Of a stretch of DNA of 64,000 nt, positions 1 through 64,000 are shown one piece after another. Made by a program: the position numbers and the translations under genes. Position 1 is the stretch's first letter. The number at the start of each line of letters is the position of its first letter. Under the pieces are notes generated by a model. The model saw only the letters and a list, made by a program, of their open reading frames with translations. It was not told where the DNA came from and made no database searches. This DNA comes from Hyphomicrobiales bacterium (GTDB lineage: Bacteria > Pseudomonadota > Alphaproteobacteria > Rhizobiales > JAJFHB01), in contig JAJFHE010000007.1 in the NCBI GenBank assembly GCA_021775755.1, forward strand, positions 1-64,000, given 5' to 3'.

Positions 1-142
1 TCGAAACTTCGCAGCAACGCAAGGTCGACCTGCCACGCTGGCAACACCGATACAATTGGCACCGCCCTCATATGGGTATAAACAAAAACACACCCATCAG
101 TCGTCTCGGTCTAACCGAGGACAACCTCTTGAAGCTTCACAG

Positions 143-1030
143 CTAGTCCGCCTTCGCCGAGCCGCCCGGTTTCAGCTGGAAATAGTCCGGCCGCCCTGTT
201 GCCCAGGGATCGCCCCAGAGCTGTTGGCCTCCGTCGACGGTGAGCACTTCTCCGGTGATGAACTTGCCGGACGCGCCTGCCATGTAGACGACGGCTTCCG
301 CCACGTCCCACTCATCGCCGGCGCGCAACATCGGGTTGGCTTCATAGTATGTTTTCGCACCTTCCGGCGGGTAGTTTCCAAAGCCCGTTGTTTCGCAGCA
401 CCCAGGCGCCACACAGTTCACCCGTAGTTTGTGCGGTGCCCATTCAACGGCTATCGACTTCGACAGATAGATCACGCCCGCCCGCGCCGCGCAGGTGTGG
501 GCCATGCCCGGCATGCCACGCCAGATATCGGCGACGATATTGACGATCGAGCCGGGTTTAATCGCCCCGATCCATTTCCGCGCCGCAGCCTGCATCATCC
601 ACCACGATCCGTTGAGGTTGGTGTCGATGACCGCGTTCCACCCCTTGGGTGTATAGTCGATCGCGGCCTGCGGAAACTGCCCGCCGGCATTGTTGACGAG
701 CACATCGAGACCGCCGAAACGCTCGTGCACAAGATCGATGAAACCGTTCACCGCATCGATATCGCGGATGGTGAAGGCATGTGCGAAGACGTCGCCGCCG
801 AACCCGCGCAGGAACGCCGCCGCCGTTTCCAGCTTCTCCTCGTCCCGCCCGCTGATCGCGAGATTGGCGCCAAGGCGTGCGAACAGCGTGGCAATGGCGC
901 GACCAAGGCCGCTGCCCGCGCCGGTGACGATGACCGTTTGTCCCTTGAAGAGATCGTCGCGATAAACGGTCGGCTTTGCTTGAAGGTCCTCTTCGGAAAA
1001 CCCAAACTGTTCTGGTAACGGATCGCTCAA
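143..1030 (-). CDS. SDR family oxidoreductase, AtuG/enoyl-CoA-reductase-like
   Basis: This 295-aa protein is a soluble NAD(P)-dependent short-chain dehydrogenase/reductase. The cofactor motif VTGAGSGLGRA lies at about residues 34-44 and LVNNAGGQFPQ follows near 110. The usual Ser-Tyr-Lys active site is changed. The segment NIVADIWRGMPGMAHTCAAR has His where Tyr is expected and Arg where Lys is expected. The same pattern is familiar from the citronellol-catabolism (Atu) and peroxisomal 2-enoyl/2,4-dienoyl-CoA reductase branch. It therefore probably reduces an enoyl- or dienoyl-CoA, but the substrate cannot be read from the sequence. The start MSDPLPEQFGF gives the usual length for that branch. 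The gene stands alone, with only 63 bases between it and the next gene on the same strand. Nothing recognisable lies in positions 1-142 after its stop. Confidence 0.85.
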   Translation of the reverse strand: MSDPLPEQFGFSEEDLQAKPTVYRDDLFKGQTVIVTGAGSGLGRAIATLFARLGANLAISGRDEEKLETAAAFLRGFGGDVFAHAFTIRDIDAVNGFIDLVHERFGGLDVLVNNAGGQFPQAAIDYTPKGWNAVIDTNLNGSWWMMQAAARKWIGAIKPGSIVNIVADIWRGMPGMAHTCAARAGVIYLSKSIAVEWAPHKLRVNCVAPGCCETTGFGNYPPEGAKTYYEANPMLRAGDEWDVAEAVVYMAGASGKFITGEVLTVDGGQQLWGDPWATGRPDYFQLKPGGSAKAD

Positions 1031-1093
1031 GCGCTCTCTCCCGAATGCATCGGACGCCCCAACCGCCCGCGCTTCAGGCTAGCAACGCCAGCC

Positions 1094-3502
1094 CTAATCC
1101 GCCAGCACCCGGGTCGTCGGGAAGGTAATCTGCACGCGCGTGCCCTCGCCGGGGGCGCTTTCGATCTCGAAGGAGGCGCGGTTGGCTTCCGCCAGCGCCT
1201 TGGTCAGCGGCAGCCCGAGGCCTGTGCCGGGTTTGCTGGCGCGGTCGTCGCGCTCGACCTGGCGGAACGGCTCCATGGCCAGGACAAGCTCGTCCTCGCT
1301 CATGCCGATGCCGGTGTCCTTGACGCGCAGTTGCACACGGCCGTCCGCGTCGAGCAGCGCCGACACGATGACCTGTCCACCCTGGTCTGTAAACTTGACC
1401 GCATTCGACAGGAGGTTGAGCACGATCTGGCGCATGCTGCGCTGGTCGGCAACCACATTCGGCAGGCCTTTCTCCACGCTGGTGCGCAATATGATGCGCT
1501 CGCGTGTCGCCTGCGGCTGAATGATGCCGATGCTCTGCTCGATGATGCCGGCGAGGTCGACGCTGGTAAAGTTGAGCTCTAGCTTGCCGGCCTCCACCTT
1601 GGAGAGATCGAGAAGGTCGTTGATCAGGCTCAGGAGGTGCTCACCGCTGGTGTGGATGTCGGTGACATAACCCTTGTACTTGTCGTTCGAGATCGGGCCG
1701 AAGCGCTCGCCCTTCATGACCTCCGAAAAGCCGATGATGGCGTTGAGCGGCGTGCGCAGTTCATGGCTGATATTGGCGAGGAACTCCGACTTCTGCGCAT
1801 TGGCGGTTTCCGCCTGTTCCTTGGCGCGCCTGAGATCGAACTCGGAGCGTTTCCACTGCGTGATGTCGCGGATCACCGCACAGAATACCGGATCCTCATC
1901 GCGCGGCTCCTCGCGGCGCTCTACCCGCCCGATAGTGAGAAACAGGGGGATTTCGCCGCCGTTGCTTTCCACCGCGACGATCTCGCGCCCGTCATTGAAG
2001 ATGCTCGCAAGCCCGCTGTCTGAAAGCGCGGCGAGGTAATCGCGCACCGTCTTGGCGCTGTCTTTGGTCAAAAACCCGAACAGCGGGCGGCCGATGGCCT
2101 GTTGCGTATCGAGCCCGAATATCGCCTGGGCGCTGGCATTGAGCGAAACGACGCGCCCCTTGGCGTCAAGCGTCAGAATGCCGTCGGTCGCGGTGTCGAG
2201 TATGGCGCGAAGCTCATCGTCGCTCGGACCGGCATAGAGCGCTGTGGCTTCTTCGGGCTGGGTGCTCTCGGGAGTTTGCACATCGCCGGTTTCAGCTGTG
2301 ACGGTAATTTTCTTGGCGATCTCGTGCAGCGTCGCTTCGTCTTCCGCGGTCAGCGCCGCCTCGCGGCCTGGATCGTCTGGGCGTTCGCCGGTGCTGCGCG
2401 GGGTGCTGGCTGAGGCTTCGTAGCCATCGCCCAGCGCCGGAGCACCGATGCCGCGAAAGCCCGTAAACCGGCCATCGAGCGTCACATGCGGCACGGCGCT
2501 CATGCAGAGCATCGATGTTTCGTCTTCCGTTTGCCAGGCAACCGTCGTGCGCCAGGCATCGCGGTTTGCGAGCGCGCGTGCAATGGCGCCGCCCGGATCG
2601 AGCCCGTGATCGGACGCGACTTCGGCCCAACTGCGCCCGACGATGTCTTCCGGAGCGACGCCGCACAGCGTCCGCGCCTCTTCGCTAAGCGCGGTAAAGG
2701 TCAGCTCCTCGTCGAGCTCGAATGTCAGGGTCGCGGCGGCGGCGACGAAATCGGTCAGGCGGTCGACATCGCCACGCAGCTTCTGCTCCAGCGCCCGGCG
2801 CTCGGTCACATCGTCGAGCGTGACCGCGAAGTGTTTCTCATCGCCCGCCTCGAGCGCGCCGGCACCGCCCTGCAAAGCGTCGATATAGAACCGGTGGGCG
2901 CGCGGGCCGAAACGGGTTTCGATGATATGTACATCGCTGACAACACCGCCGGCGCCCGCATGGCGCAACAGCTCGTCTGCAAGCTCGCGGTCGCCAAGGA
3001 CGTCGCTCAGGTGTTCGGGCAGGTGTGCCGGCCACAGATCGCGCGCCGCGCGGTTGCCATAGGCGATCTGGCCGATTTGCGAGGCGACAATCACGGCGCT
3101 TGGCAGCGCATCGAGCACGCCGGCGCCGAGCCGCTCTTCCGCCGCGCCCTGTTCAAGGTGAGACCGTGTCGACACGACGAGCAGGCCCGAGCGGCCGTCG
3201 GCCAGTGTCTGGTGGAAGCAGCGGCAGCGCAGGGGCAGGGCGTTGCGGGCGGTACCGAAGGCAAAGTTCGCCTGGGCGCTCTCGCCGGGCGCGAGTTGCC
3301 GGAACACGGCCGCCACTTTTGAGACGCCCGGGTCCTTGTCGCTGAAGCGCCGGTCGATCAGGTCGAACAGCGTTTCGCCGCCCCACACAGCAATGCCCGC
3401 CCTGTTCGACCACACTACGCGCAGCCGCTCGGTATCCCACAGCCAGGCAGGCGTGTCGGCGCGTTCCAGGGTCTCAAGTGATGGTGCGGTATCGCCGGTC
3501 AA
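1094..3502 (-). CDS. Multi-PAS sensor histidine kinase, PleC/DivJ/PdhS-like
   Basis: This is an 802-aa cytoplasmic sensor kinase with no membrane segment. Several PAS-like regions occupy about residues 10-115, 125-235, 250-355 and 425-550. A His-kinase dimerisation domain follows with the phospho-acceptor His at about 580 in NISHELRTPLNAIIGFSEVM. The C-terminal ATPase has LNLLSNAVKF (N box), KDTGIGM (G1) and TGLGLPL (G2). The H-box extension GERFGPISNDKYK and the SLINDLLDLSKVEAGKLEL stretch are typical of alphaproteobacterial PleC/DivJ/PdhS kinases, which act on DivK/PleD in the cell cycle. The DivK link is inferred from this resemblance. An acidic linker at roughly 360-430 separates the PAS regions. 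No response regulator is adjacent. Confidence 0.88.
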   Translation of the reverse strand: MTGDTAPSLETLERADTPAWLWDTERLRVVWSNRAGIAVWGGETLFDLIDRRFSDKDPGVSKVAAVFRQLAPGESAQANFAFGTARNALPLRCRCFHQTLADGRSGLLVVSTRSHLEQGAAEERLGAGVLDALPSAVIVASQIGQIAYGNRAARDLWPAHLPEHLSDVLGDRELADELLRHAGAGGVVSDVHIIETRFGPRAHRFYIDALQGGAGALEAGDEKHFAVTLDDVTERRALEQKLRGDVDRLTDFVAAAATLTFELDEELTFTALSEEARTLCGVAPEDIVGRSWAEVASDHGLDPGGAIARALANRDAWRTTVAWQTEDETSMLCMSAVPHVTLDGRFTGFRGIGAPALGDGYEASASTPRSTGERPDDPGREAALTAEDEATLHEIAKKITVTAETGDVQTPESTQPEEATALYAGPSDDELRAILDTATDGILTLDAKGRVVSLNASAQAIFGLDTQQAIGRPLFGFLTKDSAKTVRDYLAALSDSGLASIFNDGREIVAVESNGGEIPLFLTIGRVERREEPRDEDPVFCAVIRDITQWKRSEFDLRRAKEQAETANAQKSEFLANISHELRTPLNAIIGFSEVMKGERFGPISNDKYKGYVTDIHTSGEHLLSLINDLLDLSKVEAGKLELNFTSVDLAGIIEQSIGIIQPQATRERIILRTSVEKGLPNVVADQRSMRQIVLNLLSNAVKFTDQGGQVIVSALLDADGRVQLRVKDTGIGMSEDELVLAMEPFRQVERDDRASKPGTGLGLPLTKALAEANRASFEIESAPGEGTRVQITFPTTRVLAD

Positions 3503-3882
3503 CGGACGCCTTTCCCCATGCGCGTTGCAGAACGTGCATCGTGATCCTTCAGAAATGATCCCTCAGAAGCGTTGCTTCAGAGCGATCCTTCGGTCAGGCC
3601 TCCCCGCGCGAGCCGGTTGATCCGATTCGCAGCTGGTTTGCGGGAGAATCGCCGCACGCGCCCGCACCGACACTTTAACGATAACCGCAAGGCACCGTCC
3701 AGCCACAATTTTGCACAGCCGAATATCTCCTAAGCGGCTTTGTCACTGGGATAAATTGGCGACCTCAAGGCAATATTATATGCAACGCAACAATTTTTGT
3801 TGCACTGCACAAAATTATGACTATATTGGATGCCAGACAATGTATTTCCCCGATCGGGGCCAACCATCACGAGGATCGAGCA
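3503..3882. promoter_or_regulatory. Phasin upstream region with perfect inverted repeat (candidate PhaR site)
   Basis: No gene is seen in this 380-base gap. Near the phasin gene the sequence becomes AT-rich and holds a perfect 7-bp inverted repeat, GCAACAA at 3787-3793 and TTGTTGC at 3797-3803, followed by further TGCA-rich sequence. PhaR repressors of alphaproteobacteria bind TGC/GCA-rich palindromes in front of phasin genes, so this is a reasonable operator candidate. PhaR binding is inferred, and no phaR gene is visible in the window. Confidence 0.4.
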
Positions 3883-4362
3883 ATGACCCAGACCAACAAA
3901 ACCGCAGAAGCGAAAGTGGCCGAAGTTCAAAAGGCTGCCGAAGCCGTTGTCGCAGATACCGCCGCCAACGTCCGCGAAATGACCGAGCAGGGCATCGAGC
4001 GCGCCCGCTCAGCCTACGACCAGTTCAAGGGCTCCGCGCAGGAAGCCGTCGACGTTCTCGACGGATCGGCCAGCGTTCTCAAGACCGGCGCCGCCGACTT
4101 CAACGCCCGCACCATCGAGTTCACCCAGGCCAACATCAACGCCGGCTTCGATTTTGCCCTCAAGGCTGCCGCCGTCAAGGACGTCAAGGAACTCTTTGAA
4201 CTGCAGACCGCCTTTGCCCAGTCGCAGATGCAGACCTGCGCCAAGCAGATTCAGGACCTCGGCGAGCTTTCCGCCAAGGTTGCCGAAGACACATCGCGCC
4301 CCTTCGCCGACGGCATGAAGAAGTCGTTTGACCAGACGCGTGACGTCTTCTCAGCCGCCTGA
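3883..4362 (+). CDS. Phasin family protein (PHA granule-associated)
   Basis: This 159-aa phasin is predicted to coat polyhydroxyalkanoate granules in the cytoplasm. It is Ala/Lys/Glu-rich and almost entirely amphipathic helix. A typical Phasin_2 core (GIERARSAYDQFKGSAQEAV, then KELFELQTAFAQSQMQ) spans about residues 35-140. The start chosen is the ATG at 3883 (MTQTNKTAEAK), preceded by GAGGATCGAGCA. An in-frame upstream start at 3817 would add 22 residues unlike the family. The gene is monocistronic, with a strong terminator shortly after its stop. Production of PHA is inferred; no PHA synthase lies in the window. Confidence 0.9.
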   Translation: MTQTNKTAEAKVAEVQKAAEAVVADTAANVREMTEQGIERARSAYDQFKGSAQEAVDVLDGSASVLKTGAADFNARTIEFTQANINAGFDFALKAAAVKDVKELFELQTAFAQSQMQTCAKQIQDLGELSAKVAEDTSRPFADGMKKSFDQTRDVFSAA

Positions 4363-4424
4363 GTGCTTTTCCCCAAGGAAGTCTCGTGGCCGCCAGCTGT
4401 GTTATAGCGTAGGCAGGCCCGGCA

Positions 4425-4460
4425 AAGGCCCGGTTTTTCAACCGGGCCTTTTGTATTTTT
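4425..4460 (+). terminator. Rho-independent terminator after phasin
   Basis: A perfect 11-bp stem (AAGGCCCGGTT at 4425-4435, AACCGGGCCTT at 4440-4450) encloses a TTTC loop and is followed by TTGTATTTTT. This is a textbook intrinsic terminator 60 bases after the phasin stop. Confidence 0.88.
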
Positions 4461-4597
4461 GCCCCAGAATATGCCGCTCCGCCTCAGCGCGCATGCCCTT
4501 GACACGCGCACGCACGGGCAGTAAGTCGCATGGCCCGCCGTTCCTTGCGTACATGTCATGAACGGCGTAGGCTTTGGCCGGTCTCAAAGGCCGCCGT

Positions 4598-4674
4598 GCC
4601 GCCTTAGCTCAGTAGGTTAGAGCGCTAGATTGTGGATCTAGAGGTCCCCCGTTCGATCCGGGGAGGCGGTACCA
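4598..4674 (+). tRNA. tRNA-His (GTG anticodon), without G-1
   Basis: A complete cloverleaf can be folded. The acceptor stem pairs GCCGCCT with AGGCGGT, the D arm is GCTC/GAGC, and the anticodon stem is CTAGA/TCTAG around the loop TTGTGGA with anticodon GTG. The T arm is CCCCG-TTCGATC-CGGGG, and A73 and CCA are encoded. The base before G1 is T, so the extra G-1 normal for tRNA-His is absent, and position 1:72 is G:U. A group of alphaproteobacteria is known to have this unusual tRNA-His (no G-1, A73) together with an adapted HisRS. The 3' end of this gene is repeated at 5678-5714. Confidence 0.93.
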
Positions 4675-4680
4675 TTTCTT
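4644..4680 (+). repeat. Putative attachment repeat, left copy (tRNA-His 3' end)
   Basis: This 37-base stretch covers the T arm, the acceptor 3' strand, CCA and six bases beyond the tRNA. It matches 5678-5714 at 36 of 37 positions. Identity of a tRNA 3' end with a distant copy is the usual scar of tRNA-targeted site-specific integration. Confidence 0.65.
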
Positions 4681-4943
4681 TCAATGACTTAGCTCTATCT
4701 GAAGGCATTTACGCGGCGCGCCAGCAACCATATGGCAACCATCGTAGGCCCTTTCGCCGATATCTGCCCGCTCCGCCAAAACCCGGAATTGGAGGGTGTC
4801 TCTCTGCTAGAATTGCTAAACTGCGAACGGTTCGCAAATAGCTCCCCCCGAGGAGGGAGAGGAGTGGAATCCGCGTCTTATCGCTGTGCTATAGTTTTAT
4901 TAAGTATCGGCATAATGGAGCAATCAACAGGAGTGATCAGGAA

Positions 4944-5639
4944 ATGTCATTTCGTGCTTGGCTGAGTGCGTGTGCAGTTTTGCCGTCACTTGCAGCGTTT
5001 GGCGTTGTGCATCCTGCTGAGGCCAGCTGCAGCGACAGTCCTGCCGCCGGTGTTGACTGGACGCAATGCCGCAAATCAAATCTCACACTGCGCGGTTACG
5101 ATCTTTCCGGCTCGGAAGTGATACTCATAGACATGTCGCGCAGCGATCTGCGAGAGACTGACTTGTCGGGAGCCGACATGAGGCGCGGGGATCTCTTCCG
5201 CACCAATCTTTCAGGCGCCACTCTCAGGAACACGGATCTCACCCAGGTTCAGGGGTATCGTGCCAGATTCGCGGACGCTGATCTGACCGGAGCCATTCTG
5301 GCCAAATCCGAATTTAGCCGCGCGGATTTCAGCAATGCCAATCTGAGCAACGCAGATTTGTCGAAAAGCGAATTGGGGCGGACAAGGTTCAGGGGTGCAA
5401 CGCTTGCCGGTGTATCATTTGTGTTCAGCAACATCGCGCGTGCCGATATGCAAAACCTGGCCCTACTGAATGCAGATCTCAGCGGGGCCTTTACCTTTCG
5501 GACACGGATTGAGGGTGCCGATCTTTCGGCTTCCACGGGGTTGGAGCAGCACCAGCTTGATATCGCCTGCGGTGATGCCGGCACAATAATCCCGGCAACT
5601 CTTACACGCCCTACAGCATGGCCGTACCTGGAGGATTGA
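4944..5639 (+). CDS. Secreted pentapeptide-repeat protein
   Basis: This 231-aa protein has an apparent Sec signal peptide (hydrophobic run to about residue 28, cleavage near PAEASC). About 25 A(D/N)LXX-type pentapeptide units follow between roughly residues 45 and 200, for example ADLTGAILAKSEFSRADFSN. Such repeats fold into a right-handed square beta-helix. The molecular role is unknown; some family members mimic DNA, but a signal peptide points to the periplasm or outside. The gene is the only one between the two copies of the tRNA-His 3' end and lies in AT-richer DNA than its surroundings, so it is probably acquired cargo. The start at 4944 follows AACAGGAGTGATCAGGAA. Confidence 0.85.
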   Translation: MSFRAWLSACAVLPSLAAFGVVHPAEASCSDSPAAGVDWTQCRKSNLTLRGYDLSGSEVILIDMSRSDLRETDLSGADMRRGDLFRTNLSGATLRNTDLTQVQGYRARFADADLTGAILAKSEFSRADFSNANLSNADLSKSELGRTRFRGATLAGVSFVFSNIARADMQNLALLNADLSGAFTFRTRIEGADLSASTGLEQHQLDIACGDAGTIIPATLTRPTAWPYLED

Positions 5640-5677
5640 CGGCACGGTAAAAGCCAACCCGCGGGAATACCGGTGAC

Positions 5678-5714
5678 GTCCCCCGTTCGATCCGGGGAGG
5701 CGGCACCATTTCTT
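5678..5714 (+). repeat. Putative attachment repeat, right copy (duplicate tRNA-His 3' end)
   Basis: This copy of the 3' half of tRNA-His plus ACCATTTCTT differs from 4644-4680 only at the base equivalent to tRNA position 72 (C instead of T). The 5' half of a tRNA is absent, so this is not a second tRNA gene. It marks the far end of an insertion of about 1 kb. Confidence 0.65.
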
Positions 5715-6020
5715 CTTGCGATTGTCTCTGCTCTGCCACGGTACCGGCGGGCTGGCCCGCTCATCTTAGAGTGCCGCCTGCACGGTTTTCCTGACGAAAA
5801 TAATGGCACTTTGAGACCCAAAGTGTCACTTCCAGCTTGCAGAGTGTTGATATACGCGCTACGGACCCTATATATATATCGTATCCATACCACATGTTTG
5901 GTGTTACCAGGATCGTCGGTGCGCCGTTGAGCTACGTTATCTCCTGACATTGTGAGCGATATACAAACCACGCCGTCACGCGCGGTGATGTGCGGGTTCC
6001 TCCTATGTAAGGAATAGACC
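5715..6020. promoter_or_regulatory. Cold-shock gene leader region
   Basis: No gene is seen here. An inverted repeat CACTTTG (5807-5813) / CAAAGTG (5819-5825) and an AT-rich TATATATATATCG run near 5870 are the only visible signals. The sequence just before the cold-shock start (TAAGGAATAGACC) contains a ribosome binding site. A promoter with a long leader is likely, as is common for cspA-type genes, but cannot be pinpointed. Confidence 0.35.
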
Positions 6021-6233
6021 ATGACTGTAGGTACCGTAAAATTCTTCAACGAAGCCAAGGGCTTCGGTTTCATTGAGCCCGAAGATGGCTCCAAGGATGC
6101 TTTCGTTCACATTTCGGCCGTAGAACGCGCCGGCATGGGCACCCTGTCGGAAGGCCAGAAGGTCAAATACGACCTGATCACCGATCAGAAGAGCGGCAAG
6201 ATGGCCGCCGACAATCTGGAAGATGCTTCCTGA
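6021..6233 (+). CDS. Cold-shock domain protein, CspA family
   Basis: This 70-aa single cold-shock domain binds single-stranded RNA/DNA. It has the RNP1-like [11 protein letters not shown] at about residues 14-24 and the RNP2-like DAFVHISAV at about 26-34. Length and sequence are typical of alphaproteobacterial CspA proteins, which act as RNA chaperones. It is monocistronic, with a hairpin terminator candidate about 150 bases downstream. The region between its stop and the next gene (6234-6503) holds no other gene. Confidence 0.95.
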
Positions 6234-6384
6234 CCGGTACGCATTGGCTTAAGGCCTCTGCACTGAATACCTATTCTGCATCTGCGCGGTGACGCCGACC
6301 ACGGATGTACTGGCGGCTGAGTGTTCGTCATGAACAACCGCGTGATGCAGGTCAAGACGCCCGATTAAAACGATTGACGTCTTG

Positions 6385-6425
6385 CGGCCCTGCTGCTCAT
6401 CGGAGCGGCGGGGCCGATTGGGTTT
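6385..6425 (+). terminator. Hairpin, candidate terminator after cold-shock gene
   Basis: A 14-bp stem (6385-6398 with 6403-6416, two G:U pairs, ATCG loop) is followed by ATTGGGTTTT. The T tract is short, so termination may be partial. The stem is strong enough to be a real RNA structure. Confidence 0.6.
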
Positions 6426-6503
6426 TGCCATCCGCTCCGGCTTCAACACGACCTGCCTTCGGTATAGTGTGGCTTAGGTCATGAATTCCCCGGGAGGTGA
6501 ACC

Positions 6504-6962
6504 GTGAAGACAGTTCTGACGTCGTGCCTGATCGTACTCTGGATGATCCTGTTGGCCGGAGCTGGAGAAACGGTGGAAGCGCTTGTCACCCTTGAAAGTC
6601 CGCACAGTGCTGCCGTCACGGCGGACCGTCTGGTCGCCGCGGCTGAAGGGGCGGGCGCTACAGTGTTCGCGCGTATCGATCATGCCGCCGGTGCGCAGAG
6701 CATCGGCGCAGAGCTTGAACCGGCCATTCTGGTGATCTTCGGCAATCCGAAACTCGGCACGCCGGTGTTGCAGGCCGACCCCCGTGCAGGGCTTGACCTT
6801 CCGGTTCGCGTGCTGATCTGGGAAGAAGGCGGGCGGACAAAGCTCAGCTATCTCGACGGCGCCGGACTTGCGCAGCGCTATGGCATTGAGGGCGCGGATG
6901 CCGCGCTGCAGCGCATCTCGGGAGCGCTAGCGAAGCTCACCGCCGCGGCCATTGCGCCATAA
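6504..6962 (+). CDS. Exported DUF302 domain protein
   Basis: This 152-aa protein has an N-terminal signal peptide (hydrophobic run in the first 22 residues, cleavage near ETVEA). A DUF302 domain fills most of the rest. The diagnostic segments are ILVIFGNPKLGTPVLQADPR near residue 75 and LPVRVLIWEE near 100. DUF302 proteins are small periplasmic alpha/beta proteins of unsettled function, sometimes linked to envelope or redox stress. The start follows a good ribosome binding site (GGGAGGTGAACC). The gene converges on the zinc-ribbon gene, with only three bases between the two stops. Confidence 0.8.
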   Translation: MKTVLTSCLIVLWMILLAGAGETVEALVTLESPHSAAVTADRLVAAAEGAGATVFARIDHAAGAQSIGAELEPAILVIFGNPKLGTPVLQADPRAGLDLPVRVLIWEEGGRTKLSYLDGAGLAQRYGIEGADAALQRISGALAKLTAAAIAP

Positions 6963-6965
6963 CAA

Positions 6966-7292
6966 TCAGTTCCGGCGGTATTCGATCGCGAACCTCATGC
7001 TCCAGTTCATATGCGACTGAAACACCTGATAGAGCGTTTCTTTGGGCTCTTCCGATACCGCGCGCCGCAAGGTCTGCATCGCCTTGGCGTCGATGCGGAA
7101 GCCGGTGTGGTGAAAGCGGTCTTCGTCTAACGGGCCGCGACGCGATTCTTCGTACTCGCCGATTGCGTTCATGCCGCAGGAAGAGCATTTCAGGAGCTGC
7201 AGGTCGTGCTCGTCGGAACGCTCATCGGCGCCAAGCTCGATCTTTTCCACGATCTCAAGCGTCGCCGCGCCGCAGTCAGGGCAAACCAGCAT
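6966..7292 (-). CDS. Zinc-ribbon protein of unknown function
   Basis: This 108-aa protein has one zinc ribbon formed by CPDC near residue 4 and CSSC near residue 37. A charged C-terminal half (PLDEDRFHHTGFRID and onward) contains no motif I recognise. The start chosen is MLVCPDCG at 7292, because GGAGATATT directly precedes it and an upstream in-frame start would overlap the previous gene. It follows the PLP-enzyme gene by 10 bases and is probably co-transcribed with it. Its role is unknown. Confidence 0.7.
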   Translation of the reverse strand: MLVCPDCGAATLEIVEKIELGADERSDEHDLQLLKCSSCGMNAIGEYEESRRGPLDEDRFHHTGFRIDAKAMQTLRRAVSEEPKETLYQVFQSHMNWSMRFAIEYRRN

Positions 7293-7302
7293 AATATCTC
7301 CG

Positions 7303-8499
7303 TCATTGCAGGGCCGAGCGCACGGCAGCCGCAACCTGCGGCGCCTGATCGGCCGTCAGGCACATCGGGTTGATATGAAGGGACCCACGGTCGGAACATG
7401 TCGGGTCGACATGGACCGATGGATCGGCGTTTTGAAGCCTGATGGCAAGCTCAAGCGCGCCCAAGGAGGCTGAGGGTGAAATCTTCAGCTCAACCGTTGG
7501 CACCGCCGATACGTCTTCCGCACCGGAGATGCGGGCACTCACGCCGTTCAGGCCCTCAAGGTCCGTTGCAATGGCCCTCACGGCCTCAAGCCAGCGCGCA
7601 TGGCGCGCCTCGTCGCTTTCTGCAAGGAACAGCTCCAGCGCCTTCATCAGTCCGGCAATGTCTTCACGCCCCACCTTGCACGGCCGCCCGATACCGCTGC
7701 GCGGCACGCCTTTGAGCCGCGAACGGTCGATAAGGTCTTCCGGTGGCTGCCACTGCTCTTCTAGGATATCGAAATCGAGATGCTGGCACGCCGCCGACAT
7801 GATGAGGTCGCGCCGCCCGGCGAGAATGCCCGTCGCTTGCGGCCCGCCGATCGCCTTGCCGCCGGAGAAGGCCACAAGGTCGGCGCCCTGCGTGATGAAG
7901 CGCTTAAGGTTCGAGGCGGGCGGCAGCTGCGCCGCCGCGTCGACGATCACCGGTACGCCTGCCGCATGCGCGACCCTGACGACATCGCTGAGCGGCGGCT
8001 GCGCGAAGCGGTCGGCCACATAGAACACCGCCGCCGTCTTTGTGCTGATCGCCTCTTCCAGCTCCCACACCTGCACGTCGCGCACACCGGCACCCGCGTA
8101 GCGGTCCGGCAGACCGGCTTCGACCAGCCTTATGCCGGCGGTGCGCACCGCGTGGTCGTAGAAATTGCGCTGGCTGCGCACCATCACCACCTCGCGCGCC
8201 ATGCCGGAGGTGTGCGGCAGCCGCGCCATGCGGGCCGGATCGAGGCGCGCCACGCAGGCCGCCGTGGCAAGCAGCAGGCCGGCCGCCGCACCGGAGGTGA
8301 CATAGCCGGCTTCCGCGCCCGTGGCCCCGGCAATGCGGCGGCCGGCGGCCGCCTGCAGCCCGGCGATGTCGACGCAGTGTTCGGCCGCCTCGGCCATGGC
8401 CTGCACGACCTCCGGCACCATCAGCGCGCCGGAGAGGCGCGTCGCCGGCCCCTTGGCGTTGATGATGACGGGCACGCCCAGTTCTTCGTAGATGTTCAC
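7303..8499 (-). CDS. PLP-dependent SelA/DgaE-like enzyme
   Basis: This aspartate-aminotransferase-fold enzyme of about 398 aa belongs to the branch with selenocysteine synthase SelA and D-glucosaminate-6-phosphate ammonia-lyase DgaE. The start NIYEELGVPVIINAKGPATR is typical of that branch. The predicted PLP lysine is in DLVAFSGGKAIGGPQATG, and VPVIVDAAAQLPP supplies the aspartate that contacts the pyridine nitrogen. Related enzymes act on amino-sugar acids or as lyases; the substrate here is unknown. The GTG at 8499 is preferred as start because homologues begin at NIYEELG and AAGGGG lies upstream; the ATG at 8547 would add 16 unusual residues. No selenocysteine genes are near. Confidence 0.75.
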   Translation of the reverse strand: MNIYEELGVPVIINAKGPATRLSGALMVPEVVQAMAEAAEHCVDIAGLQAAAGRRIAGATGAEAGYVTSGAAAGLLLATAACVARLDPARMARLPHTSGMAREVVMVRSQRNFYDHAVRTAGIRLVEAGLPDRYAGAGVRDVQVWELEEAISTKTAAVFYVADRFAQPPLSDVVRVAHAAGVPVIVDAAAQLPPASNLKRFITQGADLVAFSGGKAIGGPQATGILAGRRDLIMSAACQHLDFDILEEQWQPPEDLIDRSRLKGVPRSGIGRPCKVGREDIAGLMKALELFLAESDEARHARWLEAVRAIATDLEGLNGVSARISGAEDVSAVPTVELKISPSASLGALELAIRLQNADPSVHVDPTCSDRGSLHINPMCLTADQAPQVAAAVRSALQ

Positions 8500-8728
8500 T
8501 CCGAACCCCTTTCGGCCTTCTGCGTCATTGTCACGCGATCGTCGCATGGTGGTGTCATAATACCCTCAGTCAAGTGCGATCTGTTGAGTGGCGTGTGAGC
8601 CCCTCCGTGCCTGATGTTGGTTCTGCCTGACGTGCGAGGCCTGCACAGCGGGCGTTTTTCATGACACGTTCGCGCCTTTAAACCGGCTATAGTCACGGCT
8701 TGCACAGGCATGTGGAGGCGAGAGTGAA

Positions 8729-9502
8729 ATGAATGCCCTAACAACCGGATTTGCGATTGTGGGAATTGTCGGGAGCGTGTTTTTCACATTCGCCGCGAAC
8801 GCCGGTCAGGAGGAAACACTCGCCAAGCTTGAGGCGGCGCTCACAATGGATCACCGCAGCGATGAGAACCGCGCCCGTGACGACAATCGCGATCCTTTGA
8901 GCGCCATGCGCTTCTGCCGTCTGGAAGACGACATGCGCGTTATCGAGTTCGGCCCGGGTGCCGGCTGGTACACGGAGCTCCTCGGTCCCGTCCTGCACGA
9001 AAGCGGTCACTTGTATACGGCTTACAAGGAAAGCTGGATGGAGCGCCTTGACGCTCTGCTGTCGCTCGATTTCATGTCGGCGGTTGAAAAACATCCGATC
9101 GACATCAGCTGGAACTCCGAAGCGCGGCGCTTCGATGCTGGCGAGATTGCTTTCAACGTCGAACCGGTCGATCTCGCCTTAAATATCCGCGAGTACCACA
9201 ATTTCGACGCGGACGGGGCGGACCGGCTCAACCGCGCGCTCCACGCCGCCCTGAAACCGGGCGGCTACTATTGCATCATCGACCACACGCGCCGCCATAT
9301 GGAACGGCGCAACGAGGAAAATCGGCGTCGCGCCGATCCCGTGCGCGTTATCCTTGAGGTTCAAGCTGCCGGGTTTGAACTGATCGATATGTCGGACATG
9401 TTTTTCCGCGCCGACGACGAACTGCGCTACGAGGTCGGCCGGCGCACCGTCAAGGGCAACACCGACCGTTTCTCGCTGCTGTTCCAAAAACGCGGCGGAT
9501 AA
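8729..9502 (+). CDS. Exported class I methyltransferase-fold protein (COG4798-like)
   Basis: This 257-aa protein has an apparent signal peptide (hydrophobic residues 5-22, cleavage near FAANAGQ) followed by a Rossmann methyltransferase domain. Motif I is MRVIEFGPGAGWYTELL at about residues 69-85, and HAALKPGGYYCIIDHT near 180 is the later glycine-rich motif. SAM-dependent enzymes are normally cytoplasmic, so the signal peptide is odd but is a known trait of this predicted family. The substrate and even methyltransferase activity are unproven. It stands between an unrelated divergent gene and the convergent bicupin gene. Confidence 0.75.
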   Translation: MNALTTGFAIVGIVGSVFFTFAANAGQEETLAKLEAALTMDHRSDENRARDDNRDPLSAMRFCRLEDDMRVIEFGPGAGWYTELLGPVLHESGHLYTAYKESWMERLDALLSLDFMSAVEKHPIDISWNSEARRFDAGEIAFNVEPVDLALNIREYHNFDADGADRLNRALHAALKPGGYYCIIDHTRRHMERRNEENRRRADPVRVILEVQAAGFELIDMSDMFFRADDELRYEVGRRTVKGNTDRFSLLFQKRGG

Positions 9503-9507
9503 GAGCT

Positions 9508-10293
9508 CTACTCAGCCGCTTCGACGGCTCCCGCGGCGGCTTCCTTCTTCACGAAGATGCAGTAGAGCTTGCGCACGGTTTCCGAACTGCGCCAGCCATA
9601 GGGCGCGCCGACGGGAACGAACGCGGCCTCGCCTGTCTTGAACGTTGTTTCCTCGCCATCGCCAAGCAGCGTCATGGAACCCTTTACCGGCAGCATCAGT
9701 TCGCAGCGGCCGATCGGTGCGACGGGGCGCTCGAACGCAGTCGATTCCCACACACCTGAAATGAACTGACCGGTCGGGTCCTCATACCAGTTGTGCGCGG
9801 AAACGTCCGGCACGGCGCCGACGAAATCTTCAGGCGCACCGGCATCCGCCGACGGCAGGTCTTCGTCCGGCTCGATCTTGAAGGCTTTCAGCGCTTCCGG
9901 GTTCTCCGCCGTGGCGCCTGAGGGGTCAGTGAAGATAACGAAGAATTTGCGCACGTACTCCGTCTGCTTCCAGGTGCACGGCGTGCCTTTGGGGATGACG
10001 AAGTTTTCGCCCGCGTTGACGGTGAGCTCCGAGCCATCGCCATGCACGATGGTGATGGAGCCTTCGAGCACATGCATGAACTCGTTATCGGGATAGGGCC
10101 CGAACTTCGCGGTCATCGGCGTGCAGTCCCACACGCCCGCCATCAGGCTCGTTTCTTCGTCATGGTAATAGAGGTGGCCACGCTGCACCGGCGTACCCGA
10201 GATCAGATCGTCCTGCGAAATTTCGTCCCATACTTCCAGATCGGAGCCCTCTGGTCCCATCGGCTCAAACCGTGTAATGCGTGGATCTGACAT
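9508..10293 (-). CDS. Bicupin protein (two Cupin_3/DUF861 domains)
   Basis: This 261-aa protein carries two cupin barrels of the DUF861/Cupin_3 type, at about residues 45-125 and 165-245. The first has GPYPDNEFMHVLEGSITIV and the second GRCELMLPVKGSMTLLGDG. Each resembles EutQ and ureidoglycolate-pathway cupins. The second barrel lacks the histidine-rich motif 1, so at least one barrel may not bind metal. The start MSDPRITRFEP at 10293 follows GCAGGAGAGAACC. The function is unknown, and nothing in the neighbours suggests a pathway. Confidence 0.75.
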   Translation of the reverse strand: MSDPRITRFEPMGPEGSDLEVWDEISQDDLISGTPVQRGHLYYHDEETSLMAGVWDCTPMTAKFGPYPDNEFMHVLEGSITIVHGDGSELTVNAGENFVIPKGTPCTWKQTEYVRKFFVIFTDPSGATAENPEALKAFKIEPDEDLPSADAGAPEDFVGAVPDVSAHNWYEDPTGQFISGVWESTAFERPVAPIGRCELMLPVKGSMTLLGDGEETTFKTGEAAFVPVGAPYGWRSSETVRKLYCIFVKKEAAAGAVEAAE

Positions 10294-10397
10294 GGTTCTC
10301 TCCTGCGGTGTGTGGCATTGCGTGCTCTGGTCGCCAGTCTGCCACCGAACGCCATGCATGGCCACGGGAGAATCTGGACCGGAGTGTGAGCCGCCCG

Positions 10398-12890
10398 TTA
10401 GTCAGCCGAGGCGTAGGCCTCAATTGCGCGCAGGGTCATCGGACCGAATGAACCATCGATTGAGCCGCTGTAAAATCCAAGCTTTCTCAGCTCTTTCTGA
10501 ATTTCAATTCTGACCGGGATATCGTCGCCGCTGTCGGTCACCATATCGGTTGTATTACGATAGGCGTCAGCCGTGTCATAGCGCGCAATTCTGATCCATC
10601 TGAGCCACACCTCAGCGGTCGTGACGTAACGGTTCATGCCGTCGGTCTTGCTGGTATATATCTGCACCAGCCTCACATAGGCCGAAGGTGCTCGGTTGGT
10701 ACGTGTGGCGCGCTCGAACCATTGAATCGCCTGACGAACATCCTTCGCAACGTACCGGCCCTCCCGATAGGCGCCGCCCAGTTCGACCATTGCCCAGCCG
10801 TTGCCAAGTTCGGCGGCGCGACGCAGGTTTTGAACGTGCTCGTCAGCAGTTGCGCCATACCTTTCTTCCTGCAATGCAGCGGCGTCACCGCGAAGTGCGG
10901 CCTGTAAGGTCCACTCGTCGTATTTTTTCCACCAATGTTCTTCGGCATCGCTGTCGCGGGGCCGGCCTTCGCCCGCGCGATAGCAGCTGGCCAATTGCAA
11001 GATGGCGGATCGATGTCCGGCGTTTGCGGCGCGCTCATAGTAGTCGCAACCTCGAGCCTGGTCCTGTACGGCAAAAGCGTTCGGGAAGTGATAGTAACTT
11101 CCAAGATTGACATAGGCTCGCACATCGCCGCGCTCGGCATCCGCATGCAGCGCGTCGAGATACCTGCGGGAGAATGCACGACCGGCGGCCATGTCCACGG
11201 GTTGACCCAGTCTGCCGTATTGATGGGCAAGGATGACGTGGAAGTAAAAGAAGGTTTCCCCCGCCTCCGCCAGCTTGAGCAGGTTCTCGTAGGCCCGGGC
11301 GTCGTCCTGCTCCGTCCCAAAACCGTCGCGGTACCCCTCGTACAAAAGCTTTAGCGCGGCGAGATGGCCGTTCCGGGCCACATAGTCGCTGTCGGCTACC
11401 AGATCTTGGGCGAACTCGAAGGCAGACTGCGCGAGCTCATTAGCTTTATCCACGTCTCTGCGCACGTAGATGCCTTGCCCATGGATCTTCGCAAGCTCTT
11501 TGAAGGCTTGCGGATCGCCTGATTGCATTGCCACCAAGTACCAGTGCACGACGTCATCGCCGGAAGCGCGCAGACCCGCCTTCGCCTCCTCATAAAAATT
11601 TGCAAGCGTGCGCGCAGCTGCGTGGTGGCCGGCCTCCGCTGCAATCTTGAAGACTGCCACGGCCTCTTCGAACTCGATGCCACGATAGAGCGCGCGGCCA
11701 AGCTGATAACCGTAGCGGGGCTCGTTTGGGTTGTGCTCCATCGCCGCCCGGCAGGCGGCAATCGCTGCGGGTGGATCGATCTGCCAGTCCTCTACAAAAG
11801 TCGTCACGCCCTGCATGCGCGCCTGCATGTCCTCGCGCGACGCGGCCAGTTCGTCGCATTTGGCCGCGGCATCGGCGGCACCGACGGCCAGTGCCTCGCC
11901 CGGGTCGGGAGCCGGAGAGGGCAGGGCGGCAACCTGCTGTCCGCCTTCCGCCACGATGAGTTCTTCAAGCCGCGCCAGGGCGAAATCAGAATAAAGGCTG
12001 CCGGGGTACTTCTTCACGAAGGACTGCATCACGGCAATGCTGTCTGAGTTCTGGATGACGCTCCAGGCCTGGGCAGCGGGGTCTCCTTCGTTGCCGCCGG
12101 CCCCGGCGCTCTCGCGGGACGCTTGCGGAATGAAGTAAAAATCCGCCGTGACCGATTGCTCTTCCCACGGCACCTGCTGACCGCTGGTCTCACGTTTCAC
12201 TTCGATGCGCGCCTCGCGGAAGACGTGCAAAAGCTCCTTGCCCGGTTCCAGCATCGCCCGGGCAAGCGCTGCCGTGTAGGGACTGTTGCGCCCGGTTCCG
12301 TCGGCAGCCACCTGGCCGGGTGCGGCGGAATAGGCGACGAGCGCACCGGCCGGTGCATTGAGGCGGGTCAGGCCGCGGTTTGTGGCGCTCCTGAACGATG
12401 AGCGGAACGGATTGTTGCGGCACGCATCGAGGATGACCAGGTTGAGCGCGTTGCCCGCCTCGGCCATCTGGCGCAGCACCCAGTCGGCGCTCACCGCCTC
12501 GACATCGAGATCGGCCTCCGTCTCGATCGGCGCATTCAATGGAATGAGGTAATTCTGATCGCCTGCCTGGACGCCGTGTCCGGCATAGAAAAACAGCGCC
12601 ACGGCATCCGGCCCGGCCCTGGCAATGCGTTTGCCGAAATCGCGGATTGCACGCACCAGCGCGCTGCGGTCGCCGTCTCGAACCAGCACCGCATCGAAGC
12701 CGAGCGCGCTCAGGGTTTGGTGCATCAACTCGGCATCGTTCGCCGGGTTGGCAAGCGTCGAAATGTTCGTATAGCCGGCATTGCCGACGATCAGCGCGAC
12801 CCTCGGCTCGGTTGCCGCCTGCGCAAGCGTGCCGAATAGAAAAACGGCAAACACGCAAAGCACACCGCTGAATTGTGCGATCCGGTTCAT
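10398..12890 (-). CDS. Exported caspase-like peptidase with Sel1 repeats and PG-binding domain
   Basis: This protein of about 830 aa has a signal peptide (MNRIAQF to LAQAATE) and then a caspase-fold (peptidase C14) domain at about residues 28-245. The catalytic pair is visible: His in LFFYAGHGVQ (about 105) and Cys in LVILDACRNNPF (about 157). A linker with low-complexity residues leads to Sel1/TPR-like helical repeats over about 370-750, for example GHHAAARTLANFYEEA. The C-terminus (IEIQKELRKLGFYSGSIDG) is a PG_binding_1 domain. The start at 12890 is preferred over a GTG 18 bases upstream. The architecture suggests an envelope- or periplasm-located protease with a protein-interaction scaffold. 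The substrate is unknown, and it stands alone. Confidence 0.85.
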   Translation of the reverse strand: MNRIAQFSGVLCVFAVFLFGTLAQAATEPRVALIVGNAGYTNISTLANPANDAELMHQTLSALGFDAVLVRDGDRSALVRAIRDFGKRIARAGPDAVALFFYAGHGVQAGDQNYLIPLNAPIETEADLDVEAVSADWVLRQMAEAGNALNLVILDACRNNPFRSSFRSATNRGLTRLNAPAGALVAYSAAPGQVAADGTGRNSPYTAALARAMLEPGKELLHVFREARIEVKRETSGQQVPWEEQSVTADFYFIPQASRESAGAGGNEGDPAAQAWSVIQNSDSIAVMQSFVKKYPGSLYSDFALARLEELIVAEGGQQVAALPSPAPDPGEALAVGAADAAAKCDELAASREDMQARMQGVTTFVEDWQIDPPAAIAACRAAMEHNPNEPRYGYQLGRALYRGIEFEEAVAVFKIAAEAGHHAAARTLANFYEEAKAGLRASGDDVVHWYLVAMQSGDPQAFKELAKIHGQGIYVRRDVDKANELAQSAFEFAQDLVADSDYVARNGHLAALKLLYEGYRDGFGTEQDDARAYENLLKLAEAGETFFYFHVILAHQYGRLGQPVDMAAGRAFSRRYLDALHADAERGDVRAYVNLGSYYHFPNAFAVQDQARGCDYYERAANAGHRSAILQLASCYRAGEGRPRDSDAEEHWWKKYDEWTLQAALRGDAAALQEERYGATADEHVQNLRRAAELGNGWAMVELGGAYREGRYVAKDVRQAIQWFERATRTNRAPSAYVRLVQIYTSKTDGMNRYVTTAEVWLRWIRIARYDTADAYRNTTDMVTDSGDDIPVRIEIQKELRKLGFYSGSIDGSFGPMTLRAIEAYASAD

Positions 12891-13061
12891 GGCATCAAAG
12901 CCTATCACCGGCCATGCGCGCTCAGAAAGCGATCCGCACTGTGGTGGCGATCACATCATGATCTCGTCTCTTCACATCGCAGTGACGCCGCGACACCTTG
13001 CAGGGCACAAATTGCAGTAAATTGCAGAAATTACAGGGACACCAAATTACAGGAAATTACA

Positions 13062-13183
13062 GGGACACAATACTTAATTCACAGGCGTGTGCGACCGCGG
13101 CTGCGTCACTACGGACAAAACTGTGTGCCAAATGTCAAAGACTGAACCATATTACGCTGCCGCGAATTAAGTATTGTGTCCCC
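13062..13183. repeat. MITE-like element, copy 1
   Basis: This 122-base stretch has 19-20 bp terminal inverted repeats: GGGACACAATACTTAATTC at 13062-13080 and its complement GAATTAAGTATTGTGTCCC at 13164-13182. The interior, including a shared CTGTGTGCCAA, resembles copy 2 at 13904-14026 in the same orientation. There is no coding capacity. The flanks carry extra partial copies of the end sequence (13031-13061). It is probably a non-autonomous mobile element; the driving transposase is not in the window. Confidence 0.7.
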
Positions 13184-13373
13184 GGAACCCCGATTGCTGT
13201 CACCGAAACTCCCAACCGCCGCTTGACGTCACCCTAACGCTGTGGACTCCATTGTCCTCGTCCTTTGACGCGCGGCCCCATTTATGCGTCAATTGCCTCG
13301 TCTGAGGTTGTTGTTCATGGGACGTTTGAAGCGGGATGCTTCCCGCCTCGACACGGAAAAGAAGGCAGTTCGA

Positions 13374-13712
13374 ATGCAGGGTTCCTTTTCAGATCGAATG
13401 GTCCGGGCGTTGGCGATGATCATGTTTGGCGCGTTCTTTTCATTCCCGCTTTCCTACTTCGTCACGGGGGCCATTGCGGAGGAGGTGTCGTGCCCTTGCT
13501 TCACCGCCGAGGAAGTGGCGGGGTGCACGGTCACGTATGATACCTCAGATCGCCCGCCGGAGCTCCTGTTCCGAATGTTTTGCGGCCGTTTCGGCGCTTG
13601 GGTTCGTCTTACAACGGGCTCAAATGACACTAGCGGTTGCACGAGTGGCAACAATTTGACCTACGATGCGAGGACTCACCATGAGCCGTATGTGGTTGCC
13701 TGTCGATCTTGA
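13374..13712 (+). CDS. Small secreted cysteine-containing protein, unknown
   Basis: This hypothetical protein of about 112 aa has a hydrophobic signal-like segment (ALAMIMFGAFFSFPLSYFV) and then a short mature part with at least six cysteines (EEVSCPCF, EVAGCTV, MFCGRFG, TSGCTSG, VVACRS). This suggests disulphides in an exported protein. I recognise no family. The ATG at 13374 is chosen for its upstream GAAGG and because the signal segment follows directly; in-frame starts at 13284 and 13317 are possible. It is the only gene between two direct copies of a MITE-like element and may have travelled with them. Confidence 0.45.
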   Translation: MQGSFSDRMVRALAMIMFGAFFSFPLSYFVTGAIAEEVSCPCFTAEEVAGCTVTYDTSDRPPELLFRMFCGRFGAWVRLTTGSNDTSGCTSGNNLTYDARTHHEPYVVACRS

Positions 13713-13824
13713 ATGACGCAAGGACGCGCTCGCAGTAGGCGTACTCACCCAACTGGCCGAGCGTCTGACGTATAGGCCCAACCGAGAGCGGCGTCGCGGC
13801 TTCCTCCAACCTCCGAGCAGGGGG

Positions 13825-13891
13825 GCAGTGCGACCCGACAGGCCGTACGACACTGCTCCTGGAACCCGGGTCAAGCCCTGGATGTTGGGAG
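13825..13891 (+). repeat. Dispersed repeat unit, copy 1
   Basis: This stretch of about 67 bases begins GCAGTGCGACCCGACAGGCC and ends with the palindromic CCCGGGTCAAGCCCTGGATG. It is an imperfect copy of 14243-14308. The second part resembles the extragenic palindromic sequence around CCCGGGTCAAGCCCGGG that is common in alphaproteobacteria. Confidence 0.5.
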
Positions 13892-13903
13892 TGTGGAATT
13901 ACA

Positions 13904-14026
13904 GGGACACAATACTTAATTCACAGACATATGCGGCCGCCTCTGTGTCACTACCGGCAAGAACTGTGTGCCAATTGAAAAAGGCTGAACCGAATTAGAC
14001 TGCCATGAATTAAGTATTGTGTCCCC
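13904..14026. repeat. MITE-like element, copy 2
   Basis: This 123-base element has the same terminal inverted repeats as copy 1 (13904-13922 and 14007-14025) and a similar interior, in the same orientation. Copies 1 and 2 are direct repeats enclosing about 720 bases with one small gene. Confidence 0.7.
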
Positions 14027-14190
14027 AGAACTCTTGTGTCCCCAGAATTCTTGTGTCGTGTCCCCAGAACTCTTGTGTCCCCAGAACTCATGAATTAAGT
14101 ATTGTGTCCCCGGAACTCCAGAACTCATGAATTAAGCATTGTGTCCCCGGAACTCGTGTCCCCGGAACTCCCGGAACTCACGGAACTCCG
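14027..14190 (+). repeat. Degenerate tandem array of element right ends
   Basis: Immediately after copy 2 the right-end sequence (TGTCCCCAGAACTC and variants) recurs about nine times. Two longer partial ends containing AATTAAGTATTGTGTCCCC-like sequence lie near 14092-14113 and 14128-14150. The pattern suggests repeated end-targeted insertion or slippage. No gene is seen in 14191-14340. Confidence 0.65.
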
Positions 14191-14242
14191 GCACACGCTC
14201 TCCGCCTCCGCAACCGCCACACCCCGGCCCCCGAGCCGGAGT

Positions 14243-14308
14243 GCAGTGCGACGCGACAGGCCTTGCGAGCCGCCCCTGGATCGCGGGTTGGGCCCGGGAT
14301 GTCGGGAG
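14243..14308 (+). repeat. Dispersed repeat unit, copy 2
   Basis: This is an imperfect copy of 13825-13891 in the same orientation. It shares GCAGTGCGAC, GCGACAGGCC-like and GGATGTCGGGAG segments, with divergence in between. Confidence 0.5.
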
Positions 14309-14340
14309 CAACGGGGCAGGGCGCTCAATCCCCCGCCGCC

Positions 14341-16176
14341 TCACGCTTCCTCCGCCGCCTCGCGTTTCAACTCCAGCGCCAGCCATTCTTCATCCGCCGC
14401 GTCAAGCGCTGCCTGCACGCGGGTAAGCTCCTGCGTTGCCGCATCGAAGGCTGTGCGATCTTTGGTGAAGAGGCCGGGCGTGGCGAGGGTGGTGTTCAGT
14501 TTGGCGGCTTCCGCGCCGAGGCGCTCGATCTCGCCGGGAAGGGCGTCGAGGCGGTGCTGCTCGGTGTAGCTGAGGCCGGACTTGCCAGGGACGGATTTGC
14601 CGGCGGGTTTGCGCCCGCGCGTCGGCTTCGCCGTATCTGTTTTGGGTTTCGTGGGCGCTGCGGCGGTACTGCCGGCGCCTTTGCGCTGCGCCAGCATGTC
14701 CGAATAGCCGCCTGCGTATTCGATCCAGTTTGATGCCGACGCAGTGGCGTCGAAGGCGAGGATCGACGTTGCCACCCGGTCGAGAAAATCGCGGTCGTGG
14801 CTGACAAGCAGCACGGTGCCGGCATAGTCGGCGATCAGTTCTTGCAGGAGATCGAGGGTTTCAAGGTCGAGATCGTTGGTCGGCTCGTCGAGCACCAGGA
14901 GGTTCGACGGATGCGCCAGCGCGCGCGCCAGCATCAGCCGTCCGCGCTCGCCGCCCGAGAGCGCCCCGACCGGCGTGCGCGCCTGTTCGGGCAGGAACAG
15001 GAAGTCCTTCATGTAGCTCATGATGTGCTTGCGCTGGCCGCCGGCCTCGACATAGTCGCTCTTGCCGCCGGTGAGCGCGTCCTGCACCGTCCACTCGGGG
15101 CGCAGCGCCTCGCGCTTCTGGTCCAGCGTCACCATATCGACGCGCGCGCCGATCTTGACGGTACCCTGATCGGGTTGAAGCGCACCGGTCAGGAGATTGA
15201 CCAGCGTCGTCTTGCCCGAACCGTTCGGCCCAACAAGGCCGAGCCGGTCGCCGCGCAAAAGCCTGAGCGATACATCGCGCACCACCTGTTTGTCATCCCA
15301 CGCCTTGTGCACGCCCTTGGCCTCGATGACGAGCTTGCCGGAGCCCGTCACCTCCGGCTCGCCGGCCTGCACGCGCCCCTGCGCGCGGCGGCGCGTGCGA
15401 TGTTGCTCGCGCAGACTGTGCAGGGCGGCAAGCCGGCGCTGGTTTCGTTTGCGCCTGGCCGTCACGCCGTAGCGCAGCCAGTGTTCCTCGCGCACGATTT
15501 TTCGGGCAACCTTGTGGGCGTCGCGCTCTTCCGCCTCGAGCGTCTCGTCGCGCCATGCCTCAAAGCCCGCAAAGCCGCGCTCGACGCGCCGCGTGGTGCC
15601 ACGGTCAAGCCACACGGTGGCGCGCGTGAGACGTTCCAGAAATCGCCGGTCGTGGCTGATCAGCACGAACGCTGTGCGCATCACGGCAAGTTCGCCCTCA
15701 AGCCATTCAATTGCCGGCAGATCAAGGTGGTTGGTCGGCTCGTCGAGCAGTGCAATGTCGGGCGCCGCGGCGAGCACGCGCGCCAGCGCGGCGCGGCGCG
15801 CCTCGCCGCCGGAAAGCTGCGCCGGAGGCTCATCGCCTGAAAGCCCCAGATGCTTGAGCAAGCGCCGCGCCCCGTGCGCGTCATCGCCATCGGTCAGGCC
15901 GGAGAGCACATAGTCGAGCACGCTGTCGTGACCGGATAGATCAGGCTCCTGCGGCAGATAGCGCACCGTCGTGCCCGGCTGCAGGAACCGGCGGCCGCTG
16001 TCCGACTCGATGAGGCCCGCGGCGATCTTGAGCAGCGTCGACTTGCCCGAACCGTTGCGTCCGACAAGGCACAACCGCTCGCCCGGCGCGATCGACAGTT
16101 CCGCGCCCTCAAGCAGCGGAGTGCCGCCGAAGGTCAGTTCCTGATCGTGCAAAAGAAGGAGGGGCGGTGCGGACAT
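14341..16176 (-). CDS. ABC-F family ATPase, Uup-like
   Basis: This cytoplasmic protein of about 611 aa has two ABC ATPase domains and no membrane part. Domain 1 has the Walker A LVGRNGSGKSTLLK and signature LSGGEARRAALARV. Domain 2 has LVGPNGSGKTTLV and LSGGERGRLMLARA, each with an LDEPTNHLDL/LDEPTNDLDL Walker B. A basic linker and a C-terminal coiled coil (ending ELKREAAEEA) match Uup, which acts on ribosomes or branched DNA intermediates. The start MSAPPLLLLHDQELTFGG at 16176 matches family starts; a GTG at 16239 is the alternative. It is divergent from the TPR gene. Confidence 0.9.
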   Translation of the reverse strand: MSAPPLLLLHDQELTFGGTPLLEGAELSIAPGERLCLVGRNGSGKSTLLKIAAGLIESDSGRRFLQPGTTVRYLPQEPDLSGHDSVLDYVLSGLTDGDDAHGARRLLKHLGLSGDEPPAQLSGGEARRAALARVLAAAPDIALLDEPTNHLDLPAIEWLEGELAVMRTAFVLISHDRRFLERLTRATVWLDRGTTRRVERGFAGFEAWRDETLEAEERDAHKVARKIVREEHWLRYGVTARRKRNQRRLAALHSLREQHRTRRRAQGRVQAGEPEVTGSGKLVIEAKGVHKAWDDKQVVRDVSLRLLRGDRLGLVGPNGSGKTTLVNLLTGALQPDQGTVKIGARVDMVTLDQKREALRPEWTVQDALTGGKSDYVEAGGQRKHIMSYMKDFLFLPEQARTPVGALSGGERGRLMLARALAHPSNLLVLDEPTNDLDLETLDLLQELIADYAGTVLLVSHDRDFLDRVATSILAFDATASASNWIEYAGGYSDMLAQRKGAGSTAAAPTKPKTDTAKPTRGRKPAGKSVPGKSGLSYTEQHRLDALPGEIERLGAEAAKLNTTLATPGLFTKDRTAFDAATQELTRVQAALDAADEEWLALELKREAAEEA

Positions 16177-16290
16177 GGCCGGTCGGTTTACCGCCGACAT
16201 GGCGGGACCGCAAGGGTTGCCGTTCGGTGCGGCGGTCACATCGCCAACAGATTCCCGCTATAGTGTAGTCATGAACCGAAGGAGCGCGCC

Positions 16291-17733
16291 ATGAAGAGAG
16301 CCCTGTTTTTCGCCCTGATCTGTCTTTTTGCGTTGCCCGCAAATGCCGATACCGCGGCTGACCAGCGCGACTGCGCCAATAACAACTTCGATGCTGAGCC
16401 GCGCATCGCCGCCTGCACAAGACTTCTGGAGAGCGGCGGGCTGTCCACCACCGAACAGGCGCGTGTTCTGCTGGAGCGCGGCGACGCGAAGGAAGACCTC
16501 GAGCAGTGGGACAAGGTGTTTGAGGACTATTACGCCGCGCGCGATCTCGATCCTGAAAACCCGCGCGCCCACCGCGAAATCGGCTGGGCGTTCCTTCAGC
16601 AGAAAGACTGCGCCGGTGCCGTGGCGCCCCTCGACCGGGCGATCGAGCTCGACCCACGCTCGGCCTGGGCGTTTCACATGCGCGGCCTCGCGCACGGGCG
16701 CCTGAAGAACTACGACCAGGCGCTTGCCGATTACAACAAGGCGCTGGAGCTCAACCCGCGCGGCGACAACACATTGCAGGCGCGCGGTTTCTTGCGCGTG
16801 AAACGCGAGGAGCACACCGAAGCCGTGGCGGATTTCGATCAGGTGCTTGCGCTTCGCCCTTATCGGGCCGGCACTTATTCGGCCCGCGCCAGTGCCCACG
16901 AGCAACTGGGAGCCACCGCCGATGCGATCCGCGATGCCGGTGTCGCCCTTCTGCTCAACCCCAACCTCGGCCTTCCCGGCAGGATCCAGGAGCGTCTGCA
17001 CGGCCCAAGCGGAGACGCGGACCCGGGCTCGGCGGAATTCGCGGAGCCGGACAACGGCAGTGTCATCACTTATCTCCAGGTCGTTACCGATGCGACGGAA
17101 GAGCTTCACGAGATGGAAGCGGCGATCATGGATCTGGTCAATTTTTTCCGGGCTGAAGTGCTGCCGTTGCCGGAATCCAAGCGCTTCATTACCCGCACAA
17201 TCGGTGCGACCGACGCTGACATCACGACCGTGAATGCCCTGCTGACCCACTCGAGCGATGGTAACAACCGCGACGTGACTTACTACCGCGCCCTGTGGCC
17301 GACCGTATTTCCGATGGGCAGCGGCGGACCGACGCTCGATATGGCCTACGACAAGGAGGCGCTCGCCGGCGTCTGGCCGCTTGAAGTGGGCCGCGAAACG
17401 CAAGGCGGTGGAGCGCTCAATCTGGTGTGTCCGGATGAGCCGACGCCAATGTCGGCGATGCTGCAGTGTGAACCAGGCGGCCTCATTCCCATGGGCAAAC
17501 TTGGCTGGAGTGTGAAAGTCGAGCGCTTCGAGGATGTCGCGGTTCCTGCCGGAATTTTCGGCGCTTACGTGGTCACTTATGTGGAAAAAACCGAACTGCA
17601 GATGTTCGGACAGACCATGGCACGCGAAGTGGCGACCACTTTCTGGTATTCGCCCGAACACCGGTGGTGGCTGAAGCGTGAGTCCGAGTTCCAGGGCAAG
17701 GTCAATATCTCGGTGGCCGTATCAATCGAGTGA
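16291..17733 (+). CDS. Exported TPR-repeat protein
   Basis: This 480-aa protein has a Sec signal peptide (MKRALFFALICLFALPANA) and about four to five TPR units over residues 35-200, for example AWAFHMRGLAHGRLKNYDQA. The C-terminal half (about 230-480) is a beta-rich region I do not recognise, with WPTVFPMGSGG and VSVKVERFEDVAVPAGIFGAY. It is probably a periplasmic scaffold or assembly factor; the function is unknown. The start follows CCGAAGGAGCGCGCC. The gene ends seven bases from the convergent multicopper oxidase gene. Confidence 0.8.
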   Translation: MKRALFFALICLFALPANADTAADQRDCANNNFDAEPRIAACTRLLESGGLSTTEQARVLLERGDAKEDLEQWDKVFEDYYAARDLDPENPRAHREIGWAFLQQKDCAGAVAPLDRAIELDPRSAWAFHMRGLAHGRLKNYDQALADYNKALELNPRGDNTLQARGFLRVKREEHTEAVADFDQVLALRPYRAGTYSARASAHEQLGATADAIRDAGVALLLNPNLGLPGRIQERLHGPSGDADPGSAEFAEPDNGSVITYLQVVTDATEELHEMEAAIMDLVNFFRAEVLPLPESKRFITRTIGATDADITTVNALLTHSSDGNNRDVTYYRALWPTVFPMGSGGPTLDMAYDKEALAGVWPLEVGRETQGGGALNLVCPDEPTPMSAMLQCEPGGLIPMGKLGWSVKVERFEDVAVPAGIFGAYVVTYVEKTELQMFGQTMAREVATTFWYSPEHRWWLKRESEFQGKVNISVAVSIE

Positions 17734-17740
17734 GTGCGGT

Positions 17741-19144
17741 TCAGGCGGTGACCTCAAACCACGTCACCATGCCGGCGGCCATATGTTCAGCCATGTGACA
17801 GTGAAGAAGCCACTTGCCCGGGTTGTCGGCGACAAAAGCGATGTGGGTGTCGTCATCAACCTCGCTCAGGAGTGTATCGCGCCACGGTGAGGCTGAGCGC
17901 GCCACGCCGTTCAGCGAGACCGCCCGGAAATGGTGTCCATGCAGGTGCATGGCGTGCGGCCAGGCGGTGCGGTTCGACATTTCCACCACCACCGTCTGCC
18001 CGAGTTGGGCGGTGAACAGCGGCGCCTCCGGCAAGTCGACCACGCCATTGAACGCCCACACCTTGCCCTGGCCTGCCAGGTCCCGGATCGGCAGGTCTTC
18101 GCCCTTGTACACGGCGGACTGCAAGCCTCCCATGGCGCCGCCTTCCATGAGGAGAGGCATGCGCAGAGCGGTGTCGAGATCGAGCGTCCGCGCGATCGGA
18201 TTGTCGGGAAGGGCAAGTGCCGTGCGGTGATCCGAAGCACCGGAGCCTCTCACGGGTCGCAGCGCTGCAATCTGCACGGGCTCCTCGCCGGACGACTCAA
18301 GCACCGCGATCTCGCTGTCCGGTGCAATGTCGCCGGCGATCGCCAGGTCGACCCGCTGCGCCGGGGCGACCGGCAAGGGTGCTCCATCGAGCGCGGAAGG
18401 GGGCACGGGCTGCCCGTCGAGCGCGACGACGAAGACGGCCTCGTGCGCGATAGTCAGCGTAGTAATGCGCGCGTTGCAGGTGTTGATGATACGCAGGCGC
18501 GTCGGTGCGTCTGCCGCGATGTCGATTGTCGGCGTGCTCGCACCGTTGACCGTCAGCCAGTTTCCGTAACGGCCCGCATGCGCCCAATCGTGCAGATGTC
18601 CCATGGAAGCTTCGTGGATGGCGCCTGCTTCATCGAGGCGCCAGTCGTCGAGCACCAGCGTGCGCTCCATGCCGTAGTCCGTGGGCTCGCGCTCGTCCAC
18701 GATGAGAGCGCCGTAGAGGCCGCGCGCCATCTGTTCCCAGGACCGCACGTGCGAGTGATACCAGTAGGTGCCGGCGTCCGGCGGCGTGAAGGCGTATTCG
18801 AAACTCTCGCCCGGCGGCACCGCATCCTGCGTCAGCCCCGCAACGCCATCCATCGAGTTGTCGATGCGCAGCCCGTGCCAGTGAATTGTGGTCGGCTGAT
18901 CAAGATGGTTTTCCAGCCGAACCCGCAGTTCCTCGCCCTGGCGCACCCGAAGCTCAGGGCCAGGCGTCACACCGTCATAGACCCAGACCGGCGTTTGCGG
19001 CTGGTCGCTTCCGAGAAGCGGCGCGTTTGCGGGCATTGCCGTGAGCACAGTGACACCGTTTTCTTCCGCACCGCGTGCGAAACGGGGTAGGGCCGGCCAC
19101 GCCGCTGCGGCACCGATCCCGGCCAGGACATCGCGTCGTTTCAT
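17741..19144 (-). CDS. Periplasmic multicopper oxidase, CueO-like
   Basis: This 467-aa multicopper oxidase has a twin-arginine signal (MKRRDVLAGIGAAAAWPALP). Copper ligands are visible at HWHG (about 88-90) and HSH (about 130-132), and near the C-terminus in HAMHLHGHHF and the HCHMAEHMAAGM type-1 site. This supports a type-1 plus trinuclear type-2/3 centre oxidising Cu(I) or organic substrates with O2. The gene lies six bases after cueR on the same strand, so its job is probably copper detoxification. There is no obvious Met-rich insert as in E. coli CueO. Confidence 0.9.
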   Translation of the reverse strand: MKRRDVLAGIGAAAAWPALPRFARGAEENGVTVLTAMPANAPLLGSDQPQTPVWVYDGVTPGPELRVRQGEELRVRLENHLDQPTTIHWHGLRIDNSMDGVAGLTQDAVPPGESFEYAFTPPDAGTYWYHSHVRSWEQMARGLYGALIVDEREPTDYGMERTLVLDDWRLDEAGAIHEASMGHLHDWAHAGRYGNWLTVNGASTPTIDIAADAPTRLRIINTCNARITTLTIAHEAVFVVALDGQPVPPSALDGAPLPVAPAQRVDLAIAGDIAPDSEIAVLESSGEEPVQIAALRPVRGSGASDHRTALALPDNPIARTLDLDTALRMPLLMEGGAMGGLQSAVYKGEDLPIRDLAGQGKVWAFNGVVDLPEAPLFTAQLGQTVVVEMSNRTAWPHAMHLHGHHFRAVSLNGVARSASPWRDTLLSEVDDDTHIAFVADNPGKWLLHCHMAEHMAAGMVTWFEVTA

Positions 19145-19150
19145 GTTATT

Positions 19151-19540
19151 TCACTTGCCCGCGGCGAGATCGTCGAGAATTGGACAATCCGGCCTGTCGT
19201 CGCCATGGCAGGACGACACCAGCTCCGCCAGGGTGGAGCGTAATGAACCCAATTCGCGAAGTTTGTGGTCAATGTCCTCAAGGCGCTGCAGCGCAAGGGC
19301 GCGGACGTCCGCGCTTTCACGATTTTGATCCTCATAAAGCGACAGGAGCTGCCGGCAATCGGTCAATGAAAACCCGAGCCCGCGGGAGCGTTGCAGGAAG
19401 CGCAGTTTGTGCACGTGGTCGTCAGTGTAGACACGATAGCCGTTCTCGCCGCGCCCGGCATTCACAAGGCCTATGTCATCGTAATAGCGCACCGTCTTGA
19501 CCGGCAGCCCGGCGGCATCTGCAGCTTGCGTGATGTTCAT
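19151..19540 (-). CDS. cueR: MerR-family Cu(I)-responsive regulator, CueR/HmrR-like
   Basis: This 129-aa MerR-type activator has an N-terminal winged helix (MNITQAADAAGLPVKTVRYY), a long dimerisation helix and the metal loop SSCHGDDRPDCPILDDLA. The two cysteines in CHGDDRPDC are the diagnostic Cu(I) site of CueR proteins. The ATG at 19540 is chosen by homology; an upstream frame to 19699 runs through its own promoter. It leads an operon with the multicopper oxidase and is predicted to autoregulate through the promoter at 19581-19611. Confidence 0.9.
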   Translation of the reverse strand: MNITQAADAAGLPVKTVRYYDDIGLVNAGRGENGYRVYTDDHVHKLRFLQRSRGLGFSLTDCRQLLSLYEDQNRESADVRALALQRLEDIDHKLRELGSLRSTLAELVSSCHGDDRPDCPILDDLAAGK

Positions 19541-19580
19541 GGCCGCTTCCCGTGTGCAATGAAGCAGTTTGATCATCAGC

Positions 19581-19611
19581 AAACTAGAGCTTCCAGCGAC
19601 TGGAAGGTCAA
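19581..19611 (-). promoter_or_regulatory. CueR-type promoter/operator
   Basis: Reading the minus strand, a -35 TTGACC and a -10 TAGTTT are separated by 19 bases. The spacer contains the near-perfect dyad CTTCCAGTCGCTGGAAG. The over-long 19-base spacer with a central CTTCCAG/CTGGAAG dyad is the hallmark of CueR/HmrR-activated promoters. It sits 41 bases upstream of the cueR start codon. Confidence 0.88.
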
Positions 19612-19643
19612 GGGCAGTGTTGCTGCAATGCAGATTGGGCTGT

Positions 19644-20060
19644 CTAGCAGGACACTGCGGATTTGGTCGGCTGGTCCATTGTCCATTTGATGCGTTCAAG
19701 AAGAACGCCGGCGGCGAGCGGCTGTTTCACGAAGCTGTTGACGCCGGTTCGCAATGCTTCGTCGACATAACGCTTGGTGGGCCTTCCGGTAATCACGATG
19801 ATCGGCAGTGCTGTATTGGGGCTGTCCGGAGCGGTGCGGATAAGACTGGTCAGCTCCAGCGCCGTAATTCCCGGCAACAAATCGTCGACCACAGCAACAT
19901 CAATCGGACAGGCCCTCAGGGTTTCCAGCGCGCTGATCGCATCGCTGGCGTGATGTACTTCGCGAATTCCGCCAATGGAAAAGATGTGGCGAAGGATAGA
20001 TGCCTGGTAGCGATTGTGCTCCACCATTAGCAAAGAGAGCTCTGATTGCTCGAATTTCAT
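19644..20060 (-). CDS. Single-domain response regulator
   Basis: This 138-aa stand-alone receiver domain has no output domain. The phosphorylation aspartate is in VAVVDDLLPG (about 59), the switch Thr in IVITGRP and the conserved Lys in SFVKQPL. The N-terminal acidic pocket, normally DD or ED, reads MVEHN, so one metal-binding acid may be missing. The C-terminus may be slightly extended beyond the fold. It could signal by protein contact, as CheY/DivK proteins do. The next gene upstream is the receiver-kinase fusion 347 bases away on the same strand. Confidence 0.8.
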   Translation of the reverse strand: MKFEQSELSLLMVEHNRYQASILRHIFSIGGIREVHHASDAISALETLRACPIDVAVVDDLLPGITALELTSLIRTAPDSPNTALPIIVITGRPTKRYVDEALRTGVNSFVKQPLAAGVLLERIKWTMDQPTKSAVSC

Positions 20061-20069
20061 TGGTTAGCG

Positions 20070-20148
20070 CCCCGCAGTGAATTGTGATGCGAAAACCGGT
20101 TTCATCGAAGAGACGATGATCGCGGTCACAGACTTGATCACTGCGGGG
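20070..20148. promoter_or_regulatory. Gap between two signalling genes with distant inverted repeat
   Basis: The gap 20061-20407 contains no gene. A perfect 11-bp inverted repeat, CCCCGCAGTGA (20070-20080) and TCACTGCGGGG (20138-20148), is separated by 57 bases. The arms could form an operator pair or close a structured leader of the response-regulator mRNA. The rest of the gap shows nothing I can name. Confidence 0.35.
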
Positions 20149-20407
20149 ATTATAGAAGACCCCTAGTTAATTTTGGTTTTCACGCGGCGCGAGTCTTACG
20201 AAATGTGTATTTGAGGGATCGGCGCGAGATGAAATCCGTATTAACGAATTTCGCGTTGAATTCACTCGACTGGAAATGAATTAGCCGCAATACTAAAGGT
20301 GTAAATGTGAGTGGCTCAAGCGTTCGAGGGGCCGGACCGCGCATCGTTTACTAGCGCAGACGGTTAAATTTTCCGTTTCGCCGTAAGGTTTCAGCAACCA
20401 AGTTTTC

Positions 20408-21643
20408 TCATTCACGCGACAGCGGCACTGTCAGCCGGACGCAGGTTCCCTCATTGGGTACGCTTTGCATGTCCAGCCGCCCGCTGTGGTGATGCATGAT
20501 ATCCGCCACGATAGACAGTCCAAGGCCGTTCGCTTCAGGTCCTCCGTCGCCCTCAATTCCCGTCTTGCCGAACGATTGCAAGGCGCGCTGAACTTCACCC
20601 TCGCTCATCCCGCGCCCTTGATCGTCCACGGAGACAACGGCGTTGCCCCCCTCGACGCTCAAGCCGACAAATACGCGTCCACCATCGGCGCTGAACTTGC
20701 TGGCGTTGTCGACAATGTTCAAAAGCGCCTGCAGCATTGCGGTCTCGTCGACCATGACAACAATGGGCAGTTCCGATTTTGCTATGGCTATTTTCTGCTG
20801 GCGGCTGACGATCTGCGGATTGATAAGGCGCAGCGCTTTTTCGGCAAGTGCGTTGAGGTCCAGAAGTTCAAACCGAAGCTCGGCATTCTGGCCGCCTGCT
20901 CGGGCCTGATCCAGAAGCAGCAGCACCGTGTTGCGCAGGTCCACGATATCGCGCGAAATCAGCGTTGCCGCATCGGCAACGTTTTTCATGTTCTTCTGCT
21001 CGCCGGCGGCTTCACGCAGGTCGCGCGCGGTATCGGAGATCCGCTGCAGCGGCCGTTCGACGTCACGGCTAATACTGGCGAACATGTCGAGCTGGCTGCG
21101 CAGGGCGTCGTCGCGGTGTTTGATGGAGGCACGCAGCTCGCGTTCCAGATTATGCGTGTGCAGCGTCGAGCGGATGACCGTATCCAGCGTATTGGCGGAC
21201 ATGTCGTCCTTGGAGAGAAAACTGAGCGCGCCTGCGTTGTGTCCAAGCCGCTGGACATCCTGATTTGTATATCCCGTCAGCAGGATGACCGGCAGATGGC
21301 TGTGCCGCCCGCCAAGGGACTCAAGCAGTGCCAGACCGTTCTCATCGCCGAGCCAGAAGTCGAGCAGCATGAGGTCGAATGACGCCATCCGCAACAGATC
21401 CTGCGCCTCCGGCATCGTTCGCGCCCGTGTCAGTTCGATATGAAACCAGCTCGATTTTTGCAGCGCCATTTCAACCAGCGTTGCATCAATCTCGTCGTCT
21501 TCCACGAGAAGAACGGCGAGCGGCGCGAGTTCGGAGCGCTGGCTGCGAACCTCATCGAGCTGCACCACATCACCCTTGCGCGATTTGTCCGGTGGTTTCA
21601 CGGGTTCTGGCAACTCCTTGGCGAACCTGGTCCGATGCCCCAT
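20408..21643 (-). CDS. Receiver-histidine kinase fusion with substituted phospho-His
   Basis: This 411-aa cytoplasmic protein begins with a receiver domain (about 40-165, LLVEDDE and phospho-Asp about 95 in LMLLDFWLGD). A dimerisation helix and a HATPase domain follow. The H box reads ASISRDVERPLQRIS at about 189-203, where ISHELRTPLN would be normal, so the phospho-acceptor His is replaced by Arg 193. The ATPase is intact, with NIVDNASKFS, DQGRGMS and NGLGLSIV. It may regulate another kinase or act as a phosphatase or pseudokinase driven by its own receiver. It lies upstream of the single-domain receiver on the same strand. Confidence 0.85.
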   Translation of the reverse strand: MGHRTRFAKELPEPVKPPDKSRKGDVVQLDEVRSQRSELAPLAVLLVEDDEIDATLVEMALQKSSWFHIELTRARTMPEAQDLLRMASFDLMLLDFWLGDENGLALLESLGGRHSHLPVILLTGYTNQDVQRLGHNAGALSFLSKDDMSANTLDTVIRSTLHTHNLERELRASIKHRDDALRSQLDMFASISRDVERPLQRISDTARDLREAAGEQKNMKNVADAATLISRDIVDLRNTVLLLLDQARAGGQNAELRFELLDLNALAEKALRLINPQIVSRQQKIAIAKSELPIVVMVDETAMLQALLNIVDNASKFSADGGRVFVGLSVEGGNAVVSVDDQGRGMSEGEVQRALQSFGKTGIEGDGGPEANGLGLSIVADIMHHHSGRLDMQSVPNEGTCVRLTVPLSRE

Positions 21644-21758
21644 GCCCTATGTGCCGGGCCCCCTACCATGCACACGGAGATGATGCCACTGGAATTGTCA
21701 CTTCAGTGGCGAATCGCCCGTGACCGACAGGTTGCAATTTGTGGCGCTCCGAGCCTGA

Positions 21759-21788
21759 TTGTCCACACTAATCTGTTTGTACTACAAT
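21759..21788 (+). promoter_or_regulatory. Candidate sigma-70 promoter for neuBCA
   Basis: TTGTCC and TACAAT are separated by 18 bases, 160 bases before the neuB start. The divergent gap 21644-21947 contains no gene. The spacing and the -10 fit well; the call rests on sequence match only. Confidence 0.4.
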
Positions 21789-21947
21789 AACGTGACATCA
21801 ACGTGTGGTCAGGCGTGCAGAGCTTGAGCACGAATTCGCACCGTGCCACGAGTTGACTAGTAATGGAAGCTTCTGTAACCGGTGCCGGGGCGCGCCATCG
21901 GCGGCGTGCGCCGTGACACTCCATGTCGATTACCCAAGGCACATGCT

Positions 21948-22997
21948 GTGACGAGTGAGAAACGAACCTGGCTCAACGACCCCAAGGGCGCTCAGGCATG
22001 CACGGTTATTGCCGAAGTCGCGCAGGCGCATGACGGCAGCCTCGGTCTTGCACATGCCTATATTGACGCTGCTGCTTTGGCCGGCGCGGACGCGGTCAAG
22101 TTTCAAACACATATCGCCGAGGCGGAAAGTTCATCGCTTGAGCCGTGGCGCACGAAATTCAGCACCCAGGACGACAGCCGTTTCGACTATTGGCGGCGCA
22201 TGGAGTTCTCGCCCGAGCAGTGGCACGGACTGAAACGCCACGCCGATGAGGCGGGGCTCATGTTTTTGAGCTCGCCGTTTTCTCTCGAGGCGGTCGGCCT
22301 GTTGAAGTCCGTGGGCGTTGCAGGCTGGAAGGTCGCATCGGGTGAGATCACCAATCTGCCGATGCTTGAAGAAATGGCGAAGGCCGGCGGTCCGGTGCTG
22401 CTGTCGACGGGCATGAGCCCGTTTACCGAAATCGATCGCGCCGTTGAAGTTGCACGCCGGCACGGTTCGCCGCTCGCGGTGTTCCAGTGCACGACGCAGT
22501 ATCCCTCGCCGCCGGAGGCCATCGGCTTGAACGTGCTGGGCGAACTGCGTGCGCGCTACAACAGCGCGGTAGGGCTGTCCGATCATTCCGGCACGGTGTT
22601 TCCATCGCTGGCTGCGGCGACGCAAGGCATCGAAGTGATTGAAGTGCACCTCACCTTGAGCCGCGAAATGTTCGGGCCCGATGTCGTTGCCTCCGTCACT
22701 TGCGAAGAGCTTGCAACGCTCTGCCGGGGGGTGCGGTTCATTGAGTGCATGCAGGCTTCGCCGGTCGACAAAACGCAGGTCGCCGCGGCCGCCGCGCCGT
22801 TGCGCGAGATATTTCTGAAAAGCGTCGTGCCGACGCGCGACCTTGCCGCCGGCTCGGTCATCGAACCCACCGACATAACAACCAAGAAGCCTGGAACGGG
22901 AATTCCCGCAAGCGACTTCGACACGGTTATCGGCCGCGTCCTGGCGCGCGGCGTGAAGAAGGACGTACCCATGCTCACGGAAGATCTGGAAGTCTGA
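21948..22997 (+). CDS. neuB: Nonulosonic acid synthase, NeuB family
   Basis: This enzyme of about 349 aa condenses an N-acetylmannosamine-type sugar with phosphoenolpyruvate to make a sialic or sialic-like acid. The NeuB barrel occupies about residues 20-270, with GADAVKFQTHIAEAE, KVASGEITNLPML and GLSDHSGT. A C-terminal antifreeze-like SAF domain (about 285-345) has AGSVIEPTDITTKKPGTGI. The GTG at 21948 is chosen because it gives the family length. It starts a tight operon with neuC (6-base gap) and neuA (9-base gap). Whether the product is Neu5Ac or legionaminic acid cannot be told. Confidence 0.88.
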   Translation: MTSEKRTWLNDPKGAQACTVIAEVAQAHDGSLGLAHAYIDAAALAGADAVKFQTHIAEAESSSLEPWRTKFSTQDDSRFDYWRRMEFSPEQWHGLKRHADEAGLMFLSSPFSLEAVGLLKSVGVAGWKVASGEITNLPMLEEMAKAGGPVLLSTGMSPFTEIDRAVEVARRHGSPLAVFQCTTQYPSPPEAIGLNVLGELRARYNSAVGLSDHSGTVFPSLAAATQGIEVIEVHLTLSREMFGPDVVASVTCEELATLCRGVRFIECMQASPVDKTQVAAAAAPLREIFLKSVVPTRDLAAGSVIEPTDITTKKPGTGIPASDFDTVIGRVLARGVKKDVPMLTEDLEV

Positions 22998-23003
22998 CAG
23001 GAC

Positions 23004-24161
23004 ATGACACGAAAAGTCTGCGTTGTTGTAACAGCGCGCCCAAGTTATTCACGCATCCGCACGGCGCTCGCCGCGATCCGCGATCACAAGGACCTTGAAC
23101 TGCAGCTCGTCGTTGCCGCCTCCGCGCTGCTCGACCGCTACGGCAATGCGGTCAATGTGATCGAGGAGGAAGGCTTTTCGATCGACCGTCAGGTTTACAT
23201 GATCCTTGAGGGCGAGAATCTCGTGACATCGGCAAAGTCGACCGGCCTTGGCCTTGCCGAACTCGCGACGGTTTTCGACAACCTGAAGCCGGATGCGGTG
23301 GTGACCATTGCCGACCGGTTCGAAACCATGGCGACGGCTGTCGCCGCAGCCTACATGAACATACCGCTCGTCCATATACAGGGGGGCGAAATTACCGGGT
23401 CGATCGATGAAAAGGTACGCCACGCCATTACCAAACTGGCCGATCTGCACCTCGTTTCGTCGGAGCGCGCCGCGGAGCGTGTCGTGCGCATGGGAGAAGA
23501 GCAGGACCGGGTTCATGTCACCGGCTGTCCCTCCATAGACCTTGCCCGCGAGGCAATTGAGGCCGAACCCCGCAGTATCGGCAAACTTCTCGACAATTAC
23601 GGCGGTGTCGGCAGCGATGTCGACATTTCGAACGGTTACATTGTCGTGCTGCAGCACCCCGTCACAACCGAGTATCAGGCGGCGCGTGACCACATAACAG
23701 AGACACTGGTCGCGGTGCGTGAAGGCCAATATCCGACATTGTGGCTTTGGCCGAACGTCGATGCGGGCTCCGACGGCACATCAAAGGGTATCCGGACGTT
23801 CCGTGAAGCGCATGCGCTGAAACACGTGCATTTTTACAAGAACCTGAAGCCTCTCGATTTCTTGTCCGTCCTCATCAACAGCCGAGGTATTGTCGGAAAT
23901 TCAAGCGTCGCCATTCGCGAATGCTCCTATCTTGGTGTTCCCGCTGTCAATATCGGCAGCCGTCAGCAGGGCCGCGACCGTGGGCGCAATGTGATCGATG
24001 TCGGCTACGACCGCGCGGAAATCGGCGCGGCCATCAAGCAGAACTGGGAAAAGTCCGAACGCGTATCCGATCCGATCTATGGTAACGGCAACGCCGGCCA
24101 TGCGATCGCCGATGCGATTGCCCGAGCCGAACTGAAGATAGAGAAGCGCTTGACTTACTAG
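23004..24161 (+). CDS. neuC: UDP-GlcNAc-type hydrolysing 2-epimerase, NeuC/LegG family
   Basis: This 385-aa enzyme is of the hydrolysing 2-epimerase family and would provide the ManNAc-type sugar for NeuB. It shows VVVTARPSYSRIRTAL at the start and VTIADRFETMATAVAA. HIQGGEITGSIDEKVRHAIT near 130 and VGNSSVAIRECSYLGVPAVN near 300 hold the UDP-sugar contacts. Length and motifs fit NeuC and LegG equally well. It sits between neuB and neuA in one operon, which fixes its pathway but not the exact sugar. Confidence 0.88.
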   Translation: MTRKVCVVVTARPSYSRIRTALAAIRDHKDLELQLVVAASALLDRYGNAVNVIEEEGFSIDRQVYMILEGENLVTSAKSTGLGLAELATVFDNLKPDAVVTIADRFETMATAVAAAYMNIPLVHIQGGEITGSIDEKVRHAITKLADLHLVSSERAAERVVRMGEEQDRVHVTGCPSIDLAREAIEAEPRSIGKLLDNYGGVGSDVDISNGYIVVLQHPVTTEYQAARDHITETLVAVREGQYPTLWLWPNVDAGSDGTSKGIRTFREAHALKHVHFYKNLKPLDFLSVLINSRGIVGNSSVAIRECSYLGVPAVNIGSRQQGRDRGRNVIDVGYDRAEIGAAIKQNWEKSERVSDPIYGNGNAGHAIADAIARAELKIEKRLTY

Positions 24162-24170
24162 GTCTCACCA

Positions 24171-24884
24171 ATGCTGCGCAACGAGCCTCTGACAGCCGTT
24201 ATTCCCGTCCGTGGCGGGTCCAAGGGGATTCCACGCAAGAACCTCTATAAGCTCGGGCGCGATACGCTGCTGGAACGGGCCATAAAGCTTGCCCGTCATG
24301 CGACCCGGGCCGACCGCGTGATCGTATCGACCGACGACGAGGAAATGCACTCCGTTGCACAGCACTACGGCGCTGCGGCGGCTGCGCTGCGCCCGCAGGA
24401 TCTTGCCGGCGACGATGTGCGCACTGAAGATGTCATAGAACATCTATTGATGGCGGGTGACGTCCAGGCCGGCCACATCTTGCTGCTGCAGGCAACAAGC
24501 CCTTTGCGTACGCTCGCTGATCTGGAGGACGCGTGCGATCTTTATGAAGACAGCCCGCAGCACTCCTCGCTGGTGAGCGTTTCAGCCCATAACGGCACGC
24601 ATCCCGCCAAGATGTTTACGCTCGCTGCGGGTTGTGTCGCGCCGTATCTTGATCGCGCCTATACCGGACCGCGCCAAAAACTGCCTGACGTGTATGTGCC
24701 GAACGGCGCCTTTTACATCATTGCAACACAGACGCTTACGCAAGAGCGCTCGTTTGTTCCCGCCGGAACGCTGGCCTTCCAGATGCCGGCCGAACGCAGC
24801 GCAAATCTCGATACAATGGCCGATTTGCAGATCCTCGAGGCGATGCTTGCCGCCGGTCATTGGACTATTGAAGACCTCGATTGA
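24171..24884 (+). CDS. neuA: CMP-nonulosonate cytidylyltransferase, NeuA family
   Basis: This 237-aa enzyme activates the nonulosonic acid with CTP for transfer to surface glycans. The nucleotide-binding start is AVIPVRGGSKGIPRKNL, followed by VIVSTDDEEM and LLLQATSPLR. It is the last of three genes. No sialyltransferase or transporter lies nearby, so the glycan acceptor is unknown. The gap to the next gene (24885-25147) contains nothing recognisable. Confidence 0.88.
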   Translation: MLRNEPLTAVIPVRGGSKGIPRKNLYKLGRDTLLERAIKLARHATRADRVIVSTDDEEMHSVAQHYGAAAAALRPQDLAGDDVRTEDVIEHLLMAGDVQAGHILLLQATSPLRTLADLEDACDLYEDSPQHSSLVSVSAHNGTHPAKMFTLAAGCVAPYLDRAYTGPRQKLPDVYVPNGAFYIIATQTLTQERSFVPAGTLAFQMPAERSANLDTMADLQILEAMLAAGHWTIEDLD

Positions 24885-25147
24885 GCAATCTGTCCTCGCG
24901 GCACCGCCGGCTTTCCGCAATAGTTTGCATTCAAATGTTGTCCCGGTATGCCTGACGGCAACGTCACGCAGATCGAACTATTGTTCGGGTGCAAACAAAA
25001 TTACAGCTTGCTAATGTGGGTTCAAAAGGATTTTTCACGCGCCAAGGTTGAGGTCGGCACGGAGGATTGTTGCACGATGCTCCGGAATGGCCTTTAATCC
25101 GACGTGTAAGCTCAAAGTACATAAATCCGCCAGGGAGGAAGAAAGTT

Positions 25148-26128
25148 ATGAAGAAATTTGCATTGTCCGCCGCACTCGGTTTGGTGATTGCCACCGGGTC
25201 ATTGGGGGCGGCAAGCCTGGCAACGGCGGCGGAGCAGCAGTTTGTCAGTATCGGCACCGGCGGTGTTACCGGCGTCTACTATCCCACCGGCGGCGCGATC
25301 TGCCGTCTCGTCAACAAGAACCGCAAAGAACACGGGATCAGGTGTTCGGTGGAATCAACCGGTGGTTCGATCTACAACATCAATACAATTCGTGCGGGTG
25401 AGTTGGAATTCGGCGTTGCCCAGTCCGATTGGCAGTACCACGCCTACAATGGCACCTCCAAGTTCGAGGAAGCCGGTGCGTTCGAAGGCCTGCGCGCGGT
25501 GTTCTCGGTTCATCCAGAGCCGGTGACGATTATCGCACGTAATGATTCCGGCATTTTGAACATTACCGATCTTGAGGGCAAGCGCCTCAACATCGGTAAC
25601 GCGGGCTCCGGCACGCGCGGCACCTGGGAAGTCATCGAAGCAGCTCTCGGCTGGAGCCGCGACGATCTTCGTCTCGCCGCCGAGTTGAAATCTTCCGAAA
25701 CCGGCCAGGCGCTTTGCGACGACAAGATCGACGCCTACTTCTGGCTCGTTGGACATCCCTCGGCTTTGACGCAGGAAACCCTGTCGTCGTGCGATGCCCA
25801 TCTCGTCAATGCGACCGGCGCGGCGATTGATCAGCTCGTGGCTGACAATTCGTTCTATCGCGTCGCCACGATCCCGGCGGGCATGTACAACAACGATGCC
25901 GAGGTCACGACGTTCGGTGTTGGCGCGACTTTCGTTTCGTCGACCAGCGTGTCGGCCGATGCGGTCTACGTCATTGCCAAGGCAGTGCTCGGGAATCTCG
26001 ACGACTTCCGCAATCTGCACCCTGCGTTCGCCAATCTGAACGCCTCGGAAATGATCAGCGACAGCCTCTCCGCACCGCTTCACGATGGCGCGATGCGGGC
26101 CTACAAAGAACTCGGTCTTATGGACTGA
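25148..26128 (+). CDS. TAXI-family TRAP solute-binding protein
   Basis: This 326-aa periplasmic binding protein of the TAXI type captures a carboxylate or amino-acid-like substrate for the fused permease that follows. The signal peptide is MKKFALSAALGLVIATG to ATAAE. TAXI features include VSIGTGGVTGVYYPTGGAIC and NIGNAGSGTRGTWEVIEAAL. The ATG at 25148 follows GGGAGGAAGAAAGTT. Glutamate or 2-oxoglutarate are possible ligands of related proteins; the ligand here is not readable. Confidence 0.9.
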   Translation: MKKFALSAALGLVIATGSLGAASLATAAEQQFVSIGTGGVTGVYYPTGGAICRLVNKNRKEHGIRCSVESTGGSIYNINTIRAGELEFGVAQSDWQYHAYNGTSKFEEAGAFEGLRAVFSVHPEPVTIIARNDSGILNITDLEGKRLNIGNAGSGTRGTWEVIEAALGWSRDDLRLAAELKSSETGQALCDDKIDAYFWLVGHPSALTQETLSSCDAHLVNATGAAIDQLVADNSFYRVATIPAGMYNNDAEVTTFGVGATFVSSTSVSADAVYVIAKAVLGNLDDFRNLHPAFANLNASEMISDSLSAPLHDGAMRAYKELGLMD

Positions 26129-26141
26129 CGAGAGTTCAAGC

Positions 26142-26163
26142 GGGGGGCCTTTCGGGGCCCCTC
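26142..26163 (+). terminator. Hairpin between TRAP genes
   Basis: A GC stem of six to eight pairs (GGGGCC with GGCCCC, loop TTTCGG) lies just after the binding-protein stop. It has no T tract. It is probably an attenuator or an mRNA-stabilising stem that raises binding-protein expression over the permease. Confidence 0.4.
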
Positions 26164-26294
26164 GTGCTTTCGACCATCACTATGGCGGCATTTTTCCAAA
26201 CTGACGGCATGCGTGTGCGTCTATGAATCTGACTTCGTTATAACGGCTCGCCGGATTTCGCCGGAGCCAAGGGGGAGCCAAGGGGAGGCTGGTA

Positions 26295-28982
26295 ATGAGT
26301 GACGGTAGTGTCGAAAAACGGGCTGAGGTTGATGCCGACGCCCTCGTCGCCGAAACGGATACCGGAGCGCGAAGCCCGCAGGGCTGGCAGGGAAAGTTTG
26401 TTCTGATTCTCGCCTTCGTGTGGTCGGCATTCCAGCTCTATTCAGCATCCCTGGTGCCGTTCTGGCTACAGGATGTGGTGGCCATTCCGATCCGCGACAC
26501 GATGGGCATCCGCCTCAATTTTATCGTCAACGACGCGCGCATAATTCATCTCGCCTTCGCCTTCTGCCTTGTCGCGTTTGCCTTCCCGCTGTTCAAATCG
26601 AGTTCACGCACTTCGATCCCCTGGTACGATTGGGCGCTTGCCGGCCTCGGGGTTTGCTCGGCGCTTTATCTGATCGTTTTCAAGGAAGCCATCTCCATAC
26701 GCGCCGGCCTGCCGACACGCGGCGATATGATCATCTCGATCATCGGCCTCGCGGTGCTCGCAACCGCGGTTTACCGCTCCCTCGGCCTGCCGCTTCTGAT
26801 CGTGGCCGGATTCTTCATGCTTTACGTGTTTTTCGGCAATAATGAATTTGTGCCCGACGCGGTGCGTTGGAAAGGCGCGTCCATGGGCAAGGCGCTGTGG
26901 CATTACTGGATGCAGTCCGAAGGTGTGTTCGGCAAGCCGCTCGATGTATCGGCGACCATGATATTCTTGTTCGTGCTGTTCGGTGCCCTGCTGGAGAAGG
27001 CCGGCGCCGGCGGCTATTTCATCAAGATCTCGTTCGCCCTGCTCGGCCATCTGCGCGGCGGCCCGGCGAAAGCTGCCGTTGTCTCATCGGGCCTGAGCGG
27101 CCTTTATTCAGGCTCCTCGATCGCCAATACCGTCACCACCGGTACCTTCACGATCCCGCTTATGAAACGTACGGGCTTCCCGGCGGAAAAAGCCGGCGCC
27201 GTTGAAGTGGCGTCGTCAACCAACGGGCAGCTGACGCCGCCGGTTATGGGCGCTGCCGCCTTCCTCATGGCGGAGTATGCAAACATTCCGTATCTCGAGG
27301 TCGTCAAGCACGCCTTCCTGCCGGCGATTATCTCCTACATCGCGCTGTTTTACATTGTGCATCTGGAGGCCATGAAGCTTGACCTGCGCGGCCTTCCCAA
27401 ACGGCCGTCGACCCGCACGGTAGCGCAAAAGGCTATGGGCGTGCTCATGGGCTTCATCATCATGGCCGCGGTCACTGCCTTCGTCTATTACGGCATGGGC
27501 TGGATAAAAACCGCGTTGCCCGATACCGCAATGTATGTGGTTATCGTATTCCTGCTGAGCGTCTTTCTCGGCCTTGCCTGGTACGCCGCGCAACGCCCCG
27601 ATCTTGAGATAGACGATCCTGAAGCGCCAATTACCGAACTGCCACCGGCCGGCGCCACCGCCGCGACCGGTCTTTACTTCATACTGCCGATCGTGCTGCT
27701 CATCTGGCTCATCATGATCGAGCGTCGCTCGCCCGGCCTTTCCGCATTCTATGCGACGCTTGCCATGGCCTTCGTGATGTTGCTGCAGCATCCGATCAAG
27801 GCGTTCATGCGCGGCCATTCAGATTACATTGGCGAGGCCCTGAAGCGCGGCATCGCCGATTTCAAGGACGGCATGATCGCGGGTGCTCGAAACATGACAT
27901 CGATCGCCATCGCCACCGCCGCGGCCGGCATCGTCGTCGGTTCCGTATCGCTCACCGGCATGCACCAGTGGATCGGCAGCTTCGTCGAGTGGCTTGCCGC
28001 CGGCAACCTGATGCTCATGCTTATCCTCGTTGCGATCATGAGCCTGATCCTCGGTCTCGGCCTGCCGACGACGGCGAATTACATCGTCGTCTCGTCGCTG
28101 ATGGCGCCGGTCATCGTGGCGCTCGGCGCCGATACCGGGCTCATCGTGCCGCTCATTGCGGCGCATATGTTCGTGTTCTATTTCGGCATACTGGCGGACG
28201 ATACGCCGCCCGTTGGGCTCGCCGCCTTCGCGGCGGCGGCGATATCGCGGGGCGACCCGATCAAAACCGGCTTCCAGGGCTTCGCTTACGATATCCGCAC
28301 CGCCGTGCTGCCGTTCCTGTTCATCTTCAACACCGAGATCTTGTTGATCGACGTGACCGTCTGGAAGGCAGTGTTCATCTTCGTTGTCGGCACCGTCGCC
28401 ATGCTGCTATTTGCGGCGTCGACCCAGCAGTGGTTCCTGACGCGCAACCGCATATGGGAGTCGGTTGCGCTGCTTCTCATCGCCTTCACACTACTGAGAC
28501 CGGGGTTCTGGCTCGATCGCGTGCAGGCGCCATATGATTTTGCCGAGCCGGCACAGATCATGGAAACCGCTACCGAGCAGAGGGCCGATGGCGAACTGAC
28601 CCTGGTCATCACCGGGCCTGACGCCCGCGAGATCGGGGCCACCAAGGAAACCAACATCCTGGTACCTATGGGAGAAGCCGGCGAGGGTGCCGGACGCCTC
28701 GATGCGGCGGGCCTGACCATCGCAGTTGACGAGGAAGGCCGCGCCATTCTCGATGAGCCGTTCCCGCAAACGCCGTTCTTCCGGCTCGGTAACGACTTCG
28801 ATTTCTACGGTGACGATCCTGTGCATATCGTTCAGGTCAAGGTGCCGGTCGAGGGTCGTATGTGGAAGGAAGTGTTCTACATTCCAGCGCTTGTTGTGTT
28901 GGCGATCATCGTCATGCTGCAGCTGCGCCGCCGCCGTTCCAGCAGCGAAACCGGTGCGGGAGCTGCCGCCGCGGCCGCCTGA
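26295..28982 (+). CDS. Fused TRAP transporter permease (4TM+12TM) with DUF3394 end
   Basis: This 895-aa inner-membrane protein fuses the small (DctQ-like) and large (DctM-like) TRAP subunits, the usual partner of TAXI binding proteins. Many hydrophobic segments run from about residue 30 to 740. The DctM core has SGLYSGSSIANTVTTGTFTI and LILGLGLPTTANYIVV. A soluble C-terminal part of about 150 residues fits DUF3394 and ends in a last TM and a basic tail. The start follows AAGGGGAGGCTGGTA. A perfect terminator hairpin follows the stop. Confidence 0.9.
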   Translation: MSDGSVEKRAEVDADALVAETDTGARSPQGWQGKFVLILAFVWSAFQLYSASLVPFWLQDVVAIPIRDTMGIRLNFIVNDARIIHLAFAFCLVAFAFPLFKSSSRTSIPWYDWALAGLGVCSALYLIVFKEAISIRAGLPTRGDMIISIIGLAVLATAVYRSLGLPLLIVAGFFMLYVFFGNNEFVPDAVRWKGASMGKALWHYWMQSEGVFGKPLDVSATMIFLFVLFGALLEKAGAGGYFIKISFALLGHLRGGPAKAAVVSSGLSGLYSGSSIANTVTTGTFTIPLMKRTGFPAEKAGAVEVASSTNGQLTPPVMGAAAFLMAEYANIPYLEVVKHAFLPAIISYIALFYIVHLEAMKLDLRGLPKRPSTRTVAQKAMGVLMGFIIMAAVTAFVYYGMGWIKTALPDTAMYVVIVFLLSVFLGLAWYAAQRPDLEIDDPEAPITELPPAGATAATGLYFILPIVLLIWLIMIERRSPGLSAFYATLAMAFVMLLQHPIKAFMRGHSDYIGEALKRGIADFKDGMIAGARNMTSIAIATAAAGIVVGSVSLTGMHQWIGSFVEWLAAGNLMLMLILVAIMSLILGLGLPTTANYIVVSSLMAPVIVALGADTGLIVPLIAAHMFVFYFGILADDTPPVGLAAFAAAAISRGDPIKTGFQGFAYDIRTAVLPFLFIFNTEILLIDVTVWKAVFIFVVGTVAMLLFAASTQQWFLTRNRIWESVALLLIAFTLLRPGFWLDRVQAPYDFAEPAQIMETATEQRADGELTLVITGPDAREIGATKETNILVPMGEAGEGAGRLDAAGLTIAVDEEGRAILDEPFPQTPFFRLGNDFDFYGDDPVHIVQVKVPVEGRMWKEVFYIPALVVLAIIVMLQLRRRRSSSETGAGAAAAAA

Positions 28983-29001
28983 ACGGGTCAAGTTCTGGTC
29001 A

Positions 29002-29033
29002 GAAGGCCGGCGGGCCTTAACCCGCCGGCCTTC
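29002..29033 (+). terminator. Terminator hairpin after TRAP operon
   Basis: A perfect 13-bp stem (GAAGGCCGGCGGG and its complement) has the loop CCTTAA, 20 bases after the permease stop. No long T tract follows, so termination could be Rho-assisted. Confidence 0.65.
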
Positions 29034-29049
29034 TGCCGCTTACGGTTTG

Positions 29050-29077
29050 TTAAACGCTTTCGTTAACTTCACGTTAA
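29050..29077. promoter_or_regulatory. TTAA-N7-TTAA motif (CtrA-like), copy 1
   Basis: GTTAACTTCACGTTAAC contains TTAA-N7-TTAA, the CtrA half-site spacing, preceded by another TTAA 9 bases upstream. The same 17-base core, inside a similar block of about 45 bases, recurs at 44168-44195. CtrA binding is inferred. Confidence 0.4.
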
Positions 29078-29307
29078 CCATGAACTTGAGCAATAAAGGC
29101 GCTTTGAAACAATAGGGTAGCGCTTGTTTGCGATCTGAACTTGCTTGCGCCGACACCACTCTGCAAAGAATGTCCTGCATCACGAAACGCATTGGCCATT
29201 GGTCCAAGGGTTTGAATTTGCACGAGAATTTGACAAAACGGTTAGCTGTGTAAATCGCAGAATTTTTTCACTACATTACATAAATCGTACTAATTATTCG
29301 GTAAATC

Positions 29308-29329
29308 TACGAAATACTCACTTTTCGTA
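29308..29329. promoter_or_regulatory. AT-rich promoter zone with inverted repeat before first Lrp gene
   Basis: TACGAAA (29308-29314) and TTTCGTA (29323-29329) form a perfect inverted repeat in the most AT-rich part of the window. CGTATT/AATACG (29326-29331 and 29343-29348) overlaps it. Lrp/AsnC proteins bind such AT-rich dyads, so autoregulation is plausible. Nothing else is seen in 29078-29377. Confidence 0.4.
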
Positions 29330-29377
29330 TTGCTGTTTTTGTAATACGCAGGTAGTTTGCGTTGGTGGGAGGATGCC

Positions 29378-29926
29378 ATGGCAGGCAGAGCGATCAGCGC
29401 AGCGCGAGCAGCAGACCCGGAACAGCCGCGGCACTCCGATCAGAGCACGCGACCGCGGGGCAAGGCGTCGCCCGACGACAGGCTCAACCGGGCCATCATC
29501 GATTATCTGCAGAGGGATGGCCGGATGGCCTTCTCCGAGATCGCCCAGGAACTCGACGTTTCTGAAGGAACGATCCGCAACCGCGTGAACAGCATGAAAC
29601 AGGCCGGCATGTTGACGATCGCCGCCATCGTCGATCCGGTGGCTGTCGAATATCAAACCGACGCCATGCTCGGTCTCAAAGTCGCGTCCGGTCATACGCC
29701 GTGCGACGTCGCATCGCGACTCTCCGGCCTTATTGACGTCGTTTACATCCTGTGGGTATCCGGCCGCTACGACCTTCTCGTTGAGGTCGTCAGCGACGAC
29801 AAGGACGGTTTGTTCGACTTTCTCGAACAACAGATCCACAGCCAGCCCGATATCTCATCCGTCGATACGATGATGGGCCTGAAGAATTTCAAGAACCAGT
29901 TCCTGCTCAAGCGCAACTGGAATTGA
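29378..29926 (+). CDS. Lrp/AsnC-family transcriptional regulator (first of two)
   Basis: This 182-aa regulator has an N-terminal tail rich in Ala, Arg and Pro, then a winged helix (LNRAIIDYLQRDGRMAFSEI, VSEGTIRNRVNSM) at about residues 38-95. An effector/oligomerisation domain (about 100-175) follows. The ATG at 29378 is preceded by GGGAGGATGCC. It is followed after 39 bases by the glutamine-synthetase-like gene and is clearly paralogous to the regulator at 31534-32076. It probably senses an amino acid or nitrogen compound and controls this nitrogen module. Confidence 0.88.
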   Translation: MAGRAISAARAADPEQPRHSDQSTRPRGKASPDDRLNRAIIDYLQRDGRMAFSEIAQELDVSEGTIRNRVNSMKQAGMLTIAAIVDPVAVEYQTDAMLGLKVASGHTPCDVASRLSGLIDVVYILWVSGRYDLLVEVVSDDKDGLFDFLEQQIHSQPDISSVDTMMGLKNFKNQFLLKRNWN

Positions 29927-29965
29927 GCAACCAAAAAGCTGAATCCCGCCAGGAGGAAAATTCGA

Positions 29966-31387
29966 ATGACCGCTTATGTAGAAAAGTTCGCCGATGCCCT
30001 GCCGACGAAAAAGCGCATCGCCAAGGTGCGCAAGGAGCTTGAGGAGGCGGGCGTGAAATATGTCATGTCCAGCTGGATCGACCTGCACGGCATCCCCAAG
30101 ACCAAGCCGGTGCCGATGAGCGACTTCGAGGAGTTGTGCATGGGCAAGGGACCGCAGTTTGCCGTGCACTCGGTGTCATTCGTTCCCGAACTCTCACCTG
30201 CCGATTCAGATCAGGTCATGGTGCCCGATCTCGACGCGGTCTACATCTGCCCCTGGGACAGTTCGATCGCCATCATCTTCGCGGATCTGTTTTGGGAAGA
30301 CGCTCCCTACAACGTCTGTCCCCGCCAGGCGCTGAAGCGGGCGATTCACGAGGCGGAGAAAGCCGGTTACGTCGGCTATGCAGGCATCGAGCCTGAATTT
30401 ATCGCCATGCGTTTCGACGAGGACGGCACGCCGGTAAAGGCGATCGACGATGACCCGGTTCTGCCGCATGGCAATAAGCCGCGTCGCCAGGCATTCGGCT
30501 ACGATGTGGAGTACTCGATGGACTCCATGCCGTTCCTCAAGGACATGATCGACATTCTGGAAGATATCGGCTGGAACCTGCACGACGTGGTGGCCGAAGG
30601 CGCCTACTCGCAGTTCGAGCTCGACTTCCACTACACCGACCTCCTGGAAATGGCGGACCGGTTTGTGTTCCTGCGCATTCTCCTGAAGGAAATTGCCAAG
30701 CAGCATGGCATGTTCATTACTTTCATGCCCAAGCCAACCACGGGGGACTGGCGTTCCGGCGCACATATCAATTTTTCCCTTCAGTCGATCAAGAAGCCCG
30801 GAGAGAACCTGTTTGGGTCCAAGAAAGACGGCTGGAGCAATGAATCGCGCCATGCGGTCGGCGGATTGATGGCTCATGCTGAGGCGATCACCGCCCTGAC
30901 GTGTCCGACGGTAAACTCATACAACGGCCTCGTGCCGCGCGTTGGCGGCTTTGAGGGTGGTACGGTCACCTGGGCGCCGACAAACATAACCTACGGTCAC
31001 AACAACCGTTCCGCCCAGTTTCGCCTGCCGCAGAGCCGCTACTGCATCGAAAACCGAGCTGCCGACATGTGCATGAATGTCTACCTGGCGCTGGCCATGA
31101 CATTGACGTCGGCACTTTCAGGCATTGCCAACAAAACCGAACCTGGCGATCCGACGGACCGCGACCTCTATTCCATGAAAGAGGAAGAGTTCAAGGAGCT
31201 TGGAATCCGCCGTCTGCCGCGCAATCTGATGATGGCGACCGAGGCGCTTAAGGCCGACGATCTCGCCGGGCAGGTCATGGGCCCCGTCATGCGCAATTCC
31301 TACGTCACTTATAAAAACGACGAATGGGAACGCTATCACCAGGCCGTAACCGACTGGGAAGTCGAGGAATACCTGCGCCTATACTGA
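29966..31387 (+). CDS. Type III glutamine-synthetase-like ligase (GlnT/GMAS-like)
   Basis: This 473-aa cytoplasmic ATP-dependent glutamate-amine ligase is of the GS superfamily. Metal and substrate motifs are GYAGIEPEFIAMRF near 140, EGAYSQFELDFHYTD near 215, TFMPKPTTGDWRSGAHINFS near 255 and PQSRYCIENRAADMCMN near 365. It resembles the GlnT/type III group, which includes gamma-glutamylmethylamide synthetases, more than housekeeping GlnA. It may attach ammonia or a methylamine to glutamate. It lies between two Lrp-type regulators and upstream of the ureohydrolase/urease genes, which suggests it assimilates the nitrogen they release. The start follows CCAGGAGGAAAATTCGA. Confidence 0.85.
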   Translation: MTAYVEKFADALPTKKRIAKVRKELEEAGVKYVMSSWIDLHGIPKTKPVPMSDFEELCMGKGPQFAVHSVSFVPELSPADSDQVMVPDLDAVYICPWDSSIAIIFADLFWEDAPYNVCPRQALKRAIHEAEKAGYVGYAGIEPEFIAMRFDEDGTPVKAIDDDPVLPHGNKPRRQAFGYDVEYSMDSMPFLKDMIDILEDIGWNLHDVVAEGAYSQFELDFHYTDLLEMADRFVFLRILLKEIAKQHGMFITFMPKPTTGDWRSGAHINFSLQSIKKPGENLFGSKKDGWSNESRHAVGGLMAHAEAITALTCPTVNSYNGLVPRVGGFEGGTVTWAPTNITYGHNNRSAQFRLPQSRYCIENRAADMCMNVYLALAMTLTSALSGIANKTEPGDPTDRDLYSMKEEEFKELGIRRLPRNLMMATEALKADDLAGQVMGPVMRNSYVTYKNDEWERYHQAVTDWEVEEYLRLY

Positions 31388-31533
31388 GTTTGGTGGATTC
31401 ACTAACGGTTGGCCAGAGCCCGGAGTACATCGAAATTCGTAATGTCAGCACATATGAACTGCCGATACGGCAAAATATCATTGCGTATCCGATGGATCTC
31501 GTAGATGATTGCTGTTCAGGTGAGCTGCTAGGG

Positions 31534-32076
31534 ATGGATGTGCGGTCGATGGGCTCTGGAACAATCGTCGGGTTCGAACAAGGTGAGGGTCCCGGCCCGG
31601 AACACTCGGTGGACCGGCGGGCGCTGGGCGCTGATCCGATGAACCGGCAGATCATCGCGCGTTTGCAGGAGGATGGCCGCATACCTTACTCCGTCATCGC
31701 GCGCGAGCTCGGTACTTCGGAGGGTACGGTCCGCAACCGTGTCAATCAAATGGTTGCCGCCAATGTGCTGCGCATCATCGGCGTGGCGGATCCGGTCGCG
31801 CTCGGCAATGAAGGCTACGCCCTGGTTGCCATGCGCCTGAGTGCCGGGGCGGACCCGCGCGTGGTGAGCGAGCGTTTCGAGCAGTTCGAAGAAGTAACCT
31901 TCATTCTGTTTGCGGCCGGCCAGTACGACCTTGTGGTGGAAGTCATTTGCGAAACGCATCGCAGCTTGCGGGAGTTCCTTTTGGACAACTGCTACGGCCA
32001 GGCCGATATCGCGGCAGTCGAGCCGATGATGGCACTGGCGCTTTACAAGAACCTCATGAAGTGGGGACGACCGTAG
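31534..32076 (+). CDS. Lrp/AsnC-family transcriptional regulator (second of two)
   Basis: This regulator of about 180 aa is paralogous to the one at 29378-29926. Shared features include the helix-turn-helix ELGTSEGTVRNRVNQM and the effector domain with AAGQYDLVVEVICETHRSL. The start is uncertain. ATG 31534 (MDVRSMGSG) gives a length like its paralogue, while the conserved domain itself begins at MNRQIIARLQ (31639). The frame is open back into the ligase gene. It precedes the ABC importer and its structured leader, so it may control them. Confidence 0.8.
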   Translation: MDVRSMGSGTIVGFEQGEGPGPEHSVDRRALGADPMNRQIIARLQEDGRIPYSVIARELGTSEGTVRNRVNQMVAANVLRIIGVADPVALGNEGYALVAMRLSAGADPRVVSERFEQFEEVTFILFAAGQYDLVVEVICETHRSLREFLLDNCYGQADIAAVEPMMALALYKNLMKWGRP

Positions 32077-32129
32077 AAGGCTTAACGGTGTCGGGTGGCG
32101 TGCTAAGGCCGGCCCGGCGCCGCCATTGA

Positions 32130-32200
32130 GGAGGAGACGCATCATGGTGTTACGCCAGCGTGACGCACAGATCCGATGTCGATCTGGGTTCGCCTCCTCC
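32130..32200 (+). promoter_or_regulatory. Leader hairpin that can hide a Shine-Dalgarno sequence
   Basis: GGAGGAGACG (32130-32139) is the ribosome binding site of the small ORF at 32144. It can pair with CGCCTCCTCC (32191-32200), 9 of 10 bases. An inner perfect stem CAGATC/GATCTG (32168-32173, 32181-32186) would sit inside. The fold would block translation of the small ORF and, through it, the permease gene. Confidence 0.5.
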
Positions 32201-32251
32201 GCGCGTGTGTTTTTCACTGGGCGTGCGTTCGATGGCCGGGGTGATAAATGA
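32144..32251 (+). CDS. Small leader ORF coupled to the ABC permease
   Basis: This is a 35-aa reading frame, MVLRQRDAQIRC onward, ending in RGDK. It has seven arginines and no known domain. It has a very strong ribosome binding site (GAGGAGGAG, 7 bases before ATG), and its stop overlaps the permease start as ATGA. It may be a leader peptide for translational coupling or attenuation of the importer genes, or a real micro-protein. That it is translated is inferred from the RBS and overlap only. Confidence 0.45.
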   Translation: MVLRQRDAQIRCRSGFASSARVFFTGRAFDGRGDK

Positions 32252-33114
32252 GTGATGCTCGCGCGCAGTCCAAGGACGTCGGCTCCGGTGATGTGAGCGC
32301 TCGGTCTACGCCGCGCCGCAAGCGGCGCTGGCTCGAATACAAGACACCCATCTCGCGCCGGGCAACGATCAATCTTGGCATTGCCGTGTGGGTCGTGTTT
32401 TTCGTTCTGTGGGAGGCCATCGTTGTCTTCGAGTGGGTCAACGCCCTTTTTCTGCCGCCGCCGGAAAAGGTCGTCATGGGCTTGGTCAAACTTCTCGTGG
32501 AAGACGGCTTTCTCTTCGATATCGTCGTCAGCGTTTATCGCATCGCGATCAGCTTCGGTTTGGCCTGCCTTGTCGCCGTTCCGCTCGGTATTTTAATGGG
32601 CTCATTCAAGCGCGTCGAGGCGTTCGTCAATCCACTGGTATCGGCCTGGCGGTATCTGCCGGCTCCCTCGTTCATTCCGCTGTTGCTGATGTGGTTCGGC
32701 ACCGGCGATGGTCAGAAGGTGGCACTGCTGTTCATCGGTGTTATCTGGTTCCTGATCACCATCATCATGGATCACGTTAAGTCGGTGCGCACGGAACTGA
32801 TTGAGACGTCCAAGACGCTCGGCGGAAATCGCTTTCAGGTCCTGCTGACCGTCGTCATTCCGGCATCGATGCCGAACATTCTGGTGGCTATGCGCCAGAT
32901 GCTGGCGGTGAGCTGGACGTATCTGGTCATTGCGGAAATCGTAGCCGCGTCCACCGGCATTGGCGCCGTCATGATGCGCGCCAAGCGGTTCCTGCATGTC
33001 GATGAAATTATGGCCTGTATTCTGGTCATCGGGCTTTTGGGCCTGACTTTTGACTTCCTCTTTCGGATCCTGCATCGCGTTTTGTTTCCTTATCTGAACA
33101 CGGAGCGACGCTAG
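32248..33114 (+). CDS. ABC transporter permease, NitT/TauT (SsuC-like) family
   Basis: This 288-aa inner-membrane permease has a charged N-terminal tail of about 40 residues and then six predicted membrane helices. The EAA loop is ELIETSKTLGGNRFQVLLTV near 190. It is the membrane part of an importer with the binding protein and ATPase that follow. Family members carry nitrate, taurine, sulfonates, thiamine precursors or guanidine-like compounds. Its start overlaps the stop of the small leader ORF (ATGA). The genomic setting suggests a guanidino substrate. Confidence 0.88.
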   Translation: MSDARAQSKDVGSGDVSARSTPRRKRRWLEYKTPISRRATINLGIAVWVVFFVLWEAIVVFEWVNALFLPPPEKVVMGLVKLLVEDGFLFDIVVSVYRIAISFGLACLVAVPLGILMGSFKRVEAFVNPLVSAWRYLPAPSFIPLLLMWFGTGDGQKVALLFIGVIWFLITIIMDHVKSVRTELIETSKTLGGNRFQVLLTVVIPASMPNILVAMRQMLAVSWTYLVIAEIVAASTGIGAVMMRAKRFLHVDEIMACILVIGLLGLTFDFLFRILHRVLFPYLNTERR

Positions 33115-33193
33115 GACCGGATGTGAAGCCAAGGCCGGATCCATCGGTTGGTCGATGGATTTGGATGAAGACAACGAAGTATGGGAGGAAAAT

Positions 33194-34270
33194 ATGTCAA
33201 AGCATTTCGACTTGATGAAACTAGCGCGCGGTGCGCGGGCGGCACTGATCGGTGCGGCTGTCGTACTTCTGGCCACGGGAGCGGCGTCGGAAGCCAAAGA
33301 CGAGGTTCGCGTTGCGGGGCTGACCTGGCCCGGCTACGGCTTCTGGTTCATAGCCCAGGAGAAGGGCCTGGCACCTGATCTCGATATCAGCTACCAGGCG
33401 ATCGAGGATCCGTTTCAGACTTTCGGTCTGGCGACCGCGGGCCAGCTCGACATTGTGTCCAGCACCATTGAGTTTGCGCCAATTGCAGCCGCGGAAGATA
33501 TGCCCATCGCACTTGTGGCCTATGGCAACATTTCCTACGGCACGGACAAGATCGTCGTTGGCCCCGGCATTGAAACGGCTGCCGACCTCATCGGCAAAAA
33601 GGTGGCTGTTCTCGAGGGCGGACTTGCTCAGCTCTACATGGCCATTTGGCTGGAGCAGAACGGTGTCGCATACGATCAGGTCGAATACGTAAACCTGATC
33701 ATGGACGACGCCGCTTCGGCAATGATTGGCGGCGACGTTGCCGCGGCCGAATTCTGGGATCCATTCGGCCCGCAGGTGCTTTCCGCCCGGTCCGATACCA
33801 GGCTGGCGACCGACTCTCGTCAGGACTTCTGGCTGAAGAATGCTCTGATCGCCGATGCGGTTTTCATGCGCACCGGTTTCATCGAAGAGAACCGCGAGGT
33901 TGCCGAAAAGGCAATGCGCGCCCTTTACGACGCCATTGCGTGGTGGAGTGAAAATCCCGCTGAAGGAAATCAGATCATTGCCGAGCACATGAAAATGCCC
34001 TTGGCAGATGTTGAACTTGTCATCGGTACGGACGGTACCGGCAGAGATGGCGGGCTATATCCCTATAGCTTCATTGAAGCAGCCCGCTTTTGCGGATCCG
34101 CCCCCGGCGAGCCCCCGTTTGGGCAGACCAACGGCCAGATCAACGACCACTTCCGTATGACGAACGAGTGGTGGATCAAGTTCGGCCTCATGTCGAAGAC
34201 CATGGACCCTTCCGATGGTATCGACTGCTCTCTCCTCGCCAACCTGCACGGGTCGGGATACGGCCAGTAA
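33194..34270 (+). CDS. ABC transporter substrate-binding protein, NMT1/SsuA-like
   Basis: This 358-aa periplasmic binding protein has a signal peptide (hydrophobic stretch to ATGAASEAKD). NMT1/THI5-like lobes follow, with VAGLTWPGYGFWFIAQEKGL near residue 40 and LIGKKVAVLEGGLAQLYMAI near 130. The C-terminal extension GSAPGEPPFGQTNGQINDHF is unusual. The ATG at 33194 is preceded by GGGAGGAAAAT, and 39 bases of open frame upstream are ignored. A guanidino ligand is inferred from the neighbours, not from residues. Confidence 0.87.
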   Translation: MSKHFDLMKLARGARAALIGAAVVLLATGAASEAKDEVRVAGLTWPGYGFWFIAQEKGLAPDLDISYQAIEDPFQTFGLATAGQLDIVSSTIEFAPIAAAEDMPIALVAYGNISYGTDKIVVGPGIETAADLIGKKVAVLEGGLAQLYMAIWLEQNGVAYDQVEYVNLIMDDAASAMIGGDVAAAEFWDPFGPQVLSARSDTRLATDSRQDFWLKNALIADAVFMRTGFIEENREVAEKAMRALYDAIAWWSENPAEGNQIIAEHMKMPLADVELVIGTDGTGRDGGLYPYSFIEAARFCGSAPGEPPFGQTNGQINDHFRMTNEWWIKFGLMSKTMDPSDGIDCSLLANLHGSGYGQ

Positions 34271-34302
34271 TTTTGGCGTCGCGAGGCTGAACTCACTCAA
34301 GG

Positions 34303-34334
34303 TGGCGGAGCCGGGACGATATCCGGCTCCGCCA
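34303..34334 (+). promoter_or_regulatory. Strong hairpin between binding-protein and ATPase genes
   Basis: A perfect 12-bp stem (TGGCGGAGCCGG with its complement, 8-base loop) lies 33 bases after the binding-protein stop and has no T tract. It is likely to protect the upstream mRNA 3' end or terminate partly, giving more binding protein than ATPase. Confidence 0.5.
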
Positions 34335-34402
34335 GCTGCACTCGAAACTTAATCGGGCAGGGGTGCTCAGGCATTCCCGATGCACACGAAGCGTAGGAAG
34401 AC

Positions 34403-35254
34403 ATGGCACAGCCAGCGCAGACGGAAGCCGGGTTGGAGACCAAGCCGCCGGTGAACGGGGACACCAAACTGATCGTCACCGGGCTGATGAAGGAATATCA
34501 CCTCTCATCAGGTGAAAATATTCAGGCGGTCGTCGATGTGTCCTTCGACGTTCAGGACAATGAAGTTTGCGTTCTTTTGGGCCCGTCCGGCTGCGGCAAG
34601 TCGACGGTCCTGCGCATGGTGGCAGGTCTTGAAGAGCCCTCCGGTGGCAGTCTGGTACTTGATGGCCACGAAATTGTCGAGCCGGGCCGCGATCGCGGCA
34701 TGGTGTTCCAGTCCTATACGTCGTTCGACTGGCTGAGCGTCCAGGAAAATGTTGAATACGGCATGCGGCTGAACAGTGTGTCCAAGGCGGAGCGCCGGGA
34801 AAAAGCGGCGCATTTTATTAATCTCGTCAATCTCACGAAATTCAAGGATGCGTTTCCAAGCCAGCTGTCGGGCGGCATGAAGCAGCGCGTGGCGATTGCC
34901 CGCACCTTGGCCAATGAGCCTGCCATCCTGTTGATGGATGAGCCTTTTGGCGCGCTTGACGCCGAGACACGCTGGACCATGCAGGAACTCCTGCTCCATA
35001 TCATGGAGTCGTCGCAGACCACGGTCTTGATGGTGACCCACGATATCGAAGAAGCCATTCTTCTTGCCGACCGCATTGTTTTCATGACGCGTCATCCCGG
35101 CCGGGTGCGCGAGGAACTGATGACGGAGTTCAAGGGCGGCCGAAGAATTGCCGACAAGGAAGCTGTAATAAATCTGCCCGGTTACTCGGAGCTCGACCGG
35201 CACATCATGCACATGATGCGTGAGGAAAGTCCCAATCGGGACGTTTTCACCTGA
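34403..35254 (+). CDS. ABC transporter ATPase, NitT/TauT (SsuB-like) family
   Basis: This 283-aa ATPase energises the importer. It has the Walker A LLGPSGCGKSTVLRMVAGLE near residue 55, the signature QLSGGMKQRVAIARTLA near 155, the Walker B ILLMDEPFGALD and the switch His in VTHDIEEA. It follows the binding-protein gene by 132 bases and precedes the nickel-chaperone genes on the same strand. This suggests one long operon. Confidence 0.92.
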   Translation: MAQPAQTEAGLETKPPVNGDTKLIVTGLMKEYHLSSGENIQAVVDVSFDVQDNEVCVLLGPSGCGKSTVLRMVAGLEEPSGGSLVLDGHEIVEPGRDRGMVFQSYTSFDWLSVQENVEYGMRLNSVSKAERREKAAHFINLVNLTKFKDAFPSQLSGGMKQRVAIARTLANEPAILLMDEPFGALDAETRWTMQELLLHIMESSQTTVLMVTHDIEEAILLADRIVFMTRHPGRVREELMTEFKGGRRIADKEAVINLPGYSELDRHIMHMMREESPNRDVFT

Positions 35255-35309
35255 GTAACGGGCGGCGGAGCGCTCGACGAAAAAACAAAAGCCAAAGGGA
35301 GAGTGTTAA

Positions 35310-36149
35310 ATGTGTGGTGTTTGCGGATGTGGCGACGGTGAAGTTCGCATTGGCGGGAAACCTGCTCACAAGTCACACTCAGGCCATGACCATTCGCACC
35401 AACACCACCATGAGGCTGGAAGTGCAACGGTGAATTCCGATGGCGGCGACCAGAATCGCTGGCTTCACATTGAACAGGACATCCTCTCCAAAAACGATCG
35501 TTACGCCGAAGACAACCGGGCTCGGTTCAATGAGCTGGAAGTGCTGGCGCTGAACCTGGTCTCAAGTCCTGGAGCAGGCAAGACTAGCCTGTTGACGGCT
35601 ACGGCCGAAGCGATCGGCGGCGCCCCGCACATGGCGGTGATTGAGGGCGACCAGGAGACCGAAAACGACGCTGAGCGTATCCGCGCCACGGGCGTCGATG
35701 CAGTGCAGATCAATACCGGGCGTGTCTGCCATCTCGACGCTCACATGATCGGCCACGCGATGGATGAGCTCACATTATCCGCGGGTACCGTGCTGTTCAT
35801 CGAGAATGTCGGCAATCTGGTATGCCCCGCCGCCTTCGATCTCGGCGAACACCACAAGGTCGCCATCCTGTCGGTTACGGAAGGAGAGGACAAGCCGATC
35901 AAGTACCCCGATATGTTTGCTGCCTCCGATCTGATGATCCTCAACAAGACCGATCTGCTCCCTTATGTCGACTTCGATGTGGAGCGCTGCGTCGAGTATG
36001 CCCGCCGGGTTAATCCACAGATTGCGGTTCTGCAACTCTCGGCCCGCAACGGCGAGGGCATGGAAGACTGGCTTGCCTGGCTGGCGAACGCCTCAGATCG
36101 GCTCACCACACCAGTTCGTCAACGGCCGGTGGTTCAGGTCAATGCATGA
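35310..36149 (+). CDS. HypB-type nickel-insertion GTPase (GhaB-like)
   Basis: This 279-aa metallochaperone begins with the high-affinity nickel motif [11 protein letters not shown] His-rich stretch (about 20-34) follows. The G domain has [12 protein letters not shown] near 84, the metal-site [12 protein letters not shown] near 125, [15 protein letters not shown] and the guanine-specificity NKTD. Such proteins load nickel into hydrogenase, but no hydrogenase gene is in the window. HypB/HypA homologues are known to be required by nickel-dependent guanidine hydrolase, and the ureohydrolase pair follows directly. Its stop overlaps the hypA-like start by 8 bases. Confidence 0.92.
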
Positions 36150-36558
36150 ACTTTCCATCGCTCAAAATCTGATTGAACTTGTGAGTGAGCACGCATCGCA
36201 AGAGGGTGCGTGCCGCGTGCGCACGATCCGCATTCGTCTTGGCGAGCTTTCCGGGTTTCAGCGCGCGCTCTATTTTTGTTTCGAACGCGTCGCGCAGAAC
36301 ACGGTATGCGAGGGCGCCCGGCTTGAGATCGAAACCGTGCCGCTCACCCTCCATTGCGGCACGTGCAACGACACGAGGCGCCCGAGCACACGATACAGTT
36401 TTCGCTGTTGTGAATGCGGCATGCCGGCGTCGGAAGTGGTGACGGGGCGCGAAATGCAGATCACCGCAATCGAGTTCGGGTTTGCCGGTACGGACGTTCC
36501 TGCGCCTGATCTTTCCAGCAAACACGAACGCCTGACGGCGGCCCGGCAGATCAACTAG
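36142..36558 (+). CDS. HypA-type nickel chaperone (GhaA-like)
   Basis: This 138-aa protein starts [14 protein letters not shown]. The N-terminal Met-His pair binds nickel in HypA proteins. A zinc site is formed by HCGTC near 72 and RCCECG near 93. The C-terminal tail of about 20 residues is longer than usual. The start overlaps the end of the HypB-like gene, indicating translational coupling. With HypB it probably loads nickel into the ureohydrolase encoded 9 bases downstream, and possibly helps urease. Confidence 0.9.
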
Positions 36559-36567
36559 GAGTTCGAG

Positions 36568-37635
36568 ATGAGTACATCACCGAGTGGAACCTGGGAATTC
36601 GTGCCCCACCAGCATCAGGGGCCGCAGCAGCAAAGCGGGGCCGACGATCACATCTACTCGCCGAAGCTCCACAATGGCACGCTGAAATCAACCGGCCTGG
36701 CGACGTTTCTGGGTGCGCCATACTGTCCGCCGGACCGCAACGCCATCCGCGAGATGGGTGCAAAGATCTGCTTTCTCGGCATTCCCTGGGACCAGGGCCA
36801 GATGGTCCGGTCGGGCACATCGTCCGGTCCCGCGGGTTTGCGTGAAGCGTCGACGCAGTATTTCCCTTACATGTTCGAATACGACGTCGACATCCTGTCG
36901 TTCTTCAAACCGGTGGATTGCGGCGACGTGCCCATCGTGCCGGGTAACAACGACCGCTCGCATGAGTACATCTATCAATACGTGACCGAATGTCTTGAGG
37001 GCGGGGCAAAGGTGATCTTCTGCGGGGGCGATCACTCCGCACCGATTCCCAGCGCCAGGGCGCTCTCCGATTACAACAAGAGCGGCAAGATCGGCTACAT
37101 GCACATCGACTGCCATCTCGATTCCGCGCCGGACTGGGGCGGCATTAAGAACACCAACTGCTCGCCCGTGTCGCGCGCCTTCGATTTGCCGAATTGCGAT
37201 GGTGTCAACATTGCGCACATGGGGTCTCGCAACGGACTTAATCCCAAGGATTGGTACGACTTCTTCGCCAATAGCGACGCGCACCTCATTCCGATGATGG
37301 AAGTGGTCGATCGCGGCATTGAAGAATGCACGAAAGAGATTTTCGATGTCGCCTGGAAGGGCACGGACGCGGTGTACTGCTCCTGGGACACCGATTCGCT
37401 CGACGCAAGCTGCATGCCCGGAACGACCGCTCCGGAGTGCTTCGGTATCATGTCGCGCGAGGCAATCCAGATCGCCCGGATCGCCGGCACCTATGGAGCC
37501 GACATTCTGGAAGTATCCGAACTCAGCCCGATATTCGATGTCAGCCAGATGAGCATCAAGCTCGCTTGCTGCATGATCTATCACTATCTGGGCAGCCGCG
37601 CCAAAACGCTGCGCGATCAGGGCAAGGCCCCATGA
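36568..37635 (+). CDS. Ureohydrolase, catalytic (alpha) subunit; predicted Ni-dependent guanidino hydrolase
   Basis: This 355-aa enzyme of the arginase/agmatinase superfamily keeps all six metal ligands: His156 in FCGGDHSAP, Asp181, His183 and Asp185 in HIDCHLDS, and Asp274 and Asp276 in CSWDTDSLDAS. MPGTTAPECFG near 283 is the equivalent of the substrate loop. It would hydrolyse a guanidino group to urea plus ammonia or an amine. HypAB-type chaperones directly upstream point to nickel rather than manganese. The next gene is a paralogue lacking most ligands, as in alpha/beta metformin and dimethylguanidine hydrolases. Guanidine, methyl- or dimethylguanidine are the likeliest substrates; agmatinase is a possible but less likely automatic label. 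Confidence 0.85.
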   Translation: MSTSPSGTWEFVPHQHQGPQQQSGADDHIYSPKLHNGTLKSTGLATFLGAPYCPPDRNAIREMGAKICFLGIPWDQGQMVRSGTSSGPAGLREASTQYFPYMFEYDVDILSFFKPVDCGDVPIVPGNNDRSHEYIYQYVTECLEGGAKVIFCGGDHSAPIPSARALSDYNKSGKIGYMHIDCHLDSAPDWGGIKNTNCSPVSRAFDLPNCDGVNIAHMGSRNGLNPKDWYDFFANSDAHLIPMMEVVDRGIEECTKEIFDVAWKGTDAVYCSWDTDSLDASCMPGTTAPECFGIMSREAIQIARIAGTYGADILEVSELSPIFDVSQMSIKLACCMIYHYLGSRAKTLRDQGKAP

Positions 37636-37687
37636 GCGCCACCCATCACACAAGAACCAGCATGACCGTATTCGAGGAGGACACCAT

Positions 37688-38719
37688 ATGAACCCGGCCA
37701 AAGCGTACGCGCACCTGTTTTCGCCCCAGGGCGGCGATGATGCGGAAAACTACCGCTCGCCGGCGCAGATATCGTTTCTGCGTTCTGACCACGTGCCGTT
37801 GGACGCGGAAAAACTCCGCGCCTCCGGCGTCCAGTTCGCGTTTATCGGTGTCCCCTTCGACGAGGGAAATGTCGGCAAGCCGGGTTCGGAGGAAGGGCCT
37901 CGGGAATTCCGCATCGCGTCTCAGGAATACTTCCCCTACTGGTTTGAGTATCAGGTGGACCTTTATGGTTCGAGCGCGGACTGCGGCGACGTTCAGATGC
38001 CCAAGGTCAATCCGGAACTTTCGCGCAAACGCATCTACGATGCAGTGCGTGAAGTGCTCGCCGCCGGCATCACACCGATCATCTGCGGCGGCGACCGGTC
38101 GATCTCGATCCCGGCGACACAGGCGTTGTCCGATCACATCGGTGCCGAAAAGAAAATGGGATACCTCCATTTCGGCGCCCATCTCGACCTTGCCGAAACC
38201 TGGGCCGGCGAACGTAATGTGAGCACCTGCGCCCTGGCGCGCATCAGCGAGCTGTCCAATCTCGCGGGCAATAACATTGCCCATGTCGGTGCCCGCAACT
38301 CACTCAACCCGAAGGACTGGATCGACCTGGCGGAGAAACGCGATATCCGCTTCTTCCCGATGTTCGAAATGCTCGACCGCGGCGTCGATCAGGTGGTCGA
38401 AGAAGCAATCGGCCGTGCGTGGGAGGGAACAGACGCACAGTATGTGAGTTTCAATTTCAACGTCATGGATGCATCGATGGCGCCGGGTGTCACGGCCGCC
38501 GAGCCCGGTGGATTGCTGTCGCGCGAAGCGATGCGTATCGCCGGCGCTCTGGGCAAGCGCAAAAGTGTCAGTGTGATCGAGGTTTCCGAACTGTGTCCGA
38601 TTTTCGACGTCAGCGGCACGACTTCGCGGTTGGCAGTATGTGTCATCCTGCGCATCATGGCGGCGATGGCGCAGGCCCGTGGCGAGCTTGTCGATAAATC
38701 CATCACGCGGCCTGGGTGA
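37688..38719 (+). CDS. Ureohydrolase-fold non-catalytic (beta) subunit
   Basis: This 343-aa paralogue of the preceding protein shares FPYWFEYQVDLY, ARNSLNPKDW and EVSELCPIFDVS with it. Its metal site is broken. GGDH is GGDR (Arg137), DxHxD is GAHLD (Gly163 for Asp, with His165 and Asp167 kept), and the SxDxD motif is SFNFN (Asn256, Asn258). Four of six ligands are therefore lost, and it cannot hold the usual two-metal centre. A full-length, well-preserved fold with a good ribosome binding site (GAGGAGGACACCAT) argues for a structural partner of the alpha subunit rather than a pseudogene. Confidence 0.85.
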   Translation: MNPAKAYAHLFSPQGGDDAENYRSPAQISFLRSDHVPLDAEKLRASGVQFAFIGVPFDEGNVGKPGSEEGPREFRIASQEYFPYWFEYQVDLYGSSADCGDVQMPKVNPELSRKRIYDAVREVLAAGITPIICGGDRSISIPATQALSDHIGAEKKMGYLHFGAHLDLAETWAGERNVSTCALARISELSNLAGNNIAHVGARNSLNPKDWIDLAEKRDIRFFPMFEMLDRGVDQVVEEAIGRAWEGTDAQYVSFNFNVMDASMAPGVTAAEPGGLLSREAMRIAGALGKRKSVSVIEVSELCPIFDVSGTTSRLAVCVILRIMAAMAQARGELVDKSITRPG

Positions 38720-38763
38720 TAAACTCCGGCACCCAACTGCCTGGAACCGGAAAGCGGTGGTCC

Positions 38764-39030
38764 AGGGTCAGGACCCATTATATTCATGCAATTCTGTTTG
38801 GACAGGAGGTTTCGAATGTTGGAAAACGAGCGCAAGATAAGGCTTTGTGCCTTATCGAGCATTGTTTGCCTGCAGGCGGGCCCTCCTGTCCAAACCCTTC
38901 GGGCGCGGCGGATTGGCCTCCCAAGCGCGTTAGGCAGGCTTGAAAACCGCAAGGTTTCCGGCGCCTGCCTGCCTTCTCGGCAGGCCAATCCGCCGGCGCA
39001 GAATGGATGAATCTAATGAGCCCTGACCCT
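38764..39030. repeat. Structured MITE-like element in the ureohydrolase-urease gap
   Basis: This 267-base element has imperfect 27-bp terminal inverted repeats (AGGGTCAGGACCCATTATAT at the left, complement ending CCCTGACCCT at 39030; 23 of 27 match). Inside are two nested stem-loops. One is GTTTGGACAGGAGG (38796-38809) with CCTCCTGTCCAAAC (38882-38895) around a GATAAGGC hairpin. The other is GGCGGATTGGCCT (38907-38919) with AGGCCAATCCGCC (38982-38994) around AGGCAGGC/GCCTGCCT. It has no coding capacity. It fills almost all of the 313-base gap and ends two bases before ureE. Confidence 0.75.
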
Positions 39031-39032
39031 AG

Positions 39033-39488
39033 ATGTCGGTGAGGATTTTGCAAGTCCTGGGGTTCGCGAGCGAACCCGCACTGGCGGACCGGCTGCACGC
39101 CCTGGGGCACGACGGTTGCGTCGAGCATCTGACGCTCTCGCACGATGACGTGCACCGGCGCCGGCTGCGCGCGCAGACGGACAAGGGTACGGATTGTCTT
39201 ATTGCCCTGCCGCGCGAACAGCGCCTCGGCGACGGCGCCGTGCTGGTGCTGGAGCCGGAGCGTGCGGTTGTCGTTCGGCTGGCGGAGGAGAGCTGGATTG
39301 AGGTTGTGCCCCGCGATGCGGCCTCAGCGCTTGAACTTGGCTATTTCGCCGGCAATCTTCACTGGCGCGTGCGCTTCCGCGAAGACACCCTGCTTATCGC
39401 CCTTGCGGGGCCGGAGAAGGACTATCTTGATCGGTTGCAGCACTTTGTCGGCGATGGCCGCGCTCAGGTGGTGCCGCACGATGACTAA
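39033..39488 (+). CDS. ureE: Urease accessory protein UreE
   Basis: This 151-aa nickel-delivery protein for urease has an N-terminal UreE domain (about 1-75). The C-terminal metal-binding domain has the conserved metal histidine in YFAGNLHWRVRF near 110. It lacks the His-rich tail of some UreE proteins. The ATG at 39033 lies two bases after the MITE-like element and has no recognisable ribosome binding site; GTG at 39039 is an alternative. Its stop overlaps the ureF start (ATGACTAA). Confidence 0.85.
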   Translation: MSVRILQVLGFASEPALADRLHALGHDGCVEHLTLSHDDVHRRRLRAQTDKGTDCLIALPREQRLGDGAVLVLEPERAVVVRLAEESWIEVVPRDAASALELGYFAGNLHWRVRFREDTLLIALAGPEKDYLDRLQHFVGDGRAQVVPHDD

Positions 39489-40164
39489 ATCCGCCGACAT
39501 GACGCTTGCCGCTTTTCAACACGCGGACAGCTTCTTCCCGAGCGCCGCCGTATCCTTTTCGTGGGGCCTGGAAGCGCTCTCCAACCGGGGGCTTGTGGCG
39601 ACGCGGGATGATCTCTCGAAGTTCGTCAACGCCCAGCTGATCCATCGCTGGGCCGGCTTCGACCGTCCGGTTCTGGTGCACGCACATGCAGCGGCACCGG
39701 AGCTCGCCGCACTGGCAGAGCTCGATTTTCTTGTTGAGGCGCAGACGCTGGCACGCGAGCAGCGAGAAGGCTCGCGGCGCATGGGGGCGGCGCTTCTTTC
39801 CGTTCACGCAAAACTGGCGACGCCCGGCGCGGAGGATTTTCTGTCCGATGTGCAGCGTGGAGATGCCTGTGGCCACCTCGCGGTGGCGCAGGGACTGGTG
39901 TGGCGGCAGTTAGGCTTTGACGCTGAGCTGGTCCAACTTATGGCGGCGCACGGCATGTGCACCGGCTTGCTGGGTGCTGCTGTTCGATTGGCGATTATTG
40001 GACATGTCGATGCTCAGCTCATTCTGCGCGAAATGCATCGCAGCGTCGAAAACGTTCTGGCGCAGCCGGTATGCGGGCCGGACGCTCTGAACAGTTTTGT
40101 GCCGCAAACCGAAATCGCATCGATGAATCATGAAACAGACGACATGCGTCTGTTCGCAAACTGA
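39481..40164 (+). CDS. ureF: Urease accessory protein UreF
   Basis: This 227-aa helical protein acts with UreD and UreG in loading nickel into urease. FQHADSFFPSAAVSFSWGLE near residue 12 is the UreF signature. The start ATG at 39481 overlaps the ureE stop by 8 bases. The frame is open upstream inside ureE, but the overlap and family length support this start. UreF is a GTPase-regulating partner of UreG. Confidence 0.87.
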   Translation: MTKSADMTLAAFQHADSFFPSAAVSFSWGLEALSNRGLVATRDDLSKFVNAQLIHRWAGFDRPVLVHAHAAAPELAALAELDFLVEAQTLAREQREGSRRMGAALLSVHAKLATPGAEDFLSDVQRGDACGHLAVAQGLVWRQLGFDAELVQLMAAHGMCTGLLGAAVRLAIIGHVDAQLILREMHRSVENVLAQPVCGPDALNSFVPQTEIASMNHETDDMRLFAN

Positions 40165-40191
40165 CACGGCAATGAGACAAGGGAGACCGGC

Positions 40192-40884
40192 ATGTTGCTG
40201 ACACCGACGGAGCTGGAACGATTGACGATATTCACCGCGGCGGAGATTTCTCGGCGGCGCAAGGCGAGGGGCCTGAAACTCAATCATCCCGAAGCCATCG
40301 CCTATATCTCCGATGAGATACTCGAAGGCGCCCGGGAGGGTCGCTCTGTTGCCGACCTGATATCCTATGGGTCGACGCTGTTGGACCAGGACGACGTCAT
40401 GCCGGGCGTGGCCGATCTCATCCCCATCATTCAGGTTGAAGGGACGTTTCCCGACGGAACGAAACTGGTGACTGTGCACGATCCGATCCGTCCGGGCAAA
40501 GACAAGCAGAGGGGTGTGACGCCGGGTGAGCTGATGCCGCAGGACGGCGATATCGAGATCAATGCAGGACGGCGAACCGTCAAACTCAAGGTCGTGAACA
40601 CCGGCGACCGTCCGGTGCAGATCGGCAGCCACTATCATTTCTTCGAAACCAACAAGGCGCTCGACTTTGACCGGGAGAAGGCATTCGGGCTGCGGCTCGA
40701 TATTCCAGCCGGAACGGCGGTTCGGTTCGAGCCTGGAGAGTCCAAAAGCATAACGCTCACCGAGTTTGGCGGAACACAGGAACTGCTCGGACTGAATGGC
40801 CTGACCAACGGCTCCGCGAAGAGCGACGCGGTCAAACAGGCGGCCCTGCGGCACGCCCGCGAACTCGGCTACAAGGGGGCTTGA
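40192..40884 (+). CDS. ureAB: Urease gamma-beta fusion subunit (UreA-UreB)
   Basis: This 230-aa protein joins the two small urease subunits. The gamma part covers about residues 1-100 ([37 protein letters not shown]). The beta part covers about 110-220 ([40 protein letters not shown]). Fusion of gamma and beta is known from Helicobacter and some other bacteria; most alphaproteobacteria keep ureA and ureB separate. It is followed after 3 bases by ureC. Confidence 0.92.
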
Positions 40885-40887
40885 TCG

Positions 40888-42600
40888 ATGGCGACGATGA
40901 AACGCAAAGACTACGCGCGCATGTATGGCCCCACGGTGGGTGATGCGGTCCGTTTGGGCGACACCAGCCTTGTCGCGGTCGTGGAAAAGGACCACATCGT
41001 TCCCGGCGATGAATGTCTGCATGGCGGCGGCAAAACGCTGCGTGACGGCCTCGGGCTGACGCCCGGCTACGACAGCGCCATGGGCGCTCTCGATATGCTG
41101 TTGTGCAATGCCACGGTGATCGACCCGGTACTCGGCATTATCAAGGGTGACATCGGCATCAAGGACGGCAAGATCGCCGGCATCGGCAAGGCCGGCAATC
41201 CCGGCATCATGGACGGGGTCGATCCCAACCTGATCTGCGCGGCCTCCACGACGGTGCGAGATGCGGAAGGCCTGATTGCCACACCGGGCGGTATCGATGT
41301 GCATGTGCATTTCGATTCAGCGCAGCTTTGCGAGCATGCGATCTCTTCAGGTCTGACGACGATGATCGGCGGGTCGCTCGGACCCATTACGGTCGGCATC
41401 GACTGCGGCGGCGCCTTCAATGTCGGCAAGATGCTGCAGGCAGCGGAACAGTGGCCGATAAACTTCGGCTTTCTGGGGCGCGGGAACACCTCAAAGCCGC
41501 GCTCGATCCTCGACCAGATCGCCGGTGGCTGCTTCGGTATGAAGCTGCACGAGGACTGGGGTTCGATGCCGAGTGCCATCGACACCTGTCTCGGCGTCGC
41601 GGACGAGCTCGACTTCCAGGTTCAGATTCATACCGATACGCTGAACGAAAGCGGCTTTCTGGAGAACACGCTCGCCGCCATCAACGGCCGCACCATCCAT
41701 ATGTATCACACGGAAGGGGCGGGCGGCGGCCATGCGCCCGACGTCATCCGCGTCGCCGGCGAGATGAACTGTCTGCCGTCCTCCACCAACCCGACCAATC
41801 CCTACACGGTCAACACGTTCGACGAACATCTCGATATGACCATGGTGTGCCATCACCTGAGCCCGTCGATCCCCGAAGATGTGGCGTTCGCCGAAAGCCG
41901 CATTCGCCCCCAGACCATCGCGGCGGAAGACATCTTGCACGACATGGGCGCGATCTCGATGCTGGGCTCGGACAGTCAGGGCATGGGGCGCATCAACGAG
42001 GTGATCTGCCGGACCTGGCAGTTGGCCTCGAAAATGCGGGATCAGCGCGGCCGGCTGCCCGAAGAGACGATGGCCAAGGGCGATAATGAGCGCATCAAGC
42101 GCTATATCGCCAAATACACCATCAATGCGGCGCGCACTTTCGGCATCGAGCAGTATGTCGGCTCTCTGGAGGCTGGCAAGCTAGCCGATGTTGTGCTCTG
42201 GCGGCCGGGCTTCTTCGGCATCAAGCCTGAGCTCGTAGTCAAGGGCGGGTTTATCGCGTGGGGCGCCATGGGCGACAGTGCGGCCTCGCTGATGACCTGC
42301 GAGCCGATCCAGATGCGCCCGCAGTGGGGTGCGTTCGGTGAGGCAAAGAAGGCGCTCAGCGCATGCTTCGTCAATCCGATGGCGCTTGATGCCGATATCG
42401 GCGGCCAGCTTGGCCTGTCGAAGATGCTTCTGCCGTCGTCGGGCACGCGCAAGCTCAACAAGCAGCACATGCTGCACAATGCGAGTTGCCCGGAAATCAA
42501 GGTCGACCCGCAAACCTTCGACGTCGTTGTCGATGGCGAGCTTGCAACGTGCGAGCCGGCCGAAGTGCTGCCGCTCGCACAACTCTATATGTTGAGGTGA
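40888..42600 (+). CDS. ureC: Urease alpha subunit UreC
   Basis: This 570-aa catalytic subunit hydrolyses urea to ammonia and carbamate. The nickel ligands and active-site residues are present: His139 and His141 ([10 protein letters not shown]), the carbamylated Lys219 and His221 (GMKLHEDWG), His248 ([13 protein letters not shown]), His274 ([15 protein letters not shown]), Cys321-His322 of the flap (MVCHHLSP) and Asp362 (GSDSQGMGR). Several flanking positions (GCFGMKL rather than GAIGLKI, GSDSQ rather than SSDSQ) show a divergent urease lineage. With intact catalytic residues and a full accessory set it should be active on urea released by the upstream ureohydrolase. Confidence 0.95.
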
Positions 42601-42607
42601 GATCGCC

Positions 42608-43261
42608 GTGAGCAAGATCGTCACGAAGATACAGGACGGGTCCGCCCCGCGCTCGGCCGCGCGCGTTGGCATCGGCGGTCCGGTCGGGTCAGGCAAAACA
42701 GCCCTCATCGAACGCCTCATTCCAGCACTTGGTGCGTGCGGGATCGAAAGCGCCGTCGTCACCAACGATCTCGTGACGAAGGAAGACGCAAAGCGTCTGC
42801 AAAGCAGTGGGCTGATTTCTCCCGACCGGGTGATGGCGGTGGAGGCGGGCGCCTGTCCCCACACCATTATCCGCGAGGACCCGACATTGAACATTGCCGC
42901 CGCTGACGAGCTGGCGCGGAAGTTTCCGCAAGCCGACGTCATCTTCATAGAAAGCGGCGGGGACAACCTCGCCTCGACCTTCTCGCTCGATCTTGTTGAC
43001 TACTGGATGTTTGTGATCGACACGGGCGCTGGTGACGACATACCTCGCAAAAAGGGACCCGGCATCGTGCGCAGCGACCTTCTTGTGATTAACAAGATCG
43101 ACCTCGCCCCGCATGTCGGAGCGAACCTGGAACTCATGAAACGCGAAGCGCGCGAGGTGCGTTCAGGCCGGCCCATGGTGCTGACCAACTGCCGCGACAA
43201 TATCGGCATCGATGACCTGGTCGGGAAACTCCGGCACGATGTGTTGTTTGTCGGTGCCTGA
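42608..43261 (+). CDS. ureG: Urease accessory GTPase UreG
   Basis: This 217-aa SIMIBI-class GTPase drives nickel insertion into urease. The P-loop is [13 protein letters not shown] near residue 21, and the nickel-binding Cys-Pro-His is in [23 protein letters not shown] and the base-specificity NKID are also present. The GTG start at 42608 comes 7 bases after the ureC stop. The ureD start follows one base after its stop. Confidence 0.93.
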
Positions 43262-43262
43262 T

Positions 43263-44132
43263 ATGCTGCACCGGCCTGAACAAACGGCAAAGGTTCGCAA
43301 GACCCCGGGACCGGGACGCCTGGAACTGGCGTTCGCGCGCGCCGCGTCCGGTCAGACATTTCTCGAACACCAGTACAGTTCCTATCCATTCCACGTTTGC
43401 CGTGCGCTTCATCTTGATGACGATAGGCCGGGCATGGCGACCGTCTATACGCAATCGTGTTCGGGGGGTCTCTATACACAGGACAGCCTGCTCACCACAG
43501 CACGCGTCGGGCCGCACGCCCAGGCCCACCTGACAACGCAGGCCTCGACAATCGTTCACAGGGCGACCCGCGGTGCTGCCGAACAGGTGGTGCACTGCGA
43601 GGCCGGTGAAGCCGCATTCCTGGAGTATCTGCCCGATCCGGTCATTCTCCTGCCGGGCTCGGAACTCATTTCCCGGCTGAAGGTGAAAGCAGACCCGACG
43701 GCAACAGTTATACTCTGCGATGCCTTCCTGTCGCATGATCCGGACGGGCAGAAAAAGCCCTTCGGAACCTTCCGCAGCGAAGTTGTGATCGAAGACCCGG
43801 CAGGGCGCCCGGCCGTCATCGACCGCTTTCACGTGCGTGGCGAGGACGTGGCTGAGGAAAGGCTCGGTGTGACCGGCAACTTTTCCTGTCAGGCGATGGT
43901 GATGGCCTATAGTCCGGCCCATGACGTGGTGGCACTGCTTGCCGCCGTGCGCGAAGCGGAACGGATGTGTGAGGGCGTTGAGGTCGGCACGTCTGAACTG
44001 CCGGGCGGATGCGGTGTATGGGCGCGCATACTCGCCCGTGACGGCGCCGATCTGAAAGACGCCACTGTGGCGCTCTGGTCTGCCCTTCGTGTGGAACTTC
44101 TGGGGCAGGCTCCCAGTCTGCGGCGCAAGTAA
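43263..44132 (+). CDS. ureD: Urease accessory protein UreD/UreH
   Basis: This 289-aa scaffold protein carries nickel with UreF and UreG to apo-urease. Typical segments are YTQSCSGGLYTQDSLL, LTTQASTIVHRA and EYLPDPVILLPGSEL. It is the last gene of the urease set, where ureD often comes first in other bacteria. The ATG at 43263 is chosen because it follows the ureG stop by one base. Nothing after it looks like a terminator. Confidence 0.88.
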   Translation: MLHRPEQTAKVRKTPGPGRLELAFARAASGQTFLEHQYSSYPFHVCRALHLDDDRPGMATVYTQSCSGGLYTQDSLLTTARVGPHAQAHLTTQASTIVHRATRGAAEQVVHCEAGEAAFLEYLPDPVILLPGSELISRLKVKADPTATVILCDAFLSHDPDGQKKPFGTFRSEVVIEDPAGRPAVIDRFHVRGEDVAEERLGVTGNFSCQAMVMAYSPAHDVVALLAAVREAERMCEGVEVGTSELPGGCGVWARILARDGADLKDATVALWSALRVELLGQAPSLRRK

Positions 44133-44167
44133 CGTGCAGACACCTGCCGCCGCTCGTTTACGTTTTG

Positions 44168-44195
44168 TTAAACACCCGCGTTAACTTCACGTTAA
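44168..44195. promoter_or_regulatory. TTAA-N7-TTAA motif (CtrA-like), copy 2
   Basis: The core GTTAACTTCACGTTAAC is identical to the one at 29062-29078 and is again preceded by TTTGTTAAAC. It lies between ureD and a methyltransferase gene, about 130 bases before the latter's start. Both copies stand behind the end of a gene cluster. Confidence 0.4.
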
Positions 44196-44325
44196 CTATA
44201 AACCCCGGTGAAAAAAGTAATATGGAACAGCAAGATAGCGCATAGTTGTGACTCAATCTCGCTGCGTGAAACAAGGCTTTGGTGAATCACTTTCTCAAAG
44301 ATTTTGCTTGAATTGACACTGCCCC

Positions 44326-45081
44326 ATGAGCCGCAAGGACCGTGACCCAGACCGCCTCTATGACGACGCCGCGCTTGCCCGGTTTTACGACCTCGCCAAT
44401 GGCTGGGGACCGGACTTCGGCTTTTGCGCCGAGCTTGCGCGCGATGTGAAATCGGTTCTCGATCTGGGCTGCGGCACGGGCCAGCTTGCCGCATGTCTGG
44501 CGCCGGGGCGCACGGTCTTCGGCGTCGATCCGGCGTGCGCCATGCTCGATCTGGCGCGGGCGCGGCCCGGCGGCGATGCGGTCACCTGGGTCGAGGGTGA
44601 TGCCCGCGATGTCCGGATTGCGCAGCGGTTCGACCTTGTCGTCATGACCGGCCACGCATTTCAGGTCTTCCTGAGTGATGACGACCAGGCCGCGGTCTGC
44701 GCGACGATTGCCGTGCACCTTGCACAGGGTGGGCGTTTCATTTTCGATGCGCGAAATCCGGCCACGGCGGAATGGCGCGACTGGGTGCCGGAGAAAACCC
44801 AAGACATGCTTGTCCATCCAGCACTTGGTGAGGTTGAAACCTGGAGCGATGTTTCGCACGACGCGGCAACAGACATCGTCACGTACGAGACCCACTACAA
44901 AATCGCGCGCGGTGGCGAGCATTTCTCCGCGGCCTCAAAGATCCGCTTCACCCCGCGCGAGACCATCGCCGCACATCTGGCGGCGGCAGGGCTCGCGGTC
45001 GACGAATGGTTCGGCGACTGGCGGGGCGGTACCTGTACGCCGGCCGCACCGGATTTCATTCCGCTCGGCCGGCTCGCATGA
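44326..45081 (+). CDS. Class I SAM-dependent methyltransferase
   Basis: This 251-aa cytoplasmic methyltransferase has motif I SVLDLGCGTGQLAACL near residue 45, the acidic loop FGVDPACAMLDLAR and motif-IV-like FDLVVMTGHAFQVF near 105. The C-terminal part is a substrate-binding cap of unknown specificity. It is convergent with the GcvT-like gene, 9 bases between stops. The substrate is unknown. It is not obviously part of the urease operon, because a separate upstream region with a CtrA-like motif precedes it. Confidence 0.82.
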   Translation: MSRKDRDPDRLYDDAALARFYDLANGWGPDFGFCAELARDVKSVLDLGCGTGQLAACLAPGRTVFGVDPACAMLDLARARPGGDAVTWVEGDARDVRIAQRFDLVVMTGHAFQVFLSDDDQAAVCATIAVHLAQGGRFIFDARNPATAEWRDWVPEKTQDMLVHPALGEVETWSDVSHDAATDIVTYETHYKIARGGEHFSAASKIRFTPRETIAAHLAAAGLAVDEWFGDWRGGTCTPAAPDFIPLGRLA

Positions 45082-45090
45082 ACCTTCGCG

Positions 45091-46185
45091 TCAGCTGTGG
45101 GTTCGCAGCTTTTTTGGATCGTAGATGGGCAGCGATACCACCTCGGCGGTTGTTTCGATGCCGCCGCCCGACAGTTCCAATTTGGTTCCGGGGGACGACG
45201 CGGACGGGCTGACATGAGCCAGCGCGAGTGATTTGCCCAGGCGGTGCGAGTAGCACGGGCTGTTGACCACGCCGAGCGCTTGTCCGTCCTGTGACAGGAC
45301 TTCTTCTCCGTTCACCATGTCGTCGTAATCGATAACCAGTCCTACGTTACGGACCTTTTCCTTGCCTTCCGCCGCCAGCATCGCGTCGCGGCCGCGATAT
45401 TCGCTCTTGCCGCGGCTCACCGTAAATCCAAGGCCGACCTCCCAAGGCGTGTGTTCGGTCGTCATGTCATAGCCGTAGAACAGCAGTCCCGCCTCTATCC
45501 GCACTTTGTCGAGCGATGCGAACGAGCAGGGCATTACGCCGGCGCCAGCCAGATGGTCCCATATGTCTCCAGCTGAACTTGCATCTGCGAATACTTCATA
45601 ACCCCTTTCGCCGGTATAGCCGGTCCGCGATATCCGGCACGCATGGCCGAAGAGTTCTGCCGGTGTATGATCGAAGTATCGCAGCGCCTCGAGATCGACG
45701 GAGCAATTGGCGTTCAGGATTCCCAGCGCCTTGGGGCCCTGGACCGAAATGTCATGCAGATCATCGTTCAGGGCATAATCGACGTTTAGTCCGCTCGCCG
45801 AAGCTTCCAGACACTGCGTGGTACCTCCAGAGCCGTGTACGATGGTCCATTCGCCGCCGCCATTGCTGGCGACGATGGCGTCGTCGCACATGGTTCCTTC
45901 ATCCGTCAGCACCGAAAGATAGGCGGAGTGCCCGGGAGCGATTTTCCCGATGTCGCGCGATGTCACATGATCCAGCAGAGCTTGTGCATCGGGCCCGTTC
46001 ACAAACACCTTCTTCAATGGCGACATGTCGAACATGCCGGCGGCTTCGCGCACCGCGTCATGCTCGTCGTTCGGGTTGGAATTATAACTCCAGGCAGTAC
46101 CCATTCCGTTCCAGTCCTCAAGGCCCGATCCCAGTTCGGTGTGGCGGGAGGCGAGGATGGAGGTGCGGCTCAGTTCTTGGGTCAT
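45091..46185 (-). CDS. GcvT-family aminomethyltransferase/demethylase-like protein
   Basis: This 364-aa protein is of the glycine-cleavage T-protein superfamily, which moves C1 groups to tetrahydrofolate. Diagnostic parts are the N-terminal DMSPLKKVFVNGPDAQALLD, RISRTGYTGERGYEVF near 190 and the C-terminal beta-barrel. No gcvH or gcvP is near, and the next gene on this strand is an MttB-like methyltransferase. It is therefore more likely a demethylase or THF methyltransferase for a methylated amine such as glycine betaine or dimethylglycine than true GcvT. A short mobile-looking element separates the two genes. Confidence 0.78.
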   Translation of the reverse strand: MTQELSRTSILASRHTELGSGLEDWNGMGTAWSYNSNPNDEHDAVREAAGMFDMSPLKKVFVNGPDAQALLDHVTSRDIGKIAPGHSAYLSVLTDEGTMCDDAIVASNGGGEWTIVHGSGGTTQCLEASASGLNVDYALNDDLHDISVQGPKALGILNANCSVDLEALRYFDHTPAELFGHACRISRTGYTGERGYEVFADASSAGDIWDHLAGAGVMPCSFASLDKVRIEAGLLFYGYDMTTEHTPWEVGLGFTVSRGKSEYRGRDAMLAAEGKEKVRNVGLVIDYDDMVNGEEVLSQDGQALGVVNSPCYSHRLGKSLALAHVSPSASSPGTKLELSGGGIETTAEVVSLPIYDPKKLRTHS

Positions 46186-46222
46186 TTGTTTGGTCCTGTT
46201 TGTTGATGCGTCAGTTCACTAG

Positions 46223-46373
46223 AGCCCATTTGATGAACTCGGAGCCACTTTGACCGGGTTGTTTTGCCGCGTGGCGGCGTTGCGCCGCTTGCCCGATGCC
46301 CCGCATCGCGCCGCGCCGTGCCGGTCGAACTGACTTGGTCCATCAAAGTGTCTCCGAATTCATCAAATGGGCT
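46223..46373. repeat. MITE with 33/35 terminal repeats and CTAG target duplication
   Basis: The 151-base element AGCCC...GGGCT lies between CTAG at 46219-46222 and CTAG at 46374-46377. Counting the flanking CTAG, the outer 35 bases match the complement of the other end at 33 positions (for example AGAGCCCATTTGATGAA). A CTAG target (YTAR) is typical of IS5-group transposases. There is no coding capacity; the GC-rich core can fold. Confidence 0.8.
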
Positions 46374-46377
46374 CTAG

Positions 46378-47931
46378 CTAGTGCCATTGATCGGGAAGCT
46401 CCGCCTTCTTGCGCGCCATGAAATCCAGCAACGCTTCGTCTACTGCCGCATCGAGCGGCGGGGCTTCATATTCCGCAAGAAGTTCCTTCCAGCGCGCGTT
46501 GGCGCGGCGTTCCATGTCGAGGCTGCCGGCTTCGCTCCACTGCTCGAAAGATGCCGTGTCGGCAAGGTCCGACAGGTAGTTTGCGGATCTGAAATGCTTG
46601 AGCGTATGTGCCGTGCCGAGAAATGCTTCGCCGGGACCGGCTTCGCGGTAAGCATCTTCGGCGAGGCTGTCCTCGTCGATCGTAAGTCCGGCCATCATGC
46701 GCACCATCATGCCGCAGTGATCGAGGTCCATGACGAACTTCTCGTAACCCATGGTCAGCCCGCCTTCGAGCCACCCGGCTGCGTGAAAGATGAAATTGGA
46801 GCCCGCCAGAACACCTGACATCATCGAGGTTGCGGCTTCCTGCATGGCCTGGCCGTCGGAGATCTTTGCCGCGGTGAGTTGGCCGCCGCATCTAAGCGGC
46901 AGGTTGAGCCGGCGGCAGAGCTGCCCGATGGCGAAGGTGGAGAGATTGGCCTCCGGTGTGCCGAATGTCGGGGCGCCGGTCTTGAGGTTCATGGTGGTGA
47001 GGAAGTTCCCGTAGACGACGGGCGCCCCCCTGCGCACCAGCTGTGTCAGGGCAATGCCGGCCATGGCCTCCGCATGCGCCTGGGCAAGCAGGGCGGGTTG
47101 TGTGACGGGGCCCATGGCGCCGCCCAGAATGAACGGCGAGACAACGACGCTCTGATTGGCCCGTGCGTACGCCTTCAAAGCCCCCGACATGATGTCGTCA
47201 TAGACGAGCGGCGAGTTGACGTTGATGTTGCCCTGGATGACGCAATTCTTATCAACGAACTCATCGCCGAACGCGAGCCGCGCCATGGCGATAGAATCTT
47301 CCGCACGCTGCGGCGCGGTCACCGAGCCCATGAACGGTTTGGCCGAATATTTGAGATGCGCGTAGACCATGTCGAGATGGCGTTTGTTAACCGGCACATC
47401 GACCGGCTCGCACACCGTGCCGCCTGAATGGTTCAGATAGGGCGAGCTGTAAGCAAGTTTCACGAAATTCTCGAAATCTTCGAGCGTTGCGTAGCGTCGT
47501 CCGCGGTCGAGATCCGTAACGAAGGGCGGGCCATAGGCCGGCATCAGAACAACATGGTCGCCACCGAGCGTGATTGTGCGGGCGGCATCGCGGCCATGCA
47601 TCTCAAATGTTGTGGGGGCCGTTGAGCAGAGCGCTCGGGCGTGCCCCGGATCGAAGCGGACGCGGTTGCCTTCGACGCTGGCACCGGCTTGCCGGAAGAG
47701 GTCGAGCGCTTCTGCATCGCCGCGAAACTCGATGCCGATTTCCCGCAGGATCCAGTCAGCCTGTGTCTCGAGGCGGTGCAGTGCCTCTTCGTCGAGCATC
47801 TCATAGACCGGTATGGAGCGCTTGATCACCAAGGGTGCTGCAACCGCCGGCGTTTGTCCCGCGCGGGCCGCGCGTCCGCCGCCACGGCGCTTCGCGGGTA
47901 TGCTCTGCAAGGCGGGTTCGACGGTGCTCAT
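46378..47931 (-). CDS. Trimethylamine methyltransferase (MttB-like) family protein
   Basis: This 517-aa protein is of the MttB superfamily, with a TIM-barrel core from about residue 40. It has SGGTVCEPVDVPVNKRHLDM near 170, VQGNINVNSP-like sequence and GAPTFGTPEANLSTFAIGQL near 320. No amber codon interrupts the frame, so it belongs to the non-pyrrolysine branch, whose characterised members demethylate glycine betaine or related quaternary amines and pass the methyl to a corrinoid protein. No corrinoid protein gene is adjacent. The divergent LysR regulator and the GcvT-like gene downstream support a methylated-amine role. Its stop touches the MITE target site. Confidence 0.82.
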   Translation of the reverse strand: MSTVEPALQSIPAKRRGGGRAARAGQTPAVAAPLVIKRSIPVYEMLDEEALHRLETQADWILREIGIEFRGDAEALDLFRQAGASVEGNRVRFDPGHARALCSTAPTTFEMHGRDAARTITLGGDHVVLMPAYGPPFVTDLDRGRRYATLEDFENFVKLAYSSPYLNHSGGTVCEPVDVPVNKRHLDMVYAHLKYSAKPFMGSVTAPQRAEDSIAMARLAFGDEFVDKNCVIQGNINVNSPLVYDDIMSGALKAYARANQSVVVSPFILGGAMGPVTQPALLAQAHAEAMAGIALTQLVRRGAPVVYGNFLTTMNLKTGAPTFGTPEANLSTFAIGQLCRRLNLPLRCGGQLTAAKISDGQAMQEAATSMMSGVLAGSNFIFHAAGWLEGGLTMGYEKFVMDLDHCGMMVRMMAGLTIDEDSLAEDAYREAGPGEAFLGTAHTLKHFRSANYLSDLADTASFEQWSEAGSLDMERRANARWKELLAEYEAPPLDAAVDEALLDFMARKKAELPDQWH

Positions 47932-48080
47932 TCACATTCTCTGGATCAAAATGTTTGCTCGTAACCTCTTGCCGGGCTGCAATCGGCGTTTGCCTAAATT
48001 TTGCTTATGAAAACAGTTTGTGGCGCCAAACGGCAAACCAATTTCTTTGCACCGCTGGTATAAAGAATTTAAACTAATGC

Positions 48081-48974
48081 ATGCGCTTCAGATCTTACGA
48101 TGGCTTGCGCGTTTTCGACGTGGCGGCACGCAAAATGAGCTTCACGGCGGCGGCCGGTGAGCTCAATCTCACCAAGGGAGCGGTCAGCTATCAAATTGGC
48201 CGTCTTGAAGAAGATCTTGGCTTCAAGGTGTTCGAGCGGCGCCACAAGGCCATTGCACTGACAGACAAGGGCGAGCGGCTCTGGCATGCCTCGCGGGTCG
48301 CCTTCGGCGATCTTGACCGGGAGATATCGGAACTGCGAGATGATGAGCCCGGCGGCATCACAATCGGCATGGCGACCTATTTTGCATCGCGATGGCTGTC
48401 ACCCAGGCTAATGAATTTCATTGCCGCGCACCCCGGCATCGCGTTGCGATTACAGCCGCTCGTCGATCTCATTGACCTTGGACCTGCGCACATCGACATG
48501 GCGATCCGCTGGGGGGCCGGCGACTGGAGCGATCTCGAAATCGAACCGCTGTTTCGCTGCCCGGCCTTTCCGGTGGCCGGCGCGGGACTTGCCGGAGAGA
48601 TCGAAACCATCGGCCTTGAGAGGGCCGTACACGAGTTGCCGTTGCTGCATGACCGAGACGGCAGTGCCGCCTGGCGAGACTGGCACGAAGCCGCCGGGCT
48701 GACCTACCGCACGGCGCGCGATGGCCTCGTCATCCCGGATCCCAATGTGCGCGTTCAGGCGGTTATCGACGGGCAGGGCATCGCGTTGTACGACCGTCTT
48801 GTTGCCGATGAACTGGATGCAGGCCGCCTGTGCCAGATTTCCGAGGTGGAACTCGGTCACTACGGATATCACCTTGCCTATCCGCGCGGCGCACTTGAAG
48901 CGCCGGCGCTCACGGAGTTTCGCGACTGGATCCTCAGCGAGGCGCAGGCGCACGCGGTGGACAACTCGGCATAA
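48081..48974 (+). CDS. LysR-family regulator, GcvA-like
   Basis: This 297-aa LysR regulator has an N-terminal winged helix (FTAAAGELNLTKGAVSYQIG, about 15-50) and an effector domain (about 90-290) of the GcvA subgroup. It is divergent from the MttB-like gene across 149 bases. That spacer is AT-rich and contains CTAAT just before the start, resembling GcvA boxes. It probably activates the MttB/GcvT pair in response to a methylated amine or glycine. The effector is not known. Confidence 0.87.
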   Translation: MRFRSYDGLRVFDVAARKMSFTAAAGELNLTKGAVSYQIGRLEEDLGFKVFERRHKAIALTDKGERLWHASRVAFGDLDREISELRDDEPGGITIGMATYFASRWLSPRLMNFIAAHPGIALRLQPLVDLIDLGPAHIDMAIRWGAGDWSDLEIEPLFRCPAFPVAGAGLAGEIETIGLERAVHELPLLHDRDGSAAWRDWHEAAGLTYRTARDGLVIPDPNVRVQAVIDGQGIALYDRLVADELDAGRLCQISEVELGHYGYHLAYPRGALEAPALTEFRDWILSEAQAHAVDNSA

Positions 48975-49081
48975 TCGGTTGATTTGCGGTCTGCCGGGTT
49001 CACAATTGGCCTGTCCGCCCCGCCTGACGCATCGGGCGCCGTGCGGACAAGAGATCGGAACGAGCCGAGCGGGAGGCCCTC

Positions 49082-50368
49082 ATGAGCGACAACATTTCCT
49101 CAACCGAATACAGTTTCAGCCCCGGCCAGTGGTTTGTCGGCGGCCAGATGATGTTCGTCGCCTTCGGGGCGCTGGTGCTGGTGCCGCTTCTGACCGGCCT
49201 CGATCCCAATGTGGCGTTGTTCACGGCAGGCGTGGGCACGCTGATCTTCCAGATATGCACGCGCGGCAAGGTGCCGATTTTTCTCGCCTCGTCTTTCGCC
49301 TTCATCGCGCCGATCATCTACGGCGTCCAGACCTGGGGCATCCCCGCCACCATGTGCGGCCTGATCGCGGCAGGTATCGTCTACATCATCTTGAGCTTTG
49401 TGGTGCGCATCAAGGGTTCGGAATTCCTGGAGCGCTATCTCCCGCCCATCGTCACCGGGCCGGTCATTATGGTCATCGGCCTCATCCTCGCGCCCGTGGG
49501 CGTCAACCTGGCACTCGGCAAGACCGGCGATGGCGCGGCCGTTCTGGTGCCGCAGAACTACGCCATCATCCTCGCCGTCATCGCGCTCGGCACGACTGTC
49601 ATCATCGCTCTCATGGGCAAGGGCCTCCTGCGCGTCGTGCCCATCATTTCAGGGGCCATCGCCGGTTATGTCGCGGCACTCATTCTGGAAGCGGCGACAG
49701 GCGTAGATCTCGTCAATTTCGGCGCCATATCGGATGCCGCATGGATCGCCATGCCGAGCTTCGTTCTGCCGGAATGGAACCTCGCCGCCATCGTCTTTAT
49801 TCTGCCCGTGGCCATCGCGCCGGCAATCGAGCACTTCGGCGATGTCCTCGCCATCCGCAGCGTCACCGGCAAGGACTATCTGAAGGAGCCGGGCGTGCAG
49901 AACACCATGCTCGGCGACGGTCTCGCGACGTCCTTTGCCGGTCTTCTGGGAGGACCGCCCAACACCACCTATTCGGAAGTCACCGGCGCCGTCGCGCTCA
50001 CTAAGGCCTTCAACCCCGCGATCATGACCTGGGCGGCGATCTGGGCCATCGTGCTGTCGTTCTCCGGCAAGCTCGGTGCCGTTTTACAGACCATTCCGAC
50101 GCCCGTCATGGGGGGTATCCTGATCCTGCTGTTCGGTGCCATCACGGTCATCGGGCTCTCAAGCCTGGTGCGCTCGCGCGAAAACCTCACCGAAGCGCGC
50201 AACCTGATTATCGTGTCGATGATCCTCGTCGTCGGCATCGGCGGCATGACCATTCCGATCGGCAATTTCGCGCTCGGCGGCATTGGTCTCGCAGGGATCC
50301 TCGGCGTGGTCCTCAACCTCATCCTACCGCACCGCGACGATGAAGGAGAGAGCGCGGGGGAAGGGTGA
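49082..50368 (+). CDS. Uracil permease-like NCS2 transporter
   Basis: This 428-aa inner-membrane proton symporter of the nucleobase NCS2 family has about 14 hydrophobic segments. [14 protein letters not shown] and [12 protein letters not shown] place it in the UraA/uracil branch rather than the xanthine/urate branch. The ATG at 49082 follows CGGGAGGCCCTC. No pyrimidine-degradation genes are next to it. Uptake of uracil or a related pyrimidine is therefore inferred from family only. Confidence 0.88.
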
Positions 50369-50468
50369 CGCAGGCGGTAACGTCTGCCACTGAGATTCGG
50401 TTCGCCGGGCGCGGACTTCACAGGCTCCGCGCCTTTGATGACCGAGCGCACCGGCGTCGATTCGTGCT

Positions 50469-51824
50469 TCAGGCGCGGATTTCGCCCAGCGCCTCTTCGA
50501 CGCTCGCCCCGAGCTTGTCAATCAACTCCCCGATCTGCGCATCGGCGAGGATGAACGGCGGTGCCAGCAGGATGTGGTCGCCGCGCGTGCCATCGGCCGT
50601 TCCGCCGCCGGGGTAGCAGACGAGGCCGTTGCGCATGGCCGCTGACTTGGTTTTTGCGTTGAGTTTGAGTTCGGGTGCGAACGGCTCTTTCGTTTCCCGG
50701 TTGGCGACGAGTTCGACGCCGCGGAAGAAGCCGCGCCCTCTGATGTCGCCGACATAGGGGTGGTCGCCGAAACGCTCCACCAGCGCTGCCTGCAGACCTT
50801 CGCCCTTGTCGCGCACCCGCGCAATCAGGTTCTCTTCTTCAAAGACACTCTGCACGGCAAGCCCCGCGGCGCACGCGGTTGAGTGACCGATATAGGTGTG
50901 GCCGTGCCTGAAGATGCCGTCCGCAGCTTCGATTTCGGCCGCCAGCTCCTCGCGTACCATAAGGGCGCCGATCGGCTGATAGCCGCCGCCAAGCCCCTTG
51001 GCGAGCGAGATCATGTCCGGCACCACTTTGTCGCGCTCGCAGGCGAACAAAGCACCGGTGCGGCCCATGCCAGACATCACTTCATCGAGGATCATCAGCG
51101 TACCGGTACGGTCGCAGATTTCTCGGATTTTCGCGAAATAGCCAGGCGCTGCCGCCACCGCGCCAAGCGTTGCGCCCACCACCGTTTCGGCAATGAAGGC
51201 AATGGCGCGGTCCTCGCCAAGCGATGCGAGCTCCGCGTCGAGTGCCCCGGCCGCGCGTGCGCCGAATTCGGCTTCGCTTTCCTCCGCGCTCGCATGCCGG
51301 TAGGCGTAGCACGGCATGATATGGCGGACGTTCGACGTGAGGATCGGCTGGTAGATTTCCTTGCGCCCCGGGTTGCCTGAAACCGAAAGAACGCCAAGGG
51401 TGTTGCCGTGATAGGACTGCTCGCGCGCTATGAAGTGATCGCGCGATGGTTGCCCGCGCACCACCTGGATCTGGCGTGCAAGCTTGAGGGCCGCCTCGTT
51501 GGCTTCCGACCCGCCGGAGACAAAATAGACCCGCCACGCGCCACCGGGCGCCTTGTCGCTTAGAAGAGCTGCAAGTTCTTCCGCCGGGCCTGACGTAAAG
51601 AACGCCGTATGCGCAAAGGCCAGATCGTCAAGCTGCGCCTTGATCGCCTCGATCACCCGCGGATGGCCATGACCGAGGCACGAAACGGCGGCGCCGCCCG
51701 ATGCATCGAGGTATTGTTTTCCGGTGCTGTCGGTGAGATAAGCGCCGCTGCCGCCCACCGCCTGGGGAAAATCTGCGCGCAAGTTCCGGTGGAAGACGCG
51801 GCTGGCATTGGCTTGCGGTGCCAT
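50469..51824 (-). CDS. Class III (omega) aminotransferase
   Basis: This PLP enzyme of about 451 aa is of the aspartate-aminotransferase fold type I, class III. PLP contacts are LMILDEVMSGMGRTG and the Schiff-base lysine in DMISLAKGLGGGYQPIGALM. SGGSEANEAALKLAR near 105 holds phosphate-binding residues. Members move amino groups from diamines, beta-alanine, GABA or taurine to pyruvate; the substrate here is unknown. The start MAPQANASRVFHRNL at 51824 fits the family; a longer frame to 51971 would cover the promoter of the divergent glycerate kinase gene. Confidence 0.85.
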   Translation of the reverse strand: MAPQANASRVFHRNLRADFPQAVGGSGAYLTDSTGKQYLDASGGAAVSCLGHGHPRVIEAIKAQLDDLAFAHTAFFTSGPAEELAALLSDKAPGGAWRVYFVSGGSEANEAALKLARQIQVVRGQPSRDHFIAREQSYHGNTLGVLSVSGNPGRKEIYQPILTSNVRHIMPCYAYRHASAEESEAEFGARAAGALDAELASLGEDRAIAFIAETVVGATLGAVAAAPGYFAKIREICDRTGTLMILDEVMSGMGRTGALFACERDKVVPDMISLAKGLGGGYQPIGALMVREELAAEIEAADGIFRHGHTYIGHSTACAAGLAVQSVFEEENLIARVRDKGEGLQAALVERFGDHPYVGDIRGRGFFRGVELVANRETKEPFAPELKLNAKTKSAAMRNGLVCYPGGGTADGTRGDHILLAPPFILADAQIGELIDKLGASVEEALGEIRA

Positions 51825-51933
51825 GGGACCTCGAGCCTTTCTGACAGGCGCTGCCGGCCCGCCGGCGCGCTGTCGCGGATAGTGAAGACAACGCGCCGGA
51901 TGTACGGCGCATGCCGAGGGAAGGCAAGGGGCA

Positions 51934-53190
51934 ATGAACGAGACCTCAATTTTGCGCGCATTGTTCGACACCGCTGTCGCGGCCGCCGATCCGGCGGAAT
52001 GTCTGCCGCGCTACCTGCCGGAACCGGCCAAGGGCCGCACCATTGTGCTCGGCGCCGGCAAAGCGGCGGCCTCCATGGCGCATGCCGTCGAAGACAACTG
52101 GCAGGGCCCACTCGAAGGTCTCGTCGTGACACGCTACGGCCACGGTGTCGCCTGCGAGAGAATAGAGGTGGTTGAAGCCTCGCACCCGGTGCCCGATGAA
52201 GCAGGCTTCAAGGCCGCAGCGCGGATCCGCGATCTAGCGGCGGGTGCACAAGAGGACGATCTCGTGTTGTGTCTCATATCGGGCGGCGGTTCGGCTCTGC
52301 TGACGGCGCCCGTTGCAGGCCTGAGCCTTGAAGCCAAACAGGACATCAACCGTCAGCTCCTCTCCTGCGGCGCCTCGATTTCGGAGATGAACTGCCTGCG
52401 CAAACATCTCTCGGGCATCAAGGGCGGAAGGCTTGCTGCCGCCGCCGCACCGGCGCGCGTTGTCTCGTTGCTGATCTCGGACGTTCCCGGCGACGACCCT
52501 GCGACCATCGCATCTGGGCCCACTGTGCCCGACCCCACGACCCGCGAAGAGGCGCTTGAGATCATCGCGCGCTACGGGCTCTCCGTGCCGGACGATATCC
52601 TGGCGTTCCTGCACAGTGGAGAGGCCGAGACGCCCAAGCCCGGCGACCCGCGCCTTGCGGGCGTTGAGACGAAGATGATCGCAGCTCCCTCAATGTCGCT
52701 CGACGCGGCTGCCGCGAAGGCGAAAGATCTGGGATATGACGTCATGATCCTTGGCGATGCCATCGAGGGCGAGGCACGCGAAGTTGCGCGTGAACATGCT
52801 GCCCAGGCGCTGAAACTTGCTGGTGAGCGCACAGCAGGCGGAAAGCCGCTGGCAATCCTCTCCGGCGGTGAAACGACGGTGACCCTGAAAGGCAATGGAC
52901 GTGGCGGGCGCAATGCCGAGTACGCGCTTGCGCTTGCTATCGCCCTAAACGGCGACCCGCGCATTGCCGCGATCGCCTGCGACACCGACGGCATCGACGG
53001 TTCGGAGGATAACGCCGGTGCAATCGTCACCGCCGATACACTGGCTCGTGCCGCGGCCCTCGGCATCGATCCGCAGGCCATGCTTGAAAACAACGACGGC
53101 TACGGCTTTTTCGAGGCGCTCGGGGACCTCGTCGTCTCGGGCCCGACCCTCACCAACGTTAATGATTTCCGCGCCGTGCTGATCGGGTGA
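51934..53190 (+). CDS. Glycerate 2-kinase, type 2 (MOFRL family)
   Basis: This 418-aa enzyme is of the GckA/TtuD family, which phosphorylates D-glycerate to 2-phosphoglycerate and is often mislabelled hydroxypyruvate reductase. The N-terminal domain has IVLGAGKAAASMAHAVE, and LISGGGSALLTAP near 110 is the nucleotide-binding loop. The C-terminal MOFRL domain has ILSGGETTVTLKGNGRGGRN near 310. It connects glyoxylate-derived tartronate/glycerate to central metabolism, fitting the glycolate and malate synthase genes further right. It starts 109 bases from the divergent aminotransferase gene. Confidence 0.88.
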   Translation: MNETSILRALFDTAVAAADPAECLPRYLPEPAKGRTIVLGAGKAAASMAHAVEDNWQGPLEGLVVTRYGHGVACERIEVVEASHPVPDEAGFKAAARIRDLAAGAQEDDLVLCLISGGGSALLTAPVAGLSLEAKQDINRQLLSCGASISEMNCLRKHLSGIKGGRLAAAAAPARVVSLLISDVPGDDPATIASGPTVPDPTTREEALEIIARYGLSVPDDILAFLHSGEAETPKPGDPRLAGVETKMIAAPSMSLDAAAAKAKDLGYDVMILGDAIEGEAREVAREHAAQALKLAGERTAGGKPLAILSGGETTVTLKGNGRGGRNAEYALALAIALNGDPRIAAIACDTDGIDGSEDNAGAIVTADTLARAAALGIDPQAMLENNDGYGFFEALGDLVVSGPTLTNVNDFRAVLIG

Positions 53191-53194
53191 CACC

Positions 53195-53227
53195 TAGACC
53201 GTTTCCATATGAACCTGAAACGGTCTA
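53195..53227. terminator. Bidirectional hairpin between convergent genes
   Basis: A perfect 11-bp stem, TAGACCGTTTC and GAAACGGTCTA, encloses an 11-base loop. It lies between the glycerate kinase stop and the stop of the convergent hydrolase gene, which it overlaps. It probably ends transcription in both directions. Confidence 0.6.
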
Positions 53228-54070
53228 AGCGTCCGCCACCACACGGCTTTGCTGCTGGCCAAGACCGTCTATGCCCACAGTCATCACGTCGCCCGGCTCG
53301 AGGAAGCGCTGCGGGTCCATCCCCATGCCGACGCCTGACGGCGTGCCGGTCGCGATGACGTCGCCTGGATGCAGGCTCATGAACTCGCTGAGATAGGATA
53401 CGATATGCGCGACCGAAAAGATCATGTCGCTGGTGTCGCCGCTCTGCATCCGCTCGCCATTGACATCAAGCCAGGTTGCCATCGCCTGCGGGTCGCCCGC
53501 TTCATCCGATGTCACGAGCCAGGGTCCCATGGGACCGAATGTGTCACAGGATTTGCCCTTCACCCACTGGCCTGAGCGTTCGATCTGAAACTGCCGCTCC
53601 GACACATCGTTGATGACGCAATAACCCGCAACATGCGACAGCGCGTCTTTCTCTTCGATATATTTGCCATATGCGCCGATGACGACGCCGAGTTCGACTT
53701 CCCAGTCCATTTTCGTCGACGTGCGCGGCTTGACGACGTCGTCGTAGGGGCCGTTGATGCAGCTTGTATACTTGGAAAAAACAATCGGTTCCGCCGGCGA
53801 TTTCATGCCCGCTTCCTTGGCATGGTTGTGATAGTTCAGGCCAATGGCGATGAACTTGCCGACACCGGAGACACAGGCGCCGATGCGCGGCTCCCCGTCC
53901 ACCGCCGGCAGGCTTGACGGGTCGATGCGCTGAAGCCGGGCGAGAATCTGCGGATGAAGGGTTTTGCCATCGATGTCGTCGACCTCGCCGCTAAGATCGC
54001 GCAGCGCGCCCGTAGCGTCGAGCAAACCGGGTTTTTCTGCGCCGTTTGGTCCATATCGCAACAGCTTCAT
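53225..54070 (-). CDS. Fumarylacetoacetate hydrolase family protein
   Basis: This enzyme of about 281 aa has the FAH fold. IAIGLNYHNHAKEAGM near 75 starts the catalytic domain, DWEVELGVVIG near 125 carries metal-binding acids, and the C-terminal GDVIATGTPSGVGMG is the family signature. Members cleave or decarboxylate 2-oxo acids (2-keto-3-deoxy-fuconate/arabinonate, ureidoglycolate, aromatic-pathway products). The start MKLLRYGPNGAEKPG at 54070 follows GATGGAGTTCACGGC. It is the last gene of the run beginning with lutA, suggesting sugar-acid breakdown to lactate or pyruvate. Confidence 0.85.
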   Translation of the reverse strand: MKLLRYGPNGAEKPGLLDATGALRDLSGEVDDIDGKTLHPQILARLQRIDPSSLPAVDGEPRIGACVSGVGKFIAIGLNYHNHAKEAGMKSPAEPIVFSKYTSCINGPYDDVVKPRTSTKMDWEVELGVVIGAYGKYIEEKDALSHVAGYCVINDVSERQFQIERSGQWVKGKSCDTFGPMGPWLVTSDEAGDPQAMATWLDVNGERMQSGDTSDMIFSVAHIVSYLSEFMSLHPGDVIATGTPSGVGMGMDPQRFLEPGDVMTVGIDGLGQQQSRVVADA

Positions 54071-54107
54071 GCCGTGAACTCCATCAATCTGGTTCGCAAA
54101 CCAAGTG

Positions 54108-54782
54108 TCATGTTTCGTTTGGGTCGGTGAATCGAAAGCTTTGAATTGTCCGTACCGTGAGCGATTGCGCCGACTCATGTACGTGAGGGGCGTAGCCGGC
54201 GGCGAGTATCGATAATGTTGTCTGCGGTGTCAAAACCTCAACCGTCTCGTTTTCATGCACCGGGAAGCTGCCGGTATAGCCGTCATGCGACCACTTCAGA
54301 AGGGTGTCCTGAGCCTTCAGGAATGTACCATCGCCCACATGCACCATGGCACCGTCAGGCAACGACCGGAGCCGTGCGCGATGGGTGGTTTTTATGCGGC
54401 TCTCGGTAAGGCGTTCTGAATTCAGGGCGCGGTCGAGGTCTCCGGCGCGCAAGCTTTGTCCGTCCGGCAGTTGCGCGCGCCAGATATCGATAAATTGAAC
54501 GGCATCGCGTCTGCGGCACTCAAAGCAGGGCCTGTGCCCGGCGGACAGCGCGGTTGCCTCATCCAGAAAGAACAGTTCCGTGTATCCACGCGGCGGCATC
54601 ACCTGGCGGTGCCTGCCCTTGAACTGCAATCGGCAGATGATCCAGGCGCGCGACTTCCAGCGCGATGTACCGAGTGTCTGGTCTGGGCGGTGAAACTGGC
54701 CGCCGCGATTGCCCATGATGGTGCCGCGCGCGGCAACGGCGACGATGTCGCCGGCGGGCGTCACGCGGTTCTGCTGCGGCAC
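54108..54782 (-). CDS. Conserved hypothetical protein with Ada-like cysteine motif
   Basis: This 224-aa protein of unknown function uses a GTG start, 3 bases after the lutC stop. The segment YTELFFLDEATALSAGHRPC followed by FECRR near residue 70-95 resembles the metal-binding motif of Ada DNA-repair proteins (GHRPC..C). Only two cysteines are present, so a full four-Cys site is absent. An N-terminal GNRGGQFHRPDQTLG is strikingly hydrophilic. It may be a nucleic-acid or methyl-transfer-related protein, but this rests on one short motif. It is co-directional with lutABC. Confidence 0.5.
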   Translation of the reverse strand: MPQQNRVTPAGDIVAVAARGTIMGNRGGQFHRPDQTLGTSRWKSRAWIICRLQFKGRHRQVMPPRGYTELFFLDEATALSAGHRPCFECRRRDAVQFIDIWRAQLPDGQSLRAGDLDRALNSERLTESRIKTTHRARLRSLPDGAMVHVGDGTFLKAQDTLLKWSHDGYTGSFPVHENETVEVLTPQTTLSILAAGYAPHVHESAQSLTVRTIQSFRFTDPNET

Positions 54783-54785
54783 CGG

Positions 54786-55490
54786 TCAGTCCTCGGCAAC
54801 GATAAGGATGTGCAACCGTCGCGGCCCATGCGCGCCAAGTTCGATCTGTTGTTCGATATCGCCGGTGCGCGACGGGCCGGTAATCATGTTGACCGCCCTC
54901 GGCATCTGTCCCGCACCGTAGGCTTCGCGCACTCTGTCCCAGACATCTTCGTAGGTTTTGGCGATCTCGCCAGCCTTGAGGACGACGATGTGATTTTCCG
55001 GCAGGAAGTTGAGGGTGGTCGGATTATCCATACCCGACGTCAGAACCAGCGTGCCGGTCTCCGCCACACCGCCGAAGGCCTTCGAAACCGAGGTGCTGTC
55101 CTGCGGATCGGCCGGACCGGTGTCGACATCCATTGTCGGTACGCTGTCCCACGGCAGCTTCGCGATGTCCTCATCGGCGCCGTGCCGCACGCGTTGCGGC
55201 AGATTATTGTCGCGCAGGTATGCCGCAACGGCTTGCGGCACGTCCTTCAGAGCTTTGATCTCAGCAACGCTTGCCGCCACGGCTTCGGCTTGTGCACGGA
55301 ACAGGGCGAGCCTTTCCGGTGCACCGAGATTGGCGCGTTCGGGAATGAGGTTGCGGCTGTGTTTGGACAGCCGTGCTTTCACGGTCTTGCGCCGTGTTGC
55401 ATCGGAGCTTGCATCAACGCCCAGCGCATTGCGCACGTTGGCCATTATTGTCGCCCGGTTGGCCTTTGAGTCGATGTTACTCATCTCCAC
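54786..55490 (-). CDS. lutC: Lactate utilisation protein C (LUD domain)
   Basis: This 234-aa LUD-domain subunit belongs to the iron-sulfur L-lactate dehydrogenase complex LutABC. The C-terminal GMDNPTTLNFLPENHIVVLK and ALGVDASSDATRRK-type N-terminus fit the YkgG/LutC family. The start at 55490 overlaps the lutB stop by 14 bases, indicating translational coupling. It acts in the cytoplasm with LutA and LutB to oxidise lactate to pyruvate. Confidence 0.87.
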   Translation of the reverse strand: MEMSNIDSKANRATIMANVRNALGVDASSDATRRKTVKARLSKHSRNLIPERANLGAPERLALFRAQAEAVAASVAEIKALKDVPQAVAAYLRDNNLPQRVRHGADEDIAKLPWDSVPTMDVDTGPADPQDSTSVSKAFGGVAETGTLVLTSGMDNPTTLNFLPENHIVVLKAGEIAKTYEDVWDRVREAYGAGQMPRAVNMITGPSRTGDIEQQIELGAHGPRRLHILIVAED

Positions 55491-56895
55491 CTGCCCGCCA
55501 CATTTCCTGGAACGTTTGCCCGCGCGGGGCTGGCAGATCCCGGTGATCGGTCCAGTTGCCGGCTAAAGGCAGTTGTTTGATGCGCCCGCGTCCCAGCGCC
55601 GCGATCCGTAGCACACGTGCCGCGCAGCTTGCCGTCAGGTGATAGAGCGCCGGCCGCCGCGCAACCCACGCCCACGCACGCAGCGCCCATCGCACGGTCC
55701 GTGGCGACAAATGACGTTCGAACTCGCGCTCGCGCCAGTGGCGCATCATCTTGGGCAGGGGGATGCGCATCGGGCACACCGCCTCGCAACGCCCGCAGAA
55801 TGTCGATGCATTGGGCAGATGCCCTGCCTTGTCGACGCCGACGAGCGTCGGTGTGAGCACCGAACCCATGGGACCTGGATAAACCCATCCGTAACTGTGG
55901 CCGCCGACCGTGTGATAGACCGGGCAGTGGTTCATGCAGGCGCCGCAGCGGATGCACCGCAACATGTCCTGAAACTCGGTTCCGAGCATCCCGGAGCGGC
56001 CATTGTCCAAAATGACGACGTGATATTCTTCCGGCCCGTCCGGATCCTGCGGCCGGCGCGGGCCGGTTGAGAAGGTCGTGTAGGAGGAATATTCCTGCCC
56101 TGTCGCAGAGCGCGCCAAAACCCGCAGGATGGTCGACACGTCCTCGAGTGTCGGTACCATCTTCTCAAGGCTCGTCAGAACAATATGGACCTTGGGCAGG
56201 GTTTGCGTCAGATCGCCGTTGCCCTCGTTGGTTACGATGATGGAAGTGCCGGTTTCGGCGACCAGGAAGTTCGCACCGGTAATGCCGATATCGGCGTCAA
56301 TGTACTTCTGCCGCAACACATGGCGCGCTTCGTTTACCAGCGAGGCGGCTTCATCGAGATTGCGCTCAGGCGGTAGGTCCGTGTGCAACTCGCGGAAGGA
56401 TTGCTCAACCTGGGCCTTTGTCAGATGTACCGCCGGAGCAATGATATGGCTTGGCGGCTCATTGCGTATCTGGATGATGTACTCGCCGAGATCGGTCTCG
56501 ACGACCTCCATGCCAAGCTCCTCAAGGTGACCGTTAAGCGCCACTTCCTCGGCGATCATCGACTTGCCCTTGGTGACGGAGCGCGCATCGTGGCGCTGGC
56601 AGATCTCGGCAATGATCTCGCGCGCATCGCTTGCATCGCCTGCCCAGTGCACATGACCGCCGGCGTCGCGGACGCGCTCTTCGTACATGTCGTAGTAGAG
56701 ATCGAGATGCGAGAAGGTGTGGTTTTTGATGTCGCGCGCCTGATCGCGCAGCTCGTCGAACTCCGGCAGGCCCGCGCGCGCAATTGCCCGTTTACCTGTA
56801 AATCCGGTACGTACCTTGCCGAGCGCCTCCTGCAGGTGCTCGTTGCCGAGCGCTTCGCGCACGTTTGCCTTGAACTGCGGCGACCTGATTTCCAT
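55477..56895 (-). CDS. lutB: Lactate utilisation iron-sulfur protein LutB
   Basis: This 472-aa protein joins an N-terminal LUD domain (about 70-295) to a two-cluster ferredoxin part. The clusters are CIRCGACMNHCPVYH near 310 and FCGRCEAVCPMRIPLP near 360, typical of LutB. The C-terminal region (about 400-472) is the usual LutB tail. It passes electrons within the LutABC lactate dehydrogenase complex. It follows lutA by 3 bases. Confidence 0.92.
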   Translation of the reverse strand: MEIRSPQFKANVREALGNEHLQEALGKVRTGFTGKRAIARAGLPEFDELRDQARDIKNHTFSHLDLYYDMYEERVRDAGGHVHWAGDASDAREIIAEICQRHDARSVTKGKSMIAEEVALNGHLEELGMEVVETDLGEYIIQIRNEPPSHIIAPAVHLTKAQVEQSFRELHTDLPPERNLDEAASLVNEARHVLRQKYIDADIGITGANFLVAETGTSIIVTNEGNGDLTQTLPKVHIVLTSLEKMVPTLEDVSTILRVLARSATGQEYSSYTTFSTGPRRPQDPDGPEEYHVVILDNGRSGMLGTEFQDMLRCIRCGACMNHCPVYHTVGGHSYGWVYPGPMGSVLTPTLVGVDKAGHLPNASTFCGRCEAVCPMRIPLPKMMRHWREREFERHLSPRTVRWALRAWAWVARRPALYHLTASCAARVLRIAALGRGRIKQLPLAGNWTDHRDLPAPRGQTFQEMWRAGGDE

Positions 56896-56898
56896 GGC

Positions 56899-57660
56899 TC
56901 AGTCCGCCTCGCCGATGGGCGGTTCGTCGGTCAGTCCCGCGAGCACCTCCGCTACATGGCGTGCCTGGACACCGGACCCCTGGCGTTTGAGCTTACCGGC
57001 CATGTTCATGAGGCAGCCGAGATCGCCGGCAAGCAGCATATCGGGCTGCGTCGCACTTGCCGTGCCGGCTTTTCGTTCGACCATCTGATTGGAGATGTCG
57101 GGATACTTCACGCAAAAAGTGCCGCCGAACCCGCAACAGACCTCGGCGTCTTCCATCTCCTTCAATTCCAGTCCGCGGACACTTGCAAGCAGCGCGCGGG
57201 GCTGTTCCTTGATGCCGAGTTCGCGAAGACCCGAGCACGAATCGTGATAGGTCACGGTGCCGCCGAACTCGGTATCCACGGACTTCATTCCGCGGATGTC
57301 GACAAGGAAAGAAATTAGCTCATGGGTCTTTGCGCCCAGCACCTCTGCGCGGGCTCGCCAATCGCTGCCTTCGTCGAAAAGTTCGGCGTAGTGTCTGGCG
57401 ATCATGCCGCCGCACGAGCCCGATGGCGCTACCACATAGTCGTACGGCTCGAACGCCGAGATAACGCCCTTTGCGATCTCGCGTGTATCGGCGCGGTCGC
57501 CAGAGTTGTAGGCCGGCTGTCCGCAACACGTCTGCTTGCGCGGTACATCGACCTCGCAGCCCGCGTCGCGCAACAGTTTCACCGCCGCCCAGCCGACATT
57601 GGGACGGAAGAGATCCACAAGGCACGTCACGAACAGGCCGACTTTCGGAGTGTCAGTCAT
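56899..57660 (-). CDS. lutA: Lactate utilisation protein LutA (CCG domain)
   Basis: This 253-aa subunit has two cysteine-rich CCG domains: KQTCCGQPAYNSGDR near 44 and VCCGFGGTFCVKYPD near 170, which in this family bind an unusual iron-sulfur cluster. It begins MTDTPKVGLFVTCLVDLFRP, the family signature. It is the first gene of lutABC. The gap upstream (57661-57879) has no gene and may hold the operon promoter, but no strong promoter is visible. Confidence 0.92.
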   Translation of the reverse strand: MTDTPKVGLFVTCLVDLFRPNVGWAAVKLLRDAGCEVDVPRKQTCCGQPAYNSGDRADTREIAKGVISAFEPYDYVVAPSGSCGGMIARHYAELFDEGSDWRARAEVLGAKTHELISFLVDIRGMKSVDTEFGGTVTYHDSCSGLRELGIKEQPRALLASVRGLELKEMEDAEVCCGFGGTFCVKYPDISNQMVERKAGTASATQPDMLLAGDLGCLMNMAGKLKRQGSGVQARHVAEVLAGLTDEPPIGEAD

Positions 57661-57879
57661 GTCCCTGGACCCGCATTCGGTCGGGTCGGGCCGTTTCAGA
57701 ATCCGGCGTCTTGCTCACCCCTGCCACCTCTCTTGTCGTGGGACGTCTGTCCCACATAACCATAGAGCGGCGCATTGGTACACTGCGTCATTGGTCGACG
57801 GTGAACGTGGCGGAGGCAGCGTGCGGTTCTTGCGTACCGCGCTGCCACCGCCGTGATATTTGAATGGTTTGACTTGGGC

Positions 57880-58386
57880 TCAGTCCGACGACGCCGCCTC
57901 GCCGCCTTCGGCAGTCCCGTCTTCTTCCATCGCCGCGCCTTCTTCCTCCGCCGCGGCACCTTCGGCTGCCTCACCGTCCTCTTCGGGCGGCCACGGATCG
58001 GAGAACTGCGCGAGATAGGCGATCACGTCGGCGCGTTGCTGGTCGCGGCGCAGGCCCGGGAATGCCATGCGGGTTCCCTTGATGTACTCGCGCGGTTTGA
58101 CGAGGTACTCATAGAGCGTCTCGGGCGTCCACACGAGTCCGCCCTCACCGGCTTCGCGCATGGCGCTGGAATAGTTGAACTCGCCCCATGTGCCGGCCTG
58201 ACGGCCGATGACACCCATCAGGCTGGGGCCGATTTTCTTCACGTCTTCATCGGCAACATGGCAGGCGCGGCATTTCTTGAATACTTTTTCGCCAGCTTCC
58301 GCATCGCCCACCGGCATTTCATCGGCTATAGCGGCAAAGGGCATCAGAACCACGGCGGCGGTCGCCACCAGCTTGACAAGTTTCAT
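57880..58386 (-). CDS. Periplasmic class I cytochrome c with acidic tail
   Basis: This 168-aa protein has a signal peptide (MKLVKLVATAAVVLMPFAAIA) and one haem site, KKCRACH near residue 39. The axial Met is in KGTRMAFPGLRRD near 99, as in cytochrome c2/c550. The last 35 residues are a low-complexity Glu/Ala/Gly tail that is not part of the fold. It probably carries electrons between dehydrogenases and the terminal oxidase. It stands between lutABC and glcDEF and could serve either. The start follows TTGAGGAGAAATAAACA. Confidence 0.87.
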   Translation of the reverse strand: MKLVKLVATAAVVLMPFAAIADEMPVGDAEAGEKVFKKCRACHVADEDVKKIGPSLMGVIGRQAGTWGEFNYSSAMREAGEGGLVWTPETLYEYLVKPREYIKGTRMAFPGLRRDQQRADVIAYLAQFSDPWPPEEDGEAAEGAAAEEEGAAMEEDGTAEGGEAASSD

Positions 58387-58705
58387 TGTTTATTTCTCCT
58401 CAATGAGCTGGGCCGCCACCCGTTGATATATATGGGTATCGAAGGGGCCAGTGATAACAAATCAGTAGGCAAATCAATAGCAACGGCAGTTCACAATCGC
58501 GTTGGTGGTGGCCGGTACCCCGCTCACGATTTCGTAGTGTGGAACGCGCCGGGCCGCTGCTTCCTTGACCGGCCCACAACCTTCCGCCAATTGTGTGCGT
58601 CCTGCGGCACCCGTAGTCTAAGATGCCGCGGTGTGCGTTTTGGTTACGGTATCTTCAGCACGCGAAGACCTGTCGCCTGGCGCGGATCGACCTTGAAAGG
58701 ATGCG
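58387..58705. other. Gap between cytochrome c and glcD genes
   Basis: This divergent 319-base gap contains no gene. It must hold the promoters of both neighbours, but no convincing -35/-10 pair or operator is seen. Confidence 0.3.
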
Positions 58706-60202
58706 ATGTCCAACCTGATCATGCCCCCGCCCGACCGGAAGGTACTCGGCCGCCGGCGCGAGATCGCACAGCATCTGCGCAGCATCATTGCCGCAGAAGC
58801 GGTGATCGACGATGTCGAGGAAATGCGTGCGTATGAGAGCGATGGGCTGACGGCATACCGGCAGATACCCATGCTTGTCGCCCTGCCATCGACAACGGAT
58901 CAGGTCTCTCGCATCCTAAAATTCTGTCAGGACGAGGGTATCAAGGTGGTGCCGCGCGGTGCGGGAACCTCATTGTCCGGCGGCGCCTTGCCGCTTGAAG
59001 ACGGGCTCCTGCTCGGCATGGCGAAATTTAGTAGCGTCCTAGAGGTCGACTATGACAACCGCTGTGCGGTGGTGCAGCCCGGTGTCACCAACCTTGCGAT
59101 AACGCAGGCCGTCGAAGCGGACGGCTTCTACTATGCCCCCGATCCCTCAAGCCAGATCGCCTGCACCATTGGCGGCAACGTGGCGGAAAACTCAGGCGGT
59201 GTGCATTGTCTGAAATACGGACTGACCACAAACAACATCCTCGGGCTTGAGGTCGTTCTGATCACCGGCGAAGTAGTGCGCATCGGCGGCAAGCATCTCG
59301 ATGCCGAAGGTTACGATCTCCTGGGTCTGATGATCGGATCGGAAGGCCTGCTTGGCGTCGTTACCGAAGTCACGGTGCGCATTCTGCCGAAACCCGAAAC
59401 CGCCCGCGCCCTGCTCATGGGCTTCCCGGCGAGCGAACAGGGTGGCGCCTGCGTTGCCGACATCATCTCCGCCGGCATCATCCCAGGCGGCATGGAAATG
59501 ATGGACAGGCTGGCCATCCATGCCGCCGAAGAGTTCGTGCATGCGGGTTATCCTCTCGATGTCGAAGCCTTGCTCATCGTCGAGCTCGATGGCCCTGAAG
59601 CAGAGGTCGATCATCTGATTTCACGTGTCTCGGCAATCGCGGAGGCAAACAGCGCCGTCTCCATCCGGGTGAGCGAGACCGAAGAGGAACGCACCGCATT
59701 CTGGGCCGGCCGCAAAGCGGCATTTCCCGCCGTCGGGCGCATCTCGCCGGACTATTATTGCATGGACGGTACCATTCCGCGCCGCCAGCTACCGAAGGTT
59801 CTCTCACGCATGAACGAGCTGTCCAAGCAGTTCGGGTTGCGGGTCGCGAATGTATTTCACGCCGGCGATGGAAACCTGCACCCCTTGATCCTCTATGACG
59901 CCAATGAGCCCGGAGAACTTGAGCGTGCCGAGGAGTTCGGTGCGGAAATCCTCAAGCTCTGTGTCGAAGTCGGCGGTGTGCTCACCGGTGAGCACGGAGT
60001 CGGTGTTGAAAAACGCGATCTCATGGGAACGATGTTTTCCGAAACCGATCTGGAGCATCAGCAGCGCGTCAAATGCGTGTTCGATGCCGACAGCCTCCTG
60101 AACCCCGGCAAGGTGTTTCCGACCCTTCACCGCTGTGCCGAACTCGGGCGCATGCACATTCACGCCGGGCGTCTGCCGTTCCCGGATATCCCAAGGTTCT
60201 AG
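58706..60202 (+). CDS. glcD: Glycolate oxidase FAD subunit GlcD
   Basis: This 498-aa flavoprotein oxidises glycolate to glyoxylate within GlcDEF. The FAD-binding domain (about 55-235) has VVPRGAGTSLSGGALPLEDG and NVAENSGGVHCLKYGLTTN. The C-terminal FAD-oxidase domain has VFHAGDGNLHPLILYD and GVLTGEHGVGVEKRDLM. A related D-lactate dehydrogenase is possible by sequence, but the following glcE and glcF and the malate synthase support glycolate. glcE starts 8 bases downstream. Confidence 0.92.
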   Translation: MSNLIMPPPDRKVLGRRREIAQHLRSIIAAEAVIDDVEEMRAYESDGLTAYRQIPMLVALPSTTDQVSRILKFCQDEGIKVVPRGAGTSLSGGALPLEDGLLLGMAKFSSVLEVDYDNRCAVVQPGVTNLAITQAVEADGFYYAPDPSSQIACTIGGNVAENSGGVHCLKYGLTTNNILGLEVVLITGEVVRIGGKHLDAEGYDLLGLMIGSEGLLGVVTEVTVRILPKPETARALLMGFPASEQGGACVADIISAGIIPGGMEMMDRLAIHAAEEFVHAGYPLDVEALLIVELDGPEAEVDHLISRVSAIAEANSAVSIRVSETEEERTAFWAGRKAAFPAVGRISPDYYCMDGTIPRRQLPKVLSRMNELSKQFGLRVANVFHAGDGNLHPLILYDANEPGELERAEEFGAEILKLCVEVGGVLTGEHGVGVEKRDLMGTMFSETDLEHQQRVKCVFDADSLLNPGKVFPTLHRCAELGRMHIHAGRLPFPDIPRF

Positions 60203-60210
60203 GTTTGGCG

Positions 60211-61434
60211 ATGAGTGAGAGTTTCAAACCTGAGAACGCAACGCAGATCGCCGATGTCGTCGCATGGGCCGTATCGCACGAAAAGCCACTGGAAATACAT
60301 GGCCAGGGCTCCAAGCGTGGCATCGGGCGTGCCGCTCGGTTTGGCGCAGCGCTGGATACAACGTCGCTGACCGGGATCACGCTCTATGAGCCGGAAGAAC
60401 TCGTGCTCGCCGCACGTGCGGGCACACCGATGAGCGAAGTGCGCGCAGCGCTTGGCGAGCACGCTCAGGAGCTTGCGTTCGAACCCCCAGATTTTGGAGT
60501 GCTACTTGGCGGAGAGCCCGGCCAGGGCACGATCGGCGGAACGCTGGCATGCAATCTTGGCGGCCCGCGCCGCATCAAGGCGGGCGCCGCGCGCGACCAT
60601 TTCCTCGGTGCCACTGCGGTCAGTGGCCGTGGAGAGATGTTCAAGACGGGTGGGCGTGTCGTCAAGAATGTGACGGGCTACGATCTCTGCAAGGTGCTGG
60701 CCGGTTCGTGGGGCACGCTCGCGGTGATGTCGGACGTTATCGTCAAGGTTCTGCCGGCGGCGGAGACGCAGGCGAGCGTTGTAGTGCACGGTCTTGCGCC
60801 CGCCGACGCCATAGCCGCCATGGGCGATGCCATGCGCAGTGCCTACGAGGTGTCGGCAGCCGCCTATCTGCCGGGAGACATTGCGCGCCGGTCGCAAGCC
60901 GCGCCGTTATCGGCCGGTGCAGCTTCCGCGGTGCTGTTGCGGATTGAGGGTATCGAGCCCTCGGTAAAATACCGCACCGATCGGCTCCTGGGCATTCTCA
61001 AGCCGTACGGGCGTGTGGGGATCGTTGGAAACGACGCCTCGCGCACCGCCTGGCGCGAGATCCGCAATGTCGATTTCTTTGCCGTGGATCACTCGCGCCC
61101 CGTATGGCGTGTCTCGGTGCCGCCGGCCGCGGGCGCAATGGTTCTGGCCGGGATATCCGCGGCGGTGTCGGTGCAGGGCTATTTCGACTGGGCCGGCGGG
61201 CTGTTGTGGCTGGCAGCGCCGGCGTCGGACGATGGTGCCGCACAGGTCATCCGGACCGCGGTTTCGGCGAGCGGCGGTCACGCGACACTGATCCGCGGCA
61301 GCGATGCCCTGCGTTCCACGATCGACGTCTTCGAACCGCCTGAAGCCGTCATGGCAATGCTTTCGCAGCGCCTGAAACAGAATTTCGACCCCTCCGGCGT
61401 CCTCAATCCCGGACGCATGAACGCCTCAATGTGA
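60211..61434 (+). CDS. glcE: Glycolate oxidase FAD-binding subunit GlcE
   Basis: This 407-aa second flavin subunit of glycolate oxidase has its FAD-binding part in the first 200 residues (IHGQGSKRGIGRAARFG, GGTLACNLGGPRRIKAGAAR, VKNVTGYDLCKVLAGSWGTL). A shorter C-terminal domain ends GVLNPGRM. The ATG at 60211 (MSESFKPENA) is chosen because it follows the glcD stop; the frame is open upstream through glcD. It is 11 bases from glcF. Confidence 0.92.
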   Translation: MSESFKPENATQIADVVAWAVSHEKPLEIHGQGSKRGIGRAARFGAALDTTSLTGITLYEPEELVLAARAGTPMSEVRAALGEHAQELAFEPPDFGVLLGGEPGQGTIGGTLACNLGGPRRIKAGAARDHFLGATAVSGRGEMFKTGGRVVKNVTGYDLCKVLAGSWGTLAVMSDVIVKVLPAAETQASVVVHGLAPADAIAAMGDAMRSAYEVSAAAYLPGDIARRSQAAPLSAGAASAVLLRIEGIEPSVKYRTDRLLGILKPYGRVGIVGNDASRTAWREIRNVDFFAVDHSRPVWRVSVPPAAGAMVLAGISAAVSVQGYFDWAGGLLWLAAPASDDGAAQVIRTAVSASGGHATLIRGSDALRSTIDVFEPPEAVMAMLSQRLKQNFDPSGVLNPGRMNASM

Positions 61435-61445
61435 GCTGATCACAG

Positions 61446-62747
61446 ATGCAGACAAATTTTTCTCTGGCCCAGCTCGCCGACCCGAACATCGCGGAAGCCA
61501 ATGATATACTGCGCAAATGCGTGCATTGCGGCTTCTGCACGGCCACCTGTCCGACCTATGTCCTGCTCGGCGACGAACTCGACAGCCCGCGCGGTCGCAT
61601 TTACCTGATCCGGGAGATGCTGGAAGACGACAAGCCACCGCGCGCCAGCGTCGTCAAACACATTGACCGCTGCCTGTCCTGTCTGTCCTGCACGACAACA
61701 TGTCCGGCGAGCGTCGACTATATGCATCTGATCGACCGTGCCCGCACCCACGTTCACGAGACCTACCGGCGCCCGCTGGCGGACCGGCTGATCCGGCGGG
61801 TGATCGCCGCGGTGTTGCCGCACACCAACCGGTTCTTTGCCGCTCTTCGCCTTGCCGCCCTGGCGCGGCCGATGGCTCCTGTGTTCAAAATTGTACCGGC
61901 TCTGAAACCGCTGGCCGCAATGCTTGAGCTTGCGCCGCACGCGCCGTCGGTCGGCGATACGGGCAACATTGCAGAGCACAACCCGGGTGAAGGCCCGCGC
62001 AAGGGCCGCGTTGTTCTGCTCGAGGGCTGTGTCCAGCCGGTGCTCGCGCCGCACATCAACGAAGCGACGGTGCGGCTGTTGTCGCGGCTCGGGATTGAAG
62101 TCGTCGTGCCGGCCGCGCAGGGGTGCTGCGGCGCGCTTGTCCATCATATGGGGCGCGAGGCCGACGCCCGCGATGCGGCACGCGCAAACATAGATGCCTG
62201 GCTGGCCGAGGCGGACGGCGAGGGAATTGACGCCATCATCATCAATGCGTCGGGCTGTGGCACCACGGTGAAGGACTATGGGCACCTGCTCGGCTCGGAT
62301 CCGGCCTATGCGGGCAAGGCGGCCCGTATCTCTTCGCTGGCTCTCGACATTACCGAATATCTCGCAACGCTTGATCTTGCCGCAGCGAAGGCTCCAGCGC
62401 CCCTGCGCGTCGCCTATCACTCCGCCTGCTCGATGCAGCACGGTCAGAAAATCATCAGCGGGCCGAAATCGCTTTTGCGCGAAGCTGGATTTGAGGTCGT
62501 GGATGTTCCCGAAGGTCATCTGTGCTGCGGATCCGCCGGCGTTTACAATGTCATGCAGCCGGACATTGCCAGCCGCCTGAAGGAACGCAAGGTTGCCAAT
62601 ATAGAACGGGTCGCTCCGGACGTTGTCGCAACCGGGAATATCGGCTGCATCACCCAGATTTCGTCGGGGACCGAAACACCGGTGGTGCATACGGTCGAGC
62701 TTCTCGACTGGGCGACGGGCGGCGTTAGGCCTAAAGCGCTGATATAA
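61446..62747 (+). CDS. glcF: Glycolate oxidase iron-sulfur subunit GlcF
   Basis: This 433-aa subunit carries two 4Fe-4S sites near the N-terminus, CVHCGFCTATCPTY (about 22) and CLSCLSCTTTCPASV (about 77). Two CCG domains follow, with AAQGCCGALVHHMG near 222 and HLCCGSAGVYNVM near 358. It moves electrons from the GlcD/GlcE flavins towards quinones at the membrane. It is the third gene of glcDEF. The malate synthase gene starts 89 bases later. Confidence 0.92.
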   Translation: MQTNFSLAQLADPNIAEANDILRKCVHCGFCTATCPTYVLLGDELDSPRGRIYLIREMLEDDKPPRASVVKHIDRCLSCLSCTTTCPASVDYMHLIDRARTHVHETYRRPLADRLIRRVIAAVLPHTNRFFAALRLAALARPMAPVFKIVPALKPLAAMLELAPHAPSVGDTGNIAEHNPGEGPRKGRVVLLEGCVQPVLAPHINEATVRLLSRLGIEVVVPAAQGCCGALVHHMGREADARDAARANIDAWLAEADGEGIDAIIINASGCGTTVKDYGHLLGSDPAYAGKAARISSLALDITEYLATLDLAAAKAPAPLRVAYHSACSMQHGQKIISGPKSLLREAGFEVVDVPEGHLCCGSAGVYNVMQPDIASRLKERKVANIERVAPDVVATGNIGCITQISSGTETPVVHTVELLDWATGGVRPKALI

Positions 62748-62836
62748 ATGGGATAGCGTTCCGTATTGCGGAAAGATCTGTTGAGTCTTGTGTCCCCCCA
62801 TGGTGTTGACCGGGGGCGCTATCAGGGGAGACATCG

Positions 62837-64000
62837 ATGTCACAAACTACCGCCGCCCGGGCAGGGTCCGACCTGCCGCCGGGCGTTGAACTACTTGGAC
62901 CCTCAGGTGAGAACTATGACCGCATTCTAACGGCTGAGGCGTTGGCGTTCGTGGCCGGCATGCATCGCAGGTTCAACGCCGGCCGAGAAGCCGTCCTCGG
63001 CCACCGCGCCGAACGTCAGGCGCGGTTCGATGCAGGCGAACTTCCCGATTTTCTGCCCGAGACCAAATCGGTTCGCGATGGCGACTGGCGTGTCGGGGCG
63101 ATCCCGCATGATCTTCTCCACCGCCGCGTGGAAATAACCGGCCCCTGCGACCGCAAAATGGTGGTCAATGCGCTGAACAGCGGCGCCAGCGTGTTCATGG
63201 TCGACTTTGAGGATGCCACGTCGCCCTCCTGGCACAATCTTATGTCCGGCCAGGTCAACCTGAACGACCTGTGGCGTGGTGAAATCGGATTTACCGATCC
63301 GTCGAACGGAAAACATTACGACGTCAATGAGGACCGCGCGGTGTTGATCGTTCGGCCGCGCGGCTGGCATCTGCCCGAGGCGCATATGCGTGTCGACGGT
63401 GAGCCCGTTTCCGCTTCCCTGTTCGATTTCGGTTTGTATTTCTTCCACAATGCAAAGCTCACGCTGGCCCAGGACACCGGCCCCTATTTCTATCTTCCGA
63501 AGCTTGAAAGCCATCTTGAGGCACGTCTTTGGAACGATGTGTTCGTGCACGCGCAAGGCGAACTCGGACTGCCCGTCGGCACCGCCAAAGTAACGGTTCT
63601 CATCGAAACGCTGCCCGCCGGTTTTGAGATGGACGAAATCCTCTACGAGCTTCGCGACCACATTGTCGGTCTGAACTGCGGCCGCTGGGACTATATTTTC
63701 AGCTACATCAAGACGCTCCGGAACAATGCCGACTATGTTCTTCCCGACCGCGGACAGGTGGTTATGGGCAAGGCGTTTCTCGGCGCCTACGCCAAGCTTC
63801 TGGTGCGTACCTGCCATCGCCGCGGCGCCTTCGCCATGGGCGGCATGGCAGCGCAAATTCCAAACCGGCGCGATGCGGAAGCCAATGACGCCGCTCTCAC
63901 CAAGGTGCGCGGCGACAAACAGCGCGAGGCCACCGAAGGCCATGACGGTACCTGGGTCGCGCATCCCGATCTTGTCGCTGTGGCAAAGGATGTGTTCGAC
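62837..64000 (+). CDS. aceB: Malate synthase A, 5' part (cut by window edge)
   Basis: The first 388 codons of malate synthase are present; the frame is open to the last base of the window. The enzyme joins glyoxylate and acetyl-CoA to malate. Diagnostic segments are [17 protein letters not shown] near 120, [11 protein letters not shown] near 175 and the family signature [20 protein letters not shown] near 280. This is the A form (about 530 aa in full), not the large G form often linked with glc genes. The ATG follows AGGGGAGACATCG. It lies just downstream of glcDEF, giving glycolate to glyoxylate to malate in one cluster. Confidence 0.93.

Follow-up and report, generated by a model that had tools for sequence, protein, structure and literature searches.

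Gene organization of the locus

The window, the whole 64,000-nucleotide stretch of DNA analysed here from a Hyphomicrobiales bacterium, contains a cluster in which a ligase, an Lrp-type regulator, a transporter, nickel proteins, a pair of ureohydrolase genes and urease genes share the forward strand (29966-44132). The first gene encodes a glutamine-synthetase-like ligase (29966..31387; PF00120), whose best PDB match is the glutamate-methylamine ligase 9qur (E 4e-75); the NCBIfam model for type III glutamate-ammonia ligase matched it under the cut-off. The transporter is of the ABC type and comprises a Tau/Ssu-type permease (32248..33114; PF00528; best NCBIfam model TauC), an NMT1/SsuA-type substrate-binding protein (33155..34270; PF09084; best NCBIfam model SsuA family) and an ATP-binding protein (34403..35254; PF00005; best NCBIfam models SaoA, taurine and nitrate), with all these NCBIfam matches under cut-off.

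The transporter genes are followed by genes for the nickel-insertion GTPase HypB (35310..36149; TIGR00073, 292.5 bits against a cut-off of 121.2) and the nickel metallochaperone HypA (36142..36558; PF01155, 102.4 bits against 28.9). The ureohydrolase pair consists of an alpha subunit (36568..37635) and a beta subunit (37688..38719; 343 amino acids, ATG start). Downstream are UreE (39033..39488; NF009752), a urease gamma/beta fusion (40192..40884; NF009671), the urease alpha subunit UreC (40888..42600; TIGR01792, 803.9 bits against 680), UreG (42608..43261; TIGR00101) and UreD (43212..44132; PF01774), where NF009752, NF009671 and TIGR00101 also scored above cut-off. No model matched UreF in the frame tested, and its presence is assumed. 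An Rfam search of the window at gathering scores gave one tRNA only and no guanidine riboswitch. GcvT-like and MTTB-family genes lie beside the cluster on the reverse strand (45091-47931), which suggests methylated-amine metabolism.

The host genome (5.47 Mb, 77 contigs, 99.45% complete) gave zero matches to NiFe-hydrogenase (PF00374) and zero to HypD, and contains two HypB genes above cut-off, each adjoining one alpha-beta pair. Because there is no NiFe-hydrogenase or HypD and both HypB genes stand beside pairs, the likely job of HypA and HypB is nickel delivery to the ureohydrolases (or to urease). The second pair, on another contig, is 71% (beta) and 66% (alpha) identical to the window pair. 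Its cluster (8352-11843) has the order hypB-hypA-alpha-beta, followed by a PotABCD-like ABC transporter, a label of our own for matches to generic ABC families of Pfam, and a TetR regulator. At E <= 0.001 the query matched 22 ureohydrolase sequences in this genome, and two of these matches, on one contig, look like pieces of one gene.

The beta subunit has lost four metal ligands and is homologous to MefH-beta

Alignment with MefH, a metformin hydrolase, showed that the six ligand positions of beta are occupied by R137, G163, H165, D167, N256 and N258. Four of the six are therefore substituted (R137, G163, N256 and N258, at MefH-alpha positions 158, 183, 276 and 278), and H165 and D167 are kept. 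The first-pass annotation had named Arg137, Gly163, Asn256 and Asn258 as the altered residues, and its numbering was right. It had also described an excellent ribosome binding site directly after a fully liganded paralogue. We located a Shine-Dalgarno-like AGGAGG at 37675..37680, 7 nt upstream of the beta ATG, and found that the upstream alpha carries all six ligands (HDHDDD).

The rest of the beta fold, which the same annotation had called intact, was recovered by structure prediction. An AF2 model built from an alignment of 27 of the 34 betas described below gave a pTM of 0.83 and a mean pLDDT of 78. In a structural search of the PDB, its five best hits were MefH beta chains (61-64% identity; TM 0.86-0.87 normalised by query length), followed by MefH alpha chains and then by guanidine hydrolases. 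In the model, the low-confidence segments (1-17, 63-65, 262-273, 304-308 and 340-343) partly coincide with the predicted N-terminal cap and the loop near the vestigial pocket; these segments may become ordered in the complex.

A PDB sequence search gave metformin hydrolase subunit B (8ryi_C, E 1.4e-156) as the top solved match of beta, and metformin hydrolase alpha chains (8x3g_A, 8snf_D) as those of alpha. Identity to the MefH copies on Pseudomonas mendocina plasmids is 64% for beta and 65% for alpha, and in quick trees the two subunits fell, respectively, into the alpha and beta clades that contain MefH and the dimethylguanidine hydrolase DmgH. These identities and common clades indicate homology, not just analogy, so the suggested likeness to metformin and dimethylguanidine hydrolases held. 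Three traits of that family are present at the locus: an alpha gene with six ligands followed in tandem by a beta gene with an incomplete set, hypA and hypB adjoining the pair, and an alpha residue, Asn199, at the position where arginase has His.

Published work has described this design. MefH is a nickel enzyme of alpha2beta4 composition whose alpha subunits alone carry the metal (PMC11399263, Sinn et al. 2024; PMC11271267, Li et al. 2024), in agreement with the first-pass statement that only the alpha subunit holds nickel. In this enzyme, the alpha pocket is capped by the first 23 residues of beta, and either subunit was inactive by itself; in the published structures, no metal or ligand is visible in the beta sites. 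Four beta ligands are replaced by the count of Sinn et al. (PMC11399263) and five by that of Li et al. (PMC11271267), and the latter reported 56 pairs with three to five ligands altered in members of the beta clade. The division into a catalytic alpha and a metal-free beta is thus already known, including at the family level (PMC11399263, PMC11271267).

The enzyme known as MefH, MetCaCb or MfmAB (Aminobacter, Pseudomonas; PDB 8RYI, 8X3G, 8SNF) is likewise a tandem alpha/beta pair after hypB-hypA, with full alpha ligands and most beta ligands lost. However, the window alpha has a Thr-Thr-Ala loop where MefH has Asn-Ser-Ala, and the window pair is accompanied by a Tau/Ssu-type ABC transporter and a ligase, whereas the plasmid copy of MefH has an NCS1 transporter and HupE. 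The window pair belongs to an environmental branch that differs from MefH in its active-site loop and its neighbouring transporter genes. DmgH of Aminobacter niigataensis DSM 7050 (66% alpha, 65% beta identity) has the same architecture and is urease-linked. Its alpha has Ser184 and Ser-Thr-Ser at 288-290, in contrast to the Cys and Thr-Thr-Ala of the window; this Aminobacter signature may not define the whole family. GdmH-type guanidine hydrolases are single-gene enzymes. The available descriptions of two of them (Synechocystis 7ESR and the Nitrospira guanidinase 9FEK) give the same fold, nickel dependence and chaperones as in the window pair, but they are less like the window beta (25-29% identity in structural alignment).

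Conservation of the pair in relatives

One genome per species was scanned for 84,980 species with two peptide patterns, which may miss more diverged betas. The scan returned 34 loci, and alpha lies next to or near beta in 31 of them (L013-L043). These 31, the window, its second copy and plasmid MefH make up a set of 34 pairs. All six ligands are present in every alpha (34/34), and the full set is present in none of the betas (0/34). Position 278 of beta is Asn in all 34. The other positions are nearly as constant: 183 is Gly in 31 and Ser in 3, 276 is Asn in 32 and Asp in 2, and 158 is Arg in 30 and His in 4. At the two ligand positions kept in the window, 185 is His in 27 and Gln in 7, and 187 is Asp in 29, Glu in 2, Asn in 2 and unread in 1.

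One scan pattern, FNFNVMD, spans positions 276 and 278 and could have favoured betas with Asn there. The other pattern is free of ligand positions and occurs in 32 of the 34 betas. Within this subset, Asn is found at 278 in 32/32 and at 276 in 30/32, Gly or Ser at 183 in all 32, and Arg at 158 in 28. Since the substituted residues recur at fixed positions across the 34 pairs, the loss of ligands in beta is not due to chance.

The alpha pocket residues N199, W192 and E320, as defined by Li et al. (PMC11271267), are kept in 34/34. In the beta cap, Y22 is found in 29 of 34 (Phe in 5) and F82 in 32 of 34 (Leu in 2). Around GGDR and FNFN, the conservation of beta exceeds its average over the protein. 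We also considered an unusually conserved N-terminal cap in beta; the effect is mild only, with 55 of 320 windows of equal length as conserved or more.

HypA or HypB is encoded at 31 of the 34 loci. The three loci that have neither (L013, L014 and L022) belong to isolates whose second pair (L016, L028 and L042) has both.

Strong beta matches (E <= 1e-100) were found in all 4 genomes searched from the window's family. At the level of the order they were found in 5 of 397 genomes, and at that of the class in 1 of 385, the window's own. Four of the five matches in the order belong to that family (own genome included), and the fifth has the same contig coordinates as L041. Viral carriage was considered and dropped, with zero matches in viral_contigs to six peptide patterns that find close relatives only. 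Plasmid carriage was set aside likewise: three of 545 matching plasmid records are 60-80% identical to beta, all from Pseudomonas, and none is higher.

Selection on the two subunits

Nei-Gojobori dN/dS was calculated for hand-chosen pairs; 19 were tried, 4 were saturated and 15 were usable. The ratio is 0.018-0.185 for beta and 0.015-0.174 for alpha, and between the window and L013 it is 0.090 and 0.078, respectively. When the window is compared with its closest relatives, dS is about 1.1-1.4 and thus close to saturation, so the comparisons within Aminobacter and the MefH plasmid are more reliable; there, dS is 0.2-0.7 and dN/dS is 0.022-0.103 for beta and 0.023-0.143 for alpha. Purifying selection on beta is about as strong as on alpha. 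This ratio among orthologues had been proposed as the check on a conserved partner, and it came out in favour of one.

In a quick tree with long outgroup branches, each subunit type occupies one side of a branch (SH-aLRT 99), separate from the nine further ureohydrolase homologues included. Alpha and beta distances are correlated, with a Mantel r of 0.87 across 33 pairs and of 0.82 across 29, values that none of 5000 permutations reached; shared species history by itself also produces such a correlation. The pairs are a case of a pseudoenzyme subunit maintained by selection, in both alpha- and gammaproteobacterial lineages.

Active-site classes and their neighbouring genes

In MefH numbering, the window alpha pocket residues C182, T286, T287 and A288 are positions 184 and 288-290. 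The combination C-T-T-A at positions 184/288/289/290 is found in 13 of the 34 alphas, including the window. C-T-S-C occurs in 12, including the second copy of the window genome, S or A-S-T-S in 8, including Aminobacter DmgH, and C-N-S-A in MefH alone. In a quick tree, the C-T-S-C alphas are one clade; the C-T-T-A alphas are not, as two changes are required, and MefH lies within the S/A-S-T-S group.

The genes around the pairs were counted by a panel search of the flanks. A Tau/Ssu-type permease is present at 10 of 13 CTTA loci versus 0 of 21 others (Fisher 2e-6), a ligase at 8 of 13 versus 0 of 21 (7e-5), and PotB at 12 of 12 CTSC loci versus 1 of 22 others (2e-8); these p-values are optimistic, since the tests ignore the relatedness of loci and some of the contigs are short. 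PotA and PotC matches at one CTTA locus (L038) belong by position to L025, a CTSC cluster that shares its contig. On that contig, JABJGO010000013.1, the two pairs of different classes lie about 12 kb apart. Within the fetched flanks, UreC was found at 5 of 13 CTTA loci (the window, L013, L014, L017 and L039) versus 0 of 21 others; for Aminobacter, a downstream urease has been reported by Sinn et al. (PMC11399263). Downstream of the pairs at L036, L037 and L040 we also observed shared Methane/Phenol/Alkene hydroxylase genes (PF02332 in L037 and L040; MmoB in L037).

Six genomes have two pairs, and in each of them a CTTA pair is combined with a pair of another class; the chance probability of this is 0.06-0.07. 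We found no description of the CTTA class in the accessible parts of the family literature (PMC11399263, PMC11271267, PMC11647477, PMC12508155, PMC13390362), and the supplementary trees may show one. The class split with class-specific transporters is apparently less covered by the literature than the subunit design. According to Sinn et al. (PMC11399263), no biological system is known to contain dimethylguanidine, and the reason for a dedicated bacterial hydrolase is unclear. Three active-site classes with distinct transporters, together with the six two-class genomes, provide concrete enzymes and binding proteins for a search for the natural substrates.

Proposed function and alternative explanations

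The locus very probably encodes a nickel-dependent, heteromeric member of the DmgH/MefH ureohydrolases, with a catalytic alpha, a metal-free beta as structural partner and lid, and HypAB, the transporter and urease in support. The ligand pattern, homology, conservation, selection, gene neighbourhood and absence of hydrogenase described above are its basis. By analogy with the published relatives, alpha would hold two Ni2+ ions loaded by HypA and HypB, and the metal-free beta would build the trimer/hexamer and cap the alpha pocket with its N-terminal segment; stoichiometry and metal content would follow the same model. The expected reaction of alpha is the cleavage of a small guanidino substrate into an alkylamine and urea; the likeliest candidates are N,N-dimethylguanidine and alkylguanidines like it. 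The ABC transporter might import this substrate, and the adjacent urease would consume the urea; the substrate and the roles proposed for the transporter and ligase are more tentative than the features taken from the relatives.

Four lost ligands in beta might also mark a decaying duplicate of alpha that is kept by linkage. In L041 (Methyloceanibacter marginalis, draft contig), the alpha is intact and the beta frame is broken near codon 276-280, where an assembly error and a mutation cannot be told apart. The Rhodobacteraceae genome AG-457-F15 (L044) has at 9990-10660 a remnant with stops and frame changes. However, both subunits are damaged in this remnant, the beta dN/dS is as low as that of alpha, and the substituted residues themselves are conserved, with 278 Asn throughout. 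Moreover, at L014 (8156-9968) HepT-like and DUF4396 genes separate alpha and beta by 1.87 kb, and beta is intact. We therefore regard decay as extremely unlikely. The first-pass annotation had held that frameshifts or relaxed selection in close relatives would speak against a conserved non-catalytic partner. Frameshifts do occur, in the L041 beta and in L044, where alpha is broken too; relaxed selection is not seen, dN/dS being low, and its reading of a retained partner, and against simple decay, stands. The near fixation of the substituted residues and the above-average conservation of the GGDR and FNFN segments would also suit a dead site with a new role, for instance binding a guanidinium ligand that regulates alpha. 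This is improbable, since published structures have empty beta sites (PMC11399263, PMC11271267) and the conservation may be structural. Separately, the L044 remnant is followed by a frame that resembles UreE by eye.

With beta as a structural partner, the remaining alternatives concern the substrate of alpha. Window alpha shares Cys184 and Ala290 with MefH at 65% identity, as a metformin hydrolase might, but 288-289 are Thr-Thr instead of Asn-Ser. In DmgH, Ser184Cys together with Asn-Ser-Ala at 288-290 (four changes) gave metformin activity, and the loop changes without Ser184Cys gave none (Sinn et al., PMC11399263). Tested relatives except MefH have no metformin activity or activity about 20,000-fold below MetCaCb (PMC11399263, PMC11271267). 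In addition, the window has no match to a CodB-type (NCS1, MetT-like) transporter at 40% identity and half coverage, and metformin is a synthetic compound; a metformin hydrolase is very unlikely here. Sinn et al. (PMC11399263) also tested a homologue from Hyphomicrobium, with 70%/68% identity to the DmgH of A. niigataensis, and found that it hydrolyses dimethylguanidine and not metformin. L021, a CTTA pair, has the same 70%/68% identity to the DSM 7050 pair, and the values for S/A-STS pairs from genera other than Aminobacter are 74-79%/73-76%. From these two identity values, the tested enzyme appears to be CTTA or near it, so dimethylguanidine would be the likeliest tested substrate of the window pair and metformin an unlikely one. 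Against dimethylguanidine count its absence from known biological systems (PMC11399263), the coexisting second class, the neighbouring ligase, and zero matches in the window genome to PF11927, presumably the family covering the dimethylamine monooxygenase subunit DmmA. For this ligase, dimethylamine is a less fitting substrate than ammonia or a primary amine. The CTTA class could thus act on another natural guanidino compound, with the amine captured by the ligase, a narrower form of the preferred explanation that is compatible with it. The permease and ligase associations and the two classes in all two-pair genomes favour it, but the association is by neighbourhood, the permease lies 7-8 kb beyond beta in L036, L037 and L040 or upstream on the other strand in L039, the six-of-six result may be chance, and L021 matches a dimethylguanidine hydrolase. 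We consider it a serious possibility that falls short of probable.

Extended to the family, this would mean at least three specificities, read from alpha 184/288-290 and the linked transporter, with CTTA hydrolysing an unnamed natural alkylguanidine, the ligase capturing the amine and beta serving as a constant scaffold and lid. This extension is tentative, and we think it rather unlikely as a whole. If it is true, MefH gained Cys184 and Ala290, two of its four key residues, by reverting to states common in environmental enzymes.

The intergenic region between alpha and beta

The alpha and beta genes are separated by 52 nt. A frame of 19 codons (37632-37691, forward strand) bridges them; it starts with an ATG that overlaps the alpha stop codon and ends in a TGA that overlaps the beta start. 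Among 30 loci checked, the 52-nt gap with an open 19-codon frame is also present in L013, L015 (with GTG), L019, L020 and L023, where the peptides are dissimilar. This frame possibly reflects translational coupling for unequal subunit dosage, or chance. L025 has the 52-nt gap as well, but there the frame stops earlier.
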